A DNA stretch of 64,000 nucleotides from Collinsella sp. An307 (GTDB lineage: Bacteria > Actinomycetota > Coriobacteriia > Coriobacteriales > Coriobacteriaceae). Below, one piece after another: positions 1 through 64,000 of the stretch (the stretch's first letter is position 1; every line of letters starts with the position of its first letter). Made by a program: the position numbers and the translations under genes. The DNA is taken from positions 1-64,000 of the forward strand of contig NZ_NFIP01000011.1 in the NCBI RefSeq assembly GCF_002161805.1, given 5' to 3'. A model generated the notes under the pieces. That model worked only from the letters and a program-made list of their open reading frames with translations. It was not told the origin of the DNA and did not search any database.

Positions 1-76
1 GGGCCATCCCCCGGTGGGGCGATGCCATCGTTTGGTCGGAGCTTCATCACTCGGAGCCCTACCGGATGGACTGGGA

Positions 77-1378
77 CTAGCCGGACACACATTTTGTCCT
101 ATAAGCCTCGCTCGGCGTCTCGGAAAACAGGTTGCCGATGAGCCGTGCCGCCTGGGCGTCGTTCTCGGGCAGTGCGTGGGCGTAGAGGTTCATCGTCAGG
201 GTTGCTGAGGCGTGGCCAAGCCGGTGCTGAACGGTCTTCATGTCCATGCCGCTGGCAACGAGCTGCGTTGCCTGGGTGTGCCTGAGCTCATGGAACTTCA
301 GCCCTTCGAAGCCGTGGTCCTTCGTGAAGGACCGCCACCAGCGCGAGAAGTTTGTCGGGGCGATGACCCCGCCCTTGTCGTTGCAGCAGACGGGGGTGTC
401 CCTCGTCTGGTCAAGCGACAGGATGGAGAGCTCTTCTCGCTGGAACTGCTTCCAGCGCTTCAGGTGCTCGATGGTCTTCTCGTCCACTGCGATGACGCGC
501 TTGCCCGCTTCGGTCTTCGGCTCCTTCACCTCACCGTAGGTCGTGACCGACTGGGTGACGCGAATGGTTCCCCGCGCAAAGCTGATGTGGCCCCATGTGA
601 GCCCCAGCACCTCGCCGCGCCGCATTCCGGTTGCGAGGCCGATGCGTGCGGCCATGACGTTGCCGATGCCGGAAAGGCCTCGCAGGTAGCTTCGCTCCGA
701 GGTGTCGCCTCGCCGCTCCTGTCGCTCCTCGATGGCGTCACGGGACGCATAGGCCTCGCCCTCCGCCTCGTCGATGGTTGTGAGCAGCTGCCTTGCCTCG
801 GCAGTGGTGAGGGAGCGGCGGTCCGGCATGTCACATCGCGGTGCCTTGACCTTCTCGGCGGGGTTGCGCAGGATGAGGTCGTAGTCCACGGCCCGCGAGA
901 GGATCTGCTTGAGCAGCTTGTGGATCATGTTCATTGTGGTGCCGCTGCACTTGCCTTTCTCCTCCGTCTTGTCCCAGCGCATCTTCATGTAGAGCCCCTC
1001 GATGGTCTGGGCGGTGATGTCCCGGAGCTTGATACCGCCGATGTAGGAGCACATGTCCTCGACGATGGTGCGCTCCCGGCGCAGGCGCGTCTTGCTGATC
1101 TCTGCCGCAGTCTCTCGTGCCTGCTGCCACTGCTCTGCGAACTCGGCGAAGGTCATCTTGTCGGCGTTGGCCGACAGACCGCACTCGAGATCTGCCTTGA
1201 GCTGGTCGCGCAGCTTACAGGCGTCGGACTTGGTGCCCTTGATGTTACGCGAGATCACGTCACGCTTGCCGGTGACGGGGTTCGTGCCGAGGTCGATGCG
1301 AACCTTCCAGTGCTTGGGGGCGTAGCTGGTTCCGTCGGGCTTCTTTACCTCCGTAATGCTTCCGTCTCCTTTTGCCAT
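77..1378 (-). CDS. int: Tyrosine-recombinase phage integrase
   Basis: Site-specific recombinase of 433 aa that would integrate and excise the element. The N-terminal third is the arm-binding and core-binding (SAM-like) part. The catalytic domain shows the first Arg in 'GMRRGEVLGL' (about residue 252), the HxLRH box in 'HELRHTQ' (about 363-367), the second His in 'LGHAS' and the Tyr nucleophile in 'MNLYAHAL' (about 399). I chose the ATG at 1378 because an AAGGAGG sits 8 nt upstream; a GTG at 1387 is in frame but overlaps that Shine-Dalgarno. The gene lies at the left end of the element and is transcribed outward, as is usual for an integrase next to its attachment site. Its last codons overlap a GGACACA repeat that also occurs at the right end. 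Family assignment is secure; the attachment site itself lies outside the window. Confidence 0.96.
   Translation of the reverse strand: MAKGDGSITEVKKPDGTSYAPKHWKVRIDLGTNPVTGKRDVISRNIKGTKSDACKLRDQLKADLECGLSANADKMTFAEFAEQWQQARETAAEISKTRLRRERTIVEDMCSYIGGIKLRDITAQTIEGLYMKMRWDKTEEKGKCSGTTMNMIHKLLKQILSRAVDYDLILRNPAEKVKAPRCDMPDRRSLTTAEARQLLTTIDEAEGEAYASRDAIEERQERRGDTSERSYLRGLSGIGNVMAARIGLATGMRRGEVLGLTWGHISFARGTIRVTQSVTTYGEVKEPKTEAGKRVIAVDEKTIEHLKRWKQFQREELSILSLDQTRDTPVCCNDKGGVIAPTNFSRWWRSFTKDHGFEGLKFHELRHTQATQLVASGMDMKTVQHRLGHASATLTMNLYAHALPENDAQAARLIGNLFSETPSEAYRTKCVSG
83..99. other. Candidate integrase arm-type site (left end)
   Basis: GGACACAC followed by ATTTTGTCC forms an imperfect GGAC/GTCC inverted repeat inside the last integrase codons. 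The GGACACA core recurs twice at the right end (29,941-29,961) beside the tRNA attachment site. Arm-type sites overlapping the end of int are common in tyrosine-integrase phages. The assignment rests only on position and the shared core. Confidence 0.45.
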
Positions 1379-1458
1379 TACATTCACCTCCTTGGTTGGC
1401 GAGCGTCGTGAGCAGGTCTTTTGCTATTCCATCACGCCCCTATGGGGCGGGGTGGGCA

Positions 1459-2628
1459 TTAGTCAAGCAGCTCTTTCGCCTCTTGGTACCAGCGTCGGAC
1501 GCTCTGCTCGTAGCGGGATCCGATTCGGGCGATTGCCTCCTCCAGCGGGGCGCCCGACGCTGCAAGCGCGTACGTGGTCTCCCGCCGTTGAGCAGAGGCC
1601 TTGGTGTTACAGCTCCTTGAGCAGTACATCGCCTCGTTGCCGCGGGATCTGTCGGAGAGGAGAGGCTTGCCGCAATGGGGGCAAAGTTTGACGCTGTTGC
1701 TTGCGGCGAGGTCGGCTGCCTGCCGGTACATGTCGCGCAGGGGCCAGGGGCAGTCGATGACCCTGAAGCCCTTGCTCGTTTTCTCTATCTTGAAGGTGTT
1801 GCCGACATACATCAGCTCAGAGCCCTTCTCGAAGAGACTGTTCATGAAGGAGGTGAAGATGTTTGCCGCCATCTCCTGGTCTGACATGCCTTCTGGGTAG
1901 AGGAAGACGCTACCGTGGCCCTTCCCGTGATAGATGTGGCATAGCTCCCGTATTCCCATTTCAGCCAACTCGGCCTTGAGAGCCTTCGTTTCCTTCTCGC
2001 TGAAGTAGGTCTTGTAGCTTGGGTGTTGCGCGGGGATTCGGTTCATGTCGGAGCTGATGGAAAGGCCCGTGTCGATCGCGACTGCCGGCACATTGCCTTT
2101 GAGGGGAATAATCTCCAGTCCGTTTAGGGGCTGCTCTCCGTTTGCGATTGCTGCCATACGTAGAACGGCCTGCACGTTCAAGATCAGCGTTTCAATCGTG
2201 CTGAAGTGAATCTCGTAGAATCGCTTTGGTGGATAAAGCACGTTTGCATAGACCGGCTCATCGTCGCGCGGCTTTGCAAGCAAGTAATTTTCAACATACG
2301 TCCCGAGCTCGCCTGACTTCACCACGAGCATGTCGAGAATCTCGATGTCAGGGTAGATGCGCTCAACGAGGTCGAGCACGTTGCCTCTGAATGCGTGGAC
2401 GGGCTTGTAGTGAACTAGGTCATTCTCGAAAATTGGGGTGCGGGACGCCACGTTGACAATGTCCTTGAAGAACGACGCCGGGGTACTGAGGACGAAGTCG
2501 ATGACGTCTTTGGTTGTCCTCACCGCGAGCATGTCGGAGACGACGCGCTTGATGTCATAGGGGGTCTTGTCCTCCATGGCCTCTGGCCACGCCAGAGCAA
2601 TCCCTTCATTGATGTATGAAACCTTCAT
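1459..2628 (-). CDS. Unknown protein with C-terminal zinc ribbon, lysogeny-region gene
   Basis: I do not recognise the first 320 or so residues of this 389-aa protein. The C-terminus has a clear two-CxxC zinc site ('CPHCGKPL' then 'MYCSRSCN') followed by a basic stretch and a helical end, a layout reminiscent of CGNR-type zinc fingers and suggestive of DNA binding. It lies between integrase and the Cro-like gene and reads leftward, the usual place for genes expressed in the lysogen: repressor, superinfection exclusion or defence. The start at ATG 2628 is preferred because a good promoter (-35 TTGACG, -10 TAAAGT) lies at 2690-2718, so upstream in-frame codons such as TTG 2724 would not be transcribed. 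The Shine-Dalgarno is weak. No conventional CI repressor is visible, so it could fill that role. Function is unproven. Confidence 0.8.
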   Translation of the reverse strand: MKVSYINEGIALAWPEAMEDKTPYDIKRVVSDMLAVRTTKDVIDFVLSTPASFFKDIVNVASRTPIFENDLVHYKPVHAFRGNVLDLVERIYPDIEILDMLVVKSGELGTYVENYLLAKPRDDEPVYANVLYPPKRFYEIHFSTIETLILNVQAVLRMAAIANGEQPLNGLEIIPLKGNVPAVAIDTGLSISSDMNRIPAQHPSYKTYFSEKETKALKAELAEMGIRELCHIYHGKGHGSVFLYPEGMSDQEMAANIFTSFMNSLFEKGSELMYVGNTFKIEKTSKGFRVIDCPWPLRDMYRQAADLAASNSVKLCPHCGKPLLSDRSRGNEAMYCSRSCNTKASAQRRETTYALAASGAPLEEAIARIGSRYEQSVRRWYQEAKELLD

Positions 2629-2689
2629 TTGCTCGAATCCAACCAATAATGACGTTTTACCGTTAACAAAAGCTTTGCCGTTAATAGCT

Positions 2690-2718
2690 ACTTTAGAATC
2701 AATTCTGACAAACGTCAA
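2690..2718 (-). promoter_or_regulatory. Promoter and operator of the leftward lysogeny gene
   Basis: Read leftward, TTGACG (2713-2718) and TAAAGT (2690-2695) are separated by 17 bp. Two adjacent palindromes fill the spacer and -35: AGAATCAATTCT (2695-2706) and TGACAAACGTCA (2706-2717). They are good candidates for operators in the divergent switch between this gene and the Cro-like gene at 2738. Upstream, CCGTTAA occurs twice (2660-2682), around an AAAAGCTTTG palindrome. Confidence 0.7.
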
Positions 2719-2737
2719 CACCAAATTGGAGGTGACG

Positions 2738-2953
2738 ATGGCTGAGCTGTTGGTGAAGCGAGAGATCAGGAAGCGCGGGTCGTTCAGCGAGTTCGCACGG
2801 CTCTCGGGTCTGCATGTGAGCAGCGTGTCCCAAATCGTGAACGGGAGGCTGCGCCCCTACCCCGGGCAGGTCGAGAAAATCGTTCATGCGCTCGGATGGA
2901 AAGGCGACCCCTCACTGCTGTTTCACGAGGTGAAGGATTCGGAGGTGGCGTGA
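2738..2953 (+). CDS. Small Xre/Cro-family HTH regulator
   Basis: A 71-aa protein that is nearly all helix-turn-helix: 'SFSEFARLSGLHVSSVSQIVNGR' reads as helices 2 and 3 of a lambda-repressor-like domain. Its size and position, first in the rightward operon and divergent from the lysogeny gene, fit a Cro-like early regulator. ATG 2738 has a GGAGG 5 nt upstream. Its stop TGA overlaps the ATG of the next gene by one base, so the two are translationally coupled. Confidence 0.85.
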   Translation: MAELLVKREIRKRGSFSEFARLSGLHVSSVSQIVNGRLRPYPGQVEKIVHALGWKGDPSLLFHEVKDSEVA

Positions 2954-3198
2954 TGGCGTCTTCGCGAAAACAGGACGCGGTAACGATGGTTGCGGATAAA
3001 GACGAAGGGACCACGCTCTTCTCGGCATATCCTGACCTGCTGACCCCCGCGCATATTTCGGAACTGACCGGGTTCACAGTCGAGTACGTGCGAAAGCTCT
3101 GTCGAGAGCACAAGATCCCCGCCGTGCAGGTGGGTTGCAGGCAGTGGTTCGTGCCGAAGCCGCGATTTGTTGAGTATGTGATGGGCGGTGACGCATGA
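2953..3198 (+). CDS. Excisionase-like helix-turn-helix protein
   Basis: An 81-aa protein with a MerR/HTH_17-type fold: 'LTPAHISELTGFTVEYVRKL' followed by a wing ('VQVGCRQWFVPKPRFVEYV'). Proteins of this kind serve as phage excisionases (directionality factors) or AlpA-like regulators. It starts at the TGATG junction with the Cro-like gene. An inverted repeat (CCGCCGTGC at 3217-3225, GCACGGCGG at 3247-3255) lies in the 157-bp gap after it and may form a hairpin. Whether it acts on the integrase is inference. Confidence 0.75.
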   Translation: MASSRKQDAVTMVADKDEGTTLFSAYPDLLTPAHISELTGFTVEYVRKLCREHKIPAVQVGCRQWFVPKPRFVEYVMGGDA

Positions 3199-3355
3199 GT
3201 CTCCGGAATAATGCGCCCGCCGTGCTTGTCTTTTGGCGAGGACGGCGCACGGCGGACGCTTGGAGTGCAACCCCTAAGGGGCTGCGGGCACAGCTTACCA
3301 TTTGCTGCGTCTCCATTGTGAGGGCACGTCACAGGCTCCCGGGCGGCGATGGGGC

Positions 3356-5455
3356 ATGAACGGACGCGCTGTCTCCAAAGAGCGTGCCGACAGAGCACTT
3401 CTCTCCATGGTGCCGCCGCGAGACTACGAAACATGGAAGAACATTGGCATCAGCTATAAGGCCGCCGGGGGTGACGTCGATACCTTTCTTCAGTGGTCGG
3501 CATCCGATCCGGACAACTATGACGAGGCGCAGGCTCGCAAGCTCTTCGAGCATGTGAGCGAAGACGGGCGCATCACCGCCGGGACGCTCTTCTGGCACGC
3601 GAAACGTGCGGGCTGGGTGGAGGACGCCTCCGACAGCTTTGTTGTCCAGGTTCCTTCGACTGTCCTGCCCTCCGCCATAGACCTCTCGCCGGTGCAGCAG
3701 GCCGTGGCACAGCTCGAGGCGCTCTTCGAGCCGGGCGAGTACGTGAATCTCTCCGTGCGGGCGAAGTGGTCGGAGAAGCGTTGCAAGTGGGGGCCCGCGG
3801 ATGGCGGCGCTTGTTACGAGCGCGACGACCTCATCGCGCGCCTACAGAGCGAAGGCTTCGGAGGCGTGCTCGACGGATACGAGCCTGAGGCGGGGATATG
3901 GGTCTGCCAGAACCCCACCGATGGGACGGGGCGTGGCAAGGGCAAGACAACGGCGTGGCGGCACGCCCTCATAGAGAGCGACGAGATTTCCGTCGACGAG
4001 CAGATTCGCATCATGGGCGAGCTCGACCTGCCCATCACGACGCTGACCAAGAGCGGCGGAAAGTCCGTCCATGCCTTGGTGCGCGTGGAGGCAGACGGAC
4101 CCAACCACTATGAGGATCGCGTGCGGCTGCTGCACGAGCTCTGTGACGCCGCCGGGCTCAAGGTTGACGCCGCCAACAAGGACGCGAGCCGTCTGACGAG
4201 GCTGGCGGGGGCGAACCGAGGGACGGAGCGACAGTCGCTTCTCGGCACGGACATGGGTGCGCGGGACTTCCGCAGCTGGGCGGAGGCGCATCGTCCTCAT
4301 GCTGGTGACCAGGACGCTGAAGAGGAGAAGGACGTCGCAGCGCGCTTCGAGAACTTGTTTATTCCCATGCCGTCCGAGTTGCAGGAGCTTCCGCCCGTGC
4401 TGATTGAGAATACCTTTCGGAAGCAGGGCATCATGCTTGTCGGTGCGGCGCCCAAGGTCGGCAAGACATTCCTTGCCGCTCAAATGGTCGTGGCCTTTGC
4501 GACGGGTACGGGTCTTCTCGGGTTCGAGTTCACGCAGTGCGAGAGGATTCTCGTGGTGAACTCCGAGATGAACCAGGCGGAGTACGTGAACCGCATCGTC
4601 GAGGCATCTCTCGCATATGGGATTGCCGCTGATGTTGCTTCGCACGTGCGAATCGCCCACACGGACGATAGCCCGGAGATGACAGTCAAGGACATCGCCG
4701 AGGTAGTCTGTGGAAGCGGTTATCGTCCTGACGTTGTCATCATTGACCCAATCTACCCGTTGTTTGCGGGTGACGAGAACAGCAACGCTGACGCGAGGAC
4801 GACGCTCGGATACCTCAAGATGATTGCGAGCAAAACTGGAGCCGGTGTCATCTACATGCACCACTTCAGCAAGGGGCCGCAGGACCTCAAGGAGGCCCGC
4901 GATCGCGTAAGCGGTGCGGGTACCCTGGGACGCAACTACAGTGCGATGTGGTCGCTCACCGAGCTTGCCCCGAGCGAGGAGGATGCTGCGGACCTTCCCG
5001 ACGGCGCCGTGGTTGTGCGCGTATCGACCGATCTTCGCAGCTTCAAGAAGTCGAAGGCCAACAAGAACCTCGACTTCAACGCTGTGCGCATCGACGGGAT
5101 GTTCTTTCGTGATGAGAGTGGCAAGTTCGACAAGGCGCCCACGCGTGAGGCTGCTCGGCGTGCTGAGGCGAGCAAGAAGACCGCACAGAAGGAGAAGCGC
5201 AAGGAGAAGGTGCGCAAGAAGATCAAGGAGCTTCTCGACAAGAATGGCGGAGAACCCGTGCCCTTCTCGACGGTGCAGAACGTCACGGCGATTTCTGTGA
5301 ACACCGTCAAGGACTATCTCATCGACCTTGACGAGTATCAGCTTGTGAAGATGCGGGTGGACGGCAAGGGCCAGAAGCGCAACCACATAGCCTGGGCGGC
5401 TTGGCAACCGCCGCTTGGCACCGATTTGCTGGAGGTGAGCGGTGCCGATGAGTAG
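3356..5455 (+). CDS. Phage replication protein: primase C-terminal-like domain plus RepA-type AAA helicase
   Basis: A 699-aa replication protein. Residues about 20-95 look like a PriCT_2 (primase C-terminal) module ('WKNIGISYKAAGG' to 'WHAKRAGW'). A middle region follows, then a RecA/RepA-like (AAA_25) ATPase with Walker A 'GAAPKVGKT' (about 362), Walker B 'VVIIDPIYPL' (about 460) and 'MHHFSKG' (about 501). The C-terminus is lysine-rich, then helical, and may carry a winged helix. It probably loads or unwinds at the candidate origin directly downstream. ATG 3356 is chosen as the first in-frame ATG; its Shine-Dalgarno is poor, and a TTG at 3302 is an alternative. Confidence 0.88.
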   Translation: MNGRAVSKERADRALLSMVPPRDYETWKNIGISYKAAGGDVDTFLQWSASDPDNYDEAQARKLFEHVSEDGRITAGTLFWHAKRAGWVEDASDSFVVQVPSTVLPSAIDLSPVQQAVAQLEALFEPGEYVNLSVRAKWSEKRCKWGPADGGACYERDDLIARLQSEGFGGVLDGYEPEAGIWVCQNPTDGTGRGKGKTTAWRHALIESDEISVDEQIRIMGELDLPITTLTKSGGKSVHALVRVEADGPNHYEDRVRLLHELCDAAGLKVDAANKDASRLTRLAGANRGTERQSLLGTDMGARDFRSWAEAHRPHAGDQDAEEEKDVAARFENLFIPMPSELQELPPVLIENTFRKQGIMLVGAAPKVGKTFLAAQMVVAFATGTGLLGFEFTQCERILVVNSEMNQAEYVNRIVEASLAYGIAADVASHVRIAHTDDSPEMTVKDIAEVVCGSGYRPDVVIIDPIYPLFAGDENSNADARTTLGYLKMIASKTGAGVIYMHHFSKGPQDLKEARDRVSGAGTLGRNYSAMWSLTELAPSEEDAADLPDGAVVVRVSTDLRSFKKSKANKNLDFNAVRIDGMFFRDESGKFDKAPTREAARRAEASKKTAQKEKRKEKVRKKIKELLDKNGGEPVPFSTVQNVTAISVNTVKDYLIDLDEYQLVKMRVDGKGQKRNHIAWAAWQPPLGTDLLEVSGADE

Positions 5456-5636
5456 CGCGAAAGCTTGTCAGAGAAAGCTCGAGGGTTGTCAAGCTCGTCA
5501 ATTGACAGGCAATGGGTGCGGGAAAGCTAGGCAATCAACACCTATAGAAAGGTTGCTTGACAACCTTTTCTATGGCGTTGATTCCCGTGCCTTGCTTTCA
5601 CAGGTTCTGACAGGCTTTGTGGGGCCGACCCTATGA
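5448..5636 (+). CDS. Small hypothetical protein overlapping a repeat cluster
   Basis: A 62-aa ORF coupled at both ends: its ATG lies 5 bp before the TAG of the replication gene, and its TGA overlaps the ATG of the next gene (ATGA at 5633). GTG 5442 is an alternative start with a better-spaced GGAGG. The product ('MSSAKACQRKL...') has no recognised domain. The same DNA holds the TTGTCA/TGACAGGC repeats and a long hairpin, so either the coding reading or the origin reading may be the main constraint. Confidence 0.5.
   Translation: MSSAKACQRKLEGCQARQLTGNGCGKARQSTPIERLLDNLFYGVDSRALLSQVLTGFVGPTL
5457..5615. repeat. Candidate replication origin: iteron-like repeats and hairpin
   Basis: Just after the primase/helicase gene, TTGTCA occurs at 5465 and 5486. 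GTCAATTGAC is a perfect palindrome at 5497-5506. TTGACAA lies at 5557, TGACAGGC is repeated at 5503-5510 and 5608-5615, and GAAAGCT occurs three times (near 5459, 5473 and 5522). A hairpin with arms CTATAGAAAGGTTG and CAACCTTTTCTATGG (one bulge) lies at about 5542-5575. Short repeats plus a hairpin beside a RepA-like helicase gene are typical of a phage or plasmid origin, but this one is inferred. Confidence 0.5.
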
Positions 5637-6043
5637 GCGCATGGACGACCGGACAGAACGACGTGATCCGCGAGCTGGGATACCGGGGCGCTGAGGCGGT
5701 GCGCGAGGAGATTCGTAGGCGCTACGGCGTGGAGAGAACCGTCCGAGCGATTGAGATGCAGGCATCGCGAATCCATGCGAGCTTACGGGTGAGGGCGGTG
5801 TGCCCTCAGTGCGGTGCCGTCGGCGTGCGGTTGAACCGTCAGAGTGGTATGTGCCCGCGCTGTACGGAGGAGGCGCACGTTGCCGAGGAAAGGGCGTTCA
5901 ACGAGCTTCTGCGTCGCGAGGCCGAAGGGTGCGAGGAGGGCCCGGAGATTGAGGCGGCGCGCCGGGAGTACGCGCGACTGCGGCAGCAGAACTCGCGACT
6001 CATGCGCAAGCATGGACTGAGGGGCAAGCGGGAGCGTGGGTAG
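5633..6043 (+). CDS. Hypothetical protein with HTH-like N-terminus and zinc ribbon
   Basis: A 136-aa early-region protein. The N-terminus ('WTTGQNDVIRELGYRGAEA' on to 'RTVRAIEMQASR') resembles a SANT/Myb-like or resolvase-type helix-turn-helix. Residues about 59-83 form a zinc ribbon (CPQCG then CPRC). The C-terminus is charged and helical. Such proteins in phage early regions often act as regulators or in DNA handling; nothing here fixes the role. It starts at the ATGA junction with the small ORF upstream. Confidence 0.7.
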   Translation: MSAWTTGQNDVIRELGYRGAEAVREEIRRRYGVERTVRAIEMQASRIHASLRVRAVCPQCGAVGVRLNRQSGMCPRCTEEAHVAEERAFNELLRREAEGCEEGPEIEAARREYARLRQQNSRLMRKHGLRGKRERG

Positions 6044-6083
6044 AATCATTTGCAAGGTAAACCTCGTGTAAAGGAGGTCGATT

Positions 6084-6425
6084 ATGGACAAGAGCGAGAA
6101 GAAACGGCTTCGCAGTCGTATAGGAGAACGGCTTGATATTAGCCACACACGCATGTCCGATGACGATGCACTCATGCTCGATCGTTTCCTCGACTCGTAC
6201 GAGACTGATTACAAAGGGAAAAGCAGGACGAAGAGTGCTAGCGGTGTTGGCTTTAGTTCGGATGGTCGTTACCGTTACAAAGAGTCGACAACATATACGT
6301 TCACTGACGAGCCTGGCGTTCGGGTCGATTACTCCTATCACGACGATGATGGCGATTCGGAGAGCAGGTCCCAAACAGTTACGGATGCTAGAGGTGTTTT
6401 GGACATCCTCAAGAAGCTCTTTTGA
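6084..6425 (+). CDS. Hypothetical small acidic/polar protein
   Basis: A 113-aa protein with a strong AAAGGAGG Shine-Dalgarno upstream of ATG 6084. It is rich in Ser, Asp and Tyr in the middle ('TTYTFTDEPGVRVDYSYHDDDGDSES') and ends with a short helix 'GVLDILKKLF'. I see no known domain. Its base composition is lower in GC than its neighbours. It is followed by a rho-independent terminator and so closes the early transcription unit. Confidence 0.7.
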   Translation: MDKSEKKRLRSRIGERLDISHTRMSDDDALMLDRFLDSYETDYKGKSRTKSASGVGFSSDGRYRYKESTTYTFTDEPGVRVDYSYHDDDGDSESRSQTVTDARGVLDILKKLF

Positions 6426-6443
6426 TTCCTGAGCCCACTCATT

Positions 6444-6469
6444 AGGCGCCTTTCAGGGCGCCTTCTTTG
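6444..6469 (+). terminator. Rho-independent terminator after early genes
   Basis: AGGCGCC (6444-6450) pairs with GGCGCCT (6457-6463) across a TTTCAG loop, followed by TCTTTG. It separates the early region from the terminase genes. Confidence 0.75.
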
Positions 6470-6530
6470 TGACACCTCCGGACAATGAGCCTGTACGAAT
6501 GTGGGCTTGTCACGGAGGGAGGTGCCCGGC

Positions 6531-6956
6531 ATGAGGGCAAAGCTCACCGAGGAACTGATCCAGCAGATGGCCTCACTCAAAGGTGATGGCCTCTCCAACA
6601 AGGACATCTGCCGGGCGGTGGGCATTCACGAGGCAACGCTGTACCGCTGGCTCTCCAAGCCGAGCGGGAGGCTGCATCGCGCGTTAGGCGAGTCACTAAA
6701 AAAGGCAGAAGCTGACTACAAGCGGACGCTTCTCACCACCATCCGTGAGGCGGCTACCAAGAAGAACGGCCAGTGGACGGCGGCTGCGTGGCTCCTGGAG
6801 CGAAAGTATCCCGACGAGTACGCACAGGCTACCCGTGACAAGGGCGAGCGCGCCGAGGCGGCTCCGCAAATTGTACTCGGCGTGGCGGTTAGCGCGGCGA
6901 GGCCGGAGGCCGATGAGGACGAGCCCGGGGACGAGGCGGGTGGTGTCGATGGTTAG
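6531..6956 (+). CDS. terS: Phage terminase small subunit
   Basis: DNA-packaging recognition subunit, 141 aa. The N-terminus carries a helix-turn-helix ('GLSNKDICRAVGIHEATLYRWL') that would bind the pac or cos site. The middle ('KRTLLTTIREAATKKNGQWTAAAWLLERKYPDEYA') is the typical oligomerisation part of this family. ATG 6531 has GGAGG about 8 nt upstream and is preferred over the GTG at 6501. It overlaps the large-subunit start by 8 bp. Confidence 0.88.
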   Translation: MRAKLTEELIQQMASLKGDGLSNKDICRAVGIHEATLYRWLSKPSGRLHRALGESLKKAEADYKRTLLTTIREAATKKNGQWTAAAWLLERKYPDEYAQATRDKGERAEAAPQIVLGVAVSAARPEADEDEPGDEAGGVDG

Positions 6957-8226
6957 TGCCGCCGACCTCTGTATCCCGCGCTTCCACGACGTGCTCGGTG
7001 ACGTCATGGCGCACGGGCATACGCACTACTGGCTGCATGGCGGTCGAGGGAGCACGAAGTCGAGCTTCATCAGCTTGTGCATTGTTCTTCTCGTTGTGGC
7101 TTTTCCCTACGCGAACGCGTGCGTGGTGCGGCGCTTCTCCAACACGCTGCGCGACTCGGTGTACCAGCAGGTGCTCTGGGCGATTGAGGCGTTGGGGCTC
7201 TCGGCGTACTTCAAGGCGAAGCTCTCGCCGATGGAGATCGTCTATCTGCCCACGGGGCAGCGCATCGTCTTCCGCGGCGCTGATGACCCGCTCAAGCTCA
7301 AGGGCGTGAAGTTCACGCGCGGGTACTGCGCCATCACGTGGTTCGAGGAACTCGACCAGTTTGACGGCATCGAGGCGGTTCGCTCGATCCTCAACTCGCT
7401 GCGCCGAGGTGGGGAGGACTTCTGGATCTTCTACAGCTACAACCCGCCCAAGACGATGTGGAACTGGGTGAACGTGGAGTGCGTCGAGAGAAGGCGCCGG
7501 GCGGACACGCTTGTTCGACGCTCCTCGTACCTTGATGTGGTGGAGACTCGCCCGGGATGGCTCGGCGCGCCCTTCGTCGAGGAGGCGGAGTACCTGCGCG
7601 AGGAGAACGAGCGCGCGTGGCGCTGGGAGTACCTCGGCGAGGTGACTGGGACCGGCGGTGCGGTCTTTGACAACATCGTGGAGGCGAGGCTCACCGACGA
7701 ACGCGTACGAGGCTTCGAGCGCGTCCGAAACGGCGTGGACTGGGGTTGGTTCCCCGATCCGTGGCGCTTCGTGCGCTGCGGCTGGGAGCCGGGCGCGCGC
7801 AGGCTCACGGTCTTCGAGGAGCACTCGGCCAACAAAATGATGCCCGCCGATACCGGCCGCATCGTGGTGAACGCGCTCACCTACGCCGACGAGCCAGGTG
7901 CGGAGCCCTACTTCCATGACCAGATGGTGTGGTGCGATGACACACCCGACTCAAAGGTGCAGATGGCTACGTGGCGGCGCGAGCTTGGCATTCGCGTGCA
8001 TCCCGCGAGGAAGTCGCGGATGCGCCGGCTCTCCTACGACTGGCTTGCCGGCCTGAGGGAGATCGTCATCGACCCCGCCCGGTGCCCGAGGACGTTCGAG
8101 GAGTTCATGTGCAAGGAGTTCCTGCGCGACCGCGACGGGCGCTGGATTGACGAGATTCCCGACGGTGATGACCACTCCATCGACGCAGTTCGCTACGCGA
8201 TGATGGATGACGTGCTGAGGGGGTGA
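6949..8226 (+). CDS. terL: Phage terminase large subunit
   Basis: Packaging motor ATPase and nuclease, 425 aa, of the PBSX/SPP1 (Terminase_3) type. Walker A is 'HGGRGSTKSS' (about residue 29), Walker B lies in 'AITWFEELDQF' (about 127), and the coupling region includes 'FYSYNPPKTMWNW'. The nuclease domain has acidic positions in 'GVDWGWFPDP' (about 262) and 'DDHSIDAVRYAM' near the end. The length is normal. The start overlaps terS (ATG 6949 before the terS TAG). Early packaging gene, followed by a small ORF and portal. Confidence 0.95.
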   Translation: MVSAADLCIPRFHDVLGDVMAHGHTHYWLHGGRGSTKSSFISLCIVLLVVAFPYANACVVRRFSNTLRDSVYQQVLWAIEALGLSAYFKAKLSPMEIVYLPTGQRIVFRGADDPLKLKGVKFTRGYCAITWFEELDQFDGIEAVRSILNSLRRGGEDFWIFYSYNPPKTMWNWVNVECVERRRRADTLVRRSSYLDVVETRPGWLGAPFVEEAEYLREENERAWRWEYLGEVTGTGGAVFDNIVEARLTDERVRGFERVRNGVDWGWFPDPWRFVRCGWEPGARRLTVFEEHSANKMMPADTGRIVVNALTYADEPGAEPYFHDQMVWCDDTPDSKVQMATWRRELGIRVHPARKSRMRRLSYDWLAGLREIVIDPARCPRTFEEFMCKEFLRDRDGRWIDEIPDGDDHSIDAVRYAMMDDVLRG

Positions 8227-8507
8227 GGAGCGTGCTTCTCGACATATTCAGTCGACAACTGAAAACACGAGGTAGCGGACGTTCTTCTCGCCAGTTTAAA
8301 CGCGGGGAGGACGGACGATGCGATGTGCCGTGGATGTGCGGGCGGGATTCTCGGCATCCAAAACCAAAGCCAGCGGTTCATGGGAGAGATATGCGGCAGC
8401 GTGTGGCGGAGGCAGCACGTTCTTCTCGCCAAGCGAATGAAAAGGGGCGAAGGCTGGAAGAGTTGCCAGGGGAGCCGGTTGGGCGTAAGCGATGGAGGGC
8501 GATGTAG
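8223..8507 (+). CDS. Small basic hypothetical protein between terminase and portal
   Basis: A 94-aa, Arg-rich ORF from a GTG that overlaps the terL stop (GTGA) to a TAG immediately before the portal ATG. The tight packing is the main argument that it is translated. It contains an internal repeat ('GSGRSSRQFKRGE' and 'EAARSSRQANEKG') matched at DNA level by two copies of GTTCTTCTCGCCA. No domain is recognised, and its composition is odd for a protein. Confidence 0.4.
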   Translation: MRSVLLDIFSRQLKTRGSGRSSRQFKRGEDGRCDVPWMCGRDSRHPKPKPAVHGRDMRQRVAEAARSSRQANEKGRRLEELPGEPVGRKRWRAM

Positions 8508-10034
8508 ATGGGGCAGGCGTATGAGGAGGAGTACTGGGTGCCTGAGCACGTGCGGGAGTACCTGCGGGCGCTCGGGTTCGCGCTGCCGCTCGAGGCGATG
8601 GAGCCGCACATTCGCGCGTGGCACGAGTGGATGCAGGCGTGCGGGTCGTTCTACGACTATCACGACACCGACGGCGTTGGGCGCGTGTACGAGGTGCACA
8701 GGCGCTCGATCCATCCTGCGATGCGGGTGTGCCGGGAGTGGGGGTCGCTGCTCCTGAACGACAAGACGCAGGTGGTGTGCGGGGCGCAGGAGTGCACGGA
8801 CTGGTTAGAGGGGTTTCTCGCCCGAAGCGGTTTCATGGCGGCGGCGCAGGCAACCGTGGTGAGGGCCTTTGGCATGGGGACGGGCGCGTGGGCGCTGTGG
8901 GTGGACGCGGACGCGGGCAACGTGCGCATCCGGCACTACGACGCGCGCATGGTGATCCCGCTCACGTGGGACGAGGAGGGCGTGACGGAGTGTGCGTTCG
9001 TCACGCGGGCGTTCTACCGGGGACGCGTGGTCGACCAGCTGCAGATGCACCTGCGTGGCGGCGGGACGGGTTTCTCGGCATCCTCATCTCTCGAGGCTGG
9101 AGGGGTTGATACGGGCGGCTTGTCCTTCTCGCCCTATGAGAGCGCAGGGAGGGGCGGGTACCGGATCGTCACGGTGTGCTTTGACGAGCATGGCAACGAG
9201 GTCGCGCCCACGGGCGTGTGCCCCGTGTACGAGACGGGGAGCCCGTGGCCCACCTTCGCAATCGTCAAGCCCGCCGTGGACAACACGCGCGTGGACATGA
9301 GCCCGTACGGGCAGAGCGTGTTCGCGGATGCGGTGGACGCGATCCAGGCGGTGGACCTCGCCTTCGACGCGATGATCTCCGAGGTGGACAATGGCAAGAT
9401 GCGTGTGTTCCTCAGTGACGTGATGTTCGACCAGGAGACGGACGGTAAGGGTAGGAAGGTCTCGATACCGTTCGGGCGGCAGGACTGCACCGTGTTCAGG
9501 AAGGTCATGAGCACGGAGGACACGATTCAGGAGTTTGCGCCGGCGCTTCGGACCGACGCGCAGGTGAGGGCGTTCAGGTGTGCGCTGCAGATGCTCGGCG
9601 ACCTGACGGGCTTCGGGCTGGGGTACTTCGACTTCGACGGCGCGGGGTACGTGAAGACGGCCACGGAGGTGTCGGCCGACAACTCGGCGCTCATGCGCAA
9701 CATACGCCGGCACGAGCATGCCCTGGAGGGCGCGATAGCGGGCATCTGCCGTGCGGTCATGGCCGCGTCGCGCTCGCTCGGGGTTGAGCTGCCCGACGAG
9801 GGCGAGGTGCGCGTCACGTTCGACGACAGCATCATCACGGACACGAGCGCCGAGAAGCGGCAGGACATGGCGGAGGTGGCCTCGGGCCTCATGGGTGCGT
9901 GGGAGTACCGCGCCAAGTGGTACGGCGAGGACGAGGAGACCGCGAGGAGACTTGCGGGCGAGCTGGGCAGCCCTGTGGCGGCCTCGGCGATGCGTGCGGG
10001 GTCGGGTGTCGCCGCTGCATCCGAGGGGCGGTAG
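8508..10034 (+). CDS. Phage portal protein (SPP1 gp6-like)
   Basis: A 508-aa portal, the dodecameric ring at the DNA-entry vertex. Typical features are an N-terminal wing/clip region, a conserved acidic core ('VFADAVDAIQAVDLAFDAMISEVDNGKMRVFL'), and the late 'DLTGFGLGYFDFDGAGYVKTATEVSADNSALMRNIRRHE' segment that is characteristic of the SPP1/gp6 family. The order terS-terL-portal is canonical. Normally a minor head protein would follow; here the gene is followed by a non-coding gap and defence genes. Confidence 0.9.
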   Translation: MGQAYEEEYWVPEHVREYLRALGFALPLEAMEPHIRAWHEWMQACGSFYDYHDTDGVGRVYEVHRRSIHPAMRVCREWGSLLLNDKTQVVCGAQECTDWLEGFLARSGFMAAAQATVVRAFGMGTGAWALWVDADAGNVRIRHYDARMVIPLTWDEEGVTECAFVTRAFYRGRVVDQLQMHLRGGGTGFSASSSLEAGGVDTGGLSFSPYESAGRGGYRIVTVCFDEHGNEVAPTGVCPVYETGSPWPTFAIVKPAVDNTRVDMSPYGQSVFADAVDAIQAVDLAFDAMISEVDNGKMRVFLSDVMFDQETDGKGRKVSIPFGRQDCTVFRKVMSTEDTIQEFAPALRTDAQVRAFRCALQMLGDLTGFGLGYFDFDGAGYVKTATEVSADNSALMRNIRRHEHALEGAIAGICRAVMAASRSLGVELPDEGEVRVTFDDSIITDTSAEKRQDMAEVASGLMGAWEYRAKWYGEDEETARRLAGELGSPVAASAMRAGSGVAAASEGR

Positions 10035-10656
10035 CGGGCTTCACAGTGGCCGCTGCGGCCCCCTGCGTGACGGTTGCGAGGGGATGCGGCGAACGCCGCT
10101 CCGCGCGGTAGCGCGGACACGGGACGGCGGGGCCTCTCCGCAGCGGCTCCCGTGCGCACCGCATGCTCTTGCCACGAGCGCTGCGCCGCCCGCCCTGGAC
10201 GGCTGACCGGGTGCGTGCGGACGACCCGCATGCGGCAGCAGACCGGACGGCCGTGCGCAGGGTGCGCGCCGCTGGACGGGCGCGACGCGCGGCTGACATG
10301 GCGCCGACTGACCTTTCGACAGGCCATGGGCGCATAGCCGCGCGCGGCTGAACCCGGACATGCGGAGGCAGACCGCGCAGCGGGCTGCCGGAGCCGTGGT
10401 GAAGACGCGCGCGGGTTGCGCCCATGGCCGTCCCAGCAGACGTGCACGCGCCATGGCTGCCGCGTGGCGCGAACGGCCCGGCAGCGCACCCGGAGCGCGG
10501 GCGGCCGGGCTGCGGACAATCCCCGTCGACGCAGCGCGCGGCCGGGCAGACGGCCAGGACTGGCGGCGCAGACATATCCTCCTGTCCATCAGCCCGCTTG
10601 ATTTACGGTCGGTGCGACATTGATGGTTGGGGGAATTCAGGTCATGTTCCTGCCGG
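10035..10656. other. GC-rich gap without a supportable gene
   Basis: About 620 bp of very GC-rich sequence follow the portal. Short ORFs exist in several frames, but none has a good Shine-Dalgarno or a recognisable product. Imperfect short repeats recur (CGCGCGGCTGA/CGCGCGGCCGG and five CAGAC-containing stretches between 10,238 and 10,572). The position is where a minor head/head-morphogenesis gene would be expected, so this may be its decayed remnant or the junction of the cargo insertion. Confidence 0.5.
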
Positions 10657-10691
10657 GCCGTTCCTGGAACGGCAGTTTGCTTTGGTAAAAT
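10657..10691 (+). promoter_or_regulatory. Promoter and palindromic operator of the restriction-modification genes
   Basis: An extended -10 (TGGTAAAAT, with TAAAAT at 10,686-10,691) has no good -35. A 17-bp palindrome GCCGTTCCTGGAACGGC (10,657-10,673) lies where the -35 should be. An operator overlapping an activator-dependent or repressed promoter would explain this. The AT-rich stretch is a sharp break from the GC-rich gap upstream. Confidence 0.5.
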
Positions 10692-10777
10692 CACTAATCG
10701 TCGCGATAGGTTGCCCGTAGCCCGCTGAGCGAATTTCCGGCTGCGCTGCTATGTCTCTGGTAGGGGGTGTCTCGTCT

Positions 10778-12907
10778 ATGGCATCGTCGCGCTCGAATAA
10801 CGCTGCCACATGCGACGGCGCCCCAGGTGTCGCGCACTTTCTCACGTCGGGCTTCGTCGAGTCGTTCGAGCGGCGCCATCCCGCGCGCGTGCTCGAGACC
10901 CTGCTCTGCGACCGCACGACCGGCAAGAACATCATCTGGGCGGACGGCGAGTACGAGCGCCTCGGGGACGGCTATCGCGGCGACGACGAGATCGCCGTGG
11001 GGAGAATCACGGGCATGAGCTCCGGCGTCATCAAGCCCCGGGTCTCCAAGGAGCAGGAGCGCCAGTCGCAGCGAACGAAGACGCGCGCGGAGGTGTTCAC
11101 GCCCTCGTGGCTCGTGAACAGGATGAACAACCTCCTCGACCGGGAGTGGTTCCGCCGGGACGGGACGTTCAACTCGGAGGCGCCCGGCGGCTGGGACACG
11201 AGCCGCGACGAGATCAGGTTCCCCAGGACGCGGGGGCGCGGCTGGCGCGCCTACGTCGGGAGCAGGCGGCTCGAGATAACGTGCGGCGAGGCGCCCTTCG
11301 TGTGCTCGCGCTACGACACGGTGACGGGCGAGGAGATCCCCGTCGAGGACCGCATCGGCTTCCTCGACCGCAAGCTCCGCGTCGTGACCGAGAGGACCAG
11401 GACTCCCGGCGACTGGCTCAAGTGGGCGCTCGCCGCGCTCAGGGCGACGTACGGCTTCGAGTTCCAGGGCGACAACCTCCTGATCGCCCGCGTCAACGTG
11501 CTCGAGACGTTCTGCGAGCACTTCCGCCACCGCTGGGGCTCCGAGCCCCCCGAGGCCGACGTGGAGCGGGCGGCGTGGGTCGTGTCGTGGAACCTCTGGC
11601 AGATGAACGGGTTCACGGACGCGGTCCCGACCACCAGGGCGGGCGCGCCCGTGCAGTCGACGCTCTTCGACTACGAGGAGCCGAGCCTCGAGCCGGTGCA
11701 GCTCTCGCTGTTCGACGCGCTCGGCGCCGACGACGTTGGGGACGGGGCGCCGCCGCCCACGGACCAAGGGGGCAGGGACGCCGTCCCGCTCTGCGTCATC
11801 TACGACTGGCAAGGGGAAAAGCCGTTTGAGTACGTGTCGTTGAAAGGCAAGGCGTGTCCGATGGAGAAGAAGTTCTACGCGGTGATTGGCAATCCGCCAT
11901 ACCAAACCGATCCCGGCGAGGGGAATACTCGGGCTCAGCCCATCTATGACAAGTTCATGGATGCCTGCTACGAGGTCGCTGACATCGTTGAGCTAATCAC
12001 TCCTGCTCGCTTCCTCTTCAACGCGGGGCAAACGCTACCAAGCTGGAACGAGAAGATGCTCGACGACCCGCACATTACAGTAGTCGACTACGAACCAGAT
12101 TCCTCAAAGGTGTTTGCAAACACCGACATCAAGGGTGGCGTGGCGGTAACGCTTCGCAACTCAAGAGTCGACTATGGGGCGATAGGAGTATTCACCGCAT
12201 TTCCTGCGCTGAACGAAATAATCGGACGCGTAAGCAGGGCAACGGCCGGTAAAGAGAAGCTCGACAGCATCTTTGCCTCCCAGCGGCTATACAAGTTTTC
12301 CGACACGTTTTTCCAGGAGAACGCCGACAATGACAACGTTCAAAAGATCATGAACAGCGGAACGAGAACCAAAATCGTATCCAGCTTCATGGAGAAGGTG
12401 CCCGACGTGTTTCTCGTGCAAGCTCCCCGAGATGCGTCTTATATTCGTATGCTCGGACGTATTCGGGGCCAGCGCGAATACAGGTACATTGACGCGCGGT
12501 ATGTAAAGGCCAACGAATACCTCGACGCATACAAGCTGTTTATACCGGAAGCAAACGCATCTGGCGCCTTTGGCGAGCGCTTGGCAGAGCCCGTTGTAGG
12601 TCTTCCTGGAGACGGCTCAGCAGACACGTTTCTCAACGCTGGCCCGTTCTCATCAGAGGAGGAGGCCCGAGCACTTGCCAAATACTACAAGACCAAGTTT
12701 TTCAGGGCCCTCTTGGGAGCCAGGAAGGTGACACAGCACAGTCCTCAGCAGGTTTGGAGGACGATTCCCCTGCAGGACTTCACCCCCTCCTCCGACATCG
12801 ACTGGTCGAAGTCCGTGTCCGACATCGACCGCCAGCTGTACCGCAAGTACGGCCTCGACGACGGCGAGGTCGAGTTCATCGAGACGAACGTGAAGGAGAT
12901 GGAGTGA
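10778..12907 (+). CDS. Eco57I-type adenine methylase subunit of a restriction-modification-like system
   Basis: A 709-aa DNA N6-adenine methyltransferase-type protein. It has 'EVFTPSWLVNRMNNLLD' (about residue 104), a variant SAM-site segment 'LEITCGEAPFVCSRYD' (about 164) in place of the usual DPxCGSG, and the catalytic NPPY in 'VIGNPPYQ' (about 368). The C-terminal half should hold target recognition. ATG 10,778 has AGGGGGTG 8 nt upstream and is preferred over ATG 10,751. It forms an operon with the helicase gene, which starts 1 nt after its stop. The segment from about 11,830 to 12,760 is clearly lower in GC than the rest of the gene, as expected if the recognition part was exchanged. From memory, similar 'restriction subunit M' proteins with the ITCGEAP motif occur widely; no specificity can be read from sequence. 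Confidence 0.85.
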   Translation: MASSRSNNAATCDGAPGVAHFLTSGFVESFERRHPARVLETLLCDRTTGKNIIWADGEYERLGDGYRGDDEIAVGRITGMSSGVIKPRVSKEQERQSQRTKTRAEVFTPSWLVNRMNNLLDREWFRRDGTFNSEAPGGWDTSRDEIRFPRTRGRGWRAYVGSRRLEITCGEAPFVCSRYDTVTGEEIPVEDRIGFLDRKLRVVTERTRTPGDWLKWALAALRATYGFEFQGDNLLIARVNVLETFCEHFRHRWGSEPPEADVERAAWVVSWNLWQMNGFTDAVPTTRAGAPVQSTLFDYEEPSLEPVQLSLFDALGADDVGDGAPPPTDQGGRDAVPLCVIYDWQGEKPFEYVSLKGKACPMEKKFYAVIGNPPYQTDPGEGNTRAQPIYDKFMDACYEVADIVELITPARFLFNAGQTLPSWNEKMLDDPHITVVDYEPDSSKVFANTDIKGGVAVTLRNSRVDYGAIGVFTAFPALNEIIGRVSRATAGKEKLDSIFASQRLYKFSDTFFQENADNDNVQKIMNSGTRTKIVSSFMEKVPDVFLVQAPRDASYIRMLGRIRGQREYRYIDARYVKANEYLDAYKLFIPEANASGAFGERLAEPVVGLPGDGSADTFLNAGPFSSEEEARALAKYYKTKFFRALLGARKVTQHSPQQVWRTIPLQDFTPSSDIDWSKSVSDIDRQLYRKYGLDDGEVEFIETNVKEME

Positions 12908-12908
12908 C

Positions 12909-15900
12909 ATGTCCTTCGCCGACATCACGGGCAGGGTCAAGACCTCGCGCCCGGCGCTCCCGCAGATCTACGCCTACACCACCCCCGAGATAGCCCGCCA
13001 CGACGGGTGGACGAAGATCGGCTATACGGAGCAGGACGTCGAGCGGCGCGTGTGGCAGCAGACGCACACCGCCAACGTGAGGGCCGTCATAGAGTGGCAC
13101 GGCAACGCCACCTACGAGGACGGCTCCGGTACGTTCAAGGACACCGACTTCCACGCCTACCTCAGGCGGCTCCACGTAGCCAACGAGCCGGGGACCGAGT
13201 GGTTTGAGATCGCGCCCCAGCCCGCGAAGATGCGCTTCTACGAGTTCCGCGAGAACCACGGCGTCACGGGCACCCCCGCCGCCGTGGAGTACCGCCTGCG
13301 TGACGAGCAGGTGCAGGCGGTCGAGCGGGCAGCGGCGTACGCCCGGAGCCACGAACGGGGCGAGTTCCTCTGGAACGCGAAGCCGCGCTTCGGTAAGACG
13401 CTCGCGAGCTACGACCTGTGCCGGAGGCTCGGCGCCGAGAGGGTCCTCATCGTGACGAACCGCCCCGCCATCGCGAACTCCTGGTACGACGACTACGTGA
13501 AGTTCGTTGGCACGGGGTCGGGGCTCTGCTTCGTGAGCTCCGTCGACGCGCTCAGGGGAAAGCCGCACTGCCTGACGCGCGACAAGTATCTCGAGAATCT
13601 CCGCAACGGCGGACCGCGGGGCTTCGTAGAGTTCGTCAGCCTGCAGGACCTCAAGGGCTCCATCGAGTTCGGCGGCAGGTACGACAAGCTCGCCCACGTC
13701 GCCGACCTCGAGTGGGACGTCCTCATCATCGACGAGGCCCACGAGGGCGTGGACACCATGAAGACCGACGTGGCGTTCGACCACATCAGAAGAAGGTTCA
13801 CGCTGCACCTCTCCGGGACGCCCTTCAAGGCCATCGCGAACGAGAAGTTCCCCGAGGACGCCATCTTCAACTGGACCTACGCCGACGAGCAGCGGGCGAA
13901 GCACGACTGGGGCGACGCGGAGCTCCCGAACCCCTACGCCGACCTGCCCCGGCTCAACATGTTCACCTACCAGATGTCCGACATCGTGGAGGGCGAGGTC
14001 AGGCGCGGCTGCGACATCGACGGCGACACCGTCGAGTACGCGTTCGACCTGAACGAGTTCTTCGCGACAAACCAGAACGGCTACTTCCAGCACAACGAGG
14101 ACGTCGACCGCTTCCTCGACGCGCTCACCACGCAGGGGAAGTTCCCGTTCTCGACCCCGGAGCTGCGCGACGAGCTGCGCCACACGCTCTGGATGCTGAA
14201 CCGCGTGGACTCCGCCCGCGCGCTGGCGCGGAAGCTGAGGAAGCACCCCGTGTTCAGGGACTACGAGGTCGTGCTCGCGGCGGGCGACGGCAGGCTCGAC
14301 GACGAGGGCGAGACGGCGCGCGCGTTCGACAGGGTGCGGGCGGCGATAGCCTCCCACGACAGGACCATCACGCTCTCCGTCGGCCAGCTCACCACCGGCG
14401 TGACGGTCCCGGAGTGGACGGCGGTGCTCATGCTCTCCAACATGAAGAGCCCCTCGCTCTACATGCAGGCCGCCTTCCGCGCCCAGAACCCCTGCCTCTT
14501 CTGCAGGGGCGGAAAGTACCTCCGCAAGGAGAACGCCTACGTCTTCGACTTCGACCCGGCGCGCACGCTCACCATCTTCGAGGAGTTCGCCAACGACCTC
14601 TACACCGACACCGCCTCGGGCGGCGGCACGCTCGACGACCGCAAACGGCGCATCCGCACGCTGCTCAACTTCTTCCCCGTCATCGGCGAGGACGAGGGAG
14701 GCGAGATGGTGGAGCTCGACGCCGAGCGCGTGCTCTCCATCCCGCGCAAGATCAGGTCGCGCGAGGTCGTGCGCCGCGGCTTCATGAGCGACTTCCTCTT
14801 CCAGAACATCGGCAGCGTCTTCCACGCCCCCGCCGAGGTCATCGAGGTGCTGCAGCGGATGGAGCCCTACAAGACGCCCTCCGACGACCTCGGGGTGCGC
14901 TCCGGCACCGCCGACGAGCTCGACCTCGACGAGAACGGGGAGGTCGACGTCCCCCGCGAGCAGGTCGTGGGGCTCGCCGAGAGCCTGTTCGGGGACAAGG
15001 TCTACGGCGACATCGCCGTGGAGTTCGACGGCGCCGTCGACTCCATCTCCGCCGAGGGCGCCGGCGACCCCGAGGACTCCTTCCTCGACGAGCTCGCCCG
15101 CGCCTTCAGCTCGGGCATCGCCGAGCCCCTCGTCGAGGCGGCGAGGCAGAGCTACGGCTCCGACATGCGCCCCGCGCAGCAGAGGAAGGTGGAGCGACGC
15201 ATCAAGGCGGACGTGGACATCAAGCTCAACCGAGAGGTCGGCAGCTTCAACATCGCGCGCAACAGGATCGAGCGGGAGCGCGAGCAGGAGCTCGAGGGCG
15301 CCGAGACGCAGGAGGAGGCGGACCGCATCAACCGCAGGCACGACGAGCGGCTGGAGGATGCCCGCAGGGAGCTCGTCAGCAACCTGAGGGACGCCCGGGG
15401 CGAGCTCGTGAGGAGCGCCGGGGAGACGGTCGTGCGCGAGGTCGAGACCGCTAGGCGCGAGGCGAAGAAGCAGACCCTCGAGGGGAACATCCGCGACCAC
15501 CTGCGCGGCTTCTCGCGGACGATACCGTCGTTCCTCATGGCGTACGGCGACGAGGGCACGACGCTTTCGAACTTTGACCGGATCATCCCCGCGAGCGTGT
15601 TCCAGGAGGTCACGAGCGTCACCGTCGACCAGTTTCGGCTGCTGCGCGACGGCGGGGACGTCACGGACCCCGAGACCGGCCAGGTCGTCCACTTCGGGGG
15701 TCAGCTCTTCGACCCCGTGGTGTTCGACGACTCGGTGCGGGAGTTCATCGCGCTGCGCACCAGGCTCGCCAACTACTTCGACGAGGGCCAGGACGAGGAC
15801 ATCTTCGACTACGTGCCCCCGCAGAGGACCAACCAGATCTTCACGCCCCGCCGCGTTGTGGCGCGCATGCTCGACCTCTTCGAGCGGGAGAACCCCGGGT

Positions 15901-16241
15901 GCTTCGACGACCCCGGCAACACCTTCGCCGACCTCTACATGAAGTCCGGCATCTACGTCACCGAGGTCATCAAGCGCCTGTACAACAGCCCGAGGATGCG
16001 AGAGCTCATCCCGGATGACAGGGAGCGGCTCGACCACATCCTCGAGAGGCAGGTCTTCGGCATCGCCCCGACGGAGATCATCTACCAGATCTCGACGCAC
16101 TACATCCTCGGCTACGACAACGAGGTCGGCGGGGGCTGCGAGACCAACTTCGTGATGGCGGACTCTGCCGAGCTCGCAAAGGAGGGCAGGCTGGCGGAGT
16201 TCGTCGAGGAGGCGTTCGGGGGGAAGCTTGCGGGTGAGTGA
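12909..16241 (+). CDS. GIY-YIG/DEAH helicase restriction-type subunit with a degenerate methylase-like C-terminus
   Basis: An 1,110-aa multidomain protein. Residues about 19-95 resemble a GIY-YIG (T5orf172-like) nuclease fold ('QIYAYTT', then 'GWTKIGYTEQDVERR'). An SF2 helicase follows: motif I 'NAKPRFGKT' (about 157), motif II 'IDEAHEG' (about 274), 'LSGTPF' (about 303), motif V 'LTTGVTVPEW' (about 494) and motif VI 'QAAFRAQNP' (about 520). A charged coiled coil occupies about 780-870. The end (about 975-1,065) has 'QIFTPRRVVARML', 'FADLYMKSGIYVTEVIKRL' and 'VFGIAPTEIIYQIS', the framework of an N6-adenine methylase SAM domain with a changed glycine motif and no NPPY. The NPPY is in the upstream subunit, so the two may build one enzyme. 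It is the likely translocating/cleaving partner. AAGGAG lies 9 nt before the ATG. Confidence 0.85.
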   Translation: MSFADITGRVKTSRPALPQIYAYTTPEIARHDGWTKIGYTEQDVERRVWQQTHTANVRAVIEWHGNATYEDGSGTFKDTDFHAYLRRLHVANEPGTEWFEIAPQPAKMRFYEFRENHGVTGTPAAVEYRLRDEQVQAVERAAAYARSHERGEFLWNAKPRFGKTLASYDLCRRLGAERVLIVTNRPAIANSWYDDYVKFVGTGSGLCFVSSVDALRGKPHCLTRDKYLENLRNGGPRGFVEFVSLQDLKGSIEFGGRYDKLAHVADLEWDVLIIDEAHEGVDTMKTDVAFDHIRRRFTLHLSGTPFKAIANEKFPEDAIFNWTYADEQRAKHDWGDAELPNPYADLPRLNMFTYQMSDIVEGEVRRGCDIDGDTVEYAFDLNEFFATNQNGYFQHNEDVDRFLDALTTQGKFPFSTPELRDELRHTLWMLNRVDSARALARKLRKHPVFRDYEVVLAAGDGRLDDEGETARAFDRVRAAIASHDRTITLSVGQLTTGVTVPEWTAVLMLSNMKSPSLYMQAAFRAQNPCLFCRGGKYLRKENAYVFDFDPARTLTIFEEFANDLYTDTASGGGTLDDRKRRIRTLLNFFPVIGEDEGGEMVELDAERVLSIPRKIRSREVVRRGFMSDFLFQNIGSVFHAPAEVIEVLQRMEPYKTPSDDLGVRSGTADELDLDENGEVDVPREQVVGLAESLFGDKVYGDIAVEFDGAVDSISAEGAGDPEDSFLDELARAFSSGIAEPLVEAARQSYGSDMRPAQQRKVERRIKADVDIKLNREVGSFNIARNRIEREREQELEGAETQEEADRINRRHDERLEDARRELVSNLRDARGELVRSAGETVVREVETARREAKKQTLEGNIRDHLRGFSRTIPSFLMAYGDEGTTLSNFDRIIPASVFQEVTSVTVDQFRLLRDGGDVTDPETGQVVHFGGQLFDPVVFDDSVREFIALRTRLANYFDEGQDEDIFDYVPPQRTNQIFTPRRVVARMLDLFERENPGCFDDPGNTFADLYMKSGIYVTEVIKRLYNSPRMRELIPDDRERLDHILERQVFGIAPTEIIYQISTHYILGYDNEVGGGCETNFVMADSAELAKEGRLAEFVEEAFGGKLAGE

Positions 16242-16348
16242 TGTGTGCGAGTTGCGAAAGGGAGAGGGAATGGAATTACCTCGCTACGTCAGCTCAGCGC
16301 TCAGGGTAATTCAGATTAACACAACGACTTTCATTTTTGTAGAATTAT

Positions 16349-16378
16349 TGCTATGATACTTACATCGTATAGTGATGT
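16349..16378 (+). promoter_or_regulatory. Promoter and operator of the Xre-ImmA operon
   Basis: The extended -10 TGCTATGAT (TATGAT at 16,352-16,357) is followed by an inverted repeat ACATC-GTATAGT-GATGT (16,362-16,378) over the expected transcription start. The layout fits autorepression by the HTH protein of the operon. A GGAGG and TTG start follow. Confidence 0.6.
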
Positions 16379-16390
16379 TAGGAGGCAGCG

Positions 16391-17029
16391 TTGATTCAAT
16401 GCCCCTTGTACACCCCCTATGACCTCGAGATTCTGAGGCCGCTCGGCGGCACCGATTTTGTTGAGCACGCAGTGAGGGCAGTCCGTACCGGATTCAAGGC
16501 GGGAATTAGCCACTGTCGGGCGGACTTTGCCGACATGTCCAGCTGTGATGTTGTGGGCGACTACTGTCGCGCGAAGATTAACGAGGCAGTCGCAGGCCTT
16601 GCTGCAGCCAGTGGGCTCGAGTGCACCTATGAGAAGCCCGAGCGGCAGCGCTACCATAGTCCAGTCATCAGGGCCGGCGGAACCGTGCTGACGGTTGCGC
16701 GGATGTATGGCAAGCGCAATGTAACCCGCCCTTCAGGGCTGCGGTGCAATCTTGCCCAGCTGCGCCTATTTGACTTGGATGACACTCGTAGCTTTGCTTA
16801 TGATGACGACGTGCGAGCCCTAATCCTTGCTTATTCACTCCGAGCTAAGGGACAGCGGTACCTCATCCAGCGAATCGAACTCCAAGAGATTGGGATTTCG
16901 CCTGAGGATGTTACTCACCGTATAGACCTTCTTTCGAAAGTGGCTGTACAATCTGCCACCACTCAAGCGGTTGTGTTTGATGATTTCGACATCAAGCCAA
17001 AGGAAGGACTGTTGAGGAAGCATGCCTGA
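16391..17029 (+). CDS. Unknown protein, partner of the Xre-ImmA/IrrE protein
   Basis: A 212-aa protein starting at TTG 16,391 with GGAGG 5 nt upstream; no ATG or GTG fits. I recognise no domain. It ends 8 bp inside the next gene, so the two are coupled. Pairs of an unrelated protein and an HTH-ImmA/IrrE protease recur as toxin-antitoxin-like defence modules (the RosmerTA type is one named example), and this gene would be the toxin in such a reading. That role is inferred from context only. Base composition is lower in GC than the phage genes around it. Confidence 0.75.
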   Translation: MIQCPLYTPYDLEILRPLGGTDFVEHAVRAVRTGFKAGISHCRADFADMSSCDVVGDYCRAKINEAVAGLAAASGLECTYEKPERQRYHSPVIRAGGTVLTVARMYGKRNVTRPSGLRCNLAQLRLFDLDDTRSFAYDDDVRALILAYSLRAKGQRYLIQRIELQEIGISPEDVTHRIDLLSKVAVQSATTQAVVFDDFDIKPKEGLLRKHA

Positions 17030-18164
17030 GTTGGGATTTCAAGGGAGACGACTCGCGCAGGCTCGCAGGGCTCGTTCCATGACGCAGAGGGCTCTCGCTC
17101 AACTTATTGGAAAGACCTCGCAGGCAGTCTCCCAGTACGAGAAAGGCTCGACTACCCCTTCCCAGGAGGTGGTCGAACGCATCGTCAAGTTCTTGCAGGT
17201 TCCTGTAGAGCTGCTTTACAGGCCTTGGGTAGACCATGGTTCGGATAAGCCCGTGTTCTACAGATCGATGTCGGCGGCAACCAAGCGGGCGCGAGATGCT
17301 GCCGAGAGCAAGCTGGAGTGGATTGATGATTGCGTTTCATACTTTGAATCCATGCTTGACCTGCCCGAGTTCTCCCCGTTCGACATGGAGATTCCAAGCG
17401 ACCCTCTCCTGATCACTGATGAGCTGATAGAGGAGGCTGCGGCAACTGTTCGGGCTGCATGGGACGTGCCAGCTGGTCCCATAGACAATATGATTGGCCT
17501 TCTTGAGAGGCATGGTGTCTTCGTTTTTATGATGCCCCTTGGCGCTGACACCCTTGATGCATTATCTGTCGACTGGAACGAGGCACATCCGTATGTGGTC
17601 GTGGGGACTGACCAGGGAAATGCTTGCCGTTGGAGATTTGACTGCGCTCACGAGCTCGGACACCTTGTTCTGCACAGAAATATCGATAGCTCGCTTCTGG
17701 CAACGCCCGCTGTTTGCAAGCTCATTGAGACACAGGCGCATAGATTCGCCTCGGCGCTTCTTTTGCCGGAAGAAGAGTTCGTCGATTCGCTCTATACGGT
17801 AAGTCTCGATGGATACCGCGATCTTAAACCATACTGGAAGACCTCTATATCGGCGATGATTCGCAGGACAAGAGACCTTGGCATCATTGACGATGCGGGA
17901 TATCGGAATCTGTACATTTCCATCAGCCGTCGTAGATGGCGCAAGATTGAGCCGTTTGACGAGGAGATGGCTCCCGAGCGTCCTGCTTTGGCAAGAAAGT
18001 GTCTTGAGGTCATCTCCACCTCGCTCGTCGGATCGGAAGATGAGTTCAACAAGATGACTGCTCTGCCAGAGGATTTCATGATGACGCTATTTGGTAGTTT
18101 CAGAAGGGCCGCAAATTCTCCGAAGGGACAAATCATATCTCTCCCCATGAGGTCGAGGAAGTAA
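17022..18164 (+). CDS. Xre-family HTH protein with ImmA/IrrE metallopeptidase domain
   Basis: A 380-aa protein. Residues about 8-62 are a lambda-repressor-like HTH ('MTQRALAQLIGKTSQAVSQY'). The middle to C-terminal part is an M78 ImmA/IrrE peptidase with the zinc motif HELGH in 'CAHELGHLVLH' (about 210-214) and the typical 'HRFASALLLPEEEF'. Such proteins bind their own promoter and are cleaved, or cleave partners, on a stress signal. Here it probably regulates the operon and may neutralise the upstream gene product. It is unlikely to be the prophage repressor because it lies inside the late cassette with its own promoter. The Abi gene follows after 12 bp. Confidence 0.9.
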   Translation: MPELGFQGRRLAQARRARSMTQRALAQLIGKTSQAVSQYEKGSTTPSQEVVERIVKFLQVPVELLYRPWVDHGSDKPVFYRSMSAATKRARDAAESKLEWIDDCVSYFESMLDLPEFSPFDMEIPSDPLLITDELIEEAAATVRAAWDVPAGPIDNMIGLLERHGVFVFMMPLGADTLDALSVDWNEAHPYVVVGTDQGNACRWRFDCAHELGHLVLHRNIDSSLLATPAVCKLIETQAHRFASALLLPEEEFVDSLYTVSLDGYRDLKPYWKTSISAMIRRTRDLGIIDDAGYRNLYISISRRRWRKIEPFDEEMAPERPALARKCLEVISTSLVGSEDEFNKMTALPEDFMMTLFGSFRRAANSPKGQIISLPMRSRK

Positions 18165-18176
18165 GGTGGGCACTTG

Positions 18177-19214
18177 ATGGAAGTTGATCCGGTCACCGAT
18201 GCTTGCGAGGGCTCGGCTTGCATGGACGTGGCGAACGGTGGTATAAATCGTACTGACAGTACCCCGCACGCTTCAGTCCCAACGGGAACAGCGAACCAGG
18301 CGGGGTCATCTTTTTCTCCACTCCCTGACGCTACAACCTACGAGGAGCAGCTCTCCAAGATGGAGGGACGGGGCCTCTTCGTGTCGGACGAGGAGTTTGC
18401 CGTCGCCCGGCTTCGCGAGCTGAACTACTATCGCCTCCGCGGGTACTGGCTCACGCTCGAGCGGGACGGCTCCTTCGTCGAGGGGGCGAGCTTCGACGAC
18501 GTCTGGGAGATCTACCAGCTCGACCGGGAGCTCCGCGCGTGGCTCTGGCGTGCGATAGCGCCCATCGAGATAAAGCTGAGGACTCAGTTCGCCTACCACT
18601 TTGCCAACCTGTGCGACGCGGGGGCATATCTCGACGCTGGGAACTATAGGAGCCGCTCCAGTTTTCGGAGGGCAATCTCGAACTTCGAGCGCGAGAGGGA
18701 CCGAGCGCGCGATCAGGGCGTGCCCTGCGTGGTCCACAACATGGACAAGTACGGGAAGCTCCCGGTCTGGGCGGCGGTGGAGAGCATGTCGTTCGGCACG
18801 CTCTCGATGCTCTACGGGAACCTCTGCCCCAGCACTGGTTCGAGCGAGAGATCCAAGGGGGTGCAGGCGGCGGTCGCAGAGGCCTTCGGCACGAATCCGT
18901 ACTACCTGAAGAGCTGGGTGCACCACCTGACTACGGTCCGCAACATCGCGGCCCATCACGACCGGTTCTACAACCGCGTGATGACCATCCGCCCATCGCT
19001 TCTCAGGCAAGACGAGAGGCGTATCAGGCGACGGGACGCCAACAAGCAGTTTCCGACCTTTCTGGTGCTCCGCAGGATATACGAGAAGTCTTGGCCGGAG
19101 GAGTGGGGGCCTCTCAGTGACGAGCTCGCCGCCTGCGTCGACCGGCACCCCTCTGTAAATCTTGCGCCGATGGGATTCCCGAAGAACTGGAAACGTGTTC
19201 TCGGAATCGAGTAG
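18177..19214 (+). CDS. Abi_2 family (AbiD/AbiF) abortive-infection HEPN protein
   Basis: The conserved part begins at 'TTYEEQLSKMEGRGLFV' (about residue 56) and includes 'LNYYRLRGYWLTL', 'YQLDRELRAWLWRAIAPIEIKLRTQFAYH' and the HEPN RNase motif RxxxxH in 'VRNIAAHHDRFYNR' (about 253). Proteins of this family abort infection by RNA cleavage and are related to the HEPN domains of Cas13. The first 55 or so residues are unlike the family. ATG 18,177 with AAGGTGG upstream gives 345 aa; ATG 18,222 is an alternative. A promoter-like and terminator-like pair overlaps the 5' end (see the ncRNA candidate). It follows the Xre-ImmA gene closely and may be read with it. Confidence 0.85.
   Translation: MEVDPVTDACEGSACMDVANGGINRTDSTPHASVPTGTANQAGSSFSPLPDATTYEEQLSKMEGRGLFVSDEEFAVARLRELNYYRLRGYWLTLERDGSFVEGASFDDVWEIYQLDRELRAWLWRAIAPIEIKLRTQFAYHFANLCDAGAYLDAGNYRSRSSFRRAISNFERERDRARDQGVPCVVHNMDKYGKLPVWAAVESMSFGTLSMLYGNLCPSTGSSERSKGVQAAVAEAFGTNPYYLKSWVHHLTTVRNIAAHHDRFYNRVMTIRPSLLRQDERRIRRRDANKQFPTFLVLRRIYEKSWPEEWGPLSDELAACVDRHPSVNLAPMGFPKNWKRVLGIE
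18254..18315 (+). ncRNA. Candidate small RNA at the front of the Abi gene
   Basis: TTGCAT (18,218-18,223) and TATAAA (18,242-18,247), 18 bp apart, would start a transcript near 18,254. ACCCCGC (18,261-18,267) pairs with GCGGGGT (18,300-18,306), with an inner CCC-AAC-GGG stem, then CATC and TTTTT (18,311-18,315). The result would be a structured RNA of about 60 nt. It overlaps the poorly conserved N-terminal codons of the Abi ORF. Small RNA partners have been reported for AbiF-like proteins (recalled, not checked). The transcript is a prediction. Confidence 0.35.
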
Positions 19215-19275
19215 CGCACCTCCTATCCGTTTTTTGCTTTGTGACAGCCCTCTAAGCTGCTTGGCAGTATTAGGG

Positions 19276-19296
19276 GGCCGATTTCGTTTATCGGCC
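19276..19296. other. Hairpin between Abi gene and scaffold gene
   Basis: GGCCGAT (19,276-19,282) and ATCGGCC (19,290-19,296) enclose TTCGTTT. There is no clear T-run, so it may be a weak terminator of the defence genes or part of the scaffold-gene leader. It marks the point where phage structural genes resume. Confidence 0.45.
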
Positions 19297-19317
19297 ATAA
19301 GCTGAGAGGCGGTTGAC

Positions 19318-19824
19318 ATGGCCGGTGATGAGGTTGGCTCGCAGGGGCCGGAGCGTACGGAAGGCACGACGGCGCGCGAGCCGGAGCCGCAGGCGACGCA
19401 GGAGCCGCTGACGGTTGGGGGCAGCGGTGCTGCTGATGCGAGCACGGACTACGAGGCCCTTCTCGCCGAGCGCGACGCCAAGATTGCGGAGCTGGAGGGA
19501 GCAATCGCGGAGGCGGCAAAGACTGCCGAGGCAGCCGAGGCGCTGCGCGCCGAGATGGACGAGCTGCGACGCCAGGGCGAAGAGCAGCGTGTCGAGTTCG
19601 AGCTCACGATGGCCGGCGCTAAGAGCGTCAAGGCCGCCCGCGCCCTTCTCGACGAGCACGGCGGTGACGTCTCCAAGCTGAAGGAAGCCGAGCCCTGGCT
19701 GTTCGGGGGAGCGGAGCCCAAGCAGAGCGGCAAGACCGGCCTCCCCAACGCGGGGGCCGCATCCGACGAGGGCAAGACGATGAAGCGGTGGCGCGAGATC
19801 GCGGGCATCGCGGACGAGGAGTAG
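19318..19824 (+). CDS. Phage scaffolding protein
   Basis: A 168-aa protein in the slot just before the major capsid gene. It is acidic and alanine-rich. It has a long coiled coil ('ALLAERDAKIAELEGAIAEA' through 'EMDELRRQGEEQRVEFEL', about residues 41-100) and a small C-terminal domain, as in gp20-like scaffolding proteins that guide procapsid assembly. The start has GAGAGG upstream. It ends 3 bp before the capsid gene. Confidence 0.8.
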   Translation: MAGDEVGSQGPERTEGTTAREPEPQATQEPLTVGGSGAADASTDYEALLAERDAKIAELEGAIAEAAKTAEAAEALRAEMDELRRQGEEQRVEFELTMAGAKSVKAARALLDEHGGDVSKLKEAEPWLFGGAEPKQSGKTGLPNAGAASDEGKTMKRWREIAGIADEE

Positions 19825-19827
19825 CAG

Positions 19828-20844
19828 ATGGCCAACAGCATCGCATCCGTCAGGAACTACACGACCGTCCTCGACGAGGTGTACCAGCGCGCGGCGGTCT
19901 CCGCGTGCCTGAACAGCCCGCGCCGCATGGTGCGCGCGGGGCGCAATGCCAAGGAGATCATGGTTCCGAAGATCCAGGTATCCGGCCTTGGCAACTACAC
20001 ACGCAACGTGGGCTACAAGACCGGCAGCATCACCTACGAGTTCGAGACGAAGACGTTTAACTACGACCGTGGTATCCGCCTTCTGGCTGACGTCATGGAC
20101 GTGGAGGAGGCCGGCGTGCTCGACTGCTTTGTCGAGGCTGGCTCCGAGCTCCAGCGCACGCAGGTGGCGCCGGAGGCCGACGCCTTCACCTTTGCCGAGA
20201 TCGCAGGGCACGAGGGCGTCTCCACTGCCACGACCGACTATTCCGACGCAGAGGCGGAGGACGTGCTTGCCGACCTGCGCGCAGCGACGAACGCGATGGA
20301 CGAGGCGCAGGTGACCACGGGCTCGCGCTACCTCTTCATCACGCCGACGCTCAAGGGCGTGCTGGATGACTTCAGCCTTGCGAACCCGACGCGCTCGAAC
20401 CGCGTGCTCGAGCGGTTCTCCCGCATCGTCGAGGTTCCGCAGGTGCGCTTCTATTCGCACATCGACTTGCTTTCCGGAGACGAGGACCAGTTTGGCTACG
20501 CGCCCGCCGAAGGTGCCTACGAGCTCACCTCCGACACCGAGGTCGTGAGCGGCAAGACCTACTACACCGAGAGCTCCGGTACCTACTCCAAGGTGGCGAG
20601 CCCGCAGAAGAGCGGCCTCTCCACGTACTACGAGCTCGTGGGCGCAGGCGCACCGATCAACTTCCTCGTGGTGGAGAAGAGCGCCGTGATTAAGTTCGAC
20701 AAGCACGTGGCGAGCCGCGTGTTCAGCCCCGACGAGCTGGAGACACTCGACTCCTACATGATGAAGTACCGCAAGTACGGCATCGTGGAGCTGCTCGACA
20801 ACAAGCTTGACGGCGTCTATGCGTCTGTGGCTCCGCTGGCGTAG
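19828..20844 (+). CDS. Major capsid protein
   Basis: A 338-aa capsid protein, likely HK97-fold. It starts 'ANSIASVRNYTTVLDEVYQRAA' and has the 'SGLGNYTRNVGY' and 'YDRGIRLLADVMDVEEAG' segments and 'FITPTLKGVLDDF' common in capsids of gut Firmicutes and Coriobacteria phages. Residues about 226-270 ('YELTSDTEVVSGKTYYTESS...YYELV') look like an inserted surface domain. There is no N-terminal protease-linked extension. It is tightly spaced after the scaffold gene. Confidence 0.88.
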   Translation: MANSIASVRNYTTVLDEVYQRAAVSACLNSPRRMVRAGRNAKEIMVPKIQVSGLGNYTRNVGYKTGSITYEFETKTFNYDRGIRLLADVMDVEEAGVLDCFVEAGSELQRTQVAPEADAFTFAEIAGHEGVSTATTDYSDAEAEDVLADLRAATNAMDEAQVTTGSRYLFITPTLKGVLDDFSLANPTRSNRVLERFSRIVEVPQVRFYSHIDLLSGDEDQFGYAPAEGAYELTSDTEVVSGKTYYTESSGTYSKVASPQKSGLSTYYELVGAGAPINFLVVEKSAVIKFDKHVASRVFSPDELETLDSYMMKYRKYGIVELLDNKLDGVYASVAPLA

Positions 20845-20854
20845 GGGGTTCGCT

Positions 20855-21211
20855 GTGGGCTGTGCGGGTGCGACGTCTGTGGACTTTGGCTTCTATCGCG
20901 ACACGTATGGCGGCGGGATGGGCGTGGAGGCGTTTACGGAAGCGCTCCCCGCAGCCGAGCGTCACGTGCGGTGGCTCTGCGGCGGATGCGTGCCTGCGTG
21001 TGATGCGGACGAGCTTGCGTACCGGCGTGCGGTTTGCGCGGCAGCCGAGGCGTTCGCGGAGTTTGGCGAGGGACAGGTGGGCGGCTTCCAGATCGGGTCC
21101 TTCTCGGTGACGCACTACGACAACCGGGGAACCACCGGTGAGGAGCAGGCGACCTACGCCTGCGAGAAAGAACTTGCTGGGACGGGGCTCCTGTTCTGCG
21201 GGGTGCGCTGA
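20855..21211 (+). CDS. Head-tail connector / head completion protein
   Basis: A 118-aa protein starting at GTG 20,855 with TAGGGGG upstream; the longer ORF from 20,807 would overlap the capsid gene. Its position directly after the capsid and its size fit a gp15/gp6-type connector that binds the portal ring. It is cysteine-rich in the middle ('LCGGCVPACDADEL'). Its stop overlaps the ATG of the next gene (TGATG). Confidence 0.65.
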   Translation: MGCAGATSVDFGFYRDTYGGGMGVEAFTEALPAAERHVRWLCGGCVPACDADELAYRRAVCAAAEAFAEFGEGQVGGFQIGSFSVTHYDNRGTTGEEQATYACEKELAGTGLLFCGVR

Positions 21212-21537
21212 TGGCGTGGCTGCGTCCGATACCCGCGAGGCTGCTGTCGGACTCGTGCCTAGTGCGCGAGCCGGCGGTCGATGGCGGCTTTGGCGAGCCG
21301 CGCGCCATCTCGCACGTGAGGTTCGAGCGGGCACAGTCGGTGGTCGCCAATGCGCACCGCAGCGCGGACGCCGGGGCGGGCACGCTCTTCGTGGATGCCG
21401 TCATGAGCGCAGGTGCTTTCGAGATTCCCGCGGGCTCGCGCGTGGAGGTGCATGGGAGGTCGTACGTGGCTGCTAAGGTTTCGCGCTTCGAGGGGTTCAA
21501 CGGACGCGTGCACCACTGGGAAGTGGAGCTGCGATGA
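21211..21537 (+). CDS. Minor capsid / head-tail joining protein
   Basis: A 108-aa protein in the second connector slot. The fold is predicted to be beta-rich, with 'PAGSRVEVHGRSYVAAKVSRFEGFNGRVHHWEVELR' resembling the minor-capsid (head closure) family of siphophages. Coupled by overlaps on both sides. Assignment relies on order and size as well as sequence. Confidence 0.65.
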   Translation: MAWLRPIPARLLSDSCLVREPAVDGGFGEPRAISHVRFERAQSVVANAHRSADAGAGTLFVDAVMSAGAFEIPAGSRVEVHGRSYVAAKVSRFEGFNGRVHHWEVELR

Positions 21538-21926
21538 GGGCGGTCGTGGATGCCGTGGCGGGGATGCTGCGCGCGGCGGGAGTCGGTGACGTGTTCTGTA
21601 TCGCGCCAAGCGCACTGTTGAGCGAACAGCCCGTCGTGGTTCGCTGGGCGGGCTTCTCGCGTGAGAGCCGCCAAGACGGCGAGGAACGCGGAGTCGCCTC
21701 GGTGGAGGTGTTTGCCGTCCGCGAAACGGATGCTGCCGCGTACGATGTCGCGATTCTGTGCGAAGCGGCTGTGCGCTCGTCTGGGCGCTCCGAGTGGAAC
21801 GCAGAGGGCTCCGGGGTGCGCATTCTGGGCATCGACACGGACGCGCCGACCTTCAGGGAGCGCGACTCGAGCGGGCGCTTCGTGTGGGCATTCACGGTGA
21901 GGCTGACGGTTGCGAGGGAGATATGA
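21534..21926 (+). CDS. Minor capsid / tail-terminator-like protein
   Basis: A 130-aa protein in the third connector slot, matching the size and layout of Minor_capsid_3 or tail-completion proteins ('PVVVRWAGFSRESRQDG', then beta strands ending 'FVWAFTVRLTV'). Starts at an ATGA overlap. In related phages the major tail protein and tape measure follow; here they do not. Confidence 0.6.
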   Translation: MRAVVDAVAGMLRAAGVGDVFCIAPSALLSEQPVVVRWAGFSRESRQDGEERGVASVEVFAVRETDAAAYDVAILCEAAVRSSGRSEWNAEGSGVRILGIDTDAPTFRERDSSGRFVWAFTVRLTVAREI

Positions 21927-22105
21927 CTGTCAGAAAGGAGTCAAAAGCCGTGGTAGATGATGGCCGGGGCGCTTGGCGCGATAGGCGCGACCTTCCTGCC
22001 AACATTTGCTTGAGCCGTTCGGGCAGCCGCTTTCGAGACGAGGAGCTCTCTGAGCGCGAGCAGCGTCGGGCCGTGTCCTACGGTCGCGCGAGGGGACGGC
22101 TCTGA
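21923..22105 (+). CDS. Short hypothetical protein at the missing-tail-gene junction
   Basis: A 60-aa, charged ORF starting at ATG 21,923, which overlaps the TGA of the minor capsid gene, and ending at a TGATG overlap with the Dit-like gene. No domain is recognised. It occupies the place where tail tube, tail chaperones and tape measure (normally several kilobases) would be. It may be a real small gene or an in-frame fusion left by a deletion. Confidence 0.5.
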   Translation: MTVRKESKAVVDDGRGAWRDRRDLPANICLSRSGSRFRDEELSEREQRRAVSYGRARGRL

Positions 22106-22845
22106 TGGCCCGATCCATCACGTTTGGAGGGCACGACTTCTCGTCCTTCTCGACGGCTGAGGTGGTGCTGCCCGCGGCGCATGGCATCTCCGTAGAGGCC
22201 GCTGAGGTGCCCGGCCGTGCCGGTGCGGTTCTTCTTTCCACACGTATCCCGCCCAAGGTGCTGAACGTGCGGTTGTTCCTCGACCTTGCGGATGACGAGG
22301 GTGTGGAGGGGCTCTCCGCCGTGCGGCACCAGGCGGCCTCATGGCTCGCCTCGGATGCCGGGAGTGACCTGGAGCTTCCCGGGGAGCCGGGACTCGTCTA
22401 CCGCGATGCCGTGTGCACGGACGCGGGGTCGTGGGACAACCTTTTCGAGGATGGCTCCTGCGAGCTGGTGTTCACGGCGTTCGATCCCGTTGCGTGGGGA
22501 CAGGAGCAGGAGAAGTTGGCTGCTGCGGGCAGCGCGGGGCTGTCGTTGCTCGTTGGCGGCACGTATCGGACGTGGCCGACGTTCGTGATGGAGGCCTCGG
22601 CTGGTGATGGCGTGGTTGTCGAGGATGTTGGAACGAGTGCGTGCGTTGAGGTGGAGCGGGTGTTTCTTGGCGGTGAGGAGATCGTTGTCGACTGTGCCGC
22701 AGGGCGCGCGTTGGTTGACGGAGCGGCGGCCGATGCCGACGTGACGCTGGAGAGCGACTTCTTCTGGCTGGAGCCGGGTTCGCACGAGCTCTCCTTCACG
22801 GGATGCACGGACTTCACAGCAAACTTCACAGAAAGATGGCTCTGA
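22105..22845 (+). CDS. Distal tail protein (Dit-like)
   Basis: A 246-aa protein of the siphophage distal-tail family. The N-terminal domain ('ITFGGHDFSSFSTAEVVLPAAHG' to 'LELPGEPGLVYRDAV') matches the Sipho_tail belt domain that forms a hexameric ring. The C-terminal part ('FTAFDPVAWG' onward) is the galectin-like half. It lies just before the Tal-like gene, as expected, and overlaps it at TGATG. Confidence 0.8.
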   Translation: MARSITFGGHDFSSFSTAEVVLPAAHGISVEAAEVPGRAGAVLLSTRIPPKVLNVRLFLDLADDEGVEGLSAVRHQAASWLASDAGSDLELPGEPGLVYRDAVCTDAGSWDNLFEDGSCELVFTAFDPVAWGQEQEKLAAAGSAGLSLLVGGTYRTWPTFVMEASAGDGVVVEDVGTSACVEVERVFLGGEEIVVDCAAGRALVDGAAADADVTLESDFFWLEPGSHELSFTGCTDFTANFTERWL

Positions 22846-24125
22846 TGGGTGGCGCGGCGCCGACGCTCTTCTGGTTTGACCGCGCTGACGAGCGCATCGG
22901 GATTCTGCATCCGGCCGGTGCGGTGGAGCATCGCGAGGAGCTGGGCGGCGAAGACGTGCTCTTGTTCCTCTGTCTGGAGACGCCCGAGAAGTACGACCGC
23001 ATCCTGTGGCGAGATCCCGAGGACGGGCGATGGCGCGAGCACGTGGTGGTGCGCACTGACGAGGCGCTGGGAGCTACGTGCGAGGTGTACGCGGAGTCGA
23101 GCCTGTGCGACCTCCTTGGCAGCTATGTCGAGGAGGAGCGGGTGTCGGACCTGGGGCTCTATGGCGCGCTGGGCGTCGTGCTTGAGGGGACGCGCTGGCA
23201 GGCTTCCGTGCTGGGATGGTTTGACACCCATGACTGCTACCTCTACCACGTGAACCGGCTCGCGGCGCTCCGTCGCGCGTGCGAGGTGTGGGGATGCGAG
23301 GTCGAGCCTGCGATCGTGGTGTCTGGCGGTCACGTGTCGTCGCGTACCGTGCGTGCGGTGGCGGCTTTGGGCTCGTGGCGCGGGGCGCGGCTCGAGTACG
23401 GGCGGAACATGACGGGCTGCACGCGCACGGTTGCTGAGGACGAGGTCTTCACGGCGCTCTACGGCTATGGGGCCGGGTTGCCCGTGGTGGACGAGACGGG
23501 CGCCTTCACGGGCGGGTATCGGCGCAAGCTCACGTTCGGTGAGGTGAACGGTGGTGTCGACTGGGTCGGCGACGATGAAGCGAGGCTGCTGTGGGGCCTG
23601 CCAGACGGCTCGGGCGGCCGCGTGCACCGCTTTGGAGAGGTGACGTTCGCGGATGTTGAGGACCCCGAGGTTCTTCTCGCCCGCACGCAGGAGGCTCTTG
23701 TGGAGACGTGCGCTCCGCTGGTGAGCTACGAGGTGGACGCCGTGGCGCTTTCGGGTGCTGTCTTTGTTGGACTCGGGGACGAGGTCGCGGTGGTGGACTC
23801 GTCGCGCGATCCCGCATGGCGCCTCCGGGCGCGGGTGGTGCGGCGCGTGCGGCTCTTTGGCGATGCTGTGGAAGCACGCTACTCGGTAGGCGTTGCCCCG
23901 CGCACAGCATTTGCAGAGCGCAGCTCTGTCGAGGCTCGGGTGGCGGCGGTTGAGGACGCGGCGGGCGCTGCGGGCGATACCGTTGCCGCCGTGGGCGCGA
24001 GCGTGGCCGCCATCGAGCAGGCAGCGGGCGTGGCTGCCGGCGGCGAGGTGCCCGCGCTGGCGACCAAGGAGTATGTTGCGCAGCAGATAGCCGCGCTTGA
24101 TGACCTGAGCGAGGTGGAGTTCTGA
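22845..24125 (+). CDS. Tail-associated protein (Tal-like, prophage endopeptidase-type tail protein)
   Basis: A 426-aa tail-hub protein. The layout matches gp27-like Tal proteins: hub domains up to about residue 350 ('[14 protein letters not shown]', '[13 protein letters not shown]', '[24 protein letters not shown]'), then an alanine-rich helix. It lacks the long C-terminal lytic extension of larger Tal proteins. It ends with '[17 protein letters not shown]', nearly identical to the end of the following fibre. ATG 22,845 at the TGATG overlap is preferred to ATG 22,836 because most junctions in this operon have that form. Confidence 0.78.
24060..24125 (+). repeat. Duplicated C-terminal module, copy 1 (Tal-like gene)
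   Basis: Encodes the last 21 residues of the Tal-like protein, differing from copy 2 (25,718-25,783) by one amino acid (E to G). Both copies include the TGATGG junction with the next gene. The DNA differs mostly at third codon positions, so selection has kept the protein sequence. Confidence 0.85.
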
Positions 24126-25783
24126 TGGCTGGTCTTGATGGTTTCGGCCTGCATGAGCTGGTCTGGGAGTCCTGCGATGACGTGTTTGCGGGCGCCTTGG
24201 TTGCCTCTCCCGCCGATGCGGAGGGGCGCGGCATCGCTCTTTCGGTGAGGCGGGACGGTGAGGCGGTCGACCTTTCGGGCGCGAGTGTGTACCTGTTGTG
24301 GCGTCATCGTGCGACGCGCGAGCGAGGGTGCGAGCCGTTCGATGAGGTTGACGCTGAGGTGGGCGCGTTCTCAGTGTTCTATCCTGCCGCCATGGCGTGT
24401 GCTGAGGGCTCTGTCGACTGCCAGGTGATGGTGTCTCTTCCCGATGGGGGAGCAATCTCGACGCGTGCGTTCGAGGTGCGCGTGGAGCAGGTGCTTGTGG
24501 GCGGCGCTGAGTCCGAGGACGGGTTCTCGCTCTTTCTTGACGCGATACAGAAGTATGAGAACGCCGATGCGCTCATTGCCGAGGCTGTCACCAAGGCGCA
24601 GGAGGCGGTTGCGACGGCCGAGGGCGCGGTGGCAACGGCGGAGCAGGCGGTCGAGGCTGCTGCTGGTGCCTCTGGTGCCGTTGCCGCGGCGAACGCAGCT
24701 GCGACGGCTGCGACACAGGCAAAGGAGGAGCTGCTGGCGGCTGCCCAGCGGGGTGACTTTGATGGGGTGGATGGAATGCCTGGCCCTGCGGGTGCCAACG
24801 GGAAGGACGGGGCTCCGGGCGTCGACGGCAAGGACGGTGCCGATGGCGCTCCTGGTGCTGACGGGAAGGACGGCGTCGACGGAGTGAGCCCGACCGCCAC
24901 GGTGACGCAGACCGAGGCGGGCGCGGTGGTGACCGTGACCGACGCCAGCGGCACGACCACGGCCACGCTCCTCCATGGCGCGAAAGGGGACAAGGGCGAT
25001 GCCGGCGAGCGCGGCGAGAAGGGCGATGCCTTTACGTACGCTGACTTCACCTCAGAGCAGCTGGCGGCGCTCAAGGGGCCGAAGGGTGACAAGATGACGC
25101 TCGATGATCTCACCGAGGAGGAGATCGAGGAGCTGCGTGGCGAGAAGGGCGAAAAGGGGGACCCGTTCCTCTACACAGACTTCACCGCCGAGCAGTTGGA
25201 GGCGCTTCGCGGGCCGCAGGGCGTGCAGGGGCCGCCCGGCGCCGACGGCAGCGACGGCGCGCCTGGGGCTGACGGCGTGGGCTGCACGCACTCGTGGGCG
25301 GGCTCGGTGCTCACCGTCACGAGCGGGAGCGGCACGAGCTCCGCCGACCTGCGCGGCCCCAAGGGCGACGCGTTCACGTTCGATGACTTCACGGCCGAGC
25401 AGCTCGAGGGGCTGCGCGGCGAGGACGGGGCCGACGGGCAGGACGGAGCCCCCGGGGCTGATGGGCAGGACGGCGCTCCCGGCGCCGACGGCCAGGACGG
25501 GGCTGACGCCGAAATCACGGGAGCCACCGCCACGGTGGACGCCTCCACGGGCACGCCCTCCGTGACCGTGACGCTCGGCGGCACCCCCGGGGCGCGCACG
25601 TTCGCCTTCGCCTTCTCAGGCCTCAAGGGCGAGGCCGGCGAGCAGGGGCCGCAGGGCGCGCCCGGGCAGGACGGCGAGGACGGGGCACCGGGGGCGACGC
25701 CCGACCTCTCGGCCTACGCGACCAAGGAGTACGTGGCGCAGCAAATCGCGGCGCTGGACGACCTGAGCGGGGTGGAGTTCTGA
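24125..25783 (+). CDS. Tail fibre / baseplate protein with collagen-like repeats
   Basis: A 552-aa fibre. Residues 1 to about 125 resemble a BppU-type baseplate-attachment domain ('[24 protein letters not shown]'). A heptad-rich alanine coiled coil (about 150-205) follows. Then come several Gly-X-Y blocks (about 216-258, 287-310, 370-385, 438-462, 518-538) of the [10 protein letters not shown] type, which would fold as a collagen triple helix. Between them is a repeated 'DFTxEQLxxLxG' segment (four copies). It ends with the same 21-residue tail as the Tal-like protein. It is a trimeric spacer or receptor-binding fibre on the tail tip. Confidence 0.85.
25718..25783 (+). repeat. Duplicated C-terminal module, copy 2 (collagen-like fibre)
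   Basis: Partner of the module at 24,060-24,125, encoding '[18 protein letters not shown]' plus three residues. In both proteins it is the extreme C-terminus, which suggests a shared trimerisation or docking tag for the next protein of the tip. Confidence 0.85.
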
Positions 25784-27168
25784 TGGCCGTGGGAACGATC
25801 CAGAAGGGCGTGCTCACCGACATCGCCAACGCGATCCGCACGCAGAACGGAGGGACTGCGACCTACCTGCCCTCCGAGATGGCGGTGGCGGTGCTCGCGC
25901 TCGACGGAACCAAGACCGGGACGCCCTACCAGGCGCCCGCGACGTCCGGAACGGGCGTGGTATCGGACTCCGTCTTCGACGCCATCGCCGACGCGATCCG
26001 CGCGCAGAACGGGCTCACGGAGACGTACACGCCGGGCGAGATGGCGCCGGCGATCCTTGCACTCTCGTGGGACGTGGGAGTGAAGATCCGGGCACTCCTG
26101 CTCGCGGACGGCACGCTCGAGTTCAACTACCGCGACGGGCGCTCATCCGACGTGCCGGGAGCCGTTATCCTCGAGGCGTGGGAGGTGGACCCTGCCGGCT
26201 ACTCGTCCGCTGGCTCGAGGCCCTGGAGCGACGACAAGCTCTCCGTCACGCGCGCCGTCATCAACGAGGACATGGAGGAGAGCGGCCTCGAGAGCGCCGC
26301 CTACCTCTTCCACGGTTGCGAGAACCTCGTGGAGGTCACGGGCTTCGGCCACCTCGTCACGGTGACCAACATGAACCAGATGTTCGTGAGCTGCGGCTCG
26401 CTGGAGACGATACGTGCCGACAACTTCTACGCGCACGTCGAGAGCGGGACCCTCATGTTCAGCGGCTGCGGGCGCCTCGTCGGGGAGAGGGGCTACGTCC
26501 CGGAGCGGACGGACGACCACCTGAACCTGCACTTCGAGACGACCGGCGTGCTGACCCACACGGACGGGTCCGAGGACGAGCGCGAGTGGTTCCGCTGCTT
26601 CCTCTACGGTGACGGCGAGCTCGTGCTGACCGCCGCGACCGAGCCGGAGGACGGGCGGGCGCTCGTGTCGTCGGGTCACCTGTGCGCGAACGCTCGGTAC
26701 AACTCGGTGGGATACCAGCCCTGGTACGACCACCGGCACGACGTGGAGACGGTGACCGCCGCGGCGGACATGGCGACCTACGACCACGTGAACACGAACT
26801 ACTGGTTCTACGGGCACCAGGCCATCACCGAGGTGACCGGCATGGGGAACCTCCACGGCGTCCGGGAGATGCAGCACACCTTCAACAGCTGCGAGGGGCT
26901 CACCGAGATCGACCTCTCCGGGCTCGACGCGTCGTCTCTGGAGGACCTGACGTACACCTTCGGCGGGTGCTCGGCGCTCGTGACAATCTGGGTAGATTCG
27001 GACTGGGCGCTGCCCGCGTCCGGCGTCTCCGGCTTCCAGACGTTCTACCAGTGCACGTCGCTCGTGGGTGGGGCGGGCACGACCTACGCGAGCTCGCGCG
27101 CGGGCTACCAGTACATGAGGATCGACGGCGCGGGTGGTGCGGGGTACCTCACTGCGAAGGGCTCCTAA
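25783..27168 (+). CDS. Tail-tip protein with BspA-like (DUF285) surface-protein repeats
   Basis: A 461-aa protein at the end of the late operon. The N-terminus has two tandem repeats of about 36 residues ('LTDIANAIRTQNGG...YLPSEMA' and 'FDAIADAIRAQNGL...YTPGEMA') typical of phage fibre attachment segments. The rest has 'LFHGCENLVEVTGFGHL', 'MNQMFVSCGSLETI' and 'MQHTFNSCEGLTEIDLSGLDA', the pattern of BspA/DUF285 leucine-rich surface proteins of gut bacteria. It probably forms the receptor-binding tip. It starts at TGATGG directly after the fibre. Confidence 0.75.
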   Translation: MAVGTIQKGVLTDIANAIRTQNGGTATYLPSEMAVAVLALDGTKTGTPYQAPATSGTGVVSDSVFDAIADAIRAQNGLTETYTPGEMAPAILALSWDVGVKIRALLLADGTLEFNYRDGRSSDVPGAVILEAWEVDPAGYSSAGSRPWSDDKLSVTRAVINEDMEESGLESAAYLFHGCENLVEVTGFGHLVTVTNMNQMFVSCGSLETIRADNFYAHVESGTLMFSGCGRLVGERGYVPERTDDHLNLHFETTGVLTHTDGSEDEREWFRCFLYGDGELVLTAATEPEDGRALVSSGHLCANARYNSVGYQPWYDHRHDVETVTAAADMATYDHVNTNYWFYGHQAITEVTGMGNLHGVREMQHTFNSCEGLTEIDLSGLDASSLEDLTYTFGGCSALVTIWVDSDWALPASGVSGFQTFYQCTSLVGGAGTTYASSRAGYQYMRIDGAGGAGYLTAKGS

Positions 27169-27189
27169 AAGGCACCCCTCCGGCGTACG

Positions 27190-27218
27190 TGGCAGGACAT
27201 CCGTGCAGAATCTATAAT
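27190..27218 (+). promoter_or_regulatory. Promoter of the two-gene cargo module
   Basis: A perfect TATAAT (27,213-27,218) lies in an AT-rich stretch after the last tail gene; the -35 at 17 bp (TGGCAG) is poor. A TTAGGGGG Shine-Dalgarno and ATG 27,253 follow. It implies that the module is transcribed apart from the late operon, probably in the lysogen. Confidence 0.6.
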
Positions 27219-27252
27219 CTTTGTATTAATCCTTCGCTTCTTAGGGGGCGCG

Positions 27253-27888
27253 ATGTTCGGTATCCCAGAGCCCGAGACCATTGTCATCGTGGAAGCCGAT
27301 GGGCGCGGCAAATACTCGAAGCTGCTTCACAACCTCGTGGGTACCGCCGACGATAAGGATCGTGATCACGTTGTCGGCCCAGTTGACGGGTCGATTCGCA
27401 CCGTCATTTACAACGAGCGGCTCTTCAACGACAACCCGCTCACGTCCGACCAGAAGGTCGTGTTCGTCGGGGACCCTGGCTTTGCTCGTGACTACATTGA
27501 GGCCCTCAATGCCCAGTCGACTGACAGGATCGAGGGTGGCGGCGTCCATATCCTCGTCAGTGGAAAGCAGGCTTCCATCGCCGTCGATTCAGGTCCTGGG
27601 ACTCGCGAGCAGTATTGGGATTTTCTTGCTTTCGCTCGGTCATACGGCCAAGACTTCCCCGACCTTCTCGCCGACTTCCACGTGGCGGACACTGACTCGA
27701 AGGACGGTCCCAACAACCCACTTGAGGTCATCGGGGGCTTCTTCGAGGGAATCGGCGGCTTTATCAAACATGGAGTTGACGACCTCACCATCTTTGCCAC
27801 AAAAGGTGCTGAGATCGAGGATCAGAAGTACCAGTTCGCTGTCAAGCTTTTCTACACCGAGAAGATGCGTGGTTTCGCGGAGGCGTGA
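27253..27888 (+). CDS. Unknown soluble protein, first gene of cargo module
   Basis: A 211-aa protein that I do not recognise. Strand-helix patterns such as 'ETIVIVEADGRGKYSKLL', 'QKVVFVGDPGFARDYIEAL' and 'VHILVSGKQASIAV' suggest an alpha/beta Rossmann-like fold. No signal peptide or membrane segment is evident, apart from a glycine/phenylalanine-rich stretch 'EVIGGFFEGIGGFIKHGVDD'. It has its own promoter and is followed after 1 nt by a larger gene with membrane-type segments, so the two probably act together. The place, between the last tail gene and attR, is where prophages carry accessory (moron) genes, often defence. Confidence 0.75.
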   Translation: MFGIPEPETIVIVEADGRGKYSKLLHNLVGTADDKDRDHVVGPVDGSIRTVIYNERLFNDNPLTSDQKVVFVGDPGFARDYIEALNAQSTDRIEGGGVHILVSGKQASIAVDSGPGTREQYWDFLAFARSYGQDFPDLLADFHVADTDSKDGPNNPLEVIGGFFEGIGGFIKHGVDDLTIFATKGAEIEDQKYQFAVKLFYTEKMRGFAEA

Positions 27889-27889
27889 G

Positions 27890-29422
27890 ATGGATGACTT
27901 CGAACGCGGCTACGATTTCGTTCTCAGACAGGGCGGCGGCCATCTTGGCGCGGAGGTTGGCGTCAACTACATTCGCGACGTCCAGGCGGCAATAGACGAG
28001 CTTTACCGTCGGATGAACGCATACGACTACTATCAGGCAACAAAGCCGGCCCAGGAGTCCCTCAAGGGATTCCTCGCTGAGGAGTATGCCGCTGGGACGG
28101 CGAACATCGACGCCGCCGTCAAGGGAAGCGATGTGAGATTCGAGGTTCTTCACTCGCACGACCTCGGCTCGGTCGATGTTGCGGGACCTGGCTCTGCATA
28201 CCAACTTAAGGTCTACGAAAGCCCCTATCAGACTGTCAGGACGCTCGGTACCACTCTTTTCGACCGGTACAAGGCATCAGCCGATTCAGCGAGACTAAGC
28301 TTCAATGAGTGGGCGACGCTCAAGGGAAGGGCCGGCGCAAGCCCCTCCGACCTTCTCTACGAAGGACAGTTTGGTCTCGTTGCTCCCGATAAGCTCGAAG
28401 ACTGTCGGCAGGAGGCCTTCAAGCTTCTCGCAAGGAGCAAGGCGCTCGGCAAGGATGCTGAGGTGCAGAGGTGGGAGAAGGTTGCCGACGGACTCGTAGA
28501 CCGCGTGAGAGGTAAAGGCGGCGTCGAGGGGAAGGCGCTGACAGTAGACGAGGCGCGAAAGAAGGCCATCGAGGTGAGCAGTGGCAATCACCTAGATTCT
28601 ATGGACGACGGCATGACTCCGGCCCAGCTCGTCGAGGCCCAGCACCTGCTGAGACAGTCTCTCAAGGCGGGCGCAACAGCTGCCGCTGTCTCTGCCGCCT
28701 TAAAAGTTGCCCCGGAGATCTATCGTGCCATAGACAAGCTTGTTACCGAGGGAGAGCTGACAGAGGAGGACATCCGCACCATCGGTGCCGCCACTTTAGA
28801 CGGGGGAACAACGGGCTTTATCAACGGTTCGGCATCTGCGGCAATCACCGCCGCCGCTGCGAAGGGCATGTTCGGACAGGGAATCATGAGAGCGGCGAGC
28901 AGGTCCATGGGGCCAGCAGTTATCGGGACACTTGTCGTACTTACCGTCGAAACGTGCAGGGATGCATTCCTCGTCGCGAACGGACAGAAGACCCAAAAGG
29001 AGCTCATGGACGGATTCACACAGGGTGCATTCGTCTCTGCAATCTCTTTGGTCGGCGCCGGGGTAGCATCCGTTGTCTCGGGTGGCGCTGCCATCCCCAT
29101 GCTCATTGGCTCTCTTGTCGGGTCTGCTGCGGGCGGTCTCGCGTTCTCCCCGGCGAAGTCTCTCGTGCTGAGTCTTGCCAACGAGTCTGGGTTCACCTTC
29201 TTTGGGCTGGTTCGGCAGAGCTACGAGCTACCCGAGGGGACAAAGGACAGATTGGGAATCAAGAAGGCCTCGGTGAAAAGTGCCAACTTGGCTAGCGCAG
29301 ATGTCCGTCTTGGAAGAACCCGGACAGCCTCTGTTAAGCGCGCCTCCCCCCATACCATCAGCATCAGCTACGACAGGCGAGGAATCGTAGGCGTGGACAA
29401 GATAGGCTATATGCCAAGCTAA
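27890..29422 (+). CDS. Unknown protein with Gly/Ala-rich membrane-type segments, second gene of cargo module
   Basis: A 510-aa protein. The N-terminal 130 residues contain 'KGSDVRFEVLHSHDLGSVDV' and 'SAYQLKVYESPYQT', which hint at a mixed alpha/beta domain. The middle is helical. From about 260 there are long Ala/Gly-rich hydrophobic stretches ('SASAAITAAAAKGMFG' about 310, 'VIGTLVVLTV' about 344, 'AISLVGAGVASVVSGG' and 'LIGSLVGSAAGGLAF' about 382-420) that could insert in a membrane. It ends 'YDRRGIVGVDKIGYMPS'. From memory, similar uncharacterised proteins with this ending occur in gut Firmicutes; I could not check. A sensor/membrane-effector pair is one reading. ATG 27,890 follows the upstream TGA by 1 nt. 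Confidence 0.75.
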   Translation: MDDFERGYDFVLRQGGGHLGAEVGVNYIRDVQAAIDELYRRMNAYDYYQATKPAQESLKGFLAEEYAAGTANIDAAVKGSDVRFEVLHSHDLGSVDVAGPGSAYQLKVYESPYQTVRTLGTTLFDRYKASADSARLSFNEWATLKGRAGASPSDLLYEGQFGLVAPDKLEDCRQEAFKLLARSKALGKDAEVQRWEKVADGLVDRVRGKGGVEGKALTVDEARKKAIEVSSGNHLDSMDDGMTPAQLVEAQHLLRQSLKAGATAAAVSAALKVAPEIYRAIDKLVTEGELTEEDIRTIGAATLDGGTTGFINGSASAAITAAAAKGMFGQGIMRAASRSMGPAVIGTLVVLTVETCRDAFLVANGQKTQKELMDGFTQGAFVSAISLVGAGVASVVSGGAAIPMLIGSLVGSAAGGLAFSPAKSLVLSLANESGFTFFGLVRQSYELPEGTKDRLGIKKASVKSANLASADVRLGRTRTASVKRASPHTISISYDRRGIVGVDKIGYMPS

Positions 29423-29541
29423 TGCCGTCGCTATCCCCTCTGTGGTATGAGGTATACGTTTTCGACGCGAACTGAGATCTCCATTTTTCTTCGATTTGAC
29501 CGCTGTTCATGGGGGCCATTGTCTCCCACATTCATTAAGAA

Positions 29542-29575
29542 GCCCCGCGATTTCATATTCGCGGGGCATGCTGTC
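29542..29575. terminator. Bidirectional terminator
   Basis: GCCCCGCGA (29,542-29,550) and TCGCGGGGC (29,559-29,567) enclose an 8-nt loop. The hairpin is followed by ATGCTGTCTTTT rightward and TTCTTAAT leftward. It separates the rightward cargo module from the convergent gene at 29,590. Confidence 0.85.
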
Positions 29576-29589
29576 TTTTCTTATTCGCT

Positions 29590-29895
29590 TCAGATTGTCG
29601 GGAACTCCCTGTGCACCGGACCATCCATGAGCATCCGGTACCACCAGTCGCGGTCCTTGCAGCCGCTGGCTCCCAGCATGTCGAGCAGCTGGGTCTGCTC
29701 GAGCTCTCCGAGCATTGCGAAGTGCTCTCGCATGCTGTCTTCCAGAGCGACCTTGCTTCGAATCATGTCTCCGAGAATCTCCTTGAGCTCTTCGAGCGTA
29801 AAGCTTTGCGGTGAGATTTCAACGAGCTCAGCGCGGAAGTGGGAGTAGTCCTCGAGCTCGCAAATGGCTTCAATGTCTGCTGCGCTGTAGTTCAT
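29590..29895 (-). CDS. Small hypothetical protein near attR
   Basis: A 101-aa, acidic, helical protein ('MNYSAADIEAICELEDYSHF') with a good GGAGG before ATG 29,895; the longer ORF continues into the tRNA fragment and is not credible. I see no known domain. It lies between the bidirectional terminator and attR, converging on the cargo module, and so is another accessory gene of the element. The aspartate/glutamate-rich helices would fit an inhibitor or adaptor, but nothing is proven. Confidence 0.7.
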   Translation of the reverse strand: MNYSAADIEAICELEDYSHFRAELVEISPQSFTLEELKEILGDMIRSKVALEDSMREHFAMLGELEQTQLLDMLGASGCKDRDWWYRMLMDGPVHREFPTI

Positions 29896-29940
29896 GGTGG
29901 CCTCCTTCGATCTGACCATTGCGTCGGCCTGGTTGCGGAC

Positions 29941-30003
29941 GGGACACAACCGGGACACAACAGCGACCGGAACTCCGTTTTCGTCAGGTTCCGTCAGTCG
30001 CTG
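29941..30003. other. Candidate integrase arm sites and inverted repeat (right end)
   Basis: GGGACACAAC is repeated at 29,941-29,950 and 29,952-29,961. An inverted repeat follows: CAGCGAC (29,961-29,967) with GTCGCTG (29,997-30,003), and inner GGAAC/GTTCC. The GGACACA core matches the site inside the end of int. It lies 75-137 bp from the attachment core, as for arm-type sites. Confidence 0.5.
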
Positions 30004-30077
30004 TTCATCGCTGCAAAAGACCTGCTCAGACGCTCTTTTGTATAGGTCTGTTGTCCTCAGTCGACGCTGTGGGATAA

Positions 30078-30131
30078 CCCTCTCAAGGCGGAGATCACCA
30101 GTTCGAATCTGGTACGGGCTACCAACGATTT
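30078..30131 (+). repeat. attR: 54-bp copy of the 3' part of tRNA-Glu
   Basis: Identical to 30,608-30,661 from the anticodon loop of tRNA-Glu through its CCA end and 7 bases beyond. The 5' half of the tRNA is missing here, as left by integration into a tRNA gene. The intact attL copy must be left of base 1 because the integrase lies at the window start. The intact tRNA-Glu at 30,578 is a second, neighbouring copy. Confidence 0.85.
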
Positions 30132-30135
30132 TACG

Positions 30136-30158
30136 AGGCTCCTCCGGGAGCCTTTTTT
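30136..30158 (+). terminator. tRNA-type terminator at attR
   Basis: AGGCTCC and GGAGCCT form a short hairpin followed by TTTTT. Nearly the same terminator follows the intact tRNA-Glu at 30,666, so it belonged to the tRNA gene interrupted by the element. Confidence 0.8.
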
Positions 30159-30212
30159 CATGTCGCGAGGAGCTTCCCGACCCATGAAGAAGCGCCGTGC
30201 GCGGGCGCTTCC

Positions 30213-30361
30213 GAGCGGAATTGCAGTTATTCAACAATCTACGTGAACTCCTTGCAGCAGACGCTTCTGCTGGATGCTCGAATCGTGGGGAAACGAGGCG
30301 TCGTTCGTACGGTCTACTTTGAAGGTACGGGACAGATTATTGAATAACTGATATTCCGCTC
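30213..30361. mobile_element. 149-bp element with 28-bp terminal inverted repeats (MITE-like)
   Basis: The left end (30,213-30,240, starting GAGCGGAAT) and right end (30,334-30,361, ending ATTCCGCTC) are inverted copies matching at 25 of 28 positions. The 93 bp between encode nothing. Size and ends fit a MITE or a stable extragenic hairpin. I see no obvious target-site duplication. It lies between attR and the tRNA promoter. Confidence 0.55.
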
Positions 30362-30422
30362 GCGCATCGTATTGCTCGCAAGGGTTGCGAGGCTGCAGCC
30401 AGAAAAAATCGCAATTGGGGGC

Positions 30423-30451
30423 TTGCGTCATCCGGCGCGGTGCCGTATTAT
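30423..30451 (+). promoter_or_regulatory. Promoter of the tRNA-Gln/tRNA-Glu operon
   Basis: TTGCGT (30,423-30,428) and TATTAT (30,446-30,451) are separated by exactly 17 bp. The position is 44 bp upstream of tRNA-Gln. Confidence 0.75.
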
Positions 30452-30494
30452 TTCTACTTGCGCAAGCGGCAACGCGAGCGTGCGAATGAACCAT

Positions 30495-30568
30495 TGGGAT
30501 GTCGTCTAATGGCAGGACAGCGGATTCTGGTTCCGTCAATGGGGGTTCGACTCCCTCCATCCCAGCCA
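30495..30568 (+). tRNA. tRNA-Gln (anticodon CTG)
   Basis: Acceptor TGGGATG pairs with CATCCCA. The anticodon loop TTCTGGT lies between GCGGA and TCCGT, and the T-arm has GGTTCGACTCC. CCA is encoded. Reads CAG codons. Confidence 0.95.
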
Positions 30569-30577
30569 TTCGTTTAT

Positions 30578-30654
30578 GGCCCGTTCGTCTAGCGGTTTAG
30601 GACGCCGCCCTCTCAAGGCGGAGATCACCAGTTCGAATCTGGTACGGGCTACCA
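30578..30654 (+). tRNA. tRNA-Glu (anticodon CTC)
   Basis: Acceptor GGCCCGT pairs with ACGGGCT (first pair G-U). The anticodon loop CTCTCAA lies between CCGCC and GGCGG, and the T-arm is ACCAG-TTCGAAT-CTGGT. CCA is encoded. Its 3' half is duplicated at attR. It is transcribed with tRNA-Gln, 9 bp upstream. Confidence 0.95.
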
Positions 30655-30665
30655 ACGATTTCTCG

Positions 30666-30688
30666 AGGCTCCTTTGGGAGCCTTTTTT
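30666..30688 (+). terminator. Terminator of the tRNA operon
   Basis: AGGCTCC-TTTG-GGAGCCT followed by TTTTT, directly after tRNA-Glu. Confidence 0.85.
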
Positions 30689-30815
30689 CATGCGTGCTTT
30701 AGGAGTTTTGAGCCGCCCGCCGAATGGGGGTCGGACGAGCCGGAACGTACGCTAAACTAGGTGTGTTACACGTGTCGGAACATTCGAGCCATCGATTGCC
30801 TTATAGGGGAGCGCC

Positions 30816-32252
30816 ATGTCGGATTCCTCCAAGCACAACCCGCCCGTTGGCACGGTCGATGCGGCGCCCGCTGGCGGCGACGACCACAAGGGCGCGCGCC
30901 GCGGCGCCATCTTCATTGGATTCGTTCTTATCTGCTACATCATCTTCCTGGTGGTGACAGGTCAGGTGGCCGAGTTTTGGGCCGCCATGCAAAACGTCCA
31001 GATCCCCTGGCTCGTGGTCGCCTGCATCTGCATGGCGCTCTACATGCTCTTTGGCGTGGCCGCCTACGCCATCGCCGTCTGGCTCGACCCCAACTCGCCC
31101 GTCGGCATCCGCGACCTCATTTCTGTCGAGATGAGCGGTATCTTCTTCGGTAACCTCACACCCATGATGGTCGGCTCCTCGCCGGCGCAGATCTACCGCC
31201 TCACCAAGTGCGGCATGAACGTGGGCGAGGCCGGCGCCACGCAGTTCACCCGTTTCCTTGTCTACCAGTTTGGCCTCGTGGCGTGGGGCGCAATCCTGCT
31301 TATCGCCAAGATGCCGTTCTTTGCCGAGAAATACGGCGATATCACGCTTCTGTGCGTGTTCAGCTTCGGCGGCCACGCGGTGCTGCTGCTCGCGATCGTT
31401 GCCATCTGCCTCATGCCCAACACGGTCGTAAGACTTGGCCGCTGGGCGCTTTCGATTCTCGCGCGTCTCGGCCTTGCCACGAGCAAGATCGACGGCTGGC
31501 GCGAGTTCCTCGACACTGAGGTCCACGCATTCTCCGATAAGTTCAAGATCTCGATGGCTCACGGCAGCTCGATGCTCCTCACCGTGGTCATCACGATGAT
31601 TCAGCTCGCGTTCTTCTATCTCGTGCCGTACTTCCTCATGCTCTCGTTTGGCCATCACGACGTGGACTTCTTCTCCGTTATGGCCGCCTCGGCCTTCGTG
31701 CAGCTGCTCTCCTCCGCGGTGCCGCTGCCCGGCGGCACGGGCGGTGCCGAGGGCGGCTTCGCGCTCTTCCTCGGCCACTTCTACGGCTCTGCCGCAACGG
31801 CTGGCTACCTGCTTTGGCGGCTTATCACCTTTATCGCGCCCACGATCATCGCCGCTCCCATGCTCGGCCTCAAGAGCGCCCACCGTGCAACCATCCACGA
31901 GCGCTGGGCGCGCTTCAGCGGTCGTTTTGCACCGGTGTCCGCCAAGAAGGACGGCAAGGCACCGCGTGTGGCGCATGCGCCCGAGCAGCATAAGCATCAC
32001 CATCACACAGGCGCGCAGGCGACGCTCGTTGCCGAGCCGCAGGCGACGGCAGGCTCGTCTGCCGCAACTGGCGCCGGCGCATCGCGCGCAACGGAGGCTC
32101 CTGCTAAGAAGGCGACGCGCTCCAAAGCCAAGCGCTCCCAAGCCGCTTCCAAGCCGCGCGTGCGCCGCACGGCGGAGGGCATCACCGTCACTGCAGCGCC
32201 CCGCCGCAAGAAGAAGCCGCGCTCGGCGTCCAAGGCTACTCCTTCCGAGTAA
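30816..32252 (+). CDS. YbhN/UPF0104-family flippase-like membrane protein
   Basis: A 478-aa protein with about eight hydrophobic segments, of the lysylphosphatidylglycerol synthase transmembrane-region type. The conserved 'SGIFFGNLTPMMVGSSPAQIYRLTKCGM' and 'SSAVPLPGGTGGAEGGFALFLG' motifs identify the family, thought to move lipids or lipid-linked precursors. The first 30 residues are hydrophilic. The C-terminal 100 residues are a disordered Ala/Lys/Arg-rich tail containing a short His cluster ('HKHHHH'). It has no MprF synthetase domain, so it is not an aminoacyl-lipid synthase. A terminator follows. Confidence 0.85.
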   Translation: MSDSSKHNPPVGTVDAAPAGGDDHKGARRGAIFIGFVLICYIIFLVVTGQVAEFWAAMQNVQIPWLVVACICMALYMLFGVAAYAIAVWLDPNSPVGIRDLISVEMSGIFFGNLTPMMVGSSPAQIYRLTKCGMNVGEAGATQFTRFLVYQFGLVAWGAILLIAKMPFFAEKYGDITLLCVFSFGGHAVLLLAIVAICLMPNTVVRLGRWALSILARLGLATSKIDGWREFLDTEVHAFSDKFKISMAHGSSMLLTVVITMIQLAFFYLVPYFLMLSFGHHDVDFFSVMAASAFVQLLSSAVPLPGGTGGAEGGFALFLGHFYGSAATAGYLLWRLITFIAPTIIAAPMLGLKSAHRATIHERWARFSGRFAPVSAKKDGKAPRVAHAPEQHKHHHHTGAQATLVAEPQATAGSSAATGAGASRATEAPAKKATRSKAKRSQAASKPRVRRTAEGITVTAAPRRKKKPRSASKATPSE

Positions 32253-32278
32253 CGCCGCCCGAGCAGTGCGCAATGCCA

Positions 32279-32316
32279 AGCGAGGGTTCGCCTTTTGGGC
32301 GGGCCCTCGCTTTCTG
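32279..32316 (+). terminator. Rho-independent terminator
   Basis: AGCGAGGG pairs with CCCTCGCT, with an inner CGCC/GGCG stem, followed by TTCTG. Ends the flippase-like transcript. Confidence 0.75.
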
Positions 32317-32411
32317 TAACGCGATCCATGAAGAGCTGTAGCGCCGTCCCGACCGCGCAGGCAATGCTTTACCATGTCCTGCGGTACATTTTTTCAGGCA
32401 GGAGAGTCGGT

Positions 32412-33464
32412 ATGGTACAAACGTCGCACAAGAGGGTAAAGATCGCGCTTATCATCTGCGCGGTGATAGCGGTGCTTTTGGTGGGCGCTGTGGCGTTTGC
32501 GGGCAACTTTCTTGTCGACTTCGCGCTGAACCCGCACGCGAGCTTCACCATGAACAGCATGATGCGCGGCGGCGACGTCGACGGCCTCGAGACCGTCACG
32601 CCTGCGAAGGATGCCGATTACAGCTCCGAGGCCCGCGCATGGTTCGATGAGCGCAAGCAGAGCATCTCCCACACGGCTGAGGATGGCACCGAGCTTCTCG
32701 GGTGGGAGATTCCCTCCGACGCCGCCGCGGCGGACGGAGGCGCGTCGGCGAAGGTCCAGGCGCTCTGCTACCCGCGTGAGACGGTCGGGGAGCACACCTA
32801 TGCCGTCGTGTGCCATGGGTACGTGGGCAAGCCCGCGGACATGGCAAAGTACGCCTACCACTTTTGGCAGATGGGCATGACCGTGGTGATGCCGGCGGCG
32901 CGCGGGCACGAGCGCAACGTGGACGCTGGTCTCATCCAAATGGGCTGGCAGGACAGCGCGGACCTCGTGGGCTGGGTGAACGACATCGTCAAGCGCGACG
33001 CGCAGGCCAAGATCATGCTCTTCGGCGTCTCCATGGGCGGAGCAGAGGTCATGATGGCCTCCGGCCGCGACCTTCCCGATAACGTTCGTCTCATTGTGGG
33101 GGATTGCGGCTACTCGAGCGTGTGGGACGAATTCTCGCTCCAGCTCGACAACGTTTTTGGCCTGCCGAGCTTCCCTTTGCTCAACGCTGCCGACCTCGCC
33201 TGTCAGATCCGCGCCGGCTACGGTTTTGTGGAGGCGAGCGCTACCGACATGCTCGCCCAAACAAGCCTGCCTATGCTCTTCATCCATGGCGACGCCGACG
33301 AGTTCGTGCCCTTCTCGATGCTCGATGTGAACTACAACGCCTGCGCCAGCACGGTAAAGGAGAAGCTCGTGATAGAAAACGCGGGGCACGGCCAAGCTTC
33401 CTCGACCGACCCCGCGCTCTACTGGGATACCGTCGACGGCTTCATAGCCGCCCATATGGCCTAA
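32412..33464 (+). CDS. Membrane-anchored alpha/beta hydrolase
   Basis: A 350-aa protein with an uncleaved N-terminal membrane anchor (about residues 9-33) and an extracytoplasmic hydrolase domain. The triad is visible: Ser in 'LFGVSMGGAEVM', Asp in 'HGDADEFVPF' and His in 'ENAGHGQAS'. The oxyanion region is 'VCHGYVGKPADM'. It resembles the YqkD-type esterase/peptidase-like hydrolases of Gram-positives; the substrate is unknown. ATG 32,412 has GGAGAG upstream. Its stop overlaps the stop of the convergent permease gene. Confidence 0.85.
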   Translation: MVQTSHKRVKIALIICAVIAVLLVGAVAFAGNFLVDFALNPHASFTMNSMMRGGDVDGLETVTPAKDADYSSEARAWFDERKQSISHTAEDGTELLGWEIPSDAAAADGGASAKVQALCYPRETVGEHTYAVVCHGYVGKPADMAKYAYHFWQMGMTVVMPAARGHERNVDAGLIQMGWQDSADLVGWVNDIVKRDAQAKIMLFGVSMGGAEVMMASGRDLPDNVRLIVGDCGYSSVWDEFSLQLDNVFGLPSFPLLNAADLACQIRAGYGFVEASATDMLAQTSLPMLFIHGDADEFVPFSMLDVNYNACASTVKEKLVIENAGHGQASSTDPALYWDTVDGFIAAHMA

Positions 33465-36337
33465 ATCGCGTCGGCGCGCAGCGCCTCCACAATGTTCTCG
33501 CTTTGGCTCTTCCTAAGGGCGTAAACCACGCTCACCACGATCACGGCGAGTACCACCACAAGAGATACGGCGATCTGCACCACGGGCAGCTGGAACTCGT
33601 AGGTGGAGTACGAGAGCATCATGGCCTGGTAGAACCCGTAGGAGGCAAGAAGAGCAAGCACAAAGCCAATGGCAAAACCGCGCAGCGCGTAGCTTGCGCA
33701 CTCGTAGGCGATCATGCGGCGGAAGGCTCGGTTGCCCATGCCGACGGATTTGAGCATGGCAAACTCGCGGCGGCGAAGCATAAGCGCGTTGGCGAGGGTG
33801 TTGAAGACGTTCGTCACGGCGATAAGCCCGGTGATGATGGCAAAGCAGTAGATGAAGGTGTTCACCGTGGTCGCCATGAGGCGCGCCTGCAGCTTGCCCT
33901 CGGCAATGTTGGTGTAGGTGAAGTCGAGCTCCGGATAGTCGGCGGCGATGCCCTTGAGCTCGTCCTCAAGCTCGGCGGCACGCGCGGCGTTGCCTCCGGT
34001 GTCGAAGGAGAGGCTTGCATGCAGATACCCGGTGTTAGCGGAAAGGGCGATGGCGGAGGCGGGCAGGATGAGCTGGAGGGTTCCCGACGGGTCGACGCAG
34101 ACCGGTGCGTGGTCGGCGAGCGCCCCCACCTCGACGGCGTCCTCGCGTGCGACCGCCTCGTCGTAAGGTAGGTAGTGCGCCTCACCTCGGTCATCGTAAT
34201 ACAGCGCCTGAAGTGTGCCGTCGGGCCCGTCTTCGATGCTGGCGATAAAGCGCCCGTCGAGGTCGGTGAACTCGAGAAACTCGACCGTACCGGTGTCCTT
34301 GAACGGTTTCCAAGAGGCGTAGGTCTCGCCGTCGTTGGTGGTGTAGGAGTTCACGGCGATGGCGAGCGGGCGCGCGGTGTCGCAGAAGGCGTCCTCAGAG
34401 AGGCCGAGCTCGTCCACATAGGCGCGCCATGTCGCATCGTCCACAAAGTAGACGTAAGCAGATCCGTACCAGGTGCCGTCGGAATGGACGTTCGCACTGC
34501 CGTCGAGACCCGTGATGTCATCGTCGAGCATGCGGGCGGGCACGATCATGTCGGCGACATAGCTCGTGCTATAGCCGTTTGGGTGGGCATCTTCCAGGGC
34601 GGAGGCGTCCGCGTAGTAGCGCGCAAGCGCCCGCTGCATGCCCTCGCCGTCGACCTTGCCGTCCGCGAGGGCGAGCGTCTGGTCCGCTCCGGCGCCCGTG
34701 GCGTCGATGTAGAGCACAAGGTCCTGTCCCTCCATGGTGTTCACGGCGGTGTCGCTCGCGTAGCTCATCACGTCGGCGATGGAGCCGGAGGTGATGAGGA
34801 GGGCAACCGAGACGGCGAGCGCGGCGACCGTGACGCGCCCCTTGGACGAGCTGCGGGAGAGGTTCTTGTGGGCGATAAAGCCTGGCACACCAAAGAGGCG
34901 CCCTGCGATGCCGAGCGAGCGGCGGTAGGTCTGACCGTGCTTGCCGGCACGTCGCGCAGCGCGGCGCTGGGCACGCAGCGCGGTGCGGCTCAAACGTACG
35001 TCCTGGGTCTGGCGGATGGCATCGACGGCGGAGACGCGGCTCGCGCGGATGGCGGGGATCCAAGCGCTCACAAGTAGCGTGACCATGCCGAGCGCAGCGG
35101 CGACGGCAAGGGCGGCGGGACTCACCGCGACGGTGGCCGTGGTGCTGCCGGTGAAGGCGATGAGGCCCTCCCGCAGAAGACCAAAGACCACAAAGCAACC
35201 GGCAAGACCGAGCACGAGGCCCGCCGGGATGCCCGCCGCCCCGATGAGGAGTGCCTCGGTGAGCACAGTGCGCCGCAGCTGCCGGCGGCTTGCACCCAGG
35301 CTCGAGAGGAGGCCAAACTGGCGCGTGCGCTCCGCAACCGAGATGGCAAAGCTGTTGTAGACGAGCGACACGCCCGCGATGACAACCACCGCCGCGAGGA
35401 TCGCCGCGATCTGATAGAGGGTGTTCCAGATGGCGGTGTCCGGTGTGGCGCCCATCCAGCGGATGAGGGAGGAGTGGACCGAACCGCCGGTGGAGCTGCT
35501 CGCGTTTGAGATGCTATCGACGATCTGCTCGGCCGCTGCCGGGTCCTCGGTGCGGAACAGGACCGATGCCCAGGTTGCCTCGGAGCCGTCTGAGACGACG
35601 CGCTCAAGCGCGCTCCCGTCGTCAAAAACGTAGGCGCTGTTGCCCTGGAGGGCGATGGTGGAGGAGACGCCGTAGCTGCGGTAGAAGCCCACCACGGTGC
35701 CGGTTATCTGGCCGAGGTCCGCCGCAAAGGACTCGCGCTGCGTCGCCTCGTCAACATAGCTGCCGTTGTAGGACGTTGCCGTGTAGGTTGTGCCGTCGTC
35801 GAGGTTTTGGACAGTGCGCGTGCCGAGGTCGAGCGTGACGGTGCTACCGATGCCGATCGTTTTGTCCTCCGCGCTAAGCCCGCAGGGCGCGAGCTCAACA
35901 TTTTGCAGGTAGTGGGGGAGCACGATTTCGCCGGGCGCCTCGGGTGCACGCCCCGCCACGAGCTCGGGCGCCACCAGAAGGGGCTCCGCCTCATCCTGCG
36001 CCGTAGGCCAGGTCTTGGCATAAAGGTAGCTGCCAAAGAGGCTGCTGTTCTCGTCACCAAGCGATACGGTGCCGAGGTCTGAGATGCTCGTCCACGAGGT
36101 GATGCCGGGCTCGTCCATAAGCGCGTCGAAGCTCTCGGGGGTTACGTCGGCGAGCTCGCCGTACCACCAGCCCTCGTCCGCTGCGGTGCGCTCGATAAGC
36201 ATGCGGGAGAGTGAGACCACGCTCGTGAGCACGGCGGTGATGAGGGCAACCGAGAGCGCCACACCCATGATCGACACGACGGTACGCGTACGGTTGCGCG
36301 AAAGCGACTTTAGGGTGAAGCGCGAGAAGATGCTCAT
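33461..36337 (-). CDS. FtsX/MacB-type ABC transporter permease
   Basis: A 958-aa permease with an N-terminal membrane segment after 'KSLSRNRTRTVVSIMGVALSVALI', a large extracellular domain, a first FtsX domain (about 310-440, 'VYNSFAISVAERTRQFGLLSSLGASRRQL'), a second membrane segment and extracellular domain, and a second FtsX domain at the C-terminus ('NTLANALMLRRREFAMLKSVGMGNRAF'). The duplicated FtsX layout is that of antimicrobial-peptide or lipoprotein transporters. It begins directly after the ATPase gene stop. It is likely regulated by the two-component system encoded in the same direction. Confidence 0.92.
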   Translation of the reverse strand: MSIFSRFTLKSLSRNRTRTVVSIMGVALSVALITAVLTSVVSLSRMLIERTAADEGWWYGELADVTPESFDALMDEPGITSWTSISDLGTVSLGDENSSLFGSYLYAKTWPTAQDEAEPLLVAPELVAGRAPEAPGEIVLPHYLQNVELAPCGLSAEDKTIGIGSTVTLDLGTRTVQNLDDGTTYTATSYNGSYVDEATQRESFAADLGQITGTVVGFYRSYGVSSTIALQGNSAYVFDDGSALERVVSDGSEATWASVLFRTEDPAAAEQIVDSISNASSSTGGSVHSSLIRWMGATPDTAIWNTLYQIAAILAAVVVIAGVSLVYNSFAISVAERTRQFGLLSSLGASRRQLRRTVLTEALLIGAAGIPAGLVLGLAGCFVVFGLLREGLIAFTGSTTATVAVSPAALAVAAALGMVTLLVSAWIPAIRASRVSAVDAIRQTQDVRLSRTALRAQRRAARRAGKHGQTYRRSLGIAGRLFGVPGFIAHKNLSRSSSKGRVTVAALAVSVALLITSGSIADVMSYASDTAVNTMEGQDLVLYIDATGAGADQTLALADGKVDGEGMQRALARYYADASALEDAHPNGYSTSYVADMIVPARMLDDDITGLDGSANVHSDGTWYGSAYVYFVDDATWRAYVDELGLSEDAFCDTARPLAIAVNSYTTNDGETYASWKPFKDTGTVEFLEFTDLDGRFIASIEDGPDGTLQALYYDDRGEAHYLPYDEAVAREDAVEVGALADHAPVCVDPSGTLQLILPASAIALSANTGYLHASLSFDTGGNAARAAELEDELKGIAADYPELDFTYTNIAEGKLQARLMATTVNTFIYCFAIITGLIAVTNVFNTLANALMLRRREFAMLKSVGMGNRAFRRMIAYECASYALRGFAIGFVLALLASYGFYQAMMLSYSTYEFQLPVVQIAVSLVVVLAVIVVSVVYALRKSQSENIVEALRADAI

Positions 36338-37132
36338 CTAGCGCACCCCCTCGGCGGCGTGCGCGGGGCGGTAGGCGGCGCCGCCGCGCGGAGAGAAGGA
36401 ACCGGTGCCCGCAACCGATGCGGGCGCGGCCGCGCGGGGTGTGCGCTCGGGCTCCCGGCGACGCTCATCGCGAACGAGGCGCCCGTCCTCGATCACGACG
36501 ACGCGATCCGCCATGAGGGCGATGTCCTCGTCGTGCGTGATGACGATGAGTGTCTGCTTGAGACGGCGGTTGGATGCGCGCAAAAGGCGCATGATCTCGG
36601 TGGAGTTTTTGGAATCGAGGTTTCCCGTGGGCTCGTCGGCGAGTACGACCGCCGGCGCGTTCATGAGCGCGCGGCCGATGGCGACGCGCTGCTGCTGACC
36701 GCCGGAGAGCTGGTTGGGGAGCGCCCGCTCGCGCCCGGTGAGGCCCAGCGCCTCGAGGAGCATCTTGAGGCGGCTCTCGTTGACCTCGCGCCCGTCCATA
36801 AGGACAGGAAGCGTCATGTTTTCCACCACGTCGAGCACGGGGATGAGGTTGTAGAACTGGTAGACGAGGCCGACCTCACGACGGCGGAACACCGCGAGTT
36901 CCTCGTCGGTGCGGGCAAAGACGTCCTGCCCTTGGAGGCGCACGGTGCCCGAGGTCGGGCGTTCGACGCCGCCCATGAGGTGCAGAAGCGTGGACTTACC
37001 CGAGCCCGAGCTGCCGATGATGGCGACAAACTCGCCCGCTTCTACCGAAAACGACACGTCGTCAAGCGCGGCCACGGCGGTATCGCCCGATCCGTAGACC
37101 TTGGTGAGGTGCTCTACGCTAAGGATGTTCAT
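36338..37132 (-). CDS. ABC transporter ATP-binding protein (MacB/LolD/BceA-like)
   Basis: A 264-aa ATPase with Walker A 'GSSGSGKST', Q-loop 'VYQFYNLIP', signature 'LSGGQQQR', Walker B 'VVLADEPTGNLD' and switch His 'VITHDE'. The last 40 residues are a Pro/Ala/Arg-rich tail that is unusual for the family. Pairs with the FtsX-type permease whose gene starts at its stop codon. The 104-bp gap before it may hold a promoter. Confidence 0.95.
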   Translation of the reverse strand: MNILSVEHLTKVYGSGDTAVAALDDVSFSVEAGEFVAIIGSSGSGKSTLLHLMGGVERPTSGTVRLQGQDVFARTDEELAVFRRREVGLVYQFYNLIPVLDVVENMTLPVLMDGREVNESRLKMLLEALGLTGRERALPNQLSGGQQQRVAIGRALMNAPAVVLADEPTGNLDSKNSTEIMRLLRASNRRLKQTLIVITHDEDIALMADRVVVIEDGRLVRDERRREPERTPRAAAPASVAGTGSFSPRGGAAYRPAHAAEGVR

Positions 37133-37236
37133 GGGTGCTCCCTCTGCGTTGGGGATAGGTCACCTACCATACTGGACACGTGCCCTTTCTGCCGGATGAC
37201 CGGCGCGTGACACTTCTGTCACCTTGCCGTGATGCG

Positions 37237-38325
37237 TCAGACGGCGATGTCCTTAAAGAAAGTGATGGAGAAGCGCGCTCCCGCGGGGGCACCATCTGTA
37301 TCGCGCACGTTTTCTGCGGTGAGGGTCCCGCCTTGGGCAGAGATGAGCGCGCGTGCGAGCGAGAGCCCGATTCCCACACCCGCCGGGTTGACGGCACTAG
37401 AGGTCCCCTCGGACGGTTCCTCCTGCGCATCCGCCGTATCCTCGGGGCGCCGCCCGCAGTAGAAGCGCTCGAAGATGTGCGGCAGATCCTCCTCGGCAAT
37501 ACCGGGGCCGGTGTCTTCGACGGTGATACGGCAGGCGATGAGGTCCTCGCGGGCGCGCACCGTGACGGTGCCGCCGGCAGGCGTGGCCTCGAGGCAGTTC
37601 TTGAGGATATTGCCGAGCGCCTCGGCGGTCCACGCGATGTCACCGGTGAAGGAGCAGCCGTCCTCGATATCGTAGGTAAGCGTCACATCGGCAAGGTCGT
37701 AGGCAATGGCGAGGGGCGCGGCGGCACGCTCGACAAGCTCAGCCACGGCAACCGGGGCATGCGCGAACTGGAGCGCGCCCGCGTCGAGGCGTGCCAGGCG
37801 CAGCAGAGTCGCAACGAGCTCCTGTACATGCACCTCGAGCTGCTCGATGTGCCGGAGCCGCTCTACCCCCGCCGGGCAATCACCGCGGCGGACGAGGTCT
37901 TTGCGCACAAGCTCGGTGGTGAGGGAGAGCGCGGTGAGCGGTGTCTTCAGTTGGTGGGAGATGTCGGCAAGGGCGTCGGCAAGCTGCTGGCGCTCGCGGG
38001 CAAGGTCGTCGGCGGTGAGGGTGAGACGCAGGACCATCTTGTCGAGCTCGCTGGCAAGGATGGCGAGCTCTCCCTCCCCCATGCGCTCGAAGGCGAGCTC
38101 ACGCTCGCCGTGAAGGACCGCGTCTAAGCGCGCCGCGAGACGTTTGAGGTCGCGGTAGCGCAGGTAGGTATGGATGAGAAAGGGGAGGGCGGCTGCGAGC
38201 GAGGCGACGAGTGCGACAAGGGCGCCGTCCCGTCCGAGGAGAGCAGCCGCAAGTGCTACCACGATGGCCGTGACGGCGAGCCAGGCGACAACGGCGCGCC
38301 TCACGGGGAGGTTTCGCGACAGCAT
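37237..38325 (-). CDS. Sensor histidine kinase
   Basis: A 362-aa membrane kinase. Two N-terminal hydrophobic segments are separated by only a few residues (about 10-50), so there is almost no extracellular sensor; signals may come through the ABC transporter, as in BceS-like systems. A HAMP-like linker follows, then the H-box 'ADISHQLKTPLTALS', the N-box 'LGNILKNCLEA' and the G-boxes 'EDTGPGIAEED' and 'GVGIGLSLARAL'. An acidic insert lies between the F-box and G2 ('EDTADAQEEPSEG'). The gene follows the response regulator by 9 bp. Confidence 0.93.
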   Translation of the reverse strand: MLSRNLPVRRAVVAWLAVTAIVVALAAALLGRDGALVALVASLAAALPFLIHTYLRYRDLKRLAARLDAVLHGERELAFERMGEGELAILASELDKMVLRLTLTADDLARERQQLADALADISHQLKTPLTALSLTTELVRKDLVRRGDCPAGVERLRHIEQLEVHVQELVATLLRLARLDAGALQFAHAPVAVAELVERAAAPLAIAYDLADVTLTYDIEDGCSFTGDIAWTAEALGNILKNCLEATPAGGTVTVRAREDLIACRITVEDTGPGIAEEDLPHIFERFYCGRRPEDTADAQEEPSEGTSSAVNPAGVGIGLSLARALISAQGGTLTAENVRDTDGAPAGARFSITFFKDIAV

Positions 38326-38334
38326 GCGTCGCCC

Positions 38335-39033
38335 CTACCCGAGGGCGCGGTAACCGAGGCCGCGCACGGTGGTGATGAGGGCGGGGTGCGCCGGGTCGTC
38401 CTCGATCTTATCGCGCAGGCGCTTGATGTAGACCGTGAGGGTGTTCTCCTCGATATAGGTGCCCGCGTCGTCCCAAAGGGCATCGCGGATCTGATCGCGC
38501 GTGACGAGCTTGCCCGGATGCGTTGCAAAGAGCAAAAGCAGCCGGTACTCGAGGGCGGAAAGGGCGACCTCCTCGCCGGCACGCTCCACGTGCGCACGGT
38601 CCGGGTCGATGGTGAGAGGACCCAAGGTGATGGTGCGCCTGCTTGCCGGCTGCGTGCGCCTGAGCACGCTGGCGATGCGCGCCAGAAGCTCGCGCGGGCG
38701 GAAGGGCTTGGCGATGTAGTCGTCCGCGCCGAGCTCGAGCCCGGTAACGGTGGTGAACTCGTCGCCCGACGCGGTGAGGAACATGACGGGCAGCTCGGGC
38801 ACTGCCTGCTTGAGGGCTCCGCACACGGCAAGGCCGTTGCCTTCGGCAAGGGAGACGTCAAGCAAGACGAGGGCGTACGAGCGCGCGCTATCGCCGCCGG
38901 AGGGGAGCGCGCGGGCAAGCGCCGCCGTCTGCGTGGCAGCGGTGTCGACCGCATAGCCCTCTCCCTCCAGAAGCTCGGTCAGGGCGGAGACGATGACCGA
39001 ATCGTCTTCCACCAGCAGGATGCGCGCGCCCAT
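38335..39033 (-). CDS. OmpR-family response regulator
   Basis: A 232-aa protein. The receiver domain has 'LVEDD' acidic residues, the phospho-Asp in 'LVLLDVSLAEGNG', Thr in 'MFLTASGDE' and Lys in 'IAKPFRPREL'. The C-terminal winged helix is of the OmpR/PhoB type ('GKLVTRDQIRDALWD', 'VYIKRLRDKIEDDP', 'VRGLGYRAL'). ATG 39,033 gives the standard N-terminus; the longer ORF upstream is not used. It lies 8 bp after the L,D-transpeptidase stop. Confidence 0.94.
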   Translation of the reverse strand: MGARILLVEDDSVIVSALTELLEGEGYAVDTAATQTAALARALPSGGDSARSYALVLLDVSLAEGNGLAVCGALKQAVPELPVMFLTASGDEFTTVTGLELGADDYIAKPFRPRELLARIASVLRRTQPASRRTITLGPLTIDPDRAHVERAGEEVALSALEYRLLLLFATHPGKLVTRDQIRDALWDDAGTYIEENTLTVYIKRLRDKIEDDPAHPALITTVRGLGYRALG

Positions 39034-39041
39034 GAGGTCCC

Positions 39042-40760
39042 CTAGTAGTGGACGATCACGCAGTCGCCGACCTCGAGCAGGTCGAAGAGCTGCTGGACCT
39101 TGTCGTAGGGGGTGTTGATGCACCCGTGGCTGCCGCGGGTGTGGTAGGCGCTCGGGTCGCTGTATACCCAGGAGGGCTGCCAGCTTGCATCATGGAAGCC
39201 CCAAGAGCTCCCCTTCCAGGCGATCCAGTAGTCTACGGGGCTCACATACTCGGGTTCGCCGGTCTCGGGGTCTTTGTTCTGGCTCACCAGATTGATGTTG
39301 CGCGCCTTGTTGTTGACCTTGTAGACGCCGATGGGGGTGTCGTCCTCGCCGTTGTCCTTGCCGGTCACAACGCCCGTCTCCCAGATGAGGGTGCCGTTCT
39401 CATCGTAGAGGCGCGCGTACTGCTCGGAGATGTCGACATCGACGTATTTCTTCCAGTCAGGCTGGCCGGCGCCGGTAAAGACATCGCCCTGGCTCGCGGT
39501 GGGAACTTGGATGTCGCCCGTCTGGTGGTTGGCCACAGCATCCTGTACGGTCTGCACGAGTGCGTCCTCGTCGACGGACCAGCCGAACGTGCCACCGCCG
39601 ATGGTCACGGTCTTGCCGTCTGGCCGGGTGTAGGTGCGCGTGGAGCCCACGGTGTTCATCTGCGCGGCGAGCTCAGACGCCCATGCGCTGACCGCATCGG
39701 TGCTCAGGGTGGGGTCGGTCGCGGCGTCGAAGGTTATCCACGGGCCGATGGTGGTGCCGTCGAGCGTTCCCGCCGTCGAGTCGCCGAGTTTGAAGGTCAC
39801 GTTCGTCCCCAAAAAGGCGTTGGCGGCGTCGCAGTCGGCCTTCATCTGCTCCTCGGTGGGGTTACCCTCGAGCGGCAGGTACAGGTCCTCGCCCAGCTCG
39901 GTAAGCGACGCGTCGGCCTTGAGGTCGGCGAGCGACGCGAGCGCGAGCTTAACGATATTGTCGCGGTTGAGCTTGCGAGCAGAAGCCGCTTTCTCGTAAC
40001 GGAACGCCCCCGCGTCGGCGTCCCAAGAGCTCTGCGCGTTGAAGACGCCCGAGCGGTTGGCGTTGAAGCCATCGACGACCGCGCCAAGGCTGTTCTCAAA
40101 GTCGGTGCGGTTGAATGCGGCGCCCAAAAGCGAGAGGTCGGGCTCTGCGTTGAGGTCGAGGGCATCCTCGTCAGAAGTTACGGCCTTTTCCGTCACGGCC
40201 TCATAGAGCTTTACCGGCCAGATCCAAGGCTCGTTCTGGGCGAGCTTCTCGCGCGCGGCGGCTGCGGTGTTGAAGATGTTGCGGCCGCCCTCGGGCTCAT
40301 AGGTCCAGCTAAATCCGAGGTCGGGATCCTCGAGCGTGAGCGTGTAGCCATCGACTTGGCCGTCGAGCTTCTGAGCGGCGGCATCTGCCTGCATGAGGGA
40401 CACGTCAATGCCGGCGAGTTCTTGGTTGGGATAGAACAAAAACGTGAACGCTACTATGCCACCTACGTAGGCAAGGCCAATAATCGCGACAATGATACTA
40501 AGTGCGATGAGCGCACCTTTGCCATGCTTGCGCTTGGCCGGTGCGCCCCCCGTGGTTGCCGACGGGCCACCCGTGGCCTTCGCGTACCCGCCCCCTGATG
40601 TGCCGATGGCAGCGGCGCCCAGGGGCTGCGGCGCGCGAGCCGGTGCCGCTACCGTGCGTTCCGCTTCTTGTGGCATACGGATCTGAGTTGTGTCCTCGAC
40701 AGCGAGGGGGTTCTCCCGGTCGAGGTGTGGAATGCGGTTATCGATATCGGAGCCGGGCAT
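39042..40760 (-). CDS. Membrane-anchored L,D-transpeptidase (YkuD) with peptidoglycan-binding domain
   Basis: A 572-aa cell-wall enzyme forming 3-3 cross-links or anchoring proteins. It has a cytoplasmic Pro/Ala/Gly-rich N-terminus of about 80 residues, one membrane segment ('LIALSIIVAIIGLAYVGGIV'), a PG_binding_4-type extracellular region, and the YkuD domain at the end with the catalytic 'HTRGSHGCINTPYDKVQQLF'. ATG 40,760 has AAGGAAGG upstream. It is first in a leftward set with the two-component and ABC genes, which suggests joint envelope-stress control. Confidence 0.92.
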   Translation of the reverse strand: MPGSDIDNRIPHLDRENPLAVEDTTQIRMPQEAERTVAAPARAPQPLGAAAIGTSGGGYAKATGGPSATTGGAPAKRKHGKGALIALSIIVAIIGLAYVGGIVAFTFLFYPNQELAGIDVSLMQADAAAQKLDGQVDGYTLTLEDPDLGFSWTYEPEGGRNIFNTAAAAREKLAQNEPWIWPVKLYEAVTEKAVTSDEDALDLNAEPDLSLLGAAFNRTDFENSLGAVVDGFNANRSGVFNAQSSWDADAGAFRYEKAASARKLNRDNIVKLALASLADLKADASLTELGEDLYLPLEGNPTEEQMKADCDAANAFLGTNVTFKLGDSTAGTLDGTTIGPWITFDAATDPTLSTDAVSAWASELAAQMNTVGSTRTYTRPDGKTVTIGGGTFGWSVDEDALVQTVQDAVANHQTGDIQVPTASQGDVFTGAGQPDWKKYVDVDISEQYARLYDENGTLIWETGVVTGKDNGEDDTPIGVYKVNNKARNINLVSQNKDPETGEPEYVSPVDYWIAWKGSSWGFHDASWQPSWVYSDPSAYHTRGSHGCINTPYDKVQQLFDLLEVGDCVIVHY

Positions 40761-41044
40761 CGTGCACCCTTCCTTCCCCAAAATCAGCGTCAAGGCGGCC
40801 CCGCAGGTAGGAACCGTTTGCATGATTATAGCCGCCCGAGCGGACAAGGTCTTGGTCTCGCCTAATATGCAACACGAACGAACACGCTGCCAAGCGGGCA
40901 TGGCCGGCGGCCGATCCGGCGGCAGCAGCCGGCTGGCCACCCGGCAGGCAATCCGGCGGCCCACCCGGCGGGCAAGTCGCGCCATCGTCCGAGCGCCTCC
41001 CGCTACAATGGGAGGGACGAGAACAAAGAGGAGAGAGGCCCCTT

Positions 41045-42613
41045 ATGGCAACCATGTCCGCATCCGAGGTCCTTGGCCCCATCATGGTCGGCCCGTCGAG
41101 CTCGCATACCGCGGGCGCCCTGCGCTGCGCCCGCGTCGCCGCCTCGCTTATGCAGGCGCCCATCGTCCGCGTGCGCTTCACGCTCTACAACAGTTTTGCC
41201 CACACCTACCGCGGGCACGGCACCGACCGCGCGCTTGTGGCGGGCATCCTCGGGCTCGAGACCGATGACGAGCGCATCCGCGACGCCTTCGCGCTTGCCT
41301 CGGCGGCAGGGCTCGAGGTCGCCTTCGACATTGCGGGAGATGACGAGCGGATCCATCCCAACACGGCGGACATCGAGATGCAGGACGAGGCGGGCGGCAC
41401 CTGCCAAGTGCGCGGCGAGAGCCTCGGTGGCGGCCGTGTGCGCGTGAGCCGCATCAACGGTGTGACGGTTGACATCTCGGGCGAGTACGACACGCTCTTT
41501 GTCGCCCATCGCGACGCGCCGGGCGTCCTCGCGGCGCTCACGGTGCTGCTCTCGGAGCGCGGCATCAACATCGCCTTCATGCGCACCTACCGCACCGAGC
41601 GCGGCGGGCGCGCTTACACGGTCTTTGAACTTGACGAGCTACCGGACGAGGCGCTTCTGGACGAGCTTCGGAGTCGGCCCAACATCGTGACCGCAACCTA
41701 TGTGCGCGTTCCCGGCGCGGCGCCAGCGAGCATGGTGTGCGGGGGAGAGGAGTTCTTCGACACGGGCGCGGAGCTGCTCTCGCGCTGCCGTGAGCTCGGC
41801 ATGAATATCGGCGCCGTTATGGCTGTGCGCGAGGCGGTGCTCGCCGGCGAGAGCGAGGCCGTTGCCGCCATGGAGCGCGTGCTTTGCGCCATGCGGGCGG
41901 AGACCTGCGGGCCCCTTGTGGATCCGCGTCCCTCGCTCGGCGGCCTTATCGGCGGAGAGGCCCAGCAGGTGGCCCATGCCGGTACGGCCCTCACGGCGGC
42001 GCTCATGGGCGAGGTCCAGACGCGCGCTGTCGCCTACGCGCTCGCCGTGCTCGAGCGCTCGGCCTCCATGGGCGTCATCGTCGCCGCGCCCACGGCAGGC
42101 TCGGCGGGCGTGGTGCCGGGCTGCATCCTCGCCGTCGCGGAGCATCGCGGGCTCGACGACCATCAGGTGATGGACGCCCTGTACGCCGCCGCCGCCGTAG
42201 GGATGCTCCTTACCGTCAACGCCTGTGTGGCGGGTGCCGAGGGCGGCTGCCAGGCCGAGGTGGGAAGCGCCGCTGCCATGGCCGCCGCCGCGCTCACCCA
42301 GATGCTCGGCGGAACGCCCGAGCAGGCGCTCGCTGCCTCGTCGCTCGCCTTGGCAAACCTGCTCGGCCTGGTATGCGACCCGGTGGGCGGCCTTGTGGAG
42401 GTGCCCTGCCAGATGCGCAACGCCATCGGTGTTGCGGCGGCGTTCTCCTCCGCACAGCTTGCACTCTCGGGCATCGAGCCCCTTGTTCCCTTTGATGAGA
42501 TGGCCCATGTCATGCACGAGGTCGGGCGCGCCCTGCCCGCAACGCTGCGCGAGACGGCGCGGGGTGGTATCGCAGCGGCGCCGTCCGCCTGCGCTGCTTG
42601 CAAGGGCTGCTAG
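41045..42613 (+). CDS. sdaA: L-serine dehydratase, beta-alpha fusion
   Basis: A 522-aa iron-sulfur enzyme that deaminates L-serine to pyruvate and ammonia. The N-terminal beta region ('SASEVLGPIMVGPSSSHTAGA', 'YNSFAHTYRGHGTDRAL') includes an ACT-like part (about 150-220). The alpha region holds the catalytic and cluster residues ('IVAAPTAGSAGVVPG', 'NACVAGAEGGCQAEVGSA', 'LVCDPVGGLVEVPCQMRN'). In many Firmicutes these are two proteins; here they are one chain, with a short linker near residue 225. It is divergent from the L,D-transpeptidase. The gap between them holds GGCGG/CCGGC-rich short repeats (about 40,905-40,975). Confidence 0.93.
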   Translation: MATMSASEVLGPIMVGPSSSHTAGALRCARVAASLMQAPIVRVRFTLYNSFAHTYRGHGTDRALVAGILGLETDDERIRDAFALASAAGLEVAFDIAGDDERIHPNTADIEMQDEAGGTCQVRGESLGGGRVRVSRINGVTVDISGEYDTLFVAHRDAPGVLAALTVLLSERGINIAFMRTYRTERGGRAYTVFELDELPDEALLDELRSRPNIVTATYVRVPGAAPASMVCGGEEFFDTGAELLSRCRELGMNIGAVMAVREAVLAGESEAVAAMERVLCAMRAETCGPLVDPRPSLGGLIGGEAQQVAHAGTALTAALMGEVQTRAVAYALAVLERSASMGVIVAAPTAGSAGVVPGCILAVAEHRGLDDHQVMDALYAAAAVGMLLTVNACVAGAEGGCQAEVGSAAAMAAAALTQMLGGTPEQALAASSLALANLLGLVCDPVGGLVEVPCQMRNAIGVAAAFSSAQLALSGIEPLVPFDEMAHVMHEVGRALPATLRETARGGIAAAPSACAACKGC

Positions 42614-43054
42614 TAAGATCTACCTATCATTTCCTGTCACTACTGGACCCGGGAAGGCTGCCGGCAAAAGCCGCCGGCCGTCCCGGTTCTTGTGGCACCT
42701 GCCCCCGCCTTGTTCAGCGGTTGCAAACTTGGTTTCTTCGGCCATCCCTGAGAAAGAAACCAAGTGTATGAACGAATTGAGGCTAAAAACCCTCCTAAAC
42801 TTGGTTTCTTCGAGAAAGGGCCTCGGGGGTCAGACGAAACCGCCCGAGTTTTGTTATGTGACGCGGCTTGCGGACGGTGCGTGGACGGGTAGAGCTGGTA
42901 AACACGGCTCCAGTGGCCCTCGTTTTGTCAAAACCGTGTTCACCAGCTCTAGAGAGCCTCCAGGAGCTGGTAAACACGGTTTTGACGAATGCGGGCGGAG
43001 AATTATGACGAATGCGGGCGGGGTGCGGCCTAGCCCAATCCTCCGGACAAGCAA
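42614..43054. repeat. Non-coding region with nested inverted and direct repeats
   Basis: No gene is supportable. ACTTGGTTTCTT (42,727-42,738) and AAGAAACCAAGT (42,754-42,765) form a 12-bp hairpin, and AAACTTGGTTTCTTCG recurs near 42,797. AGAGCTGGTAAACACGG (42,891-42,907) is followed by an inverted copy within 42,927-42,950 and a direct copy at 42,963-42,985; the second pair match at 22 of 23 positions. TGACGAATGCGGGCGG is repeated at 42,983 and 43,006. It looks like an extragenic repeat family. Confidence 0.75.
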
Positions 43055-43078
43055 AGAGCCGTCCTCACGGACGGCTCT
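43055..43078 (-). terminator. Terminator of gltX
   Basis: AGAGCCGTCC (43,055-43,064) and GGACGGCTCT (43,069-43,078) enclose 4 nt. Read leftward the hairpin is followed by TTTGCTTGT. Confidence 0.8.
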
Positions 43079-43100
43079 AGCGGCAAGAGGTATGTGGGTG

Positions 43101-43141
43101 CTGTGTCTCGTTGCGATATCGGATATCGCAACGAGACACAG
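43101..43141. other. 41-bp near-perfect palindrome after gltX
   Basis: CTGTGTCTCGTTGCGATAT and its exact inverse flank a 3-base centre, giving 19-bp arms. It begins 4 bases from the gltX stop codon. No T-run follows directly, so it may protect the mRNA 3' end, assist the terminator at 43,055 or bind a protein. Confidence 0.8.
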
Positions 43142-43144
43142 CTG

Positions 43145-44632
43145 CTACAGCGCCATCGTGCGGGCGCGGTCGATGCGTGCGAGGCAGTCCTCGCGGCCGA
43201 TGAGCGCCATGGTCTCGCCGAGCGGCGGGGACACGAGGTTGCCGCAGACGGCAACGCGCACGGCCTGGAAGACGACGCGCTTCTTGAGGTCGAGCGCCTC
43301 GGGCAGGGGCTCGAGCGCACCGTCGATCGCCTCGGCGGTCCAAGCGGCGTCGTCGAGCGCCTCGAGAGCGGCGCGGGCAGCGTCAAGCACCGATGCCATG
43401 CCTTCCTTGGCAAGACCCTTTGCAACCGATTTCTCGTCATAGGCGAGGGTCTCGGCCGTGGCGAAGATGGGCGCGGCCACCGTGGCGGCGTCGGCGGGCA
43501 TCTTGGTGCGCGGGCGGACGATCTCGGCGAGGGCGTCGAACCACGCGGCGTCCGGGGTGACAGCGGGCTCGGCGTCGATGAGGCCCGCCTCAACGAGCTG
43601 CGGTACCAGAATCTTCTCCACAAAGGTGGCGTTGTCCATGCGGTTGATGTACTCGGCGTTCACCCAGTCGAGCTTCTTGGGGTCGAAGGTCGCCGGGTTC
43701 TTGGAGATGCGGTCGAGCGAGAACTCGCGAGCGAGCACGTCGCGCGGGATGATGGTGGTCTCGCCGTCGAGCGACCAGCCGAGCAGCGCCAGGTAGTTCA
43801 CAAAGGCGTCCGAGAGGTAGCCGGCATCGCGGTACTCCTCGACGCTCGTGGCGCCATGGCGCTTGGAGAGCTTCTTGCCGTCGGCGCCGAGAATCATCGA
43901 GAGGTGCGCAAAGACGGGAACGGGAGCGCCCAGCGCCTCGTAGACCATAATCTGGCGCGGGGTGTTGGAGAGGTGGTCGTCGCCGCGGATGACATGGGTG
44001 ATGCCCATGAGGGCGTCGTCGACCACGGTGGTGAAGTTGTAGGTGGGCGTGCCGTCGGAACGGAAGATCACAAAGTCGTCGAGTTCCTTGGCATCAAAGA
44101 CCACCTTGCCGTGGACAGCGTCGTTTACCACGACGTCGCCGCGGTCCTCGGGAACCTTGATGCGGATGGTGTAGCGCTCGCCGGCCTCCATGCGAGCGCG
44201 CGCCTCATCCGCGGGGATGTTGCGGCAGCGGCGCTGGTAGCCCTGGAACGGGTCCTTGCGCTCGCGCGCGGCGGCGCGGTCTGCCTCAAGCTGCTCGGGA
44301 GTGCAGAAGCAAGGGTAGGCGCGTCCCTCGGCGAGCAGACGTTCGGCGGCCTCACGGTAGATGTCGAGGCGCTCGGTCTGCGCATAGGGGCCAAAGTTGC
44401 CGCCCACCTCGGGGCCCTCGTCCCAGTCAAGCTCGAGCCAACGCATGGCGCGCAGGATGATCTGCGTGTTCTCTTCGGTGGAACGGTTGGGGTCGGTGTC
44501 GTCGATGCGCAGAATGAAGGTGCCGCCGTTGGCGCGGGCGAACGCCCAGTTGTAGATTGCGGTGCGCGCGCCGCCGATGTGGAGCTTGCCGGTGGGCGAG
44601 GGGGCGAAGCGGACGCGGACAGGCTGGGTCAT
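43145..44632 (-). CDS. gltX: Glutamyl-tRNA synthetase
   Basis: A 495-aa class I synthetase that charges tRNA-Glu. HIGH-type motif 'FAPSPTGKLHIGGARTAIYN' is at the N-terminus; the KMSKS-type motif is 'GKKLSKRHGATSVEEY'. The 'DDTDPNRSTEE' and 'HVIRGDDHLSNTPRQ' segments are diagnostic. The C-terminal anticodon-binding domain is complete. ATG 44,632 is chosen as the standard N-terminus; its Shine-Dalgarno is weak. The terminator and long palindrome lie downstream. Confidence 0.96.
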   Translation of the reverse strand: MTQPVRVRFAPSPTGKLHIGGARTAIYNWAFARANGGTFILRIDDTDPNRSTEENTQIILRAMRWLELDWDEGPEVGGNFGPYAQTERLDIYREAAERLLAEGRAYPCFCTPEQLEADRAAARERKDPFQGYQRRCRNIPADEARARMEAGERYTIRIKVPEDRGDVVVNDAVHGKVVFDAKELDDFVIFRSDGTPTYNFTTVVDDALMGITHVIRGDDHLSNTPRQIMVYEALGAPVPVFAHLSMILGADGKKLSKRHGATSVEEYRDAGYLSDAFVNYLALLGWSLDGETTIIPRDVLAREFSLDRISKNPATFDPKKLDWVNAEYINRMDNATFVEKILVPQLVEAGLIDAEPAVTPDAAWFDALAEIVRPRTKMPADAATVAAPIFATAETLAYDEKSVAKGLAKEGMASVLDAARAALEALDDAAWTAEAIDGALEPLPEALDLKKRVVFQAVRVAVCGNLVSPPLGETMALIGREDCLARIDRARTMAL

Positions 44633-44903
44633 GGTGAAACTCGCTTTCTGCAAGGTCGGATGGGCTTTCGAGCACATGAATTATAGCGCGGTCGCCGGTC
44701 GCGCACAGACCGTTCAGATATTTGTCCCAACTTTGGCCCGATGCGGCGGTTTCGCGACTGCGAGCGGGCGTATCGGGTACGCTAGGGGTCATGTAACGGC
44801 CTAGTTGTCCGCAATGCGAGCAGCGAGGTTCCGGTGGGCGGGCGCATGCCATGAGCGAGCGGCCGTCAGAAGACCTGTTAGGTGGCAGAGGAGGAGCGAT
44901 TCC

Positions 44904-45764
44904 ATGGCAGAGGCTGCAGGCTCAGGAGATGCCGTTGTCGAGGCGCGAGATCTCTGCATCGTCCGTGGAGGCGTGCGCACCTGTGAGTTCGCGACGTTTG
45001 CGGCGCACCCGGGCGAGGTCGTCGCGCTGGCGGCGGCCGAGGTGGCCCCCGTGCGCGACGCGCTCCTTGCCGTGGCAGGTCTGATCGCTCCTGCCGAGGG
45101 TTCGCTTTCGGTCGCAGGCACCGAGCTCGCGGCGCGCCCCGCGCGAGGGCCGCTTCGCCTGCGCCCCCGTCTGCCTCGCGGTACAGTGGGTGTTGGCGTA
45201 GTCAGTGGCGTGTGTGACGCGGTGTCCGCAGAGACTGTTGGCGACGCCCTTGCGCGTGAGTTCTCCCTCTGGCAGAGGCGGCGGCGTGCGACGGACGTCA
45301 CCGCCGCGTCGAACGTTGCCGACGCAGCGAACATCGCCGGCGCGACCGCCGATGCAAGCCCAGCGGGCAAGTCCAGTACGTCCGACGCCGCGGGTGACGT
45401 TATCGACTATCTCGGCCGTTTCGAGCTTGCGGGCGACATCGGTCGCACGGTCGGCGCGCTCGACCCCGCGCATCGCGCCCGCCTGAGCGCCGCCCTTGCC
45501 TTTGCGTGTCGCCCCGCCGCTGCGGTTCTCGACCTTACTGACGCCTTCGTGCGCAGCCTGTCCCAAGACGAGGCGTTCGCATTCCTGCGCCTGCTTGCCC
45601 ACATCGCGAGCGAGGAGCGCGCGGCGGTCCTCGTGGGAACAACCGATTCCGCAGTTGCTCGCGTGGTTACGCGAGCGTTTGCGCTCGATATCGATTCCGC
45701 GGAACTTCTTAACGCGAACGATTCCTCGGCAGGGTCTGACGGCGTTAGCGGTGCATATATATAG
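44904..45764 (+). CDS. Degenerate ABC ATPase-like protein (no Walker A)
   Basis: A 286-aa protein laid out like an ABC nucleotide-binding domain ('VEARDLCIVRGG...EFATFAAHPGEVVALAAAEVAPVRDALLAVAGLIAPAEGSL'), but the Walker A Gly-Lys-Ser/Thr is replaced by 'AAAEVAPVRDAL'. The signature is 'ALDPAHRARLSAALA' rather than LSGGQ, and the Walker B is 'AAVLDLTDAF'. It is probably unable to bind ATP normally. It lies 16 bp upstream of a YhgE-type membrane protein and may be its non-catalytic cytoplasmic partner. ATG 44,904 has GGAGGAG upstream. Confidence 0.7.
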   Translation: MAEAAGSGDAVVEARDLCIVRGGVRTCEFATFAAHPGEVVALAAAEVAPVRDALLAVAGLIAPAEGSLSVAGTELAARPARGPLRLRPRLPRGTVGVGVVSGVCDAVSAETVGDALAREFSLWQRRRRATDVTAASNVADAANIAGATADASPAGKSSTSDAAGDVIDYLGRFELAGDIGRTVGALDPAHRARLSAALAFACRPAAAVLDLTDAFVRSLSQDEAFAFLRLLAHIASEERAAVLVGTTDSAVARVVTRAFALDIDSAELLNANDSSAGSDGVSGAYI

Positions 45765-45780
45765 TGCAGATGGGAAACAG

Positions 45781-48528
45781 ATGATGTCCTCAGTGGTTGA
45801 TGTTTTGCGGCGAATCTTGAGCCCTCTCATGCGTGAGCCGCGTGCTGTGCGCACGCTTGCCCTCGTAGCCCTCGTGCCAGCTGCGGTTTGCCTTGTGGGC
45901 GTGCTCGCCCTCGCGCCCACGTTCGACGCCGCCTCACGTATCCCCGTTGCCGTGGTGAACCTGGACGCAGGCGCGACCGATGCGGACGGGCGCCGCGTGC
46001 ACGCTGGAGAAGACCTTGTGGATGATCTTGCGGACTCCCAAGAGCTCGCGTGGCAGGTGGTGGACGAGGACACGGCAGACGCAGGCGTCAGGGCGGGTTC
46101 GTTCGCGCTTGCGCTTGTGATCCCTAAGGATTATTCCGAGCATGTTGCAAGCATCGATAGCTCCGATCCTAAACAGGCAACCATAGAGATTGCGTCCTCG
46201 GGGGCCGAGAACGTGCTCGCCACCGAGGCGGGCAGCGCCGCCCTTCGTCAGGTGCAGGCGCGCCTCAAGAGCGATCTGGGCGAGAACTACGTGCTCTCGG
46301 TCCTAAACGAGGTCCGCTCTCAAGCATCCAAGCTCACGCTTTCCGCCGATGGCACGACCATGATGGCAGAGGCGCTCGAGGCCGTAGCCACCGGCAACGA
46401 CCAGCTGGCAGACGGGCTCACCCAAACGGCGGAGGGAACGGACGCCCTTGCCGAGGGAATCGCGACCATCTCATCCGGCGTCGCCGCTGCGGGTACGGGC
46501 GCCGAAGCCATCGCCCAAGGTCTCGAAGCCACCGGGACTCAGGGCGCAGGAGCGCTCGAAAGTGGTTCCGAGGCACTCGCGCAGGGGCTCGAGACGGTTT
46601 CGGCGACTACAGTGGGCATGGGTGAGCAGGTGGTGACCGCGGGCACGAGCCTCGAGGAGGTCTCCGCACGGTTGACGTCTGCTACCGGCTCGCTCGCCGC
46701 GATGGGCGAGGTCACAGGTGTTATCGAGAAGCATGAGGAGACTCTTGCCGCAGCGCTCACCTCAGCCACCGCGGCGGCAGCCTCGCTCAAGGAGCACGCG
46801 ACGGCCGCCGTCGAGGGCGTCGGTTCGATGCGCGACGGCATCACCGCGGTCGCGACCGGGGCAGACGCGCTTGCGGCCGAGCTCGCCGGTAGCGAGGACG
46901 GTTCCACCGCGGGCGTGGAGCAGGACTTCGCGCAGCTCAATGCGCGCTACAACGAACTTTCTGCCACGCTCGACGGGCTGCTTCAAGACCTCGATGCGGC
47001 GCTGTCAGGCACCGCCGCAGACGGCTCGAGCGCGCCTAGCACCGGCGCGGAGGGCGCGACGGCACATGGAGCTGCGACAGACATCGCCGGTTCTGCGGCG
47101 GGGGCCTCGGGCGGCTCCGGCGCGTCGTCTACGGCGGCAATCGACGCCGATGCTCTCGGTGCCCTGCGCACCCAGATCGCCGAGGTGCGCGACGAGCTCG
47201 CCGTCCTCGACACTGAGCAAAAGGCGCTCGCCGAGCGCGTGTCCGGCGCATCCAAAGCCTCCCGTAGCCTTGCGGACTCCGCTGCCTCCGCCGCAGCGGG
47301 CATGTCCGTCCTCGACGACGCAAACGCCGGTATCGCCAGCGACCTCGATACGCTTAAAGCGACTGCGGAGAGCCTCTCTGGAGTGGGGGAGGACCTCACC
47401 GGTGCGGTGACAAACCTGGCAGGTGAGGCAACCGATGCGGTGACCAACGTGTTCTATGCCGAGACGGCGCTTGCAGGCACCACGCTGGCGGACGGAACTG
47501 AGGTGCCCGGTCTTGCAAGCTCGGTCACCCTGCTCGGCAAGGGTGTTACGGCGGTGGGCGAGCAGCTCTCGGGCGAGGGTGCCCTCGGCGCGGGTGCAAC
47601 CGGGCTCTCGCAGGGGGCGGCCGCCCTTGGTGAGGTGCTCTCCACCATGGCGCAAGGGACCTTCGCCATCGGCACGGGCAACACCGCGCTCGCGCAGGCG
47701 CTCGACGCCGTCAACCAGGGTGTGGGCGCGCTCGGGAGCGGTTTCTCGTCGCTTGCTTCTGTGCAGAGCCAGTTGGGTGAGGGGACGCGCCAGATCGCCG
47801 AAGCAACCGACGGCGTGACCGATACGCTCGAGGCGGCGGGCGATACGCTCGCCAATGCCACCGGTAACGCCGCCGAGCGTGCCGAGGTCGCCGCGAGCCC
47901 GGTCCGCTTCCGCACAAGCGTGCGCGACCGCGTTACCTCTGCGGGCTCCGTTGCGCCCATCGCGGCTGCCGTTGCTGTGTGGCTGGGCGCTCTCGCGTCT
48001 GTGCTCGTCGTGCCCGCGCTTGACGCACGCGCCGCGCTTGCGGGTAGGGGAGCGGCGGCTGCGGCGGCCCAGTTTGCGCAGTGCGCGGTCCTCGCGCTCG
48101 CGCAGGGCACCCTCATCGGCGCCGCGGCTGCTCTTTCCTCGGGGCTCTCGGGTTCCTCTGCCGTCTCGTTCGTGGCGCTCACCGTCCTCGGGGCGCTTGC
48201 TTGCGCCGCCTTCGCGCAGGCAGCGCGTCTCATCTCCGGGCGCTTAGCCCCGGCGGTATTCATCTTTGCCCTTGTGATCCAGCTGCTCTGTGCGGGGCTC
48301 GTTCTGCCCGCGTTCTTCTCCGAGGGCATCTTTGCCGCCCTGGGCTCAGTGCTGCCCGTGAACGTGCTCGCCGAGGCTCTACGCTCCTGTGCGGCCGCAG
48401 GTGCAGCTGGTGCGGGCGTTGCGGGCGCGGTTGCCTACCTTGTCCTTATCGCTATGGTGGCGCTTGCCGTGTCTATCATCTGCGCCCAAGGTCTCTGCCG
48501 GCGCCGGGCACAGCACCTTCCGGCCTAG
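45781..48528 (+). CDS. YhgE/Pip-family ABC-2-type membrane protein
   Basis: A 915-aa envelope protein. One membrane segment near residue 28-48 is followed by the conserved 'RIPVAVVNLDAGATDADGRRVHAGEDL' and a very long extracellular Ala/Gly/Thr-rich region (about 150-690) with repeated 'LAEGIATISSGVAAAGTGAEAIAQGLEA'-type heptads, as in phage-infection protein YhgE/Pip and type VII-associated EsaA. The C-terminus has about five to six membrane helices. Family members act as phage receptors or in secretion; the role here is unknown. It is paired with the pseudo-ATPase gene upstream. Confidence 0.88.
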   Translation: MMSSVVDVLRRILSPLMREPRAVRTLALVALVPAAVCLVGVLALAPTFDAASRIPVAVVNLDAGATDADGRRVHAGEDLVDDLADSQELAWQVVDEDTADAGVRAGSFALALVIPKDYSEHVASIDSSDPKQATIEIASSGAENVLATEAGSAALRQVQARLKSDLGENYVLSVLNEVRSQASKLTLSADGTTMMAEALEAVATGNDQLADGLTQTAEGTDALAEGIATISSGVAAAGTGAEAIAQGLEATGTQGAGALESGSEALAQGLETVSATTVGMGEQVVTAGTSLEEVSARLTSATGSLAAMGEVTGVIEKHEETLAAALTSATAAAASLKEHATAAVEGVGSMRDGITAVATGADALAAELAGSEDGSTAGVEQDFAQLNARYNELSATLDGLLQDLDAALSGTAADGSSAPSTGAEGATAHGAATDIAGSAAGASGGSGASSTAAIDADALGALRTQIAEVRDELAVLDTEQKALAERVSGASKASRSLADSAASAAAGMSVLDDANAGIASDLDTLKATAESLSGVGEDLTGAVTNLAGEATDAVTNVFYAETALAGTTLADGTEVPGLASSVTLLGKGVTAVGEQLSGEGALGAGATGLSQGAAALGEVLSTMAQGTFAIGTGNTALAQALDAVNQGVGALGSGFSSLASVQSQLGEGTRQIAEATDGVTDTLEAAGDTLANATGNAAERAEVAASPVRFRTSVRDRVTSAGSVAPIAAAVAVWLGALASVLVVPALDARAALAGRGAAAAAAQFAQCAVLALAQGTLIGAAAALSSGLSGSSAVSFVALTVLGALACAAFAQAARLISGRLAPAVFIFALVIQLLCAGLVLPAFFSEGIFAALGSVLPVNVLAEALRSCAAAGAAGAGVAGAVAYLVLIAMVALAVSIICAQGLCRRRAQHLPA

Positions 48529-48838
48529 CGGGTTTGCACGGCGTGCACGCCGTTGCGTCGACTGGTCGCAGTGCAATTTGGTGCAGCGGCTGCCGGCCAG
48601 GGTTATGGCGATACGGTAAGTGCACAACCAAAATTGTCCTTGTCGGTGCGTAAACCATAGGATAGGTGTACCATGCACTGTTGCGGACTTGTGAGGAGTC
48701 GCTGTGCGCGTGTCGCCGTGCCGCTCCAAGCGCTCCGCACCCAGCGGTGCTCCGGTACCGCGCCCCGGCGGTGCGTCGCAGCACCGCCCCTACCAAAAGC
48801 AGGCGCAGCCGCGCCCGATTCTAGCTGGAAGGTTACCG
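48529..48838 (+). promoter_or_regulatory. Intergenic leader with promoter of the Wzz-CpsD-CpsB genes
   Basis: A 16-bp palindrome ACGGCGTGCACGCCGT (48,538-48,553) just after the YhgE-like gene may act as a terminator stem. A promoter, TTGTCC (48,634-48,639) and TAGGAT (48,658-48,663) with an 18-bp spacer, precedes a leader of about 170 nt and ATG 48,839. No other gene is supportable. Confidence 0.55.
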
Positions 48839-49498
48839 ATGACTCTGCTCGAACTCATCACCTTGCTGCGCAAGCACCTCAAGCTGGTGGTAACGCTGCC
48901 TGTCGTGTGCGCCATCGTCATGGCCCTCGCGAGCGTTATCGTCATGCGCGACTCTTACACCGCCACGGGCGACATGTACGTGCTCGCCGGCACGGCCGAT
49001 AGCACCGGCTCCGCGCTCTCAAGCGAGCTTTCTGCGAGCCAGATGCTCTCCAACGACGTTGCGACGCTCCTCACCTCGAGCCGCGTCGAGGATGACGCGG
49101 CGCGTCAGGCTGGCCTCGAGGACCTCGATGACTTCGACATCGAGGTCTCGAGTGAGACCACCACGCGTCTCATCTCGCTCTCCGTCACGGGCAGCGACCC
49201 TGTCGAGTGCGCCAACGTCGCCAACGCGCTCATGTCGAGCGTCTCAGCCGTCGCTCAGGAGGTCATGAGCGTCGAGAGCGTCAACGTGGTGGACGAGGCC
49301 GAGGTGCCCACCGCCCCATCCGGCCCCAACCGCATGCTCTACATCGCAGTCGCCCTTATGGCAGGTCTCTTTGCCGCGGTTGCGATCGTTGTCCTGCTCG
49401 ATATCCTCGACACCCGCATCCGCGGTGAGCACGACGTCGAGGAGCTGCTCGGGGTGCCCGTCATCGGCCGCATCCCTGTCATGAAGGGGGGCATGTAA
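48839..49498 (+). CDS. Wzz/CpsC-type polysaccharide chain-length regulator
   Basis: A 219-aa membrane adaptor with two membrane helices (about 18-38, 'LKLVVTLPVVCAIVMALASVIV', and about 170-195) around an extracellular coiled coil. The conserved Pro-rich membrane edge 'VVDEAEVPTAPSGPNRMLYIA' and the cytoplasmic 'LDTRIRGEHDVEELLGVPVIGRIP' tail identify the YveK/CpsC type, which activates the tyrosine kinase encoded next. GGAAGG lies before ATG 48,839. Confidence 0.9.
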   Translation: MTLLELITLLRKHLKLVVTLPVVCAIVMALASVIVMRDSYTATGDMYVLAGTADSTGSALSSELSASQMLSNDVATLLTSSRVEDDAARQAGLEDLDDFDIEVSSETTTRLISLSVTGSDPVECANVANALMSSVSAVAQEVMSVESVNVVDEAEVPTAPSGPNRMLYIAVALMAGLFAAVAIVVLLDILDTRIRGEHDVEELLGVPVIGRIPVMKGGM

Positions 49499-49501
49499 GC
49501 C

Positions 49502-50359
49502 ATGCAGATGCAGCGCAAGTCCGAGGGCGCCGACGCCCAGGTGGTTCAGAACGCCGCCAAGACGCTTTACGCCAACATCCGCTTTGCGAGCGTCGACCAT
49601 CCCATCAAGGTTGTCATGCTCACATCGTCGGTTCCTAACGAGGGCAAGACCACGGTCGCCTACAACCTCGCCGTCGCTGTCGCCTCGGGCGGCAAGCGCG
49701 TGCTGCTCGTCGAGTGCGATATGCGCCGCCGTTCCATCGCCGACTCCATAGGCGAGCGCGCCCGCTACGGCATCTACAGCGTGCTCTCGCATCAGGTTGA
49801 GCTCTCGCAGGCGGTCGTTGCCACGCAGCAGGCCAATCTCTTCTTCCTCGATGCCGAGCCCAACATCCCCAACCCGGCCGACATCATCTCCTCGCACCGC
49901 TTCCGCGACCTCATCGCTACCATGAAGGCGAGCTACGATTTCGTGATCGTGGACACGCCGCCCGTGGGCACCTTTGTTGACGCGGCGATTCTCTCCACGC
50001 TGGTGGACGGTACCGCCATCGTCGTGCGTGACCGCTTCACCCACAGAAACGAGGTCCTTGCCGCCTATGAGCAGCTGAAAAAGGCCGATGCCAACATCAT
50101 TGGCGTGATCTTGAACGGTACGGAGTCCGATACGAGCGAGTACTACTACTCCTACTACAACAAGGACGGCAAGCGCGTGCGTAAGGGCCACGACCATGTG
50201 GAGGAAGGGCCGAGTCTGCCCACCCAGCGCTCCGCCACCCCGCAGGCCGCTTCTGTGCCCACCCAGCGCTCTGCCTCAGGCAGCGTTCCCGCCCAGCGTG
50301 CGGCGGGTGTTGCCCCTGCACAGGGGTCGCTTCAGAGCGGCAGCCGTTTCTCGCGTTAG
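49502..50359 (+). CDS. CpsD/YwqD-type tyrosine-protein kinase
   Basis: A 285-aa cytoplasmic BY-kinase: Walker A 'TSSVPNEGKTT', Walker A' 'VLLVECDMRRRS' and Walker B 'FVIVDTPPVGTF'. A tyrosine cluster 'EYYYSYYNKDGKR' lies near residue 203 and is the autophosphorylation site, but it is followed by a further 70-residue Gln/Ala/Pro-rich tail with three 'PTQRSA'-like repeats, longer than usual. Starts 3 bp after the adaptor gene. Confidence 0.93.
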   Translation: MQMQRKSEGADAQVVQNAAKTLYANIRFASVDHPIKVVMLTSSVPNEGKTTVAYNLAVAVASGGKRVLLVECDMRRRSIADSIGERARYGIYSVLSHQVELSQAVVATQQANLFFLDAEPNIPNPADIISSHRFRDLIATMKASYDFVIVDTPPVGTFVDAAILSTLVDGTAIVVRDRFTHRNEVLAAYEQLKKADANIIGVILNGTESDTSEYYYSYYNKDGKRVRKGHDHVEEGPSLPTQRSATPQAASVPTQRSASGSVPAQRAAGVAPAQGSLQSGSRFSR

Positions 50360-50377
50360 TAGTTCGAGCGATCTAGT

Positions 50378-51031
50378 ATGAGGGACATCCACAGCCATAT
50401 CCTGCCGGGCGTCGACGACGGCGCCCGGGATCTTGACGAGAGCCTCGCTATGCTCGATGCCGCGCGTGAGGCGGGCGTGACGAGCATCGTCTGCACTCCG
50501 CACTGCCGCGAGCCCTACTTTGACTACAATGCCATGTGGGACGCCTTTGAGCTTTTGCGAGCGCATGCGGGAGGCTTTCCGCTCACCATGGGCTTTGAGG
50601 TCAACCATGCCAAGCTTATGGACCTGGGTATGGAGTGGGCGGACCATCTGGCAATCGACGGGACGGGTGAGTTTTTGCTCGAGCTATCCACCCGGGCGAG
50701 TGAGCTCGAGTTTCGCCAGTATGAGCGCACCATCTTTGAGCTGCAGGGCATGGGTTATACGGTAATCATCGCCCATCCCGAGCGCTACCGTGCTATCCAG
50801 AAAGACCTCGACATCGCGCGCCGCCTCGTGCAAATGGGCTGCAAACTGCAGGCGTCGGCCGACTTTGTGGCCGGTGGCCGCTTGGGTGCGGAGAAAAAAC
50901 CTGCCAAGCGCCTGTTTGAGGAGAACCTCTACACCTACATTGCGAGCGATGCCCACCGTGTCGAGCACTACCGCTACCTCGCCAAAGCACGTAAGTCCTT
51001 TTCGGTGCGCGGCGCCCATTTCAAGCGCTAG
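50378..51031 (+). CDS. CpsB/YwqE-type PHP tyrosine phosphatase
   Basis: A 217-aa metal-dependent phosphatase with the PHP signature 'DIHSHILPGVDDGARDL', 'CTPHCRE', 'IIAHPERY' and 'IASDAHR'. It would dephosphorylate the CpsD-type kinase. The three genes form a complete adaptor-kinase-phosphatase unit, but no glycosyltransferase, flippase or polymerase follows, so it must control polysaccharide genes elsewhere. Confidence 0.93.
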   Translation: MRDIHSHILPGVDDGARDLDESLAMLDAAREAGVTSIVCTPHCREPYFDYNAMWDAFELLRAHAGGFPLTMGFEVNHAKLMDLGMEWADHLAIDGTGEFLLELSTRASELEFRQYERTIFELQGMGYTVIIAHPERYRAIQKDLDIARRLVQMGCKLQASADFVAGGRLGAEKKPAKRLFEENLYTYIASDAHRVEHYRYLAKARKSFSVRGAHFKR

Positions 51032-51113
51032 GCTTTTCATTTTGTCAACTATAGTTGCCATGCTCCTTTTGTGCAGATAAGAAGCTTTATTTGGGGGCTA
51101 GATTCTTTACATT

Positions 51114-52020
51114 TCACCATCGCCCCAGTTGAGACGGGGGGTCCGTCCCAGAGGATATCTTGGGATATTTAGGGTGGAGGGCCCCTACGTTCCGGCAACA
51201 ATAGTAAAGACTTAAGGAAAACTGAAAACGAATGCGTACATCTTCAGCTTTCGCTAAGTGGGGGAGTTGCCCCAACATATCTTGCCGGCAGCTGGATGTC
51301 GCCTGGTGCGCAGCGGCGGGTCGCAGATTGAGGTCGATGTAGTTAAACGGGGATTTCAGCTGATCATTCGCTAGGCGATTCGCGAACATCGTGAAATACA
51401 GCATGATCGCCTGGGGGTTTGGCTGGTTTCCTAGCGTCGGCGGAAATACCTCAAGAATATAGCGGTATTCCTTTTGGAATTTCCGGTATTTGTTTTTGAA
51501 CCTTCCCAACTTGTTGGTTGCAATACCGAACTGGTCGCCTAGATTGGTGACAATCTGCGGCTCGAGAAGTTCTCGCTTGTCGGTATAGGTGATTTTAATC
51601 AGTTCCTCAGTGCCCTCGAAGAGCGATGTAGTGAAGGCGCCCGCTTTAAAGTATTGAGGCGGGAGAATGGAATGCCACACATTTGAGCCTGGGTCTCCCG
51701 ATACCACGCAGTTGCTCATATCAAAATGAAATACCTCCTCGGTTGAATAGGAGTATTCAACAAAGGGGTTTGCCGGCATCCCTATACGTACGCCACAGCG
51801 TATTCCGGCGTACATGTTCCACATAGGGATGCTTTCGGTGTCGTCGGCGGTCCAGCAGCTTGCAAAGTAGAACTGCCCCATCTTCTCAACGTCCGATGCC
51901 ACACTCTCTTGCTTGTCGTCCATGTTTGATAGAGGCATCAGCCGGATGGTCCTATGCTCAAGAATGAGCGCCAGCGTTTCATGGCTTGTGTAAGTGGTAC
52001 AGCATCTCTGGGGTAGACAT
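51114..52020 (-). pseudogene. DUF2971 family gene with a 5' frameshift
   Basis: The intact ORF (from ATG 51,938) lacks the family start, but the missing codons are present upstream. From ATG 52,020, with GGAGG 8 nt before it, the sequence reads MSTPEMLYH, then a one-base excess (the A pair at 51,992-51,993, + strand) shifts the frame; after it 'YTSHETLALILEHRTIRLM' joins the open frame. The body keeps 'FASCWTADDTESIPMWNMYA', typical of DUF2971. Its lower GC and neighbouring decayed gene suggest acquired DNA. A sequencing error or programmed shift would give the same picture. Confidence 0.75.
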
Positions 52021-53325
52021 CAGATAGGCCTCCACAATGAATCTCTGGTTGGCGTGTTCTTATGGAGGAAGAAAGCTACTGAACTCGACGAGGGGCGGTG
52101 CGTCATTCGATTTGGGAGGGGAGACTTTCCCAAGCTGCGGAACGGTGGATTTGTTTATATCGACAAAACTGATTATATCTGGCGTCTGGCGCACGAGAAC
52201 GGCAGCTCGTTCTTCTTGAGCCGTCCGCGCCGCTTCGGCAAATCGATGCTTGTCTCTACGATGCAGTCGTACTTCGAGGGCAGGCGAGAACTGTTTTCCG
52301 GTACGGCGCTGGAGCGGATGGAAACCGAATGGGAAGTCTATCCAGTCATACGCCTAGATCTCTCCACGGTCAAGACGCGAGACCTTGATGCGCTCGAGGC
52401 TCGGTTAAGTGACATCCTTCGCAATCTTGAGAATGAGTTCACCGGCGGCATGCGCCTTGCGGAAACGCTTGGCGGGCGCTTGCAGGCGCTTATCACCCAT
52501 GTGCGTGAACAGGCGGGCAAGCAGGTCGTTGTGCTTGTGGATGAATACGACGCGCCGCTGCTCAATGTTATAGATGACCCCGAACAGTTCGATGCGTTTC
52601 GTCAGGTTATGCGCGAGTTCTACATTCCACTTAAAGCGTGCGATGCGGATCTTCGCTTCGTCTTCCTTACGGGTATCACCAAGTTCAGTCAGCTCTCCAT
52701 TTTCTCGGAGCTCAACAATCTCACGATTATAAGCATGGACCCGGCATATGCCGGCATCTGCGGTATTACCGCAGAGGAACTCGATAGCGAGATGGGGGAG
52801 GATATAGAGATTTTGGCCGAGCGCCTCAACGTCGCACCTTCCGTTGCTCGCCAGCGCCTCAAGGACTACTACGACGGTTATCACTTCACCCCCGAATCGC
52901 CGGACATCTACAACCCCTTCAGTCTGCTTTCCGCCTTCGCGCGTGGCCGCATCAAGTCGTTCTGGTTTGGTTCGGGCACGCCAACGGTGCTTATCGACGC
53001 CATTCGTGCGCACGGCTGGCAGATTGTCGACCTTACCGAGGTGGATGCACTTGAGGCGGAGTTTGACGCTCCCACCGAGCACTCCGTTGCCCCGACGGCG
53101 CTGCTCTACCAATCGGGATACCTCACCGTCAAGGCGTATGACGAGGAAGCTGGTGTCTACACCCTCGGTATTCCTAATGTGGAGGTGAGTCGCGGGCTCT
53201 CGGAGAGCTATCCGTTACCGTTTTTGGCCGATGGCTGCGCCGTGATAAAGGTGGGCGTCAACTTCTCTCCCGAGACGAGAACCATCGATGGTTGGGTAAT
53301 CCAAGGGGAGCCATCACGCTTGTGA
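51994..53325 (+). pseudogene. AAA-ATPase-like/PD-(D/E)XK (DUF1703-type) gene with internal deletion
   Basis: The N-terminal AAA-like part is intact: 'DFPKLRNGGFVYIDKTDYIWRL', 'FFLSRPRRFGKSMLVSTMQSYF' (P-loop), 'VVLVDEYDAPL' and 'FLTGITKFSQLSIFSELNNL'. After 'VEVSRGLSESYPLPFLADGC' the sequence jumps to 'VIKVGVNFSPETRTIDGWVIQ', the very end of the family; the stretch of about 100-130 residues with the nuclease core is absent. The reading frame is kept at 443 aa. The start is uncertain: GTG 51,994 is the ORF limit and overlaps the divergent DUF2971 gene, GTG 52,054 is another. Probably inactive as a nuclease. Confidence 0.75.
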
Positions 53326-53556
53326 TATTGCGGATGCCCGTAGACTGCGGACCATCTCAAAGTGCAGTGTTCGTACCGGACGCGACCGCAGCAGATGTGT
53401 AGCGTGTGGGCCGCGCACATTTGTGCGGCAGGTGTTGCCTCCGCGCGGTGGTGGTTCTCGGTTCAGGCCCACGGTACAATGGGGAAGCTGTTTCGTTGCG
53501 CGAAAGGGCGGTGCGGTCGCGCCGCTATTCTCTTGTCCATAACGGAGGTATGAGAT

Positions 53557-54897
53557 ATGAAGTACTTTGGCACCGACGGTTTCCGCGGTGAGGCAAACAA
53601 CGGCCTCAACGTGGAGCACGCGTTCAAGATCGGCCGCTATGTGGGCTGGTACTACGGAGCGCGCCAGGGTAAGAAAGCCCGTATCGTGCTCGGTAAGGAC
53701 ACGCGCCGCTCGAGCTACATGTTTGAGAGCGCCCTCACCGCGGGTCTTGTTGCCTCGGGCGCCGACGTGTACATGCTGCACGTCATCCCCACGCCCGGTC
53801 TTGCCTACGAGACCGTCGATGGACGTTTTGACTGCGGCATCATGATCTCTGCCTCGCACAACCCCTATACCGATAACGGCATCAAGCTCGTGAACGGCGA
53901 GGGCTACAAGATGGACGAGGACGTTCTCGAGCTCATTGAGGCCTACATCGACGGCGAGTGCGATGAGGTCCCGCTTGCCACGGGGGATGCCATCGGCTCC
54001 ACCATCGACTACATGCAGGGCCGCAACCGCTACATCGGCTTTTTGATCTCGAGCGCCAACTTCTCGCTGCAGGGCATGAAGATTGGTCTCGACTGTGCCA
54101 ACGGCGCCGCCTCCTCGGTCGCCAAGCCCGTGTTCGACGCCCTCGGTGCGGACGTGCGCGTCATTAACAACAGCCCCGACGGTCTCAACATCAACGTCGA
54201 CTGCGGCTCCACCCACATCGACCGCCTGCGCCGCCACGTGGTGGAGCAGGGGCTCGACGTGGGCTTTGCCTACGACGGCGACGCCGACCGCTGCCTTGCG
54301 GTGGACGAGCGCGGCAACGTGGTCGACGGCGACCTCATCCTCTACGTCTGCGGTGTGTACCTGAACAAGCACGGTCGCCTCTCCGCCGGCACCGTAGTTC
54401 CCACCGTCATGAGCAACTACGGCCTTTTCAAGGCGTTTGACGAGGCGAGCCTCTCTTACGAGACGACCGCGGTGGGCGATAAGAACGTCTACGCCTGCAT
54501 GCGCGAGCACGGCTACAGCCTGGGTGGCGAGCAGTCGGGCCACATCATCTTCGGCGACATCGAGTGCACGGGCGACGGCATCATGACGAGCCTGCGCGTG
54601 ATGGAGGTCATCCGCGCCGAGCGCGAGACGCTCTCGCAGCTCTGTGCCCCGGTGAAGCTCTATCCGCAGGAGCTCATCAACGTGCGTGTGAAGGACAAGG
54701 ACGCCGCCATGAACGACCCAGCGGTACTTGCCGCGGCCAAGGAGGCGGAGGAGTTCCTCGCCGGCAGCGGCCGCGTGCTCGTGCGCGCGTCCGGCACCGA
54801 GCCGCTCGTCCGCACGCTCGCCGAGGCGCCGACCGACGAGCTCTGCCGCGAGGCGAACGCCATCGTGCTGCGCGCACTGGAGCCGCATCGCGCCTAG
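53557..54897 (+). CDS. glmM: Phosphoglucosamine mutase
   Basis: A 446-aa enzyme converting glucosamine-6-phosphate to glucosamine-1-phosphate for peptidoglycan. It has 'KYFGTDGFRGEAN' at the start, the phosphoserine loop 'GIMISASHNPYTDNGIKL', the metal loop 'YDGDADRCLAVD', the sugar-binding 'GGEQSGHII' and the phosphate-binding 'VRASGTEPLVR'. ACGGAGG lies upstream. A TACAAT -10 lies in the 231-bp gap before it (about 53,482-53,487). Confidence 0.96.
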   Translation: MKYFGTDGFRGEANNGLNVEHAFKIGRYVGWYYGARQGKKARIVLGKDTRRSSYMFESALTAGLVASGADVYMLHVIPTPGLAYETVDGRFDCGIMISASHNPYTDNGIKLVNGEGYKMDEDVLELIEAYIDGECDEVPLATGDAIGSTIDYMQGRNRYIGFLISSANFSLQGMKIGLDCANGAASSVAKPVFDALGADVRVINNSPDGLNINVDCGSTHIDRLRRHVVEQGLDVGFAYDGDADRCLAVDERGNVVDGDLILYVCGVYLNKHGRLSAGTVVPTVMSNYGLFKAFDEASLSYETTAVGDKNVYACMREHGYSLGGEQSGHIIFGDIECTGDGIMTSLRVMEVIRAERETLSQLCAPVKLYPQELINVRVKDKDAAMNDPAVLAAAKEAEEFLAGSGRVLVRASGTEPLVRTLAEAPTDELCREANAIVLRALEPHRA

Positions 54898-54995
54898 GTC
54901 GCGTTGGGCACACGCTGCGGCCAGGTCGCGCCGGGTCCGCGTCGCGCCGCCGCACCGCGCTTAGGTTGCATCGGCGCATATCCTGTTTGTTTGGA

Positions 54996-55025
54996 GTACC
55001 ACCTCGCGTCCGCGCGGGGTGGTAC
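54996..55025 (+). other. Hairpin in the metK leader
   Basis: GTACCACC (54,996-55,003) and GGTGGTAC (55,018-55,025) could pair across a GC-rich loop, 68 bp before metK. It resembles neither a full SAM riboswitch nor a T-box. It may end the glmM transcript or act in the leader. Confidence 0.4.
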
Positions 55026-55093
55026 CATGCTCTTCACGTATCGAGGGCAGGCGGAATGGTAACGGCCGCCTACCTGTGACAGAAAGGACTGCC

Positions 55094-56371
55094 ATGTCAG
55101 ACTCGCTTCGTTCCACCCAGGGGCGCTCGTTTGTTTTCACCTCGGAATCGGTTACCGAGGGGCACCCCGATAAGATCGCCGATCAGATCTCTGACGCCGT
55201 GCTCGACGCCATCCTCGATAAGGAGGCCAAGCTCGAGGCGCAGGGCTATATCGATACCGACGGCGTGCCGGCCCGTCTCGAGGCGGTGCGCTGCGCTTGC
55301 GAGACGCTTCTTACCACCGGTATGGTCGTCATCTCCGGCGAGATCCGCACTCAGGCCTACGTCGACGTGCAGAAGATCGCGCGCGACGTCATCTGCCGTA
55401 TTGGCTACGACCGTGCGAAGTACGGTTTCGACGGGACTACGTGCGGCGTCATCAACATGATCCACGGGCAGAGCCCCGACATCGCTCAGGGAGTCGATGA
55501 GAGCTTTGCCGTTCAGGCGGGGGAGACAACTGATCCGCTCGACCAGGTGGGCGCGGGCGACCAGGGCATGATGTTTGGGTATGCCACCAATGAGACGGCC
55601 GCCTACATGCCCATGCCCCACTATCTTTCGAGTCGTCTTGCCGAGCGCCTTGCTCAGGTGCGCCATGACGGCACGCTTGCGTACCTCCGTCCGGACGGCA
55701 AGACGCAGGTGACCGTCCGCTACGAGGACGACCGTCCCGTCGAGGTCACTACCGTCGTCATCTCCACTCAGCACGCGCCTGAGATTGAGGATATGGGTCA
55801 GATCAAGGCCGATATGCTCGAGCATGTGATCGCACCCGTCATGGACGAGGTGGGCATCGCCTGGCGTGATGCGGTCGTGTACGTGAACCCCACCGGACGC
55901 TTTGTTGTGGGCGGCCCCATGGGCGATACCGGTCTTACCGGCCGCAAGATCATCGTCGACACCTACGGCGGCATGGGCCGTCACGGTGGCGGCGCCTTCT
56001 CGGGTAAGGACTGCACCAAGGTCGACCGCTCTGCCGCCTACGCTGCGCGCTGGGTTGCCAAGAACGTCGTGGCTGCGGGTTTTGCCGACCGCTGCGAGGT
56101 CGAGCTCGCCTACGCCATCGGCGTGGCCCGTCCGCTCTCCATCATGGTGGAGACCTTTGGGACGGAGAAGGTGGCAGTTGAGGATATCGAGCGTGCCGTT
56201 GCCTCGGTGTTTGACCTGCGTCCCGGGGCGATTATCCGTGACCTCGACCTGCGCCGCCCCATCTACGAGAAGACGGCTGCCTACGGCCACTTTGGCCGCA
56301 ACGACCCCGATTTCACCTGGGAGCGTACCGACCGCGTGGACGCGCTGCGCGCCGCCTGCGGTATCGCCTAG
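55094..56371 (+). CDS. metK: S-adenosylmethionine synthetase
   Basis: A 425-aa enzyme making SAM from methionine and ATP. It has '[21 protein letters not shown]' at the start, the methionine-loop '[12 protein letters not shown]', the phosphate loop '[19 protein letters not shown]' and '[11 protein letters not shown]'. It is slightly longer than the E. coli enzyme, with inserts near 40 and 100. AGAAAGGA precedes ATG 55,094. A perfect inverted repeat follows the gene. Confidence 0.96.
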
Positions 56372-56382
56372 CTTGTGCGGAG

Positions 56383-56427
56383 AAAAAGCCATAGTCATAT
56401 CAAGATAAAATATGACTATGGCTTTTT
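56383..56427. terminator. Perfect 18-bp inverted repeat between metK and the toxin-antitoxin genes
   Basis: AAAAAGCCATAGTCATAT (56,383-56,400) and its exact inverse (56,410-56,427) enclose CAAGATAAA. Rightward, the stem ends in GCTTTTT and can terminate metK; leftward it also ends in T. It lies 10 bp before the antitoxin ATG and overlaps its Shine-Dalgarno region, so it may double as an operator for the antitoxin. Confidence 0.75.
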
Positions 56428-56437
56428 AGGAGGCGTT

Positions 56438-56734
56438 ATGGCACCTGATATCAGACCTTCCTCAGACTTGCGAAACCATTACGCGGAGATTGCCCGTGCG
56501 TGCCGTGAAGAGCGTCGCCCCACGATCTTCACCGTTAACGGGCGCGGCGATACGGTGCTGTTAGGACTTGAAGACTACAACCGTATGTGCGCTGAGCTTG
56601 AGTTGCTGAGCTCGCTCGCCGATTCCGAACGTGACCTCGAGCTCGGTCGTATCGAGCCGCTTTCTTCGTCGCTCTCCGCGCTGCGCGAAGAGCTCTCCGG
56701 AGCGGAGGATGTGCCCCTGCGAGCCGCCTTATGA
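56438..56734 (+). CDS. YefM/Phd-family antitoxin
   Basis: A 98-aa antitoxin. The N-terminal 55 residues have the family pattern 'PSSDLRNHYAEIARACREERRPTIFTVNGRGDTVLLGLEDYNRM', forming the DNA-binding dimer. The C-terminus is acidic and would wrap the toxin. TAGGAGG precedes ATG 56,438. Its stop overlaps the toxin start (ATGA). Confidence 0.88.
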   Translation: MAPDIRPSSDLRNHYAEIARACREERRPTIFTVNGRGDTVLLGLEDYNRMCAELELLSSLADSERDLELGRIEPLSSSLSALREELSGAEDVPLRAAL

Positions 56735-57054
56735 GCGAGGAGCATCCCTATACGGTGGTGAAAACTGCCACGTTTGATAGCCTTCTGCGCGATATCGTCT
56801 GGTATCTGAGGGATGTTACGGAGGGAGTTTCTGCCTCGCTTGACCTCATAGACAAGCTGGAGCATGCTGCCTCCCAGCTTGAGGTGTTTCCCCGTATGGG
56901 GGCGGTGCCCGCGAGCGCAACACTCGCGCGACGAGGATACCGCCGTATCATCATCGGCACAAACGTTGTGTTTTACAAGGTGGATGATGAGCGCCGACAG
57001 GTGGTGCTGTACGGTATGTTCCATAACCGCCGTGATTATGAGGCGCTGTTGTAG
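56731..57054 (+). CDS. RelE/ParE-family toxin
   Basis: A 107-aa toxin with the RelE/ParE fold: 'VVKTATFDSLLRDIVWYLRD', 'SAASLDLIDKLEHAASQLE'-type helix pair, 'RGYRRIIIGTNVVFYKVDDE' and 'VVLYGMFHNRRDYEALL'. Its target (ribosome-bound mRNA or gyrase) cannot be told from sequence. It ends directly at the priA start codon, so toxin-antitoxin and priA may share a transcript. Confidence 0.85.
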   Translation: MSEEHPYTVVKTATFDSLLRDIVWYLRDVTEGVSASLDLIDKLEHAASQLEVFPRMGAVPASATLARRGYRRIIIGTNVVFYKVDDERRQVVLYGMFHNRRDYEALL

Positions 57055-59562
57055 ATGAGCGAGCAGCTTTCCTTGTTCCCTGAACCCGAGACAAAAGACG
57101 GCGCCTGCGCCGCTCCTGTGGTGGACGCCCGCGCTGGAAAATCCTCCGCAAAAGGGGAGCCTATTGCGGGATACGCATCGGTTGTGGTGGACATTCCCGC
57201 GCGCGCCATCGCGGACGCCTTTGCCTATGCCGTTCCCGCCCACCTTGCCGACGAGGTCGAGCTTGGCTGTACGGTGCTTGTCGCCTTCGGGCGGCAGATG
57301 GCGCTCGGCTACGTGGTCGCGCTTGCGGACGCCCTTGCCGATATTCCCGGCACCGATGGTTTGGCGTCCGCTCGGGTAAAGCCGATTCGCGCCGTGCTCG
57401 CTCCGCCTTCGTGTGCTGACCTTGCCGGTGAGATGGCGTTTTGGATGAGCAGGGAGTACGTGGCACCGCTTGCCGAGTGCCTGCGCTTGTTCCTGCCGCC
57501 GGGAGGCACGCCCCGGCTCGTACGCGGGAAGGACGGAACCTACCGCGTCGAGCGTCAGGCGGTCCCCGAGGTTCACGAGCGCGTGGTCGCCCTCACCGCA
57601 GATGGCCAGTCCTACCGCCCGCCCCAAAACGCGCACCGTCAGCGCCAGCTTATCGAGGCGCTCGCCTGTGGTCCTGTCTCCACGCGCGAGCTCAGGGCGC
57701 TTTACACCGATATGTCCGCCACGGTGCGCGCGCTCGCCAAGAAGGGCGTCGTGTCCGTGACGGAGCGGCGCGCCTGGCGCGGCACGGAGGCGACGACGTC
57801 GCTCTCCTCTGCCCGTGCCGCCGCCCCCGCTGAGCTCACACAGGGGCAGGCAAATGCGCTTGCCGCTATTGGATGCGCGCTTGATGCGCACCGCGGCGAC
57901 GTCGTGGTAATCGACGGAGTGACCGGATCGGGAAAGACCGAGGTGTACCTCGCCGCCATCGAGCGCGTACTTGCCGAGGGACGCTCTGCCTGCGTGCTCG
58001 TGCCCGAGATCTCGCTCACCGCCCAGACGGTCGGACGCTTCCGTTCGCGCTTTGGGGATGCGGTGGCGGTCTTTCACTCGAGACTCTCTCCGGGAGAGCG
58101 GCTCGACCAGTGGGACATGGTCCGCACGGGCGCGGCGCGTGTGGTCGTGGGCGCCCGCTCGGCGCTCTTCTGCCCCTTCCGGGACCTCGGCCTCATGGTG
58201 ATCGACGAGGAGCATGAGCAGTCCTACAAACAGGGGTCGAGCCCTCGCTACCATGCGCGCGAGGTCGCCGCGGAGATGGCGCGACGCCTGAACATCCCGC
58301 TCGTCCTGGGTTCAGCCACGCCCTCTGCCGAAGCGCTCGAGCGCACGCGCAAAGGGGAGTGGGCGGGTCAGAGGTGGCAGCGTGTGGAGATGCGCGAGAG
58401 GCCCGGGGGAGCGACGCTTCCCACGGTTACCGTTGCCGACCTGCGCCGCGAGTTCTCCGCCGGGCGGCGCTCGATGTTCTCGGCTCCGCTCGAGCGGGCG
58501 CTTCTTGAGGTGGCCGAGCGCCGCGAGAAGGCGGTGCTTCTCCACAACCGCCGCGGCTTTGCGCCGTTTCTCATGTGCCGTGAATGCGGCTGCGTGCCCA
58601 CGTGCCAGCACTGCTCGACGGCACTTACCTATCACGAGCGCACGCACACGCTCGAGTGCCATACCTGCGGCGCCGTCTACCATGTGCGGCCCTATCCCGC
58701 GCCGGGGAGCGCCTGTCCGCAGTGCGGGAGCCGCTATCTCGCCAAGATGGGCATGGGCACCCAACAGGTGGAGGATGCGCTGCGCGATCTCTTGCCCCCG
58801 CACGTGGAGGTCATCCGCATGGATGCCGACTCCACCCGCGGCAAGGACGGTCACCAGCGCCTGCTCGAGGCGTTCGACGCCGCAGAGTGCGCCGTGCTTC
58901 TCGGTACGCAGATGATCGCGAAAGGCCTCGATTTTCCCGAGGTAACGCTCGTAGGCGTGGTGAACGCCGACTATGCCCTCAAGATGCCGGATTTCCGCGC
59001 TGGCGAGCGCGCCTTCGACTTGCTCGAGCAGGTGGCCGGCCGCGCCGGCCGCGGCGAGCGTCCGGGCGAGGTCATCATCCAGACCTATCTGCCCCACGAC
59101 CCGGTCATTCGCGCCGTGGCGACCCATGACCGCTCATTTTTTACCGAGCACGACCGCGCTCAGCGTGCCGAGGCGGTCTACCCGCCCTTTGTGAGGCTCT
59201 CGAACGTGACCGTTTGGGCGGCTGCCGAGGATGCCGCTCGCTCCTATGCAGAGGAGCTTGCCCGTGACCTCAGGCGTCTTATCGAGGCAACCACGGGTGC
59301 AGGCGCCGGCGCCTTGCCGGAGCCGGCCCCGGGCGCGATGCCCTCGATTGCGAGCGCTGCCGACGCCCGCGTGCGCCCGGTCGTTTTGGGACCTGCGCCT
59401 TGCGTCATCGCCCGCGCCAAGGACCGCTGGCGCTTTCACGTGGTGATAAAGTCCCCGCTGGGGTACCATATTTCAGATACTATCGCGGCGGTGCTCGACG
59501 CGCGTCCCGCTCCTGCGGGCGTGAGTGTGAGCGTCGACGTCGATGCCTACGACCTCATGTGA
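57055..59562 (+). CDS. priA: Primosomal protein N' (replication restart helicase)
   Basis: An 835-aa SF2 helicase that reloads the replisome at stalled forks. It has a 3'-end-binding N-terminal domain ('VVVDIPARAIADAFAYAVPAHL'), Walker A 'DGVTGSGKTEVYL', 'IDEEHEQSYKQ' (DEEH), the zinc region with eight cysteines ('CRECGCVPTCQHC', 'CHTCG', 'CPQCG'), then 'LLGTQMIAKGLDFPEVTLVGV' and 'QVAGRAGRGERPG'. The first 35 residues are extra. ATG 57,055 follows the toxin stop directly. It heads the canonical priA-def-fmt-rsmB order. Confidence 0.95.
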   Translation: MSEQLSLFPEPETKDGACAAPVVDARAGKSSAKGEPIAGYASVVVDIPARAIADAFAYAVPAHLADEVELGCTVLVAFGRQMALGYVVALADALADIPGTDGLASARVKPIRAVLAPPSCADLAGEMAFWMSREYVAPLAECLRLFLPPGGTPRLVRGKDGTYRVERQAVPEVHERVVALTADGQSYRPPQNAHRQRQLIEALACGPVSTRELRALYTDMSATVRALAKKGVVSVTERRAWRGTEATTSLSSARAAAPAELTQGQANALAAIGCALDAHRGDVVVIDGVTGSGKTEVYLAAIERVLAEGRSACVLVPEISLTAQTVGRFRSRFGDAVAVFHSRLSPGERLDQWDMVRTGAARVVVGARSALFCPFRDLGLMVIDEEHEQSYKQGSSPRYHAREVAAEMARRLNIPLVLGSATPSAEALERTRKGEWAGQRWQRVEMRERPGGATLPTVTVADLRREFSAGRRSMFSAPLERALLEVAERREKAVLLHNRRGFAPFLMCRECGCVPTCQHCSTALTYHERTHTLECHTCGAVYHVRPYPAPGSACPQCGSRYLAKMGMGTQQVEDALRDLLPPHVEVIRMDADSTRGKDGHQRLLEAFDAAECAVLLGTQMIAKGLDFPEVTLVGVVNADYALKMPDFRAGERAFDLLEQVAGRAGRGERPGEVIIQTYLPHDPVIRAVATHDRSFFTEHDRAQRAEAVYPPFVRLSNVTVWAAAEDAARSYAEELARDLRRLIEATTGAGAGALPEPAPGAMPSIASAADARVRPVVLGPAPCVIARAKDRWRFHVVIKSPLGYHISDTIAAVLDARPAPAGVSVSVDVDAYDLM

Positions 59563-59602
59563 CGCATTCCGCGTCGTCTGCTGTAAGAAAGGCTGTTAGA
59601 CC

Positions 59603-60139
59603 ATGGAGATGAACGACATCGTTATCTCGCCCGACCCGCGCCTGCGCCAGGAGTGTGCGCCCATCGAGGAGATCACGCCCGAGATCCGCGAGCTTGTGGA
59701 GCGCATGAAGGCCGATATGATCGAGAATACGGGCTGCGGCCTCGCAGCGCCTCAGGTGGGCGAGCTCATCCAGCTCGTCATCATCGATGTCGACTACACC
59801 TCGGCCGAGGACTACGACCCGTACGTCCTTATCAATCCCGTTATCGTCGAGCAGTCCGAGCATCTGGTTCCCTTCAACGAGGGGTGCCTCTCTATCCCTG
59901 GTCTCACCTGCGAGATCGAGCGTCCCGACCGCGTGGTTGTGGAGGCGCTGAACCTCGACGGCGACCTTATGCGCTACGAGGCGGAGGGCGACCTTATGTG
60001 CGTGTGCCTGCAGCACGAGATCGACCACCTGCACGGCATCACCATGTTCGAGCGTCTGAAGCCGAAGGCCCGCATGCACGCCATGCGCCGTTACCAGGAT
60101 GCGCTCGCTCACGGGGCTAAGCCGGGGGATACCGAATAG
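59603..60139 (+). CDS. def: Peptide deformylase
   Basis: A 178-aa iron/zinc enzyme that removes the N-formyl group from new proteins. The three motifs are present: 'GCGLAAPQVG', 'EGCLSIPG' and 'QHEIDHLHG'. ATG 59,603 follows a GAAAGG. Works with fmt, encoded next. Confidence 0.95.
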   Translation: MEMNDIVISPDPRLRQECAPIEEITPEIRELVERMKADMIENTGCGLAAPQVGELIQLVIIDVDYTSAEDYDPYVLINPVIVEQSEHLVPFNEGCLSIPGLTCEIERPDRVVVEALNLDGDLMRYEAEGDLMCVCLQHEIDHLHGITMFERLKPKARMHAMRRYQDALAHGAKPGDTE

Positions 60140-60147
60140 GACTCCGA

Positions 60148-60229
60148 GCGCCGCGGGGCGTCTTCCCCGCGTGCTCAGCGCCTTTGGCTCGCTTCGCGAT
60201 TCGCACGCAGGGAAGACGCCCCGCGGCGC
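60148..60229. other. Long hairpin between def and fmt
   Basis: A perfect 20-bp inverted repeat (60,148-60,167 and 60,210-60,229, arm starting GCGCCGCGGGGCG) extends inward past one C-A mismatch by GCGTGC/GCACGC, giving a stem of about 27 bp with a 28-nt loop. No T-run follows. It probably tunes expression inside the operon or is a repetitive extragenic palindrome. Confidence 0.8.
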
Positions 60230-60278
60230 CAGCGAACGCCTTTTGGGTCGAACGACAAGAAACTGACTGGAGGTCGCT

Positions 60279-61220
60279 ATGAGAGTTGTGTTTATGGGGA
60301 CGCCGGCGTTTGCGGTGCCTTCGCTTACGGCCCTTGCGCGCGAGCACGAGGTGGCTCTCGTTGTCACGCGACCCGACGCGGTGCGCTCCCGCGGCAAGAA
60401 GCTCGAGCCCTCTGCCGTGAAGGCGGCGGCGCTCGAACTCGGTCTGCCCGTGCTTGAGACCTCCCGTATGACGCCCGAGGTACTCGACGCCCTCCGTGCG
60501 GCCGGGGCCGACATCTTCTGCGTCGCGGCCTATGGCTGCATCCTGCCCGACGAGGTCCTCCATATGGCGCCTCTCGGCTGTGTGAACGTGCACGCGTCGC
60601 TCTTGCCCCGCTGGCGCGGCGCCGCCCCCATCCAGCGCTCGATTCTTGCCGGGGACGATGAGACGGGCGTGTCCATCATGCGCATCGGTCAGGGTGTGGA
60701 CACCGGCGACTACTGCGCTCAGGCATCGTGCTCGGTTCCGGGCAAGACGGCAGATGAGCTCACAGCTGAGCTTGCAGAGCTCGGTGGCGAGCTGTTGGTG
60801 CGGACGCTTCCCGCCATCGCGGATGGCACCGCCACGTGGACGGTGCAGGACGAGTCCCTCGTCACACACGCCGCCAAGATCGCCAAGGCCGAGCTTCGTC
60901 TCGATCCCGCTGCGTCTGCCTCTCAAAACGTGCGCAGGGTGCTCGCATCGAGCGATGCAGCGCCGGCGCGTTGCTCGGTGGCAAGCAGGCAGGTGCGCAT
61001 CCTTAGCGCTCGTGCGCCCGAGGGCGCAGACGCGTCCTCGTTGGGCGGTCTGCCAAAGGAGGGTGTCTTCGCGATCCGCGCCAAGCGCGTGCTTTTGGGC
61101 TGCGCTGACGGTGCCTTTGAGGTTCTCGAGGTGAAGCCTGATGGTAAGCGCGCCATGGATGCTGCCGCCTGGGCGGCCGGCCTCCAGACCAAAGAGGGCG
61201 CCTGGGAGCTCCTGTCGTGA
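60279..61220 (+). CDS. fmt: Methionyl-tRNA formyltransferase
   Basis: A 313-aa enzyme that formylates initiator Met-tRNA. It has 'VVFMGTPAFAVPSL' at the start, the folate-binding 'NVHASLLPRWRGAAPIQRSIL' with the catalytic Asn-His, and the Asp in 'QGVDTGDYCAQ'. GGAGG precedes ATG 60,279. The C-terminal tRNA-binding domain is present. Its stop overlaps the GTG start of the rsmB-like gene. Confidence 0.95.
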   Translation: MRVVFMGTPAFAVPSLTALAREHEVALVVTRPDAVRSRGKKLEPSAVKAAALELGLPVLETSRMTPEVLDALRAAGADIFCVAAYGCILPDEVLHMAPLGCVNVHASLLPRWRGAAPIQRSILAGDDETGVSIMRIGQGVDTGDYCAQASCSVPGKTADELTAELAELGGELLVRTLPAIADGTATWTVQDESLVTHAAKIAKAELRLDPAASASQNVRRVLASSDAAPARCSVASRQVRILSARAPEGADASSLGGLPKEGVFAIRAKRVLLGCADGAFEVLEVKPDGKRAMDAAAWAAGLQTKEGAWELLS

Positions 61221-62611
61221 GTGCGCTTGCACCGGCGCGCCGCGTCGCGCTCGAGGTAATCGTAGCGGCGACGCGGGAGAAGCGCTACGCTCGCGAGGTG
61301 CTCGACCGCGCGGATGCGGTCGCGCGCCTGGACGCCCGCGACCGCGGGCTTTGCCGCAGGCTCGTTTTGGGCTCCACGGCAGCGGAGGGTGCGCTCGACG
61401 AGCTTCTCGACACCTTTCTATCGCAGCCCCGCAAGGTTTCCCCTCGCGTGCGCGCGGCGCTGCGCATCGCGGCGTTCGAGATCGTCTATCTGAGGACGCC
61501 CGCCGAGGTCGCGGTAAGCCAAGGGGTGGAGCTTGTGCGCTCCGTCGCCCGCGGCGCCGCCGGCCTCGCCAACGCGGTGCTGAGGCGCGTGGCCGAGGGA
61601 GCGGAGGGCTATCTCTTAGCGCTGGATGCGCCCTTGGGCGAGCGTGAGCGTATCTCCCGCGCCCGTCGCGCGGGGCTGCCGGTGTGGCTCTCCGACCGTA
61701 TTGACGCCTCCCTTCCCGCAAGCGTTGCAGAGGCGCTTCGCCAATCCGAGCTCGAGCCGGCGCCCGTGAGCGTGCATGTACGCCCCGGCGCCGCATATCC
61801 GCAGGAGGGACACCCCTCCGAGCTCCCGGGTTGCGTGCTCGACGCCGATGCGGGCCAGATTGCGCACTCGGGCGCCTTCGCCCGCGCCGAGGTGGTCGCC
61901 TCAGACCTCCACGCCCAGCTCGTTGCGACCGCGGCGGTGTCTTCGGGCACCTGTCTCGAGGAAGGTGCCGGACGGGGGACCAAGACCTTCATCATGGCGT
62001 GCCAGGCAGCGCGTGCGGGCTATACGCGGGAGCATGTTGCCGTCGATCTATATCCCGGCAAGTGCACCGCGAACCTCGAGCGTCTCGAGCGAGCCGGTTT
62101 CTGTGGCGTGCGCGCCTTTGCGGGAGACGCCCGCGACCTCGATGCCGTGCTCGCCCCTCTAGGCGATGCAGCCGGGATGCTCTTCGATACCGTGCTGGTC
62201 GATGCACCCTGCTCGGGAACGGGCACCATGCGCCGTCACCCGGAGATTCCCTGGCGGCTTGCGGAGGCGGACATCCAGCCCGGCGGCTCGCTGCCGGCGC
62301 TTCAGCTCTCCCTGCTCACGGCTGCCGCTGCGCGCGTTCGTCCCGGCGGCACGCTTCTGTACGCCACCTGCTCGGTGCTCGACGCCGAGAACCGGGATGT
62401 AATCGAGGCGTTTCTCGCGAGCGAACAGGGGATGGCGTTTCGCCTAGCGCTGGTCTCCGAGAGCCCGATTTTCTCGCTTGAGGCGTTCACGGGCGCCGCA
62501 AAGCTTGTGCGCGCGCACGAAGAAGGGGACGGCACGTTTCGTACCGCCCCCGCTCCCGGTGCCTATGATGGGCACTTCTGCGCCCGTATGGTGCGCTCCT
62601 GCGAGCTCTAG
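61217..62611 (+). CDS. rsmB: 16S rRNA m5C967 methyltransferase-like protein (RsmB/Sun)
   Basis: A 464-aa protein with an N-terminal NusB-like domain ('ARRVALEVIVAATREKRYA') and a C-terminal RNA m5C methyltransferase domain. The two catalytic cysteines are in 'VDAPCSGTGTMRRHPE' and 'LLYATCSVLDAEN'. The SAM motif I is unusual: 'CLEEGAGRGTKTFIMA' where the family normally has DLCAAPGGKT. It starts at GTG 61,217 in a 4-bp overlap with fmt and ends with a stop overlapping the stop of the convergent FmdB gene. Confidence 0.92.
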   Translation: MSALAPARRVALEVIVAATREKRYAREVLDRADAVARLDARDRGLCRRLVLGSTAAEGALDELLDTFLSQPRKVSPRVRAALRIAAFEIVYLRTPAEVAVSQGVELVRSVARGAAGLANAVLRRVAEGAEGYLLALDAPLGERERISRARRAGLPVWLSDRIDASLPASVAEALRQSELEPAPVSVHVRPGAAYPQEGHPSELPGCVLDADAGQIAHSGAFARAEVVASDLHAQLVATAAVSSGTCLEEGAGRGTKTFIMACQAARAGYTREHVAVDLYPGKCTANLERLERAGFCGVRAFAGDARDLDAVLAPLGDAAGMLFDTVLVDAPCSGTGTMRRHPEIPWRLAEADIQPGGSLPALQLSLLTAAAARVRPGGTLLYATCSVLDAENRDVIEAFLASEQGMAFRLALVSESPIFSLEAFTGAAKLVRAHEEGDGTFRTAPAPGAYDGHFCARMVRSCEL

Positions 62612-62880
62612 TTATTCTTGTGCGGGCAGTTTTCGCAGCTGTGCGTCTCCGCTGCCGGTGCGGTGCTGCTCGAACCCGAGGTGGCCTCGGTCGATGAGCT
62701 GCCGCCGCGCTGATCGGTGTTGTAGAAACCGCTTCCCTGGAAGGTGATGCCGCTCGCGCTGAAGACCTTGGTGGCCTCGGCGCCGCAGGCGGGACAGCTT
62801 ACCTCGGGGTGCTCCATCATGCCGTGCTCGACCTCAAAGACCTCGCCGCACGAGGTGCAGCGGTAATCGTAACGTGCCAT
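62608..62880 (-). CDS. FmdB-family zinc-ribbon protein
   Basis: A 90-aa protein with the N-terminal FmdB zinc ribbon ('ARYDYRCTSCGEVFEV', 'VSCPACGAEATKVF'), a Ser/Thr/Gly-rich linker and a C-terminal 'CENCPHKNN' that adds two cysteines. Members are thought to be putative regulatory proteins. The ATG at 62,880 has GAGAGGAAG upstream; the longer ORF is not used. Confidence 0.9.
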   Translation of the reverse strand: MARYDYRCTSCGEVFEVEHGMMEHPEVSCPACGAEATKVFSASGITFQGSGFYNTDQRGGSSSTEATSGSSSTAPAAETHSCENCPHKNN

Positions 62881-63011
62881 GTGCTTCCTCTCCTGTTTGC
62901 CGAAAGCGGCGCCCGAAGGCGCCGCCTGAGCGTTTGACCATCCGATACTGTACCCAAAACGCCCCGTCATGTGAAGCGGGGCACGCGCCTTGGCAAGACA
63001 GCGCGCGGACG

Positions 63012-64000
63012 TCACATTTCCTTCGCGTGGGCCGAGCGACCGCAGCGCTCGAGCAACTCTGCGCATGCCTGCTCGGCAGCCGCGATATCGGCCTCGTCCG
63101 CCTGCCAGCTCCAGTTGCCTTCTGCTACGCCGGGGACGTTCATGCGGCAGTCGTCGCCGAGTCCAAGCACGTCCTGCAGTGGCATCATGACAAGCTCCGC
63201 ATCGCTCGCAAGGGCGCTCTCGACGAGCTTCTCGGCAAGCTCGGCTGCTGCCGTCTCATCGCCGCCGGTGAAGGAGGACGCGCAGAAGCCCACGAGGGTG
63301 GCCGTGTCGTGCGTCGAGGTGTAGAGGATCTTCTCCGGCTTCGGATAGAGGCCCGCCCGAATGTCGTAATCCTCAAAGAGCATCACGTCCATACCCGGGA
63401 AGCCGCAGGAGCTTACCAGCGAGCGCACGCCGGGGGTGAGCACGCCCAGATCCTCGGCGATAAACGGCAGGGGACCGAGCTCGACGTAGGCACGCTCAAA
63501 GAGCTCCTTGCCCGGGCCAGGCACCCAGCGGCCATCGGAGCCGGGGTGGCCGGCGGGAATGGAGAAGTAGTTGTGGAAGCCGAGGAAGTGGTCGAGGCGC
63601 ACCCGATCGTAGACGCGCGTGGCGCGGCGCAGGCGCGCGAGCCACCAGGCGTAGCCCTCCGCACGCATGACATCCCAGCGATAGGTGGGGTTGCCCCAAA
63701 CCTGTCCGCCGGGGGCGAAGTTATCGGGCGGAGCGCCAGCGATCTCGGTCGGGCGTCCGTCGCGGTCGAGGTTGAAGAGCTCCGGGCGCGCCCATGCGTC
63801 GGCCGAGTCGTCGGAGACGTACATGGGAATGTCGCCGATGACCTCGATACCCTGCGCGTTGGCGTATCCCATCACGTCCTGCCAGGCAAGCTCAAAGCGG
63901 TACTGCAGGTAGGACTGGATATGCGCCTCCTTGGCAAGGCGCGGGTCAGAGAGGAGTTCGGGCCGGTAGCGGCTAAACTCCTCCGGCCACTCGTGCCGCG
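63012..64000 (-). CDS. malQ: 4-alpha-glucanotransferase (amylomaltase), 3' part
   Basis: The C-terminal 329 residues of a GH77 enzyme that disproportionates maltodextrins; the gene runs off the right edge, so the start is unseen. Reading in from the edge it gives 'HIQSYLQYRFELAWQDVM', 'IEVIGDIPMYVSDDSADAWA', the nucleophile region 'RVRLDHFLGFHNYFSIPAG', the acid/base Glu in 'LPFIAEDLGVLTP' and 'YTSTHDTATLVGF'. It ends with a Cys/Ala-rich tail 131 bp before the FmdB gene region. Confidence 0.95.
   Translation of the reverse strand, partial: RHEWPEEFSRYRPELLSDPRLAKEAHIQSYLQYRFELAWQDVMGYANAQGIEVIGDIPMYVSDDSADAWARPELFNLDRDGRPTEIAGAPPDNFAPGGQVWGNPTYRWDVMRAEGYAWWLARLRRATRVYDRVRLDHFLGFHNYFSIPAGHPGSDGRWVPGPGKELFERAYVELGPLPFIAEDLGVLTPGVRSLVSSCGFPGMDVMLFEDYDIRAGLYPKPEKILYTSTHDTATLVGFCASSFTGGDETAAAELAEKLVESALASDAELVMMPLQDVLGLGDDCRMNVPGVAEGNWSWQADEADIAAAEQACAELLERCGRSAHAKEM

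Follow-up and report, generated by a model that had tools for sequence, protein, structure and literature searches.

The defence genes that lie between the portal and scaffold genes of a Collinsella prophage are best explained as what a permanent slot with exchangeable contents carries at present. The slot would belong to an integrative element of phage origin, about 30 kb long and widespread in Coriobacteriia. We put the probability of this explanation, taken as a whole, at roughly three in four. What looks like a single odd prophage would then be one copy of a common vehicle by which complete defence systems, type I restriction-modification (RM) and BREX among them, pass between Coriobacteriia; cargo carried in a lysogen would protect the host, and hence the element, against other phages. 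The slot's edges also suggest, in a form open to testing, how a late structural operon can accommodate so large an exchangeable insert, and they make such slots findable with one RNA core motif and one eight-base box.

The window (the whole stretch of DNA analyzed, 64,000 nt) is a contig of the 2.2 Mb genome assembly of Collinsella sp. An307. The element ends at a 48-nt copy of the 3' end of a tRNA-Glu (30078-30125), which is repeated in the tRNA at 30608. Features of the element are collected in Table 1; beyond the genes for the distal tail protein (Dit), the tail endopeptidase (Tal) and the fibre, an LRR-like protein is encoded.

Table 1. Features of the integrative element and of its cargo slot, in window coordinates.
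Feature	Position	Strand	Basis or remark
Integrative element as seen in the window	1..30125	.	left end at or beyond the contig edge
Tyrosine integrase	77..1378	-	Pfam Phage_integrase, E 3.5e-24
Primase-helicase	3407..5455	+	phrog_2597, E 1.8e-194
TTTGTGAC box upstream of terS	6466..6473	+	conserved before terS in relatives
Terminase small subunit, terS	6531..6956	+	phrog_4102
Terminase large subunit, terL	6745..8226	+	phrog_3717, phrog_2; start uncertain (6745 or 6913)
Portal	8508..10034	+	phrog_533, E 3e-91; Pfam SPP1_portal
Rod-like structured RNA element, left edge of slot	10181..10571	+	imperfect palindrome, z -4.4 (computed for 10030-10600); compensatory changes; core 10346-10406 invariant
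Exchangeable cargo unit	about 10569..19237	+	close-relative homology breaks off and returns at its ends
Eco57I-type DNA methylase	10751..12907	+	Eco57I, E 4e-13
Helicase/nuclease (T5orf172 + ResIII), restriction partner	12909..16241	+	family match
RmrT-like toxin candidate, 212 aa	16391..17029	+	PADLOC RmrT only, weak, E 3e-4; overlaps start of RmrA gene
RmrA-like HTH-ImmA antitoxin	17022..18164	+	PADLOC RmrA, E 7e-111; Peptidase_M78
AbiD abortive-infection protein	18174..19214	+	PADLOC AbiD, E 2e-76; Pfam Abi_2, E 3e-45
TTTGTGAC box, right edge of slot	19238..19245	+	TTGTGAC in 32/35 members
Hairpins between box and scaffold	19246..19300	+	z -3.8
Scaffold	19318..19824	+	phrog_194, E 5e-5; weak Phage_scaffold
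Major capsid protein (MCP)	19828..20844	+	phrog_422, E 3e-69
Head-tail adaptor c3, by position	20855..21211	+	conserved order; homologues in distant phages
Stopper c5, by position and family	21211..21537	+	Pfam Minor_capsid_1, E 8e-10
Tail terminator c6	21534..21926	+	AlphaFold pLDDT 93; matches to lambda gpU, T5 p142 and GTA terminators
73-aa protein with invariant RRAxxYGRARG, in place of tube and tape measure	21884..22105	+	
Distal tail protein, Dit	22105..22845	+	phrog_33, E 5e-23
Tal / prophage tail endopeptidase	22803..24125	+	Pfam Prophage_tail, E 7e-22
Collagen-like tail fibre	24125..25783	+	Pfam Collagen, E 1e-19

A preliminary description of this DNA had placed a two-gene RM-like system, an HTH-ImmA pair and an Abi gene between portal and scaffold, with late structural genes resuming behind them. 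This gene content and order hold, and the units can now be named as a methylase with a helicase/nuclease, a RosmerTA-like pair and AbiD. The RosmerTA family consists of defensive toxin-antitoxin systems (PMC10440598); its RmrA antitoxin is clearly present here, with a weak RmrT match at the expected adjacent position. The two RM proteins had no match among PDB sequences (phmmer). The same description had given each cargo unit its own promoter-like signal, and this part could not be established: the cargo contains four sigma-70-like sites, with 1.3 expected by chance, and only one (at 16316) is usefully placed. An assembly join at the island edges is rejected, as independent assemblies show each flank next to different cargo, and the order of RNA element, RM and RosmerTA genes recurs in a contig of a metagenome-assembled genome (L259).

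Relatives were collected by searching for the portal in IMG/VR and the genomes of the family, and for the capsid protein in IMG/VR and the genomes of the class. In every complete element measured whose portal is at least about 64% identical, 4.6-12.5 kb separate portal and scaffold, and in one genome (G046), where a polysaccharide cluster lies between the two genes, the distance is about 16 kb. The interval measures 2.3-4.4 kb in L126 and L146-L149, distant relatives with portals 31-43% identical, and the first gene in it is a minor head gene (497-674 aa); L061, with a portal 51% identical, likewise has a minor-head homologue immediately 3' of the portal. Profiles from the distant phages recognize no minor head gene in the slot. 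Comparison with related Coriobacteriia prophages, which the preliminary description had proposed as a check, thus finds different cargo between the same portal and scaffold genes in close relatives, and in distant ones a minor head gene. From this difference, the slot was probably gained and the minor head gene lost inside one clade. The earlier suggestion that a head gene was given up for cargo is therefore supported, and for the clade as a whole. As a separate observation, L107 has a minor-head-related ORF of 139 aa outside the slot, at its right end (merged-contig position 31590).

Four relatives that are about 90% identical around the slot carry unrelated cargo; their homology with the window ends at 10567/10568 and returns at 19237-19386, and in the two that keep the right flank up to the box it returns at 19237 and 19239. 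By family matches, the cargo in relatives includes RM systems of type II (L035), type III together with an HKD-Snf2 helicase (L053, L056), type I (L120) and type IIG (L037), as well as BREX (BrxC and BrxA) in a partial element (L045); AbiD-like and AbiJ proteins and candidate systems are also found. The contig L259 shares the RNA element, the RM genes and RosmerTA with the window; RosmerTA DNA is 100% identical and the RM genes are about 80-97% identical per 250-bp block, except for a non-homologous stretch within the methylase gene (12148-12762). Because this cassette is a mosaic, modules move independently, in agreement with three genes (c71-c73) that adjoin a type IIG RM system in some members and a type I system in others. 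Cargo would be swapped by recombination in the conserved flanks. At its right end, the cargo of five relatives (L111, L112, L113, L132, L134) has a minus-strand gene for an SRAP (SOS response associated peptidase) protein. BnzA/BnzB-like defence genes occupy a third insertion site, located beyond the tail genes, in L117 (17109-19028); L123 has the same genes.

The slot resembles the defence hotspots of P2-like phages and P4-like satellites (PMC9122126) in being a high-turnover locus between two conserved genes and in being filled with diverse anti-phage systems, which are assigned here by family match. Those hotspots measure 1-5 kb and are without type I RM or BREX, whereas the slot spans 4.6-16 kb, includes both, lies inside the head gene cluster and has an RNA element and a box at its edges. 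Prophages of Eggerthella lenta, likewise from Coriobacteriia, have been sorted into clades, one of which (clade 5) has polysaccharide genes (PMC8778435); neither a slot nor an RNA is described there.

Between the end of the portal gene and position 10750 there is no predicted gene. Much of this interval is an imperfect palindrome that folds as a single long rod, and an element of about 380-540 bp follows the portal in most members and is absent from the distant phages. In an alignment of nine members, compensatory change on both sides is seen in 31 of 114 pairs. Of all cells, 98.2% are paired, a share that drops to 23-44% once partners are slid. Using one alignment both to derive and to score the structure works in its favour, and shuffled and slid controls guard against this. 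Chance is rejected as the source of the palindrome, because almost every member has the element at this site and covariation of its pairs far exceeds that in these controls. MAFFT misaligns the apical loop between size classes of the RNA, leaving a covariance model (R1) of only 16 pairs, which still tells true from chance hits. GGCUGA, CAGAC and GAAGAC are invariant in the core, for which the model has 35 matches, all in portal orientation. The element was found in 26 of 298 Coriobacteriia genomes, from 12 genera, and tblastn detected the portal at 23 of the 26 loci examined around the class-wide hits. In a collection of 85,000 species, strong matches are to Coriobacteriia by record title with two exceptions: a record labelled only 'Actinomycetes bacterium', in which the portal is present, and an 'uncultured actinobacterium'. 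Occurrences of the core pattern outside Coriobacteriia (Variovorax, Thauera, Streptomyces and others) did not score as the RNA, apart from a 23-bit Cellulomonas match that we treat as chance.

Position at the left edge of the exchangeable unit and near-palindromic sequence in nearly all members would also suit a DNA site, used for recombination or as a cruciform in cargo exchange. We consider this unlikely in view of the strand bias of the signal: in 21 of 22 members the antisense strand folds less well than the sense strand, the invariant motifs are strand-specific, and G-U cells outnumber A-C cells by 40 to 6, although deriving the structure on the sense strand favours G-U. We therefore treat the palindrome as a new structured RNA family with no function assigned; insulation, antitermination or a role in the particle are guesses. 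GOLLD and ROOL are likewise large structured RNAs encoded by phages, and their function is unknown (PMC12286853). They are multibranched and lie near tRNA islands, in contrast to the long rod adjoining the portal, and a search of positions 1-31000 of the window with Rfam covariance models at gathering scores returned tRNAs only, with no GOLLD or ROOL match. The same search in one relative (L052) gave a single chance-level hit.

At the right edge, cargo gives way to the box, of which the window holds just two exact copies, one before terS and one before the scaffold gene. Of 35 distinct members, 32 have TTGTGAC in the 150 nt upstream of the scaffold, in most cases at a distance of 67-92 nt, where the background rate is 0.0065 per 150 nt; the exact box is missing in three. 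In relatives it also precedes the portal (in many after a gene inserted between terL and portal), the fibre where genes interrupt Tal and fibre, and a small gene (c23) ahead of the endolysin. Since terS, and portal or fibre genes located behind other insertions, have this box in front of them as well, late transcription probably starts anew beyond the cargo. On the simplest reading of these positions, the box is a late promoter element that heads each late unit and would restart structural transcription 3' of each insertion. The strong hairpin 3' of the box (mean z -3.9 in 23 members) may, judging from its place, stop cargo transcripts from entering the capsid genes and so keep the latter free of them.

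The order of terL, portal, scaffold, MCP, connectors, Dit and Tal, and the homologous proteins involved, are those of SPP1-type temperate siphophages (the type of L146-L149), which additionally have a minor head gene after the portal, a tail tube, chaperones and a tape measure. These were not found in the element: when the tail genes were compared with five distant relatives, PHROGs and Pfam, no member showed a tail tube, a chaperone or a tape measure, and, as the profiles came from few distant relatives (L126, L146-L149), a very diverged or host-encoded tube or tape measure could be missed. Among prophages of E. lenta, a tape measure was recognized in only 6 of 10 clades (PMC8778435). In place of the missing genes, members carry an ORF of 49-73 aa with an invariant RRAxxYGRARG; in the window this arginine-rich protein could bind nucleic acid or be a relic. 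The terminator is called from a confident AlphaFold fold that matches lambda gpU, T5 p142 and other terminators. With tail tube, chaperones and tape measure not found, besides the minor head gene, an ordinary self-sufficient siphophage is unlikely on this gene content.

The preliminary description had also concluded that the prophage is domesticated rather than active. The data do not support this: the element has intact terL, portal, MCP, connector, terminator, Dit, Tal, fibre and integrase genes, and among close relatives dN/dS is mostly 0.05-0.3 for the integrase, packaging, head, connector, terminator, tail-tip and fibre genes. These values point to purifying selection on the integrase, packaging, head, connector, tail-terminator and tail-tip genes, and the relaxed selection on structural genes that is expected of a decaying prophage is not seen. 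A prophage that has lost head function and now serves as a chromosomal defence island would accommodate the missing minor head, tail tube and tape measure genes, the capsid-gene fragments in many genomes and the further partial copies in the host genome. It fits poorly with this selection on genes from the integrase to the fibre, with the tRNA-Glu repeat at the element end, with the recurrence of the family across many Coriobacteriia genomes, with the absence of the same genes throughout the clade, unlike random decay, and with the continued turnover of cargo, and we regard it as very unlikely. Many of the class-wide capsid hits are fragments, so many copies have decayed, though the lineage is under selection.

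Judged by its genes, the element thus looks like a selected, particle-forming element that is satellite-like or has a minimal tail; its particle would either borrow the tail tube of a helper phage or have a minimal tail of terminator, Dit and Tal. If it is a satellite, which we place near but below even odds, it would make its own heads and tail tips and take tail tube and tape measure from a helper. A primase-helicase, its own packaging and head genes (terminase, portal, capsid and connectors) and an incomplete tail set are shared with capsid-forming satellites, namely capsid-forming PICIs and the Streptomyces satellites MulchRoom and MiniFlayer (PMC10690885). Capsid-forming PICIs are described as having no tail genes of their own and needing whole tails, unlike this element, which keeps terminator, Dit, Tal and fibre genes. 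The element resembles capsid-forming PICIs, but we do not file it as one.

The kept terminator, Dit, Tal and fibre genes, all under selection, together with the failure to find tube and tape measure and with the endolysins carried by relatives, would also suit a self-sufficient phage with a minimal short tail, in which the connector would carry terminator, Dit, Tal and fibres directly, with no tube. This is conceivable, if well short of an even chance, given that a tail terminator normally caps a tube, that the literature searched holds no precedent and that no endolysin or other lysis gene is recognized in the window. In effect, the family lets one ask of a natural case whether tail tube and tape measure are dispensable for a phage particle or have to be borrowed.

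Beyond the exchangeable slot itself, we tentatively propose, as one joint claim, a novel, widespread particle-forming class in Coriobacteriia that combines a docking site for whole defence systems (a new rod-like RNA of about 380-540 nt and a repeated late-promoter box) with a tubeless terminator-Dit-Tal tail. Minor head, tail-tube and tape-measure genes would have been replaced, and the RNA might act, for example, in antitermination or insulation, or as a particle or packaging RNA.

Several further observations concern the window and related loci. Where relatives have their lysis genes, the window has two ORFs (27253-29422; 211 and 510 aa) with no family match. The Tal and fibre genes each have their 3' end within one copy of a 70-nt direct repeat (24060-24129 and 25718-25787; 89% identity). 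Two relatives (L213, L210) have scaffold and capsid genes with an integrase upstream of the scaffold and no portal within the stretch examined, and so may be reduced variants. The assembly to which the window belongs (G000, in which it is contig C3) holds further partial elements of the same family on contigs C11 (L133), C1 (L143) and C15 (L144); C11 has a portal, an RNA core and a shortened capsid gene, and on C1 a portal fragment adjoins polysaccharide genes.
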